Assembly (NCBI GenBank): GCA_902826155.1
Contig: CADEDU010000021.1
Coordinates: 64,940-92,009 of the forward strand
Reading direction: 5' to 3'
Length of the DNA stretch: 27,070 bases
Source of the DNA: an uncultured beta proteobacterium
GTDB lineage: Bacteria > Pseudomonadota > Gammaproteobacteria > Burkholderiales > SG8-39
The notes under the pieces are model-generated. The model searched no databases and was not told the origin of the DNA. It saw only the letters and a list, made by a program, of their open reading frames with translations. Both the position numbers and the translations under genes were made by a program. Below are positions 1 to 27,070 of the stretch, one piece after another. How positions within the stretch are numbered: position 1 is the stretch's first letter; every line of letters starts with the position of its first letter.

Positions 1-50
1 GGTCGCGAGAATTTTGTTTGAACTCAACGACCTAGCCTGAAGCGGGCGAA

Positions 51-66
51 TGGCACAAATCGTGCG
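51..66 (+). promoter_or_regulatory. sigma-54 (-24/-12) promoter of glnA
   Basis: The sequence TGGCACAAATCGTGCG matches the RpoN consensus TGGCACR-N4-TTGCW with one mismatch in the -12 box. The invariant GG (52-53) and GC (64-65) are separated by exactly 10 nt. Transcription would start near 76-77, giving a leader of about 110 nt before glnA. Nitrogen-regulated glnA genes are classically driven from such a promoter by phosphorylated NtrC, which is encoded just downstream. The NtrC enhancer sites would be expected further upstream. None is visible in the first 50 bases, so they probably lie outside the window. Confidence 0.72.
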
Positions 67-187
67 CTAAGGGGCCTCGCCGGGCTCGGAGCATCGCGAG
101 TGCGTCGTTGTCCGTCGTATCGCTTTTCCACATCAGTCCGCCAGGGACTGCAGTTGCATTCCACAGTCAGAAGAAAGGAGCCATCCA

Positions 188-1603
188 ATGGCGATGTCAG
201 CCGGTGACGTTCTCAAGTTGATGAAAGACAAGGACGTCAAGTTCGTCGACCTGCGCTTCACCGACACCCGCGGAAAAGAGCAGCACGTTACTGTTCCCGC
301 CAAGCATTTCAACCAAGACAAGTTCGATAACGGCCATGCCTTCGATGGCTCCTCGATCGCAGGATGGAAGGGTATCGAGGCCTCGGACATGCTGCTCTAT
401 CCGGACGCGGACTCGGTGCGTATCGATCCGTTTACCGACGAGACCACGCTCAACGTCCAGTGCGACGTGATCGAGCCCTCCACCGGCAAAGGCTACGACC
501 GCGATCCGCGCACCATCGCCAAGCGTGCCGAGGCGTACATGAAGTCGACCGGCCTGGGCGATACCGCCTACTTCGGACCGGAACCCGAGTTCTTCATCTT
601 CGACTCGGTGCGCTGGAACGTCGATATGTCGGGCAGCTACGTCAAGATCGATTCGGAGGAAGCGCCTTGGTCCACCGGCAAGGAGTTCGACGGTGGCAAC
701 ATGGGCCATCGCCCGCCGGTCAAGGGCGGGTACTTCCCGGTTCCGCCGATCGACTCGCTGAACGACATCCGCAACGCGATGTGCCTGGCGCTCGAGGACC
801 AGGGCGTCGAGGTGGAAGTGCATCACCACGAGGTGGCCGCGCCGGGACAGTGCGAGATCGGCACGCTGTTCAACACGCTGGTCAAGCGGGCCGACTGGCT
901 GCAGATCATGAAGTACACGGTGCAAATGGTCGCGGCCTCCTACGGCAAGACCGCGACGTTCATGCCCAAACCGGTGGTGGGTGACAACGGCTCGGGCATG
1001 CACTGCCACCAGTCGGTGTGGAAAGAGGGCAAGAACCTGTTCGCCGGTAACGGCTATGCGGGGTTGTCGGATTTCGCCCTGCACTACATCGGCGGCATCA
1101 TCAAGCACGCGCGCGCATTGAACGCGATCACCAACCCTGGCACCAACTCGTACAAGCGCCTGGTGCCAGGCTTCGAGGCGCCGATCAATCTGGCGTACTC
1201 GGCACGCAATCGCTCGGCGGCTTGTCGCATTCCCTACGTGTCGAATCCGAAGGGTCGGCGCGTCGAAGTGCGCTTCCCCGATCCGACGGCCAATCCGTAC
1301 CTGGCGTTTGCCGCAATGCTGATGGCAGGTTTGGACGGCGTGCAGAACAAGATCCACCCCGGCGATCCGGTCGACAAGAACCTCTACGAACTGCCGCCCG
1401 AAGAGGCCAAGAAGGTGCCCAGCGTGTGCCACTCGCTCGACATGGCGCTCGATTACCTCGATCGCGAACGTGAGTTCCTCACGCGCGGCGGCGTGTTCAC
1501 CAACGACTTCATCGATTCGTACATCGAGCTGAAGATGCAGGAGGTGACGCGGTTCCGCATGACGACCCATCCGGTCGAGTTCGACATGTACTACAGCCTC
1601 TAG
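188..1603 (+). CDS. glnA: glutamine synthetase, type I
   Basis: This cytosolic enzyme makes glutamine from glutamate, ammonia and ATP and is the entry point for nitrogen. Its 471 residues match the usual GSI length. Visible motifs are the N-terminal signature FDGSSIAGW (about 52-60), the ATP-binding region [16 protein letters not shown] (261-276), [10 protein letters not shown] (316-325) and NRSAACRIP (341-349). Tyr400 in the context [10 protein letters not shown] is the expected adenylylation site, so this is a GSI-beta enzyme controlled by GlnE. The ATG at 188 follows a strong AAAGGAG (174-180); an in-frame ATG two codons later is possible. A sigma-54 promoter lies upstream and ntrBC downstream, so expression should respond to nitrogen limitation. 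A perfect 12-bp inverted repeat follows the stop codon. Confidence 0.98.
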
Positions 1604-1641
1604 CCGTATGCGACGGCTGCGACCGGACGTGTAGTCAGGAT

Positions 1642-1678
1642 ATGCAAGGAGGGCTTCAATGCGCACCCCTCCTTGCAT
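1642..1678 (+). terminator. strong hairpin after glnA, no U-tract
   Basis: A perfect 12-bp inverted repeat, ATGCAAGGAGGG (1642-1653) and CCCTCCTTGCAT (1667-1678), flanks a 13-nt loop about 40 nt past the glnA stop. No T-run follows, so it is not a canonical intrinsic terminator. It could stabilise the abundant glnA message, attenuate read-through into the ntrBC genes, or work together with Rho. Confidence 0.5.
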
Positions 1679-1757
1679 CCCTGCACCGGACCGGAACTAG
1701 GCAACACCGCTCGGTCCCTGACGACTGCACGCTCGTGAATTTTTGGTTATCGCTTCT

Positions 1758-1786
1758 TTGTCGCTGCATCTGCATTCGCCTACACT
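1758..1786 (+). promoter_or_regulatory. sigma-70-like promoter for the DUF4124 gene
   Basis: TTGTCG (1758-1763) and TACACT (1781-1786) are separated by 17 nt, the optimal spacing for a housekeeping promoter. Transcription would start near 1793, about 24 nt before the ATG at 1817. It would let the DUF4124 gene, and possibly ntrBC, be expressed independently of the sigma-54 glnA promoter. Confidence 0.5.
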
Positions 1787-1816
1787 CTAGGACCCTTTCC
1801 TGGAGAGTCACTGGCG

Positions 1817-2365
1817 ATGGTCATCAATCGACCTCTGATGCAGAGCATGATCTGCGTGGCGGCCGTGCTGGCCGCGGTCGACGTCGCTTGGGCCCAGAAC
1901 GTGGTCTACCGTTGCGTCGACGATGCCGGGCGCGCGCAGTACACCAATGTGCAAAGCGACGTTTCGGGCCGACCGTGTCAGGTCGTGCAACGCGAGATTT
2001 CCGTTGTTGCTACGCCGAGCGCGGGTACCGCCAAGCCGGCAGCGCCGAGTGCTCAGGCATCGCCCAAGCCGGCCGCAACCACGCCCGGACCGGTTGCTGC
2101 CAGCAACCCGAATCTGCGCGTCGACGGCAATACGCAGCGCAGCCGCGACGACACGCGCCGCAAGGTGCTCGAGGACGAAATGGCGCAGGAAGAGCGCCTG
2201 TTGAACCGGGCGCGCGAGGATCTGTCCGAACAAGAGAAGATTCGCACCGGCGACGAACGCAACTATCAGCGCGTGCTCGACCGGCTCAAGCCGTTCCAAG
2301 ATGCCGTCGAGCGTCACGCCAGGAACGTCGAGGCTCTCAAGAAGGAAATCGCCTCGATTCGTTGA
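1817..2365 (+). CDS. exported DUF4124 domain protein with C-terminal coiled coil
   Basis: The 182-residue product has a likely signal peptide (hydrophobic stretch about 8-22, cleavage near AWA-QN at 26/27). A DUF4124-type module follows (about 28-60; YRCVDDAGRAQYTN is the typical 'Y-W/R-x-D-x-G-x-x-Y-T/S' pattern), then an Ala/Pro/Thr-rich linker (65-100) and a charged helical, probably coiled-coil tail (about 108-182). It should be periplasmic. The function of DUF4124 proteins is not established, though they are abundant in beta- and gammaproteobacteria. The gene sits between glnA and ntrBC, with AGAG upstream of the ATG and its own promoter. Its presence in the nitrogen operon does not by itself show a nitrogen role. 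Confidence 0.85.
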   Translation: MVINRPLMQSMICVAAVLAAVDVAWAQNVVYRCVDDAGRAQYTNVQSDVSGRPCQVVQREISVVATPSAGTAKPAAPSAQASPKPAATTPGPVAASNPNLRVDGNTQRSRDDTRRKVLEDEMAQEERLLNRAREDLSEQEKIRTGDERNYQRVLDRLKPFQDAVERHARNVEALKKEIASIR

Positions 2366-2464
2366 TCGGTCTGGCGCGCGGCAGCTGCACTTCCGCATCT
2401 CGCGCGCTGACCCACGCGCCGTCTTGTTCTGAGCGGTCGCGACGAAAGGACCCCAGCACTACCG

Positions 2465-2498
2465 GCACCTGCGTAAGCGGTGCGAACACCGCAGGTGC
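2465..2498 (+). terminator. hairpin between the DUF4124 gene and glnL
   Basis: GCACCT (2465-2470) pairs with AGGTGC (2493-2498). Inside, GCGGTG (2477-2482) pairs with CACCGC (2487-2492) across a CGAA tetraloop. An alternative fold pairs GCACCTGCG with CGCAGGTGC. Only TTT follows. It lies 30 nt before the glnL start and could attenuate read-through into ntrBC or shape the glnL ribosome site. Confidence 0.4.
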
Positions 2499-2528
2499 TT
2501 TGCGCCACTGCGCGGCGGAGCATCGTCC

Positions 2529-3617
2529 ATGAGCGGCGATGCCAGCCTCGACATGCTTTCCACCGGGGTCATTCTGCTCGATGATGATCTGTGCATCGTC
2601 GAGCTCAACAGCGCGGCCGAGGGCCTGTTTTCCCACTCACGTCGCGGATTGATCGGTCAGTCGTTCACGCGATTCGTCGAAGAGCCGCCGGAGCTGCTGT
2701 CGAAGCTTCACAACGCCATCGAGCAGAACCGCGGATTCTCGGTGCAGGACGTGACGTTGGGCTTCAACGGCACGCCGCGCTGCCACGTCGATTGTCTGGT
2801 CACGCCGATCGAATCCAAGCGCGCTAGGCTGGTGCTGGAGTTGCGCTCGATCGACCAGCAGCGGCGCATCGAGCGCGAGGCGGTACAGCTCTCGCAAAGC
2901 CAGGCCAATCGCGAGCTGATCCGCAACCTGGCGCACGAGATCAAGAACCCGCTCGGCGGTTTGCGCGGCTCGGCGCAGTTGCTCGAACGCGAACTCGATC
3001 GCTCCGATCTGCGTGAGTACACGCAGGTCATCATCAAGGAAGCCGATCGCCTGCAGAGCCTGATGGAGCGACTGCTCTCGCCGCACCGTCTGCCTAAACG
3101 ACAGGCAGTCAACATTCACGAGGTGTGCGAACGCGTGCGCAGCCTGGTGCTGGCGGAGTTCCCCGCCAATATCCGTGTGCGTCGCGACTACGACGTGAGC
3201 TTGCCAGAGCTCTACGGCGATCGCGAACAGCTCATTCAGGTCGTGCTGAACATCGCGCGCAATGCCGCACAGGCGATTCTCGCGCAACCGGCGCTGACTC
3301 AACCTGGAACCATCGTGCTGCGTACGCGTGCAGTCCATCGCGTGACGATCGCTCGAACGCTGCACAAGGTGGTCTGCGATCTGCAGGTGATCGACGATGG
3401 TCCGGGCATTGCCGAATCGATCCGTGAACGCGTGTTCTATCCGCTGGTGTCGGGGCGGCCCGACGGCACCGGCCTGGGACTGACTCTGGCGATGAATTTC
3501 GTCGAGTATCACCGTGGGGTGATCGAGTGCGACAGCCGGCCAGGGCGCACGGTGTTTCGCATCCTGCTGCCGGTGCAGACCGAGAACGTTGTTGCTGAGC
3601 GCGAGGTGGTGCAATGA
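2529..3617 (+). CDS. glnL: nitrogen regulation sensor histidine kinase NtrB
   Basis: NtrB is a cytosolic two-component kinase/phosphatase that phosphorylates NtrC when nitrogen is scarce and is switched by PII. The 362-residue protein has an N-terminal PAS-like domain (about 5-110), then the H-box NLAHEIKNPLGG with the phospho-acceptor His136. The ATPase core follows: N-box around NIARNAAQ (241-248), G1 DDGPGI (289-294) and G2 GTGLGL (313-318). There is no membrane segment, as expected for NtrB. The ATG is preceded by GCGGAG (2515-2520). The gene overlaps glnG by 4 nt (ATGA), so the two are translationally coupled. Confidence 0.96.
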   Translation: MSGDASLDMLSTGVILLDDDLCIVELNSAAEGLFSHSRRGLIGQSFTRFVEEPPELLSKLHNAIEQNRGFSVQDVTLGFNGTPRCHVDCLVTPIESKRARLVLELRSIDQQRRIEREAVQLSQSQANRELIRNLAHEIKNPLGGLRGSAQLLERELDRSDLREYTQVIIKEADRLQSLMERLLSPHRLPKRQAVNIHEVCERVRSLVLAEFPANIRVRRDYDVSLPELYGDREQLIQVVLNIARNAAQAILAQPALTQPGTIVLRTRAVHRVTIARTLHKVVCDLQVIDDGPGIAESIRERVFYPLVSGRPDGTGLGLTLAMNFVEYHRGVIECDSRPGRTVFRILLPVQTENVVAEREVVQ

Positions 3618-5017
3618 AATCGGTATGGGTGGTCGATGACGACCGGTCGATTCGCTGGGTGTTCGAGAAGGCGCTTGGGCGTGAGGGCATCGCGATCCGA
3701 ACGTTCGATGCGGCAAACGATGCGCTGCTCGCGTTGGAGCGCGATACGCCGCAGGTGCTGGTGTCCGACATCCGCATGCCCGGCTCATCGGGTCTGGATC
3801 TGCTCACCCGCGCCAAGCAGCGCTTTCCGAGTCTGCCGGTGATCATCATGACCGCTTACTCCGATCTCGATTCGGCAGTGCAGGCGTTTCAGGGCGGCGC
3901 GTTCGAGTATCTGCCCAAACCGTTCGACGTCGACCGCGCGGTGGAGCTGATCCGCCGTGCCATGTTCGAAGCCGAGCGGGAACAGCGTGTGGCTGAACCC
4001 GAACCGATATCGCACGAAATGCTCGGCCAGGCGCCGGCGATGCAGGACGTGTTCCGCGCGATCGGCCGGCTTGCGCAATCGAGCGCGACGGTGCTGATCA
4101 CCGGCGAATCCGGAACAGGCAAGGAGCTGGTCGCGCGCGCATTGCATCGACACAGCCCGCGAGCAGAGCGGGCGTTCATCGCGATCAACACCGCGGCGAT
4201 GCCCAAGGATCTGCTCGAGTCGGAACTGTTCGGCCACGAGCGCGGCGCGTTCACCGGTGCGCAGAATCTGCGTCGCGGTCGATTCGAACAGGCCGAAGGT
4301 GGCACGCTGTTCCTCGACGAGATCGGCGACATGCCTCCCGACCTGCAAACGCGCCTGCTGCGCGTGCTGGCCGACGGGCAGTTCTATCGCGTCGGCGGAC
4401 AGGCACCGTTGCGCGCCAACGTGCGAGTGATCGCCGCCACGCACCAGGACCTGGAATCCGCGGTCCGCGAGGGGCGTTTTCGCGGGGATCTTTACCATCG
4501 CCTCAACGTGATCCGCCTGCGCTTGCCCGCGCTGCGGCAGCGGCGCGAGGACATTCCAATGCTCGCGCGCCACTTTCTCGCCAAGAGCGCGCGTGAACTC
4601 GGAGTTGACGTGAAGCGCCTCAGCGAAGAGGCGATGCGGTTGTTGTCGCAGCACGATCTGCCGGGCAACGTTCGTCAATTGGAGAATCTATGCCATTGGC
4701 TGACGGTGATGGCGCCCAGCCAGGTGATCGGCGTCAACGACCTGCCGCCCGAGTTCAACGAAGCGCAGCAATCCGGTGCGGGTGACTGGTTGCACGCGAT
4801 CGAGCGTGAAGCGCAGCGCGCGTTGGCCGAGCGCGAGCATGGACTGTTGGATCGCATGACGCGCGGCATGGAGAGCGTACTCATCCGTCGGGCGCTCGCG
4901 CAAACCGGCGGACGGCGGATCGAAGCGGCGACGCTGCTTGGCATCGGACGCAACACGATCACGCGCAAGATCGCGGAACTGCGCTTGGAAGACGCGCCCA
5001 GCGGTTCGACGAAGTAG
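3614..5017 (+). CDS. glnG: nitrogen regulator NtrC, sigma-54 activator
   Basis: NtrC is an enhancer-binding response regulator that drives sigma-54 promoters, including the one seen before glnA. The 467 residues comprise a receiver domain (1-120; acidic Asp8-10, phospho-acceptor Asp52 in SDIRMPG, Thr80, Lys102), then an AAA+ domain (about 138-370) and a C-terminal Fis-type helix-turn-helix (about 430-460, around [20 protein letters not shown]). The AAA+ domain has Walker A GESGTGKE (164-171), the sigma-54 contact loop GAFTGA (211-216) and Walker [10 protein letters not shown] (231-239). All motifs are intact and the length is typical. The start is fixed by the ATGA overlap with glnL. Confidence 0.97.
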
Positions 5018-5028
5018 GGCGCAAGCCG

Positions 5029-5044
5029 CTGCCCGAACGGGCAG
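5029..5044 (+). terminator. short hairpin after glnG
   Basis: CTGCCC (5029-5034) and GGGCAG (5039-5044) form a 6-bp stem around GAAC, 12 nt past the glnG stop. No T-run follows, so it is at best a weak or Rho-assisted terminator. Confidence 0.3.
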
Positions 5045-5122
5045 GGGCGATTTCGCATGGCGCCGGCCTCGGTGCGATCCCGCTAGGGCCAAATCTCCCG
5101 CATTCCGGGAAATTGTTTCTCT

Positions 5123-5152
5123 TTGCGAAATTTGGTGGGTGACTTCTACAAT
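5123..5152 (+). promoter_or_regulatory. sigma-70-like promoter of aceB with overlapping TTTGCGAAA
   Basis: TTGCGA (5123-5128) and TACAAT (5147-5152) are 18 nt apart. Transcription would begin near 5160, leaving a leader of about 170 nt before the aceB ATG at 5329. The -35 element is part of TTTGCGAAA (5122-5130), which resembles the TTTGC-N-AA core bound by RamB/PccR/ScfR-type acetate and propionate regulators; that link is inference. Confidence 0.5.
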
Positions 5153-5328
5153 GTCCACGGTTGCCTAGTCGGCGAACGTGCGACATTCGGCGCACCATCG
5201 CACTGCAGCATCGCCCAGTCAAGCGTGGCCGTGACGCATCACGGGATCAGCCCCTGGCTGCAGCAGCGGTGACCAGCCAACGCCCGGGCGCAACGACGCA
5301 TGCGCCTCATCACTTCGCAGGAGTTCTC

Positions 5329-6921
5329 ATGAGCACATCCTTGCCCGTCGGAATGGAAATCACCGGTCCGATCACGCCGCAGTTCGCCGAGATTCTCAGC
5401 CCGCAAGCGCTCGCCTTCATTGCCAAGCTGCATCGACAGTTCGAGCCGCGGCGCCAGGAATTACTTGCCCGCCGCGCCGCGCGCCAGAAGGAGTTCGACG
5501 CGGGCAAGCTTCCCGATTTCCTGCCCGAGACCGCGCATATCCGCAACAGCGAGTGGAGCGTCGCGCCTCAGCCGCGCGACATGCTCGATCGTCGCGTCGA
5601 GATCACCGGGCCGACCGACCGCAAGATGGTGATCAACGCGCTCAACTGCGGTGCCTCGACATTCATGGCCGACTTCGAGGACGCCAACTGCCCCACCTGG
5701 CACAACATGATCGACGGGCAGATCAATCTGCGCGATGCGGTGCGGCGCACGATCACGTTCCAGCAGGGCGATCGGATGTACAAGCTCAACGACAAGCCTG
5801 CGGTGCTGATTCCGCGGCCGCGCGGCTGGCACCTCGACGAGAAGCACGTGCGCATCGACGGCAAGCCGGTGTCGGGCGGCGTCTTCGATTTCGCGCTCTA
5901 TTTCTTCCACAACGCCAAGGAGCTGCTGGCACGCGGCTCGGGTCCGTATTTCTATCTGCCCAAGATGGAGTCGCACCTCGAAGCGCGCCTGTGGAACGAC
6001 ATCTTCGTGCTCGCGCAGGACGATCTGGGCGTGCCGCGCGGGACGATCAAGGCTACTTGTCTGATCGAGACCGTTCTCGCCGCTTTCGAAATGGACGAGT
6101 TTCTCTGGGAGATGCGTGACCATTCGGCCGGCCTGAACATCGGCCGCTGGGATTACATCTTCTCGTGCATCAAGAAGTTCCGATCGAATGCCGATTTCTG
6201 CCTCGCCGATCGTTCGCAAGTGACCATGACTGCGCCGTTCATGCGTGCGTACGCGCTGTCACTGGTCAAGACCTGTCATCGACGCAATGCGCCGGCAATG
6301 GGAGGTATGGCCGCGCAGATTCCGATCAAGAACGATCCGGCCGCCAATGAAGCGGCGATCGACAAGGTGCGCCAGGACAAGCTGCGCGAAGTCACCGACG
6401 GTTGCGATGGCACCTGGGTCGCCCATCCCGGTCTGGTGCCGATCGCCAAGGAGATGTTCGACAAGCACATGCCCACACCGAATCAGTACAGCCGCCAGCG
6501 GACCGACGTGAGTTTCGGCGCGAAGGATCTGCTCAACTTCCAGCCTTCGTCACCGATCACCGAAGTGGGTCTGCGCAACAACATCTCGGTGGGCATCCAG
6601 TACCTGGGCGCGTGGCTCGCGGGCAACGGCTGCGTGCCGGTGTTCAACCTGATGGAAGATGCGGCAACCGCGGAAATCTCGCGTTCGCAGATCTGGCAGT
6701 GGATTCGCAGCGAGAAAGGCAGGCTCGATGATGGTCGCAAGGTGACGGTCGAACTGTTCCGCACGTTGCTTGCCGACGAGCTGCCGAAGGTGAAGACCCA
6801 TCTCGGCGAGGCCGCCTGGAACGAAGGCAAGTACGAAGAGGCGGCAACACTCTTCGATCGCATCACCACCGGCGAGTACGTCGAGTTCCTTACTCTCCCC
6901 GCGTACGAGCTGATCGACTGA
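5329..6921 (+). CDS. aceB: malate synthase A
   Basis: This enzyme condenses glyoxylate with acetyl-CoA to malate, the second step of the glyoxylate shunt, and is cytosolic. The 530 residues match the isoform A length. The PROSITE-type signature [16 protein letters not shown] lies at about residues 263-278, and [19 protein letters not shown] in the C-terminal third carries the catalytic acidic region. The reading frame is open back to a TTG at 5161. I place the start at the ATG at 5329 because AGGAG (5319-5323) sits 5 nt upstream and the protein then begins at the usual family position. Isocitrate lyase (aceA) is not in the window. The gene appears monocistronic. Confidence 0.96.
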
Positions 6922-6941
6922 AGCCTCGCGTGCATCAATGC

Positions 6942-6972
6942 GCACCGCCGGGCCGATCGAGGCAGGCGGTGC
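6942..6972 (+). terminator. hairpin after aceB
   Basis: GCACCGCC (6942-6949) pairs perfectly with GGCGGTGC (6965-6972) across a 15-nt loop, 20 nt past the aceB stop. An overlapping alternative pairs GCCTCG (6923-6928) with CGAGGC (6958-6963). No T-run follows, so terminator function is uncertain. Confidence 0.35.
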
Positions 6973-7125
6973 ACAAACGGTCACGCAGCCCGAAACAATC
7001 CGCACGCGCGTCGTGGCGCAGTGCACGGCGCGCGCCGGGGTGCCGCAGTATCAATCGAGCGTGAGCGCCCTGGCGGAAATCGTCGCGAGGGCCGACTCTC
7101 ACTACAACGACAACGCGCTGCGGCC

Positions 7126-7368
7126 ATGCTCCTCACACTCAAGCACACCTTTCGGTTGAAAACGCGCTCGGGCACGATCGTCGACAACATCGTGATCGCC
7201 GCGCGTGATCGCGCCGATGCCGAGCGACGTCTGCTCATGATGTATCCAGCGGCGCAGATTCTGCAGTGCCAGGTCAAGGACGCGCGTGCCGCGTTTGCGG
7301 CGACTCCGGTGGCAGGCGCCAGCGAATTGCCGAGCTACGAAGAACTCCTGGGCGCGCTCACTGAGTGA
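7126..7368 (+). CDS. small hypothetical protein
   Basis: The 80-residue product is not one I recognise. It starts with a beta-strand-like amphipathic stretch (LLTLKHTFRLKTRSGTIV), then a helical AADAERR-type segment and a short acidic tail (YEELLGALTE). There is no signal peptide, membrane helix or metal motif. The frame is open back to 7021. I prefer the ATG at 7126 because the upstream part reads as low-complexity Arg-rich translation and the conserved-looking protein begins at this ATG. It converges on the ParA gene, overlapping its 3' end by 11 nt. It may be a standalone small fold. Its reality rests on composition and the codon pattern only. Confidence 0.6.
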   Translation: MLLTLKHTFRLKTRSGTIVDNIVIAARDRADAERRLLMMYPAAQILQCQVKDARAAFAATPVAGASELPSYEELLGALTE

Positions 7369-8209
7369 GGGCGCCCGCCGCGGCTGCGTGGGTGTAGTGA
7401 GCGGCACCGGCGGCAAATACGCCATCGGACTCGCTACGAGCCTTACCCGCTTGTCCTGACAGCGCACCGCGCAACTCTTCGAACAACTGCATGTAATCAC
7501 GCGCGCCACGGCTGGCCGGCGCGTGACGAAACACGTCTTTGCGCATGGACGGGCTTTCGGCCAGTGAAGCTGTTTCGGCGATACGGGTGACGCAGACCTG
7601 GGCACCGAAGCGCGCGCGCAACGCCTGCTCCACCGAGTGCGCCATGCGGCGACGAGCATCGAACCGGGTGATGACGACGCGCCGTTCGATCTGGATCTTG
7701 AGCGCGTCTTCGAGCCCGTTGACCGTACGATCGACGCCAAGCGCGCCTTTTAGCGAGAGGTAGTCGCCCGACACCGGGATGAGCACGCTGCGCGTGGTCA
7801 GCAACGCGGCGAGCGTGAGCATGCCGGCAAGCGGCGAGCAATCGCAAATCACCGGACGATTCGGATAGTCGCGTTGCCATGCTTCGACCCGCTTGGCGAG
7901 CACCGACATCGCGTCGCTGCTGCGACCGAACAACGACTCGATCTTGAGCAGCTCAACGTGGGCGGGAACGATGTCGCCCAGCTCCGGCACCGGCACCGCC
8001 AGCGAGGCAAGGCTGCGGCCGTCGGCAAAGGCACCCAGAACCGAGCGTCCGGCCAGCTTCTTGATGCCGAGCGCGTCGGTCAGGTATCCCTGCGGATCGA
8101 GATCGATCCACAGCGGTGCCATGCCATGACGGGAGTAGGCCGCGCCGAGATTGAGCGCAGTGGTGGTCTTGCCGACTCCGCCCTTCTGATTGAAGACGGT
8201 GATTCGCAT
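7358..8209 (-). CDS. ParA-family ATPase, orphan
   Basis: This is a 283-residue MinD/ParA-type P-loop ATPase. The deviant Walker A KGGVGKTTTALNLG lies at about residues 9-22, followed by the switch region WIDLDPQG (35-42) and a Walker B-like VICDCSPLAG around the middle. ParA ATPases position DNA, protein complexes or organelles in the cell. There is no ParB gene, no visible parS repeat and no replication gene nearby, so this is an orphan chromosomal ParA and probably not a plasmid partition gene. The same-strand neighbour upstream (8350-8754) encodes a membrane zinc-ribbon protein, and the 140-nt gap leaves co-transcription open. The C-terminal about 20 residues are Ala-rich and weakly constrained. 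Confidence 0.9.
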   Translation of the reverse strand: MRITVFNQKGGVGKTTTALNLGAAYSRHGMAPLWIDLDPQGYLTDALGIKKLAGRSVLGAFADGRSLASLAVPVPELGDIVPAHVELLKIESLFGRSSDAMSVLAKRVEAWQRDYPNRPVICDCSPLAGMLTLAALLTTRSVLIPVSGDYLSLKGALGVDRTVNGLEDALKIQIERRVVITRFDARRRMAHSVEQALRARFGAQVCVTRIAETASLAESPSMRKDVFRHAPASRGARDYMQLFEELRGALSGQAGKARSESDGVFAAGAAHYTHAAAAGALTQ

Positions 8210-8349
8210 GAGCGTTTTGTAGTCCCGCGGCCGGTGCCGTGCTGTTACCGATTGCGCAGCCGGGTGACCACCGCGTTCCCGGCCGGGACCAAAGTCACGT
8301 TGGCACCATCAACGCCGACAACGACGTGATGCAGGCAGGGCGAGCGCCA

Positions 8350-8754
8350 CTACGAAAGGTGCCACTGATGTCCGCACTTCTTGCACTGGACGCGGATCGT
8401 GACGGGCTGGCTCGCATCGTGCGCCGCGGTTTGACGACCACGGGATTCGACGACTTTGAATAGTCCGTACGCTTCGCAGCGTTCGCACACCGAATGCTCG
8501 GCGTAGCGCTCAGCCTCAGAGAGCAACAACCGAAACTGCTGGAACGAATACAGCGCGATCCAGCTGCCGAGTGCGATCGCGGCAAGCATGCCGAGCGACG
8601 CGAAATTGATCTGACGCAGCTGCACGCTTTCCATCGACGCCGCCACCATGATCATGCAGAGAAAGCAGGTCACGAAGTAGGCATGCGCCTCGATCAACTT
8701 GCGCTCGTACCAGCGGCGAAAACCGAGCTTGTCGATAGCCGGTGCCGGATTCAT
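8350..8754 (-). CDS. two-helix membrane protein with C-terminal zinc ribbon
   Basis: The 134-residue protein has a short basic N-terminus, two predicted membrane helices (about 26-44 and 52-71), an acidic linker and a four-cysteine module. Cys90-x2-Cys93 and Cys124-x2-Cys127 are arranged as a zinc ribbon (CERC and CKKC), ending in GHQW near the C-terminus. I do not recognise a named family. The ribbon would probably face the cytosol. A membrane-anchored zinc ribbon beside an orphan ParA could be an anchor or partner, but nothing in the sequence proves this. The ATG is preceded by GGAGCT on the minus strand. Confidence 0.75.
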   Translation of the reverse strand: MNPAPAIDKLGFRRWYERKLIEAHAYFVTCFLCMIMVAASMESVQLRQINFASLGMLAAIALGSWIALYSFQQFRLLLSEAERYAEHSVCERCEAYGLFKVVESRGRQTAAHDASQPVTIRVQCKKCGHQWHLS

Positions 8755-9027
8755 TGGGAGCTCCAGGGGAGGCGAGGGGGGGAAATCGATTCTACGAGTG
8801 GGGTCCGCGCATCGGATTCAGCCACGCGGCGAAATTGCACAACACGCCGGCGCTCGATCGGCACAAGCACCGGTCAGCCGTGCACTACGACCGCTGGGCT
8901 AGAATCATCGCGCACCGTCTTGTTCGTCTCGTGTTCGTCGACGTGACCGCTGTGCTCCAAGCGATGCCCGCTTGCGGAGAGTCGATCGGGTTGATCGGAG
9001 CGATCGCATCGAGCAGAGGAACATCCC
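8755..9027. other. divergent intergenic region, zinc-ribbon gene / oxygenase 1
   Basis: This 273-bp region separates divergent genes. On the plus strand a TAGAAT hexamer (8900-8905) could be a -10 element for oxygenase 1 but has no convincing -35. On the minus strand a TAGAAT lies at about 8790-8795, also without a clear -35. AGAGGAA just before 9028 is the ribosome site. I see no clear operator palindrome for a LysR- or AraC-type regulator, and no regulator gene is adjacent. Confidence 0.4.
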
Positions 9028-10344
9028 ATGCAAATGCGCCACAAACTCGCCTCCCTGATCGACGATAGCGACGAACGGTTTCGCGTTGATCGCGCTGTCT
9101 ACTTCGACCCGGAAGTATTCGAAGCCGAACTGGCGAGCCTGTTCGAAGGAGGCTGGATTTACCTCTGCCATGAAAGTCAGTTGCGCCAGACGGGTGCGTA
9201 CGTCACGGCCACGATGGGGCGGCAACCTGTGTTCATTGTGCGCAAGAAGGACGGCACGCTCGCCGGCTACATCAATGCGTGTTCGCACCGCGGCGCGATG
9301 CTTTTGCCGCTCCAGGCCGGTAGGGAATCTGCGTTCACCTGCCGCTTCCACGGCTGGATGTTCAATCTCGACGGACGCTGTATCCAGATCAAGAACGAAG
9401 ATTCCGGCGCCTACGACCTGGCCAATCCCCGCGCGGCGTTCTCGCTCACGCCGATCGGACGCATCGACTCGTATCGAGGGTTCGTGTTCGGCAGCCTGCG
9501 CGAAGACGTCTGCCCGCTTGCCGACTATCTCGGTCCGACCAGACCGTGGATCGATCTCATGGTCGATCAGTCACCCCAGGGCCTGGAAGTGCTGCCGGGA
9601 TCTTCCACTTATGTCGTGCGTGGCAATTGGAAGATGCAGGCCGAGAACGGCGTCGACGGATATCACGTCTCGACCGTGCATCGCGTGTTCGCCAGCACAA
9701 TGGCCAATCGCGAGGCGAAGCTCAACTTGAGCGGCATGCAGCGTACCGAGTCCGGGCGGCTGACCGGCAACGTTGCATCGGGCGGCTTCGACTTCGGCAA
9801 CGGCCACATGGCGATCTGGGCGCAGCACACCGACCCGACGCGCCGTCCGATCTACGCGCAGAAGGAGAGGCTGGAGAGGGAGTTCACGCCGGCGAAGGTC
9901 GACTGGATGATCAACCGCGGCCGCAACCTGTTCCTGTTCCCGAACGTGCTGCTGATGGACAACCCCTCGACGCAGATCCGCACGATCCAGCCGGTCTCGC
10001 CTGATCGGGCCGAAGTCACCGTGCGTTGCATAGCGCCGCTCGGCGAAAGCCAGGCGGCGCGCAGCGCGCGGCTGCGCAAGTTCGAGGATTTCTATCTCAC
10101 CACCGGCATGGCAACGACCGACGATCTGGCCGCGCTCGAAGCCACGCATCTGGGCGGCCTCGGCCGACGCGCACGCTGGAACGACATGGCGCGCGGCGCC
10201 ACGGCAATCGTGCAGGGCGCGCGCAATGAAGACGCCGCCGCAATCGGCTGCGAGCCCGCCACCAGTTCGCACAACTGGGATCACGAGATCATGTACCGCG
10301 GCTTCTATCGCAACTGGCTCGAGCGGCTGATGGAACAGGCATGA
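9028..10344 (+). CDS. aromatic ring-hydroxylating dioxygenase, alpha subunit (oxygenase 1)
   Basis: This is the catalytic large subunit of a Rieske non-haem iron oxygenase, 438 residues. The Rieske [2Fe-2S] ligands are Cys85 and His87 (CSHRG) and Cys105 and His108 (CRFHGW). The mononuclear iron site is ENGVDGYHVSTVH with bridging Asp210, His213 and His218; the third ligand is probably Asp354 in the FEDF context. Its overall pattern, with DQSPQGLEVLPGSSTY and MATTDDL, is closest in my memory to the benzoate/anthranilate dioxygenase (BenA/AntA) group. The substrate cannot be read from sequence. It would need an electron-transfer partner that is not encoded nearby. The beta subunit follows after 10 nt. 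The ATG is preceded by AGAGGAA. Confidence 0.92.
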   Translation: MQMRHKLASLIDDSDERFRVDRAVYFDPEVFEAELASLFEGGWIYLCHESQLRQTGAYVTATMGRQPVFIVRKKDGTLAGYINACSHRGAMLLPLQAGRESAFTCRFHGWMFNLDGRCIQIKNEDSGAYDLANPRAAFSLTPIGRIDSYRGFVFGSLREDVCPLADYLGPTRPWIDLMVDQSPQGLEVLPGSSTYVVRGNWKMQAENGVDGYHVSTVHRVFASTMANREAKLNLSGMQRTESGRLTGNVASGGFDFGNGHMAIWAQHTDPTRRPIYAQKERLEREFTPAKVDWMINRGRNLFLFPNVLLMDNPSTQIRTIQPVSPDRAEVTVRCIAPLGESQAARSARLRKFEDFYLTTGMATTDDLAALEATHLGGLGRRARWNDMARGATAIVQGARNEDAAAIGCEPATSSHNWDHEIMYRGFYRNWLERLMEQA

Positions 10345-10354
10345 GAGGGCAGGC

Positions 10355-10849
10355 ATGAGCGCACCCACCGTCGATGCCGAAGTCAGCGCTCTCGTTTATC
10401 GCGAGGCGATGCTGCTGGACGCGAAAGATTGGAAGTCCTGGCTCGATCTGTACCTGGAGGACGCGGTGTTCTGGATGCCGGCCTGGCAGAGCGAAACGGC
10501 GACGACGAGCGATCCGGACAATCAACTCAATCTGCTCTATCTGCGGCAGCGGGCCAATCTCGAGGACCGCGTGTTTCGTATCGAGTCGGGCGATTCGTTC
10601 GCGTCCGTCCCGCTCGATCGCACGGCACACATAGTGAGCGGCGTGCTGGTGCTGGGTGAGTCGAACGGTGAGATCGAGGCGGCGGCCAGCTGGTTGTGCC
10701 ACGTATACGGCATTCGCGGCGCGTTCACACGAGGCGGTCGCTACGACTATCTACTACGCCGTACCGCTCGAGGACTGCGCATCGCGCGCAAGAAGATCAC
10801 GATGATCGACGACAAGCTCGAAGGGCCGATCGACATCTATCACGTGTGA
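10355..10849 (+). CDS. aromatic ring-hydroxylating dioxygenase, beta subunit (oxygenase 1)
   Basis: This 164-residue small subunit has the SnoaL/NTF2-like fold typical of ring-hydroxylating dioxygenases. YREAMLLDAKDWKSWLDLY near the start, DAVFWMPAW, and RQRANLEDRVFRI followed by a C-terminal IARKKITMIDD are characteristic of the BenB/AntB group. The beta subunit is structural and helps assemble the alpha3-beta3 hexamer. It follows the alpha stop by 10 nt with GAGGG as the ribosome site, so the two are co-expressed. A bidirectional hairpin follows and separates it from the convergent PanE-like gene. Confidence 0.92.
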   Translation: MSAPTVDAEVSALVYREAMLLDAKDWKSWLDLYLEDAVFWMPAWQSETATTSDPDNQLNLLYLRQRANLEDRVFRIESGDSFASVPLDRTAHIVSGVLVLGESNGEIEAAASWLCHVYGIRGAFTRGGRYDYLLRRTARGLRIARKKITMIDDKLEGPIDIYHV

Positions 10850-10851
10850 CC

Positions 10852-10868
10852 GCGCGGCCACCCCGCGC
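10852..10868. terminator. bidirectional terminator-like hairpin
   Basis: GCGCGG (10852-10857) pairs with CCGCGC (10863-10868) around a 5-nt loop, in the 20-bp gap between two convergent stop codons. A short TTTA follows on the plus strand. The position and symmetry fit a shared terminator, though the T-tract is minimal. Confidence 0.45.
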
Positions 10869-10869
10869 T

Positions 10870-11826
10870 TTACGCGCGTTGTCTACTTTCGCGCTGCACC
10901 CGAGCGGCGAACTCGACGCCCTTGCAGAGTCGGTACACCGACTCGGTGACCGGTACTGCAATACCAAGCGACTTGGCTTTGCGCACCAGATAACCGGTCA
11001 TCGCCTCGACCTCGGTTTCGCGTCCCGCTTCGATATCGGCGGCCATCGATCCGGCGTGCTTGGTGAGCGGCAATTCACCGGCCCGCACCTTCTTCACATA
11101 GCTCGCCGGGTCGTAGGCCAGCTTGATGCCTTGCGCTTCGGCGACACGGATCGCCTCGGCGAACATCGCATCGATGAGATCGCGCATCTCCGGACAGAGG
11201 AACCGTGCTTCGTTTACTCCGAGCACGATCGCGCCAGTCGGGTTCTGCACCGAGTTGAAGATGAACTTCGACCAGATCGCGCCGCGCGGATCGGCGGCGA
11301 AACGTGTCGGCAACGCCGTTTGGTCGATGAGCTGCGCGAGCCACTCGACTCGATCTGGCGCGGCGCGTGAAGGGCCGATCCATGCCGGTTCGCCGTGCAC
11401 CAGATGCAGCACCTCGCCCGGCTGCACGACGCGGCCCGCTTCCATGGTCACGCCATGCGCTGTGTCCCAGTCGCATAGCGACTCGAGCAGCTCGATGTTG
11501 CCCATGCCGTTCTGCAGGGTTACGAGCAGCGGCCTGCCACTCAGATGGGGCTGAATCGCGCTGAACGCGTCACGCGTCGCCTGCGATTTCACCAGCATGA
11601 GCACGGCATCGATTCGGTCACGTTTCAGGTCCGCGGGGTCGGCCGTCGCGCGAATGCGGGCGTGTCGCTCGGTTTGACCGGTTACGCGCAGGCCATCGCG
11701 CTGGATTGCCTCGATTTGCGCTGCGTTGGCGTCGAAGGCGATCACGTCGCAGTGATTGGCCAGGTGTGCGGCGTACAGCCCGCCGATTGCACCGCAACCA
11801 ACGATCAGGATGCGTCGATTGCTCAC
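10870..11826 (-). CDS. 2-dehydropantoate 2-reductase family protein (PanE/ApbA-like)
   Basis: This is a 318-residue NAD(P)-dependent dehydrogenase of the ketopantoate reductase family. It has the Rossmann motif RILIVGCGAIGG at the N-terminus, VKSQAT in the dinucleotide domain, TLQNGMGN, and the catalytic-type WSKFIFNSVQNP segment in the C-terminal domain. Ketopantoate reductase makes pantoate for coenzyme A. However, many paralogues act on other 2-oxo or 3-oxo acids, and this one sits 60 nt behind a Rieske oxygenase pair on the same strand, so a catabolic role is plausible. I chose the GTG at 11826 because it brings the Rossmann motif close to the N-terminus. A TTG at 11868 would add 14 residues and leave only 18 nt to the upstream gene. 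Neither has a clear Shine-Dalgarno. Confidence 0.82.
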   Translation of the reverse strand: MSNRRILIVGCGAIGGLYAAHLANHCDVIAFDANAAQIEAIQRDGLRVTGQTERHARIRATADPADLKRDRIDAVLMLVKSQATRDAFSAIQPHLSGRPLLVTLQNGMGNIELLESLCDWDTAHGVTMEAGRVVQPGEVLHLVHGEPAWIGPSRAAPDRVEWLAQLIDQTALPTRFAADPRGAIWSKFIFNSVQNPTGAIVLGVNEARFLCPEMRDLIDAMFAEAIRVAEAQGIKLAYDPASYVKKVRAGELPLTKHAGSMAADIEAGRETEVEAMTGYLVRKAKSLGIAVPVTESVYRLCKGVEFAARVQRESRQRA

Positions 11827-11886
11827 GTCTGGCTCGACTGGATGGGAGATTGCTTGCTCACGTCTCAACGATCGGAGGTGGCGACA

Positions 11887-12387
11887 TCAGAGATTGTAGA
11901 AATCCAGCTTGGCCGGCAGATAGTCGTTGAGCAGCAGGATCTTCTGCCTGGCGATCCGCCACGCGTTGTCGAGGCGCACCAGCTCGTGCTCGTAACGGCC
12001 GAAGTGCGTCTCTGCCACTTTCTCCTTGACCAGGAACTGCTGGACGGTCCAGTTCGAGAAGACGAGCAACCGGTTCGACGATGCGCCTTCGTCGAGCATG
12101 ACATTGGCGATCGAATGCTGCGTACGCGGCAGCACCGCCGAGGCGACCGACTTGCCTGATCGGGCACGCCACACCCGGTCTTCCAATCCGGCGCGCTTGT
12201 TGTAGTAGACCAGCGAAACCTCGCGCTTGGGATTGTCGGTGGGCGTGTGCTCGCCCTTCCACGCCGGTACCCAGTACTCGGCATCCTCGGTGAACAGAGC
12301 GAGCCAATCGTCCCATCGTTGCGTGTCGAGGTAGTACGCCTGCCGGTACAGCAGCTCGGTCGCCTGCTCAACCGCCTCGCGATTCAC
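11887..12387 (-). CDS. aromatic ring-hydroxylating dioxygenase, beta subunit (oxygenase 2)
   Basis: This is a 166-residue SnoaL/NTF2-like small subunit of a second Rieske oxygenase. LLYRQAYYLDTQRWDDWLAL, DAEYWVPAW, NKRAGLEDRVWRAR and the C-terminal IARQKILLLNDYLP follow the family pattern. It is clearly homologous to, but not a recent copy of, the beta subunit at 10355-10849. The frame is open upstream to 12468, but I chose the GTG at 12387 because it overlaps the alpha-subunit stop as GTGA, a classical 4-nt coupling, and gives the usual length. Confidence 0.92.
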   Translation of the reverse strand: MNREAVEQATELLYRQAYYLDTQRWDDWLALFTEDAEYWVPAWKGEHTPTDNPKREVSLVYYNKRAGLEDRVWRARSGKSVASAVLPRTQHSIANVMLDEGASSNRLLVFSNWTVQQFLVKEKVAETHFGRYEHELVRLDNAWRIARQKILLLNDYLPAKLDFYNL

Positions 12388-13766
12388 GGCTGACCCACGA
12401 TCGTCGGACGAGCGAATGGCGTCACGCGCACCTCGCGTGACACGCCGTTCTTGAGCAGGCGCACCCACTCGCGATAGCCCGCATGGAAGATCGTTTCGTC
12501 CTGCATGTCGTGCGGACCCTGCTGGCTGGTGACCGGTTGAATGCCGATGCTCTTGGCCGTGGCATCGGCGCCGTCACGCACCGCGGTCATGCCGCGCGCG
12601 TAACCTTGCTGCCAGGTGATCGATTGCGCGCCGTAGCCGGCCTGGCAATCCTCATAGCACGTCGTGTCGTCGGGCGTGGCCATGCCGGTGCTGTTGAAGA
12701 AGTCTTCGTACTGGCGGATACGCGTCTCGCGCGCGGCATCGGATTCGCCGCGCGGCGCGAGGCAATAGATCTTCATCTCGGTGCGATCGACCGCCAATGG
12801 CCGGATGATGCGCAGCTGCAGCGATGCGTTCTCGGCGAACTGCACGTTCGGATAGATGGTGAGATTGCGCTGATAGAACATCCACTCGGTGCGCACCTCA
12901 CCCACGCGGCGTTTGACCTCATCGACCGATGCGAACAGCGGCCGCACCTGCGGGGTCGGGTTCTTTGACCACAGTACGCAATGGCCATGCGCGAACGTGA
13001 AGCTGCCGCGGGTCACCTCGGGCAAGCGGTACAGGTTGAAATCAAGCGCTTTCAGATTGTTCCCCGACTCGCCCGACTTGCGTCGCTCGACGATGCGCAT
13101 GAAGCTTGGGTGCGCCGAACTGAGATGGTAGGCGTCGACGCAGTTCTCGATCTGCAGCTTCCAGTTGCCGTTGAACGTGTAGGTCGAGCAGCCGGGCACG
13201 AGTTCCACGCCTTGCGGGCTCTGGTCGATCACCAGATCCAGGAAGAAGCGTGCATCGCCCAGATGCGTTTCGAGCGCAGGCACCTCGGCGTTGAGGCTGC
13301 CGAACAGGATGCCGCGATACTCGGCAAAGCGCGGCACCTTCACCAGGTGATGCTCGTCGCGATCGAAGGCCGCGCTGTAGGCGCCGTCCTTCATGTCCTT
13401 GATGTCGATGCAGCGCCCGGCGCTGTCGTAGGCCCAGCCGTGGTAGTTGCACACGTGGTACTTGGCGTTGCCGTGTTCGTGATGGCACACCAGCGCACCG
13501 CGATGCCGGCACGAATTCATGTACGCACCGAGCTTGCTCTCGGCGTTGCGCATCACCACGATCGGGGTGCGTCCGATCCAGCCGGTGAAATAGTCGTGCG
13601 GCGCGGGAATCTGCGAGGCGAAGCCCAGGAACATCCAGGTGCCTTCGAAGATGTACTTCATCTCCAGCTCGAACAGCGCCGGATCGCGAAACACGTCGCG
13701 ATGCACGCTGAATTCGCCCTGCGCGACCTTGTCGACGACGTAGCGATCGATCTGGTCCGGGGTCAT
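12384..13766 (-). CDS. aromatic ring-hydroxylating dioxygenase, alpha subunit (oxygenase 2)
   Basis: This is the catalytic subunit of the second Rieske oxygenase, 460 residues. The Rieske ligands are Cys86 and His88 (CRHRG) and Cys106 and His109 (CNYHGW). The iron site ENCVDAYHLSSAH has Asp211, His214 and His219, with Asp355 in QYEDFF as the probable third ligand. It belongs to the same broad BenA/AntA-like group as oxygenase 1, but differs in the active-site neighbourhood (ENCVDA versus ENGVDG) and has a longer C-terminus, so the substrates probably differ. GGAG sits 7 nt before the ATG. It is followed by its beta subunit with a 4-nt overlap and preceded by a VOC gene 45 nt upstream on the same strand. 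Confidence 0.92.
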   Translation of the reverse strand: MTPDQIDRYVVDKVAQGEFSVHRDVFRDPALFELEMKYIFEGTWMFLGFASQIPAPHDYFTGWIGRTPIVVMRNAESKLGAYMNSCRHRGALVCHHEHGNAKYHVCNYHGWAYDSAGRCIDIKDMKDGAYSAAFDRDEHHLVKVPRFAEYRGILFGSLNAEVPALETHLGDARFFLDLVIDQSPQGVELVPGCSTYTFNGNWKLQIENCVDAYHLSSAHPSFMRIVERRKSGESGNNLKALDFNLYRLPEVTRGSFTFAHGHCVLWSKNPTPQVRPLFASVDEVKRRVGEVRTEWMFYQRNLTIYPNVQFAENASLQLRIIRPLAVDRTEMKIYCLAPRGESDAARETRIRQYEDFFNSTGMATPDDTTCYEDCQAGYGAQSITWQQGYARGMTAVRDGADATAKSIGIQPVTSQQGPHDMQDETIFHAGYREWVRLLKNGVSREVRVTPFARPTIVGQP

Positions 13767-13811
13767 GGGAGTCTCCGCGAAGCGTTCAGTGTGTCTGGCG
13801 TGCCGGAACAG

Positions 13812-14669
13812 TCAGCTCTTCCCGGTGCGGCGAAACGCGATGATGCAATCCATTGCGGCGTGTGCGGGCACGGCGACGGTATCGGCATCGAGCGCGATCG
13901 CATCAAATCCACCCTCGTCGAGCACCGCTTTCGTCTGGCTGATGTCGGCCACGGAGATCGTCACCATGGCCATGTAGGCTGCGCGCGGTTTGCCTTGCGC
14001 ATCGCGAGCCGCGCCGGTGAGCGCGCCAAACCGGCGCTTCAGACTTGCCGCTGTCGTGAGTTCGAGCGTGGCCTGCTGCATGCTCATCGTGATCGACTCG
14101 TCGTCGCGCCGGATGGCCAACGAATCGAGCACTTTCGCGTAGCTTGCAGCAGTTGCTGCTGGGTCAGGCACGACGATGGTGAAACCCTCGATGGCGCGCG
14201 CTCCATTGCGGTGCCCAAGCCATGCTTTGTTCCACACCAGATGCGGCGTTTCGTGCTGGCAGAAGTAGACCCGGCCACCGGCCAGCGCCTCGCGCGGCAG
14301 GCGCACGGTGGTGAAGCGCGCTTCCTCGCTCGTGCCATCGAGATGCACCATGCGGGTGAGCCGCTGCGGTTCGCCGATGGGAAACGCCGGCCGCAGCCGC
14401 TCATAGACGCCGCGCGCATCGTCGGTGGCGAGCACCAGACCGTCGAGCCCGATCGGGGCATCGCGCAGATCGGGGCGGATCGTTTGGCCCGCGGGTGGAA
14501 AACCGATCAGCTCGAGATAGTCGCGCTCGAACACCATCAGGTGATTGCACGATCCCGCGGCGTGAAAGCCACGCGGCGTCAGCGTGAATCCCATGCGACG
14601 GAAGATCGCCTCGGCGCGATCCATGTCGTCGCGCACACTGATCACCGCATGATCGAGGCGTTCAGACAT
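13812..14669 (-). CDS. VOC-superfamily (glyoxalase-like domain) protein
   Basis: The 285-residue protein begins [20 protein letters not shown], the typical first strand and helix of a glyoxalase-like (PF13468-type) fold. It has [15 protein letters not shown] in the first module and a second paired module ([26 protein letters not shown]). VOC proteins use a metal to act on C-C, C-O or C-S bonds and include extradiol dioxygenases, but the substrate here is unknown. The ATG at 14669 overlaps the end of the exonuclease III gene by 8 nt; the open frame extends to 14759, inside that gene, without support. Its position 45 nt before oxygenase 2 could make it part of the same catabolic unit. Confidence 0.82.
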
Positions 14670-15429
14670 CGATCTGTGCCAGCACCGGAGCGTGGTCCGA
14701 AGGGCGTTCGAGCCGCCGCGGCGCCAGATCGATCGCGCAACTGGTGCAATGCGCGGCAAGCGGCGCGGAGACGAGGATGTGATCGATGCGCAGGCCCAGG
14801 TTGCGCTTGAAGCCGTTCATGCGATAGTCCCACCATGTGAAGGACTTGTCCGGCTGCTCGAACAGCCGAAAGCTGTCTTTGAGGCCCAGATCGAGCAAGC
14901 GCTGGAACGCGGCACGCTCGCGTTCGCTGCACAGGATCTGACCGGCCCACTGCTTCGGATCGTGCACGTCGCGATCGTCGGGGGCAATGTTGTAGTCGCC
15001 CAGCACGACGAGCTTCGGATGAGTCTGCAGCTGAGCGCGCAGCCAACGCTCGAAGGCCGTCAGCCACTTGAGTTTGTACTCGTACTTCTCCGAATCGACT
15101 GCCTGGCCGTTTGGCACGTAGCAGCACACGACACGAACGTCGCCGACCGATGCCGACAACACGCGCTTCTGCTCGTCTTCAAATTCCGGGATGTTGGCCG
15201 TGACCTCGACGATCGGTGCGCGACTGACAATCGCTACGCCGTTGTAGGTCTTCTGCCCGAGGAACGCGACCCGGTAGCCCGCGGCTTCGATCGCTTCGCG
15301 CGGAAAGTTGGCGTCTTCCAGCTTGGTTTCCTGAAGGCACAACGCGTCGGGTTGTTCACTGGCGAGCCAGTCGAGCACGTGCGGCAGACGTACCTTGAGC
15401 GAGTTGACGTTCCAGGTGGCGAGTTTCAT
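14662..15429 (-). CDS. xth: exodeoxyribonuclease III
   Basis: This DNA repair enzyme acts as a 3'-5' exonuclease and AP endonuclease. The 255 residues show all family motifs: [10 protein letters not shown] with Asn7, LQETK with Glu34, [12 protein letters not shown] with Asp145 and Asn147, FTWWDYR, LRIDHIL, and the C-terminal SDHAP with Asp245 and His246. The ATG at 15429 has no Shine-Dalgarno. A TACAAT hexamer lies about 10 nt upstream, suggesting a nearly leaderless transcript. Its 3' end overlaps the VOC gene by 8 nt. It is a housekeeping gene lying between two accessory-looking blocks. Confidence 0.96.
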
Positions 15430-15438
15430 GGTGAGGCG

Positions 15439-15444
15439 ATTGTA
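15439..15444 (-). promoter_or_regulatory. candidate -10 element of xth
   Basis: On the minus strand, TACAAT lies 9 nt before the xth ATG (15429), preceded by GGC. No good -35 is visible at 16-18 nt. Transcription from here would start at about the start codon, giving a leader of only a few nucleotides, which agrees with the missing ribosome site. Confidence 0.35.
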
Positions 15445-15479
15445 GCCAGATCGCCTCGGGTGCCGCTTGCCGCGCGCGT

Positions 15480-15530
15480 CGGTGTGCGCGCCTCCCTGCG
15501 TGTCGCGTACCTCGGTGTGCGCGCTTCCCT
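15480..15530. repeat. 33-bp-period direct repeat between cdsA-like gene and xth
   Basis: The 18-mer CGGTGTGCGCGCCTCCCT (15480-15497) recurs with one mismatch at 15513-15530, giving a 33-bp period. The second copy touches the stop codon of the CdsA-like gene. A short intergenic tandem duplication is the simplest reading. Confidence 0.6.
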
Positions 15531-16503
15531 ATATTGCCCAGCCGTAGCGCGTCGCGTGGAAGAACACCGGCGCGGCGAAGCACACCGAATCGAGGCGATC
15601 GAGCATGCCGCCATGGCCTTCGATGAGGTGACCCCAGTCCTTCACGCCGCGGTCGCGCTTGACCGCCGACATCACCAGGCCGCCGAGAAAGCCCATCAGG
15701 CAAATACCCAAAGCCATCAGGGCGGCGCGCCACGGCTTGAACGGGGTGATCCAGTAGAGCGCCGCGCCCAGCACGGTCGCGCTCAGCACGCCGCCGATCA
15801 AGCCTTCCACGGTCTTCGATGGCGACAAGTTCGGCGCAACCTTGTGTTTGCCGGCGAGCTTGCCCCACACGTACTGCAGCACATCACTGCCTTGCACCAC
15901 CAGCACCAGAAACACGATCAGCAGCGGCAGGCGTTCGTCGAAATTGGGGATGTTGAGCGTGAGCAGCGCCGGCACGTGCGAAATGCAGTACACGCAGATC
16001 ATCAAGCCCCATTGCACGTTCGCGGTGCGCTCGAGAAAGCGCGTGGCGTCCTGGCGCAACGCGGTCACGATCGGCAGGAATAGAAACGCGTAGACGGGGA
16101 TCAGGATGGTCGATAACCCGTACCACTCGATCCACACCAGGTAGTACTGCAGCGGCAGGAACACGAAGAAACTGAGCGCAAGCGCCCAGTGATCGCCGCG
16201 GCGCGTGTACGTGATCGTGATGAATTCGCGTAGCGCAAAGAATGAAGCCAGCGCGAACAGCACGATCACCCCGGCCTTGCCGAAGTAGAAAGCCAGCGTA
16301 ACGAGCGCCACCATCACCCACCACGACTTGATGCGCGCATTGAGGTTGTCGATTACCGGCGAGGGCGTGCCTGCGGGCACGCGCATCCTGAGCAGCCAAC
16401 CGATCACCGACGCGAGCATCAGCACGCCGGCGATCGCCGCAAACAGCAGGATCGTCTGCTGCCGATAGCTGAGATCCATCGGATTGACCAGGCTCGCGCT
16501 CAT
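15529..16503 (-). CDS. ynbB: CdsA-like phosphatidate cytidylyltransferase (YnbB-like)
   Basis: This enzyme makes CDP-diacylglycerol from phosphatidic acid and CTP in the membrane. The 324-residue protein has about seven or eight hydrophobic segments and a full CDP-diacylglycerol synthase signature at 279-306 (SAVKRDRGVKD followed by GHGGMLDRLDS). SDVLQYVWGKLAGKH and NLSPSKTVEGLIGG are also typical. Length and context match the E. coli YnbB type better than housekeeping CdsA (about 285 residues, usually next to dxr, uppS and frr, none of which is here). The ATG overlaps the acyltransferase stop as TAATG, so the two are coupled; the open frame upstream belongs to the acyltransferase region. Confidence 0.9.
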   Translation of the reverse strand: MSASLVNPMDLSYRQQTILLFAAIAGVLMLASVIGWLLRMRVPAGTPSPVIDNLNARIKSWWVMVALVTLAFYFGKAGVIVLFALASFFALREFITITYTRRGDHWALALSFFVFLPLQYYLVWIEWYGLSTILIPVYAFLFLPIVTALRQDATRFLERTANVQWGLMICVYCISHVPALLTLNIPNFDERLPLLIVFLVLVVQGSDVLQYVWGKLAGKHKVAPNLSPSKTVEGLIGGVLSATVLGAALYWITPFKPWRAALMALGICLMGFLGGLVMSAVKRDRGVKDWGHLIEGHGGMLDRLDSVCFAAPVFFHATRYGWAI

Positions 16504-17129
16504 TAAAGTCGTTCCTCCGGGGCCAGTGACAATAGTGCGGTGCGCGCCCGTTCGAGGAACGCGTCCTTCGACTCGTCGGGTTCGAGTCGCAATGGCGCGC
16601 CGAACGTCGCCGTGCATAGCAGCGGGATCGGCACGACCTCGCCTTTAGGCATCACCCGGTTCAGGTTCTCCAGCCACACCGGGATGAACTCCAGATGCGG
16701 TCGCTCCACGGCGAGGCGATAGATGCCGCTCTTGAACGGCAGCAACACCTCTTCGGTCGTGTTGCGCGTGCCTTCGGGGAAGATGATCAACGAGGAGCCT
16801 GCATCGATGGCTTCGACCATGATGGTGATCGCGTCGGGCATGCCAGGCTTGCGATCGCGATCGACCAGCACTGCATTGATGACCTTTGTGCCGATGTAGC
16901 TGCGGACCAGGCCCTTCAGCCAGTAGTCGGAGCCTGCAACCGGACGGGTGTGAGCGCGGATGCGTGCGGGAAGCGAGGACCAGATGAGCACGAAATCGGC
17001 ATGACTCGAGTGATTGCCGAAGTACACGCGCTGCGTGTCGAGCGGCATGCTGTCGCGCCAGATGGCGCGCACGCCGGTGACGGCGCGCGCCACACCAATC
17101 AAGCCGAGCGCGGCGAGTTGAGCGAGCAT
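16503..17129 (-). CDS. PlsC-like 1-acyl-glycerol-3-phosphate acyltransferase
   Basis: The 208-residue product is a lysophosphatidate acyltransferase-family protein. It has block I NHSSHAD (39-45, NHx4D) with the catalytic His and Asp, and block III FPEGTR (117-122) for glycerol-phosphate binding. The N-terminal hydrophobic segment (about 1-20) is short. The expected reaction is acyl transfer to lysophosphatidic acid, giving phosphatidic acid, the substrate of the next gene's product. It is small for PlsC (usually about 240) and may act on another lyso-lipid. It lies 13 nt behind the small membrane protein and ends in a TAATG overlap with the CdsA-like gene. Confidence 0.88.
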   Translation of the reverse strand: MLAQLAALGLIGVARAVTGVRAIWRDSMPLDTQRVYFGNHSSHADFVLIWSSLPARIRAHTRPVAGSDYWLKGLVRSYIGTKVINAVLVDRDRKPGMPDAITIMVEAIDAGSSLIIFPEGTRNTTEEVLLPFKSGIYRLAVERPHLEFIPVWLENLNRVMPKGEVVPIPLLCTATFGAPLRLEPDESKDAFLERARTALLSLAPEERL

Positions 17130-17142
17130 TTATCGATCTTGT

Positions 17143-17580
17143 TCAGCGTGCAGCAATGACTGCGAACGCCAGGGCGGTGGTCTGGACCACGAGCAGGATA
17201 GCTTGAAGCGTGAGCAGGCGGCGCGCACCGAGGCATCGGTCGGTCCAGTTTCGCCCGGTTTTGTTCGCCGACATCAGGCCCAGCGCGCGCATGGCCGCGT
17301 CGAACTCGGTTGTCGGCATCTGGTCCGCGGCGCAGCGATGCAACAGCGCGGCGTCGAACGCGACACGCACCGCGAGATACTTGGCGAGAAGCCCGGATCC
17401 AACGATCGCCAGCGCGAACCAGATCGCCGTCGACCGGAACGCTCCCCCGACCCCGGTCGCGAACAGGAGCAGGCAGAGCGCTGCCGCGATCGTCAGCGCG
17501 CTGGAGAGCGCGTCGATCGTGCGCCCACGGTCGAGCAGATCTGCGGTCACACCAACGATCACGCGATCGGCAGGATTCAT
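17143..17580 (-). CDS. small three-helix membrane protein, unknown function
   Basis: The 145-residue protein has three likely membrane segments (about 26-46, 52-72 and 122-144) and a polar stretch between the second and third containing FDAALLHRCAADQMPTTEFD. I do not recognise the family. The start is fixed by a 4-nt ATGA overlap with the phosphatase gene upstream, and only 13 nt separate it from the acyltransferase. It is therefore translationally embedded in the lipid cluster. The same frame is open much further upstream inside the phosphatase gene, but that part is shadow sequence. I recall no counterpart in the four-gene E. coli ynbABCD set, so it may be a lineage-specific subunit. Confidence 0.8.
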   Translation of the reverse strand: MNPADRVIVGVTADLLDRGRTIDALSSALTIAAALCLLLFATGVGGAFRSTAIWFALAIVGSGLLAKYLAVRVAFDAALLHRCAADQMPTTEFDAAMRALGLMSANKTGRNWTDRCLGARRLLTLQAILLVVQTTALAFAVIAAR

Positions 17581-18944
17581 GCGCGAGCGCCCTCGATCGC
17601 CGAGTGGTGGTGCGGACCCAGTACAACACGAGGACGCGCCTGCTCGATCATCGCGACGGCATTGGCCGTCGAACCTGCCCGCCCCGAATTCAACAGCCAC
17701 GCCGCCACGGCACAGGCACTGCGCGAATAACCGAGTGCGCAGCACACCAGTACCGGTTTGGGCGCTGCCTCGATCGCTTGCGCCGCTATCGCGAGTGCTG
17801 CCGGATCCGGCGTCACCAGATCCAGCATCGGCACCGACACGTACCGTGCCACATTGCCACGGTGGGTTGCGTGCATCTCGCCGGTGAGATCGACGATTGC
17901 CTTGTAGGGTGACCGACCGAGCTCCGTACGGCTCGGCATTCGGCCGAGCCAGACATCCGCTGCCACGTGATCCGCGGCGCTGCGGCCGTGCGTCCAGGCT
18001 CGCGAGTTGATCCACGCGCCGACAAGATAAGGAGCGAACAGCCAGCGCGCGGCAACGCTCATCACGCCGTCGGCACCCTTCTGGAACGCATGAACACCGC
18101 AAACGAAATAGCAAAGCGCCACCAGCGCGAGCGCCGAGGCGGGCCACCACAGCCATAGCCAGGCGCCACCACCGATCATCGCGACGCAGGCAACGACCAA
18201 CGCGCCGGCGAAGTAGTAGCCGGCGAGTTTGCGTCGCTGCACGTCACCGGCGAGGCTGGCGTGAGCCATCGGCGTCGGACCTCGCATCGGCCATAGCCAC
18301 AGACATAAGAACCCGGCGAGCATCCCGGTGGGCAGGTCGATGAAATGGTGCTGATAGGTGGTGAGCACCGACACGCCGATCAACAGCATCCAGCCGTGTA
18401 GCGGCCACAGCAGCCAGCGCGGTGCGTGCGCGGCAAGTCGCGCCCAGATGATCAGGAGTAGGCTGATGTGCAGCGAAGGTGCCTGGTTGAACGGTTTGTC
18501 GAAGCCAGCCAGCGCGTCGAACATCATGCCGGGCAACCCGTCGGCGGCGGGGCGCTCGAAGGTGAACTGCAACGGCAGAGCGATGAAACAGGCGATCGAG
18601 ATGATCTGCGCGCTCAGCAATCGCCTGGCATGCGTGTTGACTTCCGATCGGGTCGTGCAGACGAGTAGCGACAGGCCATAGAGCAGATCGATCGACCAGT
18701 AAGGAATGATGGTCCAGGCCAGGAACGGGATGTGCCGCTCCCAGTCGAACACAATGACGCCAACGCTCGTGCGCGTGCTCGCCAGCCAGTTGGCGAAACC
18801 GTACGTGAGAAAGAAGAGCGGTCCGAGCAAGCACAACCACGCGATCGCCAGGCGCCATGGCCTGCCGTTGCTGCTTCCAAGCGGGTCGTGCCGCACGCGG
18901 CTCGGATGCGTCATGGCGGAGGCGGTGCGTTCCGATTCGCCCAT
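17577..18944 (-). CDS. ynbD: PAP2 phosphatase fused to dual-specificity phosphatase (YnbD-like)
   Basis: The 455-residue membrane protein has an N-terminal PAP2 (lipid phosphatase) domain with about six helices and the motifs PSLH (156-159) and HHFIDLPTG (His199 and Asp203 of SRx5Hx3D). Two more helices follow (about 242-288), then a cytosolic dual-specificity phosphatase domain (about 320-455) with the P-loop CALGYSR (Cys402 to Arg408) and an upstream VDLTGE that could supply the general acid. E. coli YnbD has the same layout and length. One or both domains could dephosphorylate a phosphatidyl-alcohol-phosphate, as PgpB and PTPMT1-type enzymes do. It begins 3 nt after the hydrolase-methyltransferase stop. 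An internal Met11 is an alternative start. Confidence 0.88.
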   Translation of the reverse strand: MGESERTASAMTHPSRVRHDPLGSSNGRPWRLAIAWLCLLGPLFFLTYGFANWLASTRTSVGVIVFDWERHIPFLAWTIIPYWSIDLLYGLSLLVCTTRSEVNTHARRLLSAQIISIACFIALPLQFTFERPAADGLPGMMFDALAGFDKPFNQAPSLHISLLLIIWARLAAHAPRWLLWPLHGWMLLIGVSVLTTYQHHFIDLPTGMLAGFLCLWLWPMRGPTPMAHASLAGDVQRRKLAGYYFAGALVVACVAMIGGGAWLWLWWPASALALVALCYFVCGVHAFQKGADGVMSVAARWLFAPYLVGAWINSRAWTHGRSAADHVAADVWLGRMPSRTELGRSPYKAIVDLTGEMHATHRGNVARYVSVPMLDLVTPDPAALAIAAQAIEAAPKPVLVCCALGYSRSACAVAAWLLNSGRAGSTANAVAMIEQARPRVVLGPHHHSAIEGARA

Positions 18945-18947
18945 GGA

Positions 18948-20732
18948 TCAGCCGACGCGCACCGCGAGTGACACCGTGAAGATGCCCCACTCGTCGATGC
19001 GTTGCGTGATCTTGCGGAATCCGGCGTGCTCGGCCAACTGATCCATCTCGGCTTGTGTCCGGCGTCGCATCACCCACGCTGCTCCGGCGCGATGACTGGT
19101 CAACGCGCGTGCGATCAACTCCAACTGCGGATGCCAGGGTTGATTGGTGTAGATCAAGTACCCGCCGACCGGTACCGCGTCGGCCAGACCTGCCAGCGAG
19201 CGTTCCAGCATCGCGTTATCGGGGAACAATTCGTAGAGCCCGGAGACGAATGAGATCGTCGGCTTGGGCGTGACCGCGGCGATACCGGCGCGATCGAACG
19301 CATCGGCTTTCTCGAAGCGCGCGATCCGGCCTAGTCCCTTCTGCTCGATCAGCGCACTGCCCTCGCGCACATTGATGTCGCTGTAGTCGCGCAGCAGGAT
19401 GGAGGCCGGTGGCTGTTCGTTCCTGGTCAATGCTTCCAGCACGTAGCGTCCATGCCCGGCAGCGATATCGAGCACGTGCACCGGCTGGCCCGACTCGCGC
19501 ACACGGCGCATTGATTCGCGCAGCAGTTCCTCGATGTGCAATTTGCGCTGGCGGATGCCGCGCCAGCCGATGGCATTCAGGTAGTTGGCATCGATCGCAC
19601 GGCCCAGCGGCGTGACCCCTTCTACGCGATTGCGGTAGACGTAGTCGAGCGTGCTGCCGGAGTCGAATCCGGTGCGATGCCCGAGCCGCACCCCGCTCGA
19701 GAGCAGACCACCGAACTTCAGCGAGGCGCGCGTCATCGCCCAATACAGACCGCGCGGCGACAGCAGTGACAGCGGCCTGGAAAGCGCCTCGGACTCTTCG
19801 CGAGTAAAGCCTTGCAGATGCGCGCTGCGAAGGTCGACGCGTGCCTGCGGCCCGGCGAATCGCGCGAGGATGAACGAGCGAGCTTTGTCGATCGCGAGTC
19901 TGCGATCGCGCTCGCCGAGCGTGTCGTGAAAGAAGCCGGGCAAGACGTGTTTTTCTTTGACCGGACTGCCGAGCCGCTCGAAGAACGCGTGCTGTGGCGC
20001 GTGGTGCACGACCCAGTCGCTGCCCGAGATCAGCAGCTGTGTCGGTGTCGTGATCGCCTGTGCGTCGGCGACCACTCGATCGGCGGCTTCATACAGCCCG
20101 AGCAGGATGTTGACCGCGATCGGACGGGTGATGAGCGGATCGGACTCGTACGAGGCGATGCGCTCCGCGTCGTGCGTCAGGAACTTCGCTTTCACGTAGC
20201 TGTTGACGAAGAACTTGCCCCGCAGCTTGTGCAGCAGCGCGAGCCCGGGACGCGCAAACGGTACGTACAGCTTGACCTTGAAGGCGGGCGAAGCCAGCAC
20301 TGCGCAGCGAACCTTGGGGGCATAGTCGTGCAGCCAGGTTGCTGCGAGCACTGCCCCGACGCTTTGCGCAACAACCGCTATGTTCTCGACCGGGATGCCG
20401 TGCGTCGCGACGATGTGATCGATGAACGTCTGGACGTCGCGCACCGACGTGCCGAACGAAGGGCTGAAGCCGCGCTCGCCAGGAGACCGTCCGTGCCCGC
20501 GCGCATCCCAGGCGAAGAACTCGAACTGCGGCAGATCCAACTCGTCGACCAGATGCGCCATACGTCCGGAGTGCTCGTGCCCGCGGTGAAACAGCACCAC
20601 GGCTTGCCGTGTGCCGTTGTCGTGCCCGCCATCGCGCAGGCCAGGTAAGTGCTCCGCTGCGCGCCAGTGGCGGTAGAACAAAGCTTCCCCGTCGTGGGTC
20701 CGAAACGAAGCTTCGATCGCTGTTCGCATCAT
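18948..20732 (-). CDS. ynbC: alpha/beta-hydrolase fused to SAM methyltransferase (YnbC-like)
   Basis: The 594-residue protein has two enzymes in one chain. The N-terminal half (about 1-300) is a monoacylglycerol lipase/lysophospholipase-like hydrolase: HRGHEHSGR for the oxyanion region, WDARGHGRS, nucleophile Ser124 in AQSVG, Asp239 in SGSDW and His269 in GFFHD. The C-terminal half (about 310-594) is a class I methyltransferase with motif I VLDIAAGHGR (420-429) and YTNQPWHPQLE in the later core. E. coli YnbC (about 585 residues) shares the same fusion. No membrane helix is seen. TTG at 20735, ATG at 20732 and ATG at 20729 are all possible starts. GAGGA (20736-20740) fits the last ATG best; I report the first ATG. 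A 217-nt gap separates it from the transferase gene. Confidence 0.88.
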   Translation of the reverse strand: MMRTAIEASFRTHDGEALFYRHWRAAEHLPGLRDGGHDNGTRQAVVLFHRGHEHSGRMAHLVDELDLPQFEFFAWDARGHGRSPGERGFSPSFGTSVRDVQTFIDHIVATHGIPVENIAVVAQSVGAVLAATWLHDYAPKVRCAVLASPAFKVKLYVPFARPGLALLHKLRGKFFVNSYVKAKFLTHDAERIASYESDPLITRPIAVNILLGLYEAADRVVADAQAITTPTQLLISGSDWVVHHAPQHAFFERLGSPVKEKHVLPGFFHDTLGERDRRLAIDKARSFILARFAGPQARVDLRSAHLQGFTREESEALSRPLSLLSPRGLYWAMTRASLKFGGLLSSGVRLGHRTGFDSGSTLDYVYRNRVEGVTPLGRAIDANYLNAIGWRGIRQRKLHIEELLRESMRRVRESGQPVHVLDIAAGHGRYVLEALTRNEQPPASILLRDYSDINVREGSALIEQKGLGRIARFEKADAFDRAGIAAVTPKPTISFVSGLYELFPDNAMLERSLAGLADAVPVGGYLIYTNQPWHPQLELIARALTSHRAGAAWVMRRRTQAEMDQLAEHAGFRKITQRIDEWGIFTVSLAVRVG

Positions 20733-20949
20733 CAATCCTCAACTCCCTGTTCATTCAGACCGGCGGATTTGCGGCGATGTCTGGGCCCCGATCCACCAGT
20801 GCCTTACGAGCGGTGCGTCGTGCCACTACAGGGTGCGTGCGGCAACACATATTCGATCGAACATACGCGTAGCGGCACGCCCGAACTGATCGTGTCGAGC
20901 CGCCATCGTTTGTCGATCGCTGCTTCGCGCGCGATCCGCGCAGAGGTGG
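20733..20949. other. intergenic gap inside the lipid cluster
   Basis: This is a 217-bp gap between the YnbA-like and YnbC-like genes, both on the minus strand. I see no convincing open frame or intrinsic terminator. On the minus strand a Shine-Dalgarno GAGGA lies at 20736-20740. The gap is long compared with the 3-13 nt spacing elsewhere in the cluster, so it could hold a second promoter for the downstream genes, but no good -35/-10 pair is visible. Confidence 0.4.
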
Positions 20950-21564
20950 TCACCTGGTGCTGTCGGAGCGCACGGACTCGGCGAGACCCGCCCGCATGCG
21001 GTTGAGCGCGGTGAGCGCAATGGCCGCCGCGAGGAGCCACAGGGCCCACAGGATCCAGCCGGGCAGCCATCCGGAGATTCCGAGCCAAAGTCCCAGCACG
21101 CCGAACACCAGCGCACGATCGCTCTTGCCCATCGGACCATCGTAGCGACGCGAACTCCCGGTTGCCTGTGCGAGCACGCCGACGAACTCGGTCAACGTCG
21201 CCAGGAAGATGATGATTCCGATCACCATGCCATTGAGCGGCGCGACGAACGCGAACGGCAGGTATAGCGCCGCATCGGAGATCACATCGGTGAGTTCGTT
21301 GAGATACGCCCCGAGCGTGGTGCGCTGATCATGCTCGCGCGCGAGCATGCCGTCGATCGCGTTGAGCGCCATGCGCAGCAGCATCCAGATCGGCACCAGC
21401 ACGAACCAAGTATGCGGTAGCGCAAGCAGCGCCAGGCCGACACAGACGGACACGACGCATGCGGCAAGCGTTACCTGGTTCGCGGTGACCCCGGCATGTG
21501 CCAGGCGCGCTACGAGAGGCCGCAGCAGCGCCTGAAAGCGGGGCTTGAGGGAATAGAGCGACAT
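20950..21564 (-). CDS. ynbA: CDP-alcohol phosphatidyltransferase (YnbA-like)
   Basis: The 204-residue protein of about six membrane helices carries a variant of the CDP-alcohol phosphotransferase motif Dx2DGx2ARx8Gx3Dx3D. Here it reads NAIDGMLAR, then eight residues, then GAYLNELTD (68-93). Asp71 and Asp93 are present, but the first and third aspartates are Asn68 and Asn89. The family joins an alcohol or alcohol phosphate to CDP-diacylglycerol, as PgsA and PssA do. I chose the ATG at 21564, giving MSLYSLKPRF as in YnbA-type proteins; the open frame extends 11 codons further. The acceptor is unknown. The cluster's phosphatase suggests a phosphorylated product. Confidence 0.87.
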   Translation of the reverse strand: MSLYSLKPRFQALLRPLVARLAHAGVTANQVTLAACVVSVCVGLALLALPHTWFVLVPIWMLLRMALNAIDGMLAREHDQRTTLGAYLNELTDVISDAALYLPFAFVAPLNGMVIGIIIFLATLTEFVGVLAQATGSSRRYDGPMGKSDRALVFGVLGLWLGISGWLPGWILWALWLLAAAIALTALNRMRAGLAESVRSDSTR

Positions 21565-21648
21565 GGGCGCGCGATGGTAGCGCGCCGAATACGTCACTTG
21601 GCGTGAAGCACGCCCGGTGCGCCCTTATTCAAAGGGCATGCCCGGAAC

Positions 21649-22239
21649 CTACTCCGGCAGATAGCGACCCTTGGGCGCCGACGGTTCTGCTTTGGCGGCG
21701 GAATTGCCCTTCGCCGCGGTCGTTTCGCTCTTGCCTTTGGGCTGTACCGCGGGTGCGCGGCCGGGGACTGCTTTGCCCGGATAACCGGCTTGATCGAGTG
21801 CTGCGTTGAACGCGCCTTCTTCGAACCCCTTGCTCAAGCTCGAGCCTACGAGGAGAACGGGCACTTCAGCTGCTCCACCGACCTTGATCAGCTCTTCGCG
21901 CGTCTTGTTGTCGCTGACGACGATCTCCTTGAAAGGCACGCCGCGCTTGTTCAACAGCGTCCGAGCGTCTGCACAAGGCTCCTTGCACTCGGGCGCGGTG
22001 TAGAGCGCTACCGGATAGGCCTTCACGGCTTCGCGCAACGCGTAGCCGGCATCGGAGGTCTCGACGACGCTCCCGCGAACCTGGCGCTGCTCGATCGACT
22101 TGGGCTTGTCGTCGGGTTTCTTGTCGCTGTAGTAGACCTTGCCGTCCTTGTCGACCCAGCGATACATCCCTTGCGCGGCAGCGTTGCCGGCAACGAGCAG
22201 TGCCAGCAATGCGATCGATCCCGCAGCGATTCGTTTCAT
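21649..22239 (-). CDS. exported DUF4124-glutaredoxin domain protein
   Basis: The 196-residue protein has a signal peptide (cleavage near AAA-QG, about 22/23), a DUF4124 module (MYRWVDKDGKVYYSDKKP, 25-42) and a thioredoxin-fold glutaredoxin-like domain (about 75-150). The active site is Cys85-x3-Cys89 (CKEPC) rather than CPxC, and the cis-proline is in EVPV (about 127). A disordered Ala/Lys/Pro tail (160-196) follows. It should act in the periplasm, perhaps as a thiol oxidoreductase, but the one-residue-longer CxxxC spacing makes standard redox activity uncertain. DUF4124-Grx fusions are known in betaproteobacteria without an assigned role. The next gene upstream is oligopeptidase A, 41 nt away. 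Confidence 0.88.
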   Translation of the reverse strand: MKRIAAGSIALLALLVAGNAAAQGMYRWVDKDGKVYYSDKKPDDKPKSIEQRQVRGSVVETSDAGYALREAVKAYPVALYTAPECKEPCADARTLLNKRGVPFKEIVVSDNKTREELIKVGGAAEVPVLLVGSSLSKGFEEGAFNAALDQAGYPGKAVPGRAPAVQPKGKSETTAAKGNSAAKAEPSAPKGRYLPE

Positions 22240-22280
22240 TGTGCCGACCTCCGAGTCGTGGGGCCGGCAAGAGCAGCATG

Positions 22281-24314
22281 CTATGCCGGCACCATTCCGT
22301 TGTGCCTGAGTAGTGCATCGACGGTGGGCTCGCGGCCGCGGAAGGCCTTGAACGAATCCAGTGCCGATCGACTGCCGCCTACCGCGAGAATCTCATCCCA
22401 GAAGCGTTTGCCCGTCTGCGGATCGAGCACGCCGTTCTCCTCGAACAGGCTGTAGGCGTCGGCGGAGAGCACTTCTGCCCATTTGTAGCTGTAGTAGCCG
22501 GCGCTGTAGCCGCCCGAGAAGATGTGTCCGAACGTGTTGGGCATACGGTTGTACGGCGGGGGCGTCATCACCGCCACCTGCGCCCGGACTTCCTCGAGCA
22601 GCGTAAGCGGCGCCTTACTCCCGCGCGCATCGAATTCCGAATGCAGCAGCATGTCGAACAGCGCGAACTCGATCTGGCGGACGGTCTGCATGCCACTCTG
22701 GAAGTTCTTGGCGGCGACCATCTTCTCGAATAACGGCTGCGGCAGACTCGCTCCGGAGTCGACGTGCGCGGTCATGTGACGCAGTACCTCCCACTCCCAG
22801 CAGAAGTTCTCCATGAACTGGCTGGGCAGCTCGACCGCGTCCCATTCGACGCCGCGGATTCCGGTTACCTGCGGCAGTTCCACGCGCGAGAGCAGGTGAT
22901 GCAGACCGTGGCCGAACTCATGAAATAGCGTAGTCACCTCGTCGTGCGTGAGCAACGCGGGCTTGCCACCCACCGGGGAGGAGAAATTGCACACCAGATA
23001 GGCGACCGGTGTCTGGAGGTGTGCTTGCACGCGCCGGCGGACCAGCGCTTCGTCCATCCAGGCGCCGCCGCGTTTGGTGTCGCGCGCATAGGGGTCGAGG
23101 TAGAAGTGCCCGATGGTCGATCCATCGCGATGGCGGATACGAAAGAACCGCACGGCCGGGTCCCACGTCTGGGCGCTGTCGGACTCGATCGACACGCCGT
23201 AGATCTGTTCGACCACACGGAACATGCCTTCGAGCACTTTCGGCTCGGGGAAATACTGCTTCACCTCCTGATCGGAGAACGCGTAACGCTTGACGCGCAG
23301 GCGTTCGGAGGCGAACGCCAGATCCCACGCCTGCAGCTCGCTCAGGCCGAGTTCTTCTTTGGAGAATGCGCGCAGCTCCTCCATGTCGCGTCGTGCGAAG
23401 GGCAACGCTTTGCTTGCCAGATCGTGCAGGAAATCGACGACTTGCGCTGGCGTCTGGGCCATCTTCGGCACCAGTGAGACCTCGGCGAAATTGCGGTAGC
23501 CCAATAGCGATGCTTCCTCGCCGCGCAACTGCAGAATGGTGCGGACCAGCGGCGTGTTGTCCAGCTCGGGCTTGCCGAACTCCGCCGCGCGTGTGACGTA
23601 GGCGTGGTACAGCTCCTCACGCAACGCGCGACTGGTGCAGTACTGCATCACCGGCAGATAAGAGGGCATCTGCAGCGAGATCTTCCAGCCGCTCTTGCCG
23701 TCTTTTTCCGCCGCGCCACGCAGCCGTTCCATCACGTCGGCCGGCACCCCATCGAGATCCTCGGCGCGATCGATGAACCGGGCGAACGCGTTGGTCGCAT
23801 CGAGCACGTTCTCCGAGAAGCGCGTCGACAGCCGCGCCAGCTCGGCCTGGATCTCCGCGAAGCGCGCCTTCTTGTCGGCCGGCAGCTCCGCTCCCGACAG
23901 CCGGAAATCGCGCACCGCGTTGTCGATCACCTTGCGCTGCGCCGACGTCAGCGCGGCAAATCCAGCCGAAGCCTGCAGCGCCTTGTACTTTTCGAACAGC
24001 GGCAGATGCTGACCCAGCTCGGTGTAGTAATCGACGACCTTGGGCTGATTGGCGTTGTACGCCTCACGCAACTCCGGGCTGTCGAGCACGCTATGCAGGT
24101 GTCCGACCACGCCCCAGGCGCGCTCCAGGCGTTCATGCACTTCGGTGAGCGGTTCGACGACGGCATCCCACGTCGGCGCGACGTCGGGCTGCGTGTACCG
24201 CTCGAGTGCGGCCCGGCACTCGCTCAGCAACTGGTCGATGGCGGGTGCAACGTGAGCCGGTGCGATCGCGCCGAAGCGCGGCAGTCCGGAGAAATCGAGC
24301 AATGGGTTGGACAT
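22281..24314 (-). CDS. prlC: oligopeptidase A, M3 family
   Basis: This cytosolic zinc metallopeptidase of the thimet/M3 family degrades short peptides, including cleaved signal peptides. The length of 677 residues is close to E. coli OpdA (680). The zinc motif HEFGH (465-469) is intact, followed by the downstream glutamate region GIRGVEWDAVELPSQF typical of the family. The C-terminal GHIFSGGYSAGYYSYKWAE segment is also characteristic. The ATG at 24314 gives the usual MSNPLL start. It lies 12 nt behind folD on the same strand, so the two are probably co-transcribed, with the glutaredoxin protein further downstream. Confidence 0.96.
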   Translation of the reverse strand: MSNPLLDFSGLPRFGAIAPAHVAPAIDQLLSECRAALERYTQPDVAPTWDAVVEPLTEVHERLERAWGVVGHLHSVLDSPELREAYNANQPKVVDYYTELGQHLPLFEKYKALQASAGFAALTSAQRKVIDNAVRDFRLSGAELPADKKARFAEIQAELARLSTRFSENVLDATNAFARFIDRAEDLDGVPADVMERLRGAAEKDGKSGWKISLQMPSYLPVMQYCTSRALREELYHAYVTRAAEFGKPELDNTPLVRTILQLRGEEASLLGYRNFAEVSLVPKMAQTPAQVVDFLHDLASKALPFARRDMEELRAFSKEELGLSELQAWDLAFASERLRVKRYAFSDQEVKQYFPEPKVLEGMFRVVEQIYGVSIESDSAQTWDPAVRFFRIRHRDGSTIGHFYLDPYARDTKRGGAWMDEALVRRRVQAHLQTPVAYLVCNFSSPVGGKPALLTHDEVTTLFHEFGHGLHHLLSRVELPQVTGIRGVEWDAVELPSQFMENFCWEWEVLRHMTAHVDSGASLPQPLFEKMVAAKNFQSGMQTVRQIEFALFDMLLHSEFDARGSKAPLTLLEEVRAQVAVMTPPPYNRMPNTFGHIFSGGYSAGYYSYKWAEVLSADAYSLFEENGVLDPQTGKRFWDEILAVGGSRSALDSFKAFRGREPTVDALLRHNGMVPA

Positions 24315-24326
24315 GTACGTTTCCGG

Positions 24327-25181
24327 TTACTTGTGTGACTGCTCGGCTGCACTGAGCGTGTTGGCAATGAGCATTGCGACGGTCATCGGGCCCACGCCGC
24401 CGGGCACCGGCGTGATGCAGCCGGCGATACCCAGGCAGCTCTGGAAATCGACATCACCGGCCAGCTTGCCGTCCGCCAACCGGTTGATGCCGACGTCTAT
24501 GACAGCGGCGCCCGGCTTGACCATCGATCCATCGATCATGCGCGCCTTGCCCACTGCGACGACCAGCACGTCGGCTTGCCGGGTGATCGCCCCGAGGTCG
24601 GCTGTCTTTGAATGGCAGATGGACACTGTCGCGCCCCGTTGCAGCAACAGCATGGCCACCGGCTTGCCGACGATGTTGCTGCGTCCCACGACCACCGCGT
24701 GCTTGCCTTCGAGTTTCACGCCGGCGTGATCGAGCAGAGCCATCACGCCAGCGGGTGTGCACGGTACGAAGCAGGGTTGGCCTGTGACCAATGCCCCGAC
24801 GTTATGCAGGTGAAACCCATCGACATCCTTGCCTGGAGCAATAGCTCCGATCGCTTTTTGCGACGCAATATGGTTTGGCAGGGGTAGTTGCACTAGGATG
24901 CCGTGCACGCGTTCGTCGCGGTTCAAGCGATCGATCAGCCCCAACAACTCGGCTTCACCCGCCCCCTGCGCCAAGCGATGCACCTCCGAGGCCACGCCGA
25001 CTTCCGCGCACGCGCGCACCTTGTTGCGCACATAAACCTGCGAGGCGGCATCCTCACCCACCAGCACTACGTCCAGACGCGGGTTGCAGCCCGCGGCGGT
25101 GAGACTGGCGACGCGCGTTTTCATGCCTTCGCGCAACGTCTTGGCGAGTTGATTGCCATCCAGCAGGGTCGATGAAGTCAT
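24327..25181 (-). CDS. folD: bifunctional methylene-THF dehydrogenase/cyclohydrolase FolD
   Basis: FolD converts 5,10-methylene-tetrahydrofolate to 10-formyl-tetrahydrofolate in one-carbon metabolism, in the cytosol. The 284 residues are full length. Key motifs are YVRNKVRAC with the catalytic Lys, [24 protein letters not shown], the NADP-binding GRSNIVGKP and the C-terminal PGGVGPMT. The ATG at 25181 has only a weak ribosome site. It is divergent from aceE across 376 bp and followed after 12 nt by oligopeptidase A. Confidence 0.97.
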
Positions 25182-25557
25182 GAGCGATCTCGGAAGTGAG
25201 CGGGCGAGACGAAAGCGGGCGGCACAACAAGCGGCACAACAGGCGGATTGGGATGCGGGGAACCGCGAATTATCCGGCCTGAAGCCATCGGGTTGGGGAT
25301 GTACGCCCCCTTTTTCAATGGGCGGGATGGCATTTTGCGATATGGATTATTCGGATTTTCACCGTAAAATTCAGTCTCATCAGTCGCTTGCCGGATTTCA
25401 TCCCCGGAACACTCGACAGGCAGCGGCCCGCAATACTTGGCCGTCGAGCGGGCCCATCGGTGCCTTTCGACGAGTTTCTCCTCGCAACGTCCTGCGCCAC
25501 TGAGCGCGAAACCTCCTCCAACGCTGCGTCGCCTGATCGCGCCACCACGGAGTTGCC
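25182..25557. other. divergent folD / aceE control region
   Basis: This 376-bp non-coding region separates folD and aceE. It contains an exact 12-bp tandem repeat (GCGGCACAACA plus A or G) at 25219-25242. An AT-richer stretch at 25330-25375 carries TTTTGCGATATGG (25333-25345) and TAAAAT (25365-25370), a possible aceE -10 without a clear -35. ACGGAG (25547-25552) is the aceE ribosome site. I see no PdhR-type AATTGGT/ACCAATT operator and no intrinsic terminator. The sequence resembles an ordinary divergent promoter region. Confidence 0.5.
25219..25242. repeat. 12-bp tandem repeat
   Basis: GCGGCACAACAA (25219-25230) is followed directly by GCGGCACAACAG (25231-25242), and a third partial GCGG follows. 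It lies 38 nt upstream of folD. It could be a slippage product or a tandem protein-binding site. Confidence 0.6.
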
Positions 25558-27070
25558 ATGACAGCCGCGCTTCCCAATCTGCCCCTTGTCGACGATCCCG
25601 ACGGCATCGAGACCCGCGAATGGCTCGACGCCCTTGAGGCGATGATCGAACGTGAAGGCCCCGAGCGTGCCCACTACATCCTCGAGAAGCTGATCGACAA
25701 GGCACGCCACTCCGGCGTCAACATTCCCTTCAGCGCGGCCACGGCGTACATCAACACGATTCCTCCGCACATGGAGGAGCGTCTGCCAGGCGACCCGGCC
25801 ATGGAAGAGCGCATCCGCTCGTTCTGCCGCTGGAACGCGATGGTGATGGTGGCCCGCGCGAACGAGGGCGACGGCGATCTGGGCGGACACATCGCGAGCT
25901 TCGCTTCGGTCGGCACGCTGTTCGGCATCGGCTTCAATCATTTCTGGCATGCACCAACGGCCGAGCACGGTGGCGATCTCATCTACTTCCAGGGACATTC
26001 GGCGCCCGGCATCTACGCACGCGCGTTCCTCGAAGGGCGCCTGACCGAAGATCAGCTCAATAACTTCCGCCGCGAAGTGGATGGCAAGGGCATCTCGTCC
26101 TACCCGCATCCGTGGCTGATGCCCGACTTCTGGCAGTTTCCGACCGTGTCGATGGGTTTGGGTCCGATCCAGGCGATCTATCAGGCGCGATTCTTGAAAT
26201 ACGTGCAGGCGCGCGGACTGGCCAACACCGAGGGGCGCAAGGTGTGGGTGTTCTGCGGCGACGGCGAGATGGATGAACCGGAGTCGATGGGCGCGATCGG
26301 CATGGCCTCGCGCGAGAAGCTCGACAACCTGATCCTTGTGGTCAACTGCAATCTGCAGCGACTCGATGGTCCGGTGCGCGGCAACGGCAAGATCATCCAG
26401 GAGCTGGAATCGGACTTCCGCGGCGCCGGCTGGAACGTGATCAAGCTCATCTGGGGCTCCTACTGGGACCCGCTCCTTGCGCGCGACACGGAGGGTGTGC
26501 TGCAGCGGATCATGGAGGAGACCGTCGACGGCGAGTACCAGAACTACAAGGCCAACGACGGCGCATTCGTGCGCAAGCACTTCTTCGGCAAGCATCCGAA
26601 GACGCTGGAGCTCGTGTCGCGCATGACCGACGAGGACATCTGGCGCCTCAATCGCGGCGGCCATGATCCGCACAAGATCTTCGCGGCCTACGCTTCGGCA
26701 GTGAAGCACAAGGGCCAGCCCACCGTGATCCTGGCCAAGACGATCAAGGGCTATGGGCTGGGCAAGCAGGGGCAGGCCAAGAATCCGACGCACCAGTTGA
26801 AGAAATTGGAACTGCAGACGATTCGCGAGTTCCGCGACCGCTTCAACATTCCGATTGCCGACGACAGGCTCGAGGAACTGCCGTTCTTCAAGCCGGCCGA
26901 GGACGATCCGGTGATGAAATATCTGCACGAGCGTCGCAGGTCGCTCGGCGGTTATCTGCCGTCGCGCCGTCGCGAAGCGCATCGTCTGAACGCACCGGCG
27001 CTCGCGGCGTTCGAACAGGTGCTCAAACCCACTGCCGAAGGCCGCGAGATCTCCACGCCGAAGGCGTTCG
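25558..27070 (+). CDS. aceE: pyruvate dehydrogenase E1 component, homodimeric type, partial
   Basis: E1 decarboxylates pyruvate with thiamine diphosphate and passes the acetyl group to E2. The gene starts at the ATG at 25558 and runs off the right edge after about 504 codons of an expected 880-890. Visible features are GHIASFAS, YFQGHSAPGIYARAFLEGRL and SSYPHPWLMPDFWQFPTVS, and the thiamine-diphosphate motif starting GDGEMDEPES at residue 234, ending NCNLQRLDG. The match to the E. coli AceE pattern is close throughout, so the identity is not in doubt. E2 and E3 genes would be expected to follow outside the window. The long antisense frame over this gene is a shadow. Confidence 0.97.
   Translation, partial: MTAALPNLPLVDDPDGIETREWLDALEAMIEREGPERAHYILEKLIDKARHSGVNIPFSAATAYINTIPPHMEERLPGDPAMEERIRSFCRWNAMVMVARANEGDGDLGGHIASFASVGTLFGIGFNHFWHAPTAEHGGDLIYFQGHSAPGIYARAFLEGRLTEDQLNNFRREVDGKGISSYPHPWLMPDFWQFPTVSMGLGPIQAIYQARFLKYVQARGLANTEGRKVWVFCGDGEMDEPESMGAIGMASREKLDNLILVVNCNLQRLDGPVRGNGKIIQELESDFRGAGWNVIKLIWGSYWDPLLARDTEGVLQRIMEETVDGEYQNYKANDGAFVRKHFFGKHPKTLELVSRMTDEDIWRLNRGGHDPHKIFAAYASAVKHKGQPTVILAKTIKGYGLGKQGQAKNPTHQLKKLELQTIREFRDRFNIPIADDRLEELPFFKPAEDDPVMKYLHERRRSLGGYLPSRRREAHRLNAPALAAFEQVLKPTAEGREISTPKAF

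What the first reader, a model, noticed from the sequence alone, without database searches (positions are those of the whole stretch)
15529..21564. Extended ynbABCD-like cluster: a possible dedicated second phospholipid pathway
Six minus-strand genes encode a CDP-alcohol phosphatidyltransferase, an alpha/beta-hydrolase-methyltransferase fusion, a PAP2-dual-specificity phosphatase fusion, an unknown three-helix membrane protein, a PlsC-like acyltransferase and a CdsA-like synthase. The last five are packed with 3-13 nt gaps or 1-4 nt overlaps. Family knowledge gives a logical chain: acylate lyso-PA, make CDP-diacylglycerol, transfer an alcohol (phosphate), dephosphorylate, then methylate or trim. 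E. coli YnbABCD has the same four core types and length classes but, to my knowledge, no settled product. This version adds an acyltransferase and a small membrane protein, making the set look self-sufficient. The product could be a novel or conditional phospholipid.
Basis: partly seen in the sequence, partly recalled or inferred. Interest (0 to 1): 0.78.

Follow-up and report, generated by a model that had tools for sequence, protein, structure and literature searches.

The report
Six-gene minor-phospholipid pathway cluster
The six genes look like a dedicated set for building and then modifying a minor membrane lipid of unknown identity; E. coli carries a trimmed version (ynbABCD), and the lipid-joining enzyme has an unusual metal-binding site, but no product has been shown.

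Summary
The six minus-strand genes are real and as described. Four are orthologues of E. coli YnbA, C, D and B (50, 56, 37, 38% identity). The "extended" form is the usual one among near relatives: 73 of 80 loci carry all six; E. coli has a reduced form. In 398 Pseudomonadota genomes the pattern is nested: YnbA in 37, YnbC in 27 (all within the 37), the three-helix protein X in 26 (all within the 27). There are two modules. A-P-B (CDP-alcohol transferase, PlsC-like, CdsA-like) also occurs without the rest; C and X occurred only in YnbA genomes, and D was absent from all 10 YnbA genomes lacking C.

New here: the YnbA-type proteins examined, one distant outlier apart, have Asn for Asp at signature positions 1 and 3 (N-D-N-D); in a known relative these are metal ligands.

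A dedicated minor-lipid pathway is likely; the headgroup is unknown.

The parts
20950..21564 (-). A: YnbA orthologue, CDP-alcohol phosphotransferase fold with N-D-N-D signature
   Evidence: PF01066 34.5 bits, cut-off 22; 50% to E. coli YnbA
21286..21363 (-). variant signature of A, residues N68-D71-N89-D93 (Asn at positions 1 and 3)
   Evidence: 120 of 120 listed homologues and 79 of 79 locus copies, window and E. coli included; the two sets may overlap
18948..20732 (-). C: YnbC orthologue, monoglyceride-lipase-like hydrolase (residues 41-276) fused to methyltransferase (285-592)
   Evidence: PF12147 496.8 bits, PF12146 241.5 bits; 56% to YnbC; solved relatives of the hydrolase part are monoacylglycerol lipases
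17577..18944 (-). D: YnbD orthologue, PAP2-like membrane domain fused to dual-specificity phosphatase domain
   Evidence: PF00782; 37% to YnbD; model pLDDT 89.4
18294..18857 (-). PAP2-like part of D (about residues 30-217); PSLH and QHHxxD motifs
   Evidence: alignment A5; family matches in homologues; weak PLPP1 match
17580..17987 (-). dual-specificity phosphatase part of D (about residues 320-455); D375, C402, R408
   Evidence: invariant in 20 of 20; structural match
17143..17580 (-). X: unnamed three-helix membrane protein
   Evidence: no Pfam family; model pLDDT 95.2; 26 of 26 X-positive genomes also have YnbC
16503..17129 (-). P: PlsC-like acyltransferase (HX4D, FPEGTR)
   Evidence: PF01553 63.1 bits; motifs 76 of 76 and 75 of 76 best hits per locus
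15529..16503 (-). B: YnbB orthologue, CdsA-like CDP-diacylglycerol synthase
   Evidence: PF01148 225.2 bits; 38% to YnbB; CdsA-type signature in 76 of 76

Best explanation
The locus is the common six-gene form of the YnbABCD system and encodes a dedicated minor-phospholipid pathway in two modules. Core A-P-B: P acylates lysophosphatidic acid, B activates the phosphatidic acid to CDP-diacylglycerol, and A, a CDP-alcohol phosphotransferase with an Asn-substituted metal site, passes the phosphatidyl group to a small acceptor that is not inositol phosphate and probably not glycerol-3-phosphate. Cassette C-D-X: C (lipase-like hydrolase plus SAM methyltransferase), D (dual-specificity phosphatase plus an atypical PAP2 domain) and the three-helix protein X modify the core product, D and X acting as a pair. 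Shown: gene identity, conserved catalytic motifs, modular co-inheritance, N-D-N-D signature. Inferred from families: each step. Not known: acceptor, final lipid, order of C and D, role of X.
For: Nesting in 398 genomes: A 37, C 27, X 26, X within C within A; A lies within 5 kb of C in 27 of 27 and X in 25 of 26. 73 of 80 loci have all six. Three loci with C-D(-X) but no A, P, B have an A-P-B or A-B-P trio on another contig of the same genome. Trio without C-D-X: 8 of 10 YnbA+ YnbC- genomes, with no YnbD-type PAP2 domain in any of the 10. D and X stay together: in G214 both lie 43-45 kb from C, side by side, and G306, which lacks X, lacks D too. One genome has the trio without C-D-X at the site where Pseudomonas loci carry all six. 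Distance matrices of all 15 gene pairs correlate (0.67-0.92; 0 of 200 permutations reach any). Catalytic motifs kept. A review states that YnbB makes CDP-DAG in vitro (PMC7018664, passages). Ino1 (PF01658) in only 2 of 23 genomes.
Against: No lipid product was found in the listings and passages I saw. YnbB does not complement a cdsA knockout (PMC6362211, passages). E. coli YnbD complements neither PGP- nor C55-PP-phosphatase loss (PMC7413402). The N-D-N-D site could mean that A is not a normal transferase. A ynbB deletion grows normally. 847 of 5,426 E. coli genomes have no megablast match to the cluster. 2 of 10 YnbA+ YnbC- genomes lack an intact trio near YnbA: one decayed A-B (L105), one lone ADND protein (L141). 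L008 has A, C, D, P, B but no X.
Confidence: 0.5

Rival explanations
1. A second phosphatidylglycerol route: A makes phosphatidylglycerophosphate and D, PTPMT1-like, dephosphorylates it, as in mitochondria.
Against: E. coli YnbD, even when induced, fails to complement a PGP-phosphatase-deficient strain (PMC7413402 Table 2). D's PAP2 domain lacks the C3 Arg in 20 of 20; the equivalent PgpB R201A has 0.3% PGP activity, yet still complemented, so the missing Arg alone does not explain the failure. A scores 19.6 bits against a TIGR00560 cut-off of 109.1. The residue after Asp4 is mostly Val, whereas the 6 controls that I class as PgsA-like have Lys.
Confidence: 0.12
2. The set supplies the glycolipid MPIase or a similar sugar-pyrophosphate-diacylglycerol.
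For: YnbB overproduction raises MPIase in E. coli (PMC6362211, passages); YnbB is titled a CdsA paralogue dedicated to MPIase (reference entry seen; paper not read).
Against: A ynbB deletion does not change MPIase significantly. No glycosyltransferase among the six genes. It leaves A, C, D, X and P without roles.
Confidence: 0.12
3. A is no longer a synthase: the Asn-substituted site binds or hydrolyses CDP-diacylglycerol, and the system senses or remodels phospholipids (trimmed by C, dephosphorylated by D) rather than making a new headgroup.
For: Both Asp 1 and Asp 3 are Asn in 120 of 120 and 79 of 79 copies; lipase-like C; polyphosphate rise in a ynbC transposon mutant in one strain background, but not in the Keio background (PMC2435150, passages).
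Against: P and B travel with A, which suggests substrate supply for synthesis; A keeps Asp2, Asp4 and the GKSDR stretch in 120 of 120 and 79 of 79, and R189 in 20 of 20.
Confidence: 0.2
4. The genes are merely neighbouring lipid genes with no shared pathway.
For: Each family except X and C is common alone (recalled).
Against: Nesting of X, C and A in 398 genomes, and separated modules still present in the same genome.
Confidence: 0.03

Closest known systems
E. coli K-12 ynbABCD (b1408-b1411)
   Same: Orthologues of all four genes, contiguous on one strand
   Different: Order A-B-C-D in E. coli versus A-C-D-X-P-B here; no X or P at the E. coli locus
Phosphatidylinositol phosphate synthase (Mtb PgsA1, PDB 6h53)
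   Same: Best solved relative of A by profile (50.4 bits)
   Different: D-D-D-D signature; Arg94, needed for inositol phosphate, is Val in A; A scores 64.3 against the NCBIfam PIPS cut-off of 170
Mitochondrial-type CDP-DAG / PGP synthase / PTPMT1 phosphatidylglycerol pathway
   Same: Same three enzyme classes in one set (pathway recalled); dual-specificity fold match to PTPMT1
   Different: YnbD does not complement PGP phosphatase loss (PMC7413402); extra hydrolase-methyltransferase and X
A'-P'-B' trio with a sister N-D-N-D protein (three cases: L126 within L129, L127 within L130, L128)
   Same: CDP-alcohol-transferase-like, PlsC-like and CdsA-like genes adjacent; Asn at positions 1 and 3
   Different: AVE/AIE instead of ARE, Arg after Asp4, and no C, D or X hit in the 12-13 kb fetched

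Membership tests
YnbABCD system | orthologues of YnbA, YnbB, YnbC and YnbD adjacent on one strand | tested here: met
YnbABCD system | shared lipid product | not testable with these tools
   no product found in the listings and passages seen
Canonical CDP-alcohol phosphotransferase | PF01066 domain over the curated cut-off | tested here: met
   34.5 bits, cut-off 22
Canonical CDP-alcohol phosphotransferase | four Asp of the signature | tested here: not met
   N-D-N-D in the window, in 120 of 120 homologues and 79 of 79 locus copies; filed as a variant
Phosphatidylinositol / archaetidylinositol phosphate synthase | NCBIfam equivalog cut-off | tested here: not met
   64.3 of 170 and 78.3 of 180
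Phosphatidylinositol / archaetidylinositol phosphate synthase | Lys/Arg after Asp4 | tested here: not met
   Val in the window and in 119 of 120 homologues, Ile in 1
Phosphatidylinositol / archaetidylinositol phosphate synthase | inositol-1-phosphate synthase in the genome | tested here: inconclusive
   PF01658 in 2 of 23 related genomes; the window's own genome is not held
PgsA (PGP synthase) | TIGR00560 cut-off | tested here: not met
   19.6 of 109.1
CDP-diacylglycerol synthase (CTP_transf_1) | PF01148 and the KRD...KD.G....GHGG.LDR.D signature | tested here: met
   225.2 bits; 76 of 76
CDP-diacylglycerol synthase (CTP_transf_1) | complements cdsA | not tested
   E. coli YnbB does not (PMC6362211)
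PTPMT1-like PGP phosphatase | catalytic Asp, Cys, Arg of the dual-specificity domain | tested here: met
   D375, C402, R408 invariant in 20 of 20
PTPMT1-like PGP phosphatase | closer to PTPMT1 than to other dual-specificity phosphatases | tested here: inconclusive
PAP2 lipid phosphatase | C2 and C3 His and C3 Asp | tested here: met
   PSLH 82 of 82, QHHxxD 81 of 82
PAP2 lipid phosphatase | C3 Arg (and invariant C1 Arg) | tested here: not met
   C3 Arg absent in 20 of 20; C1 position R 13, K 4, Q 3 of 20, the window having R
PlsC-like acyltransferase | PF01553, HX4D, FPEGTR | tested here: met
   63.1 bits; motif counts
Methyltransf_20 fused to Hydrolase_4 | both Pfam models over cut-off, catalytic Ser present | tested here: met

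The most novel reading that the evidence does not exclude
YnbA-type proteins and their sister family form a catalytically distinct class of CDP-alcohol phosphotransferases with an Asn-Asp-Asn-Asp metal site, supplied by their own acyltransferase and CDP-diacylglycerol synthase, and they make a phospholipid headgroup (or use a nucleophile) not yet described in bacteria, which the C-D-X cassette then methylates and trims.
Probability: 0.3. Interest if true: 0.82.

Novelty: new variant of a known kind. Interest (0 to 1): 0.57.

Why it matters
ynbABCD is present over at least 80% of its length in 4,242 of 5,426 complete E. coli genomes, yet no product turned up in the papers searched. The nested two-module pattern says which genes to delete or express together and gives a minimal trio to test first. 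The N-D-N-D signature turns an open question (what YnbA does) into a two-residue mutagenesis and substrate-screen experiment, and it warns against assigning YnbA a textbook reaction by family name.

Tried and rejected
Inositol lipid: the best NCBIfam scores of A are inositol-phosphate synthases but far below cut-off, and Ino1 is in 2 of 23 genomes. Phosphatidylcholine: an old EcoCyc assignment, withdrawn there because E. coli has no phosphatidylcholine (PMC3781023, passage). ECA-linked phospholipid: ynbB was a Tn-seq hit but the authors report it is not needed for ECA-PG (PMC8609368, passages). A headgroup-supplying neighbour gene: among 900 flanking frames the 25 most widespread groups printed were shared within one or two related genera or were housekeeping (gene names mine, from sequence); the one broad group that includes the window (9 loci) is the histidine-kinase superfamily, about 12 kb away in the window. 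My gene caller keeps some antisense frames, so a small neighbour could be missed. Fold match for X: none with E <= 0.001 in the PDB, so nothing claimed. The PAP2 half of D filled no Foldseek or VIA-align rows shown because the phosphatase half dominates; a profile search of that half gave weak PLPP1/2 hits. Tandem repeats and tRNAs in the window: none.

Counts dropped or qualified: the 80 loci are the best of 271 encoding a relative, so close relatives are over-represented. The 120 YnbA homologues are the listed best of 7,999 scored and may overlap the locus copies. In one search, 83 of 200 genomes matched the YnbA alignment at E <= 0.001; I counted the 14 above 220 bits (the next is 71 bits). 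In one search the limit was E <= 1e-30, and the weakest of the 37 (G297, 176 bits) is the ADND outlier. Controls: I fetched 18 of the non-YnbA PF01066 hits; 15 matched the first pattern, all D-D-D-D; a wider pattern adds L123 as D-D-D-D; L110 and L125 have another spacing and were not scored. Two further loci in that fetch, L126 and L127, came and turned out to be sister N-D-N-D proteins. PF01066 is itself built on the Asp signature, which biases the controls. Nesting probabilities (log10 about -39 and -33) assume independent genomes and are not corrected for kinship. In one search the patterns 'SR.....H...D', 'general acid' and the C1 patterns were badly specified and are not used; the C1 and C3 counts come from the 20 rows. 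Among the 76 P hits, L011's is an upstream paralogue. The contig of L030, titled Desulfobulbus, resembles L018 (Azonexus) in X and D and may be misbinned. BLASTP was run only against the four ynb proteins. D was sought genome-wide only in 13 genomes, and P and B were checked only in the loci fetched.
Full report
Observation. The six minus-strand genes are present at the stated coordinates with the stated spacing. A lies 217 nt upstream of C; the other five are packed with gaps or overlaps of 3, -4, 13 and -1 nt. Families: A CDP-OH_P_transf, C Hydrolase_4 plus Methyltransf_20, D dual-specificity phosphatase (PAP2 not called in the window protein itself), X no family, P Acyltransferase, B CTP_transf_1. 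BLASTP against E. coli MG1655 YnbABCD gives YnbA 50%, YnbC 56%, YnbD 37%, YnbB 38%; X and P have no counterpart there.

Distribution. A scan of species genomes with the YnbC alignment gave 271 loci encoding a relative, of which the best 80 were kept. 73 of the 80 carry all six genes, 69 of them in the window's order A-C-D-X-P-B. By record title these include Pseudomonas, Variovorax, Zoogloea, Azoarcus, a Rhodospirillaceae isolate and Acidobacteria bins. Of the 7 others, L004, L011 and L056 end with the contig in or just after D; L008 lacks X; L066, L024 and L036 have C-D(-X) without A, P and B. The genomes of those last three each have an A-P-B or A-B-P trio on another contig.

Nesting. In 398 Pseudomonadota genomes drawn evenly from the phylum of one Pseudomonas genome (that genome included), YnbA was found in 37, YnbC in 27 and X in 26. 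All X genomes are YnbC genomes and all YnbC genomes are YnbA genomes; a first draw of 200 gave 14, 10 and 10. A is within 5 kb of C in 27 of 27; X in 25 of 26. Of the 10 YnbA genomes without YnbC, 8 have A, B and P side by side, one has a decayed A-B pair (L105) and one a lone ADND relative (L141). None of the 10 has a YnbD-type PAP2 domain in the whole genome, while the positive control G001 does. D and X go together: in G214 X and D are neighbours 43-45 kb from C, which itself sits beside A, P and B, and G306 (A and C only) has neither. In one complete genome (G200) the site glyS-gmhB-plsC / gyrB-recF-dnaN-dnaA (names mine, from sequence) holds A-P-B without C-D-X, with one extra gene beside B, where several Pseudomonas loci have A-C-D-X-P-B. 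So C-D-X behaves as a cassette that depends on A-P-B. Pairwise distance matrices of the six genes in 74 complete sets (window included) correlate at 0.67-0.92, highest for A-C, D-X and P-B; shared species descent alone would give part of this.

Not the housekeeping route. 22 of 23 genomes have at least two CTP_transf_1 matches, and the exception is a 2.4-Mb assembly; all 23 have another, stronger CDP-alcohol transferase. The window's own genome is not held, so this is shown for relatives only.

The active site of A. The CDP-alcohol phosphotransferase signature has four Asp. In Mtb PgsA1, D68, D71 and D89 bind Mg-1, D89 and D93 serve the Mg-2 site, and D93 is the presumed base (PMC6506517, passages). 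YnbA-type proteins have N-D-N-D in 120 of 120 listed homologues and 79 of 79 locus copies, window and E. coli included, in 6 of 6 further loci (L102-L107) and in 10 of 11. Among 18 PF01066 controls from genomes that carry YnbA, 16 are D-D-D-D and 2 could not be scored. Three sister proteins (L126, L127, L128) also have Asn at both places and sit in their own trio. The residue after Asp4 is Val in 119 of 120 homologues and in 71 of 79 locus copies. In inositol-phosphate enzymes it is always Lys or Arg and important for activity; six controls that I class as PgsA-like have Lys, and controls of other shape have mixed residues, Val included (classes are mine, from motif shape). The sister proteins have Arg there. 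Arg150 and Arg189 of A may match the phosphate-binding Arg155 and Arg195 of PgsA1, but the printed alignment is one residue off at the first, so this is a lead only.

The other enzymes. B keeps the CdsA signature in 76 of 76 and P its two motifs in 76 and 75 of 76. C keeps the Ser, Asp and His of the hydrolase and the SAM motif in at least 81 of 82; solved relatives of its hydrolase part are monoacylglycerol lipases. D's phosphatase Asp, Cys and Arg are invariant in 20 of 20; the model (pLDDT 89.4) matches archaeal Tk-PTP, PTPMT1 and other dual-specificity phosphatases about equally. Its PAP2 domain keeps both catalytic His and the Asp but lacks the C3 Arg in 20 of 20; in PgpB, R201A leaves 0.3% PGP activity but still complements (PMC7413402, passages). 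X is a confident helical model (pLDDT 95.2) without a PDB match at E <= 0.001; the 30 database relatives found are unnamed or 'hypothetical'/'transmembrane' proteins.

What print says. YnbB overproduction raises MPIase but YnbB cannot replace CdsA, and a ynbB knockout grows normally (PMC6362211, passages); a review states that CdsA and YnbB both make CDP-DAG in vitro (PMC7018664, passages). YnbD does not rescue strains lacking PGP or C55-PP phosphatases (PMC7413402, passages). A ynbC transposon mutant accumulated polyphosphate in one background, not in Keio (PMC2435150, passages); the authors note possible polar effects. ynbA is described as BglJ-RcsB activated and is up in two stress transcriptomes (PMC12871917, PMC12811501, passages) and down in a radiation study (PMC10134817, passage). 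Searches listed no paper that, in the listings and the passages of 15 papers seen, names a product, the six-gene form or the N-D-N-D signature; subscription papers are mostly outside that library.

Conclusion. A dedicated minor-lipid system is the best reading; its product is not phosphatidylinositol and probably not phosphatidylglycerol. The boldest reading the evidence allows is that N-D-N-D marks a separate catalytic class.

Noticed in passing
L128 (A 5020-5892, P 5274-6509, B 6323-7435 as open frames), L129, L130: A sister N-D-N-D family (AVE/AIE in place of ARE, Arg after Asp4) in its own CDP-alcohol-transferase/PlsC/CdsA trio, 56-68 bits against the YnbA profile.
   Followed up: partly
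21 of 80 loci, such as L041, L046, L049 (upstream of A): A second PlsC-like gene lies upstream of A; in Pseudomonas it neighbours gmhB- and glyS-like genes near the dnaA-gyrB region.
   Followed up: partly
E. coli genomes, hits: 847 of 5,426 complete genomes have no megablast match to ynbABCD, and the five rows listed all carry an insertion sequence within the cluster.
   Followed up: no
L141 (A open frame 5743-6972, minus): A lone distant YnbA relative with A-D-N-D signature and no P or B in the 12 kb fetched.
   Followed up: no
window 9028-10344 (+), 10355-10849 (+), 12384-13766 (-): Two Rieske ring-hydroxylating oxygenase alpha subunits on opposite strands and a beta subunit; a frame at 11887-12468 (-) looks like a second beta subunit (not searched).
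   Followed up: no
window 188-5017 (+): Glutamine synthetase, a 296-aa frame without a family, a PAS histidine kinase and a sigma-54 response regulator, a glnA-ntrBC-like arrangement (the name is recalled).
   Followed up: no
window 21649-22239 (-): DUF4124 fused to a glutaredoxin domain, directly upstream of A on the same strand.
   Followed up: no
plasmid records: YnbC relatives (E <= 1e-50) lie on 30 of 72,556 plasmid records, 13 of them Shinella; 27 of the 30 are predicted non-mobilizable.
   Followed up: no
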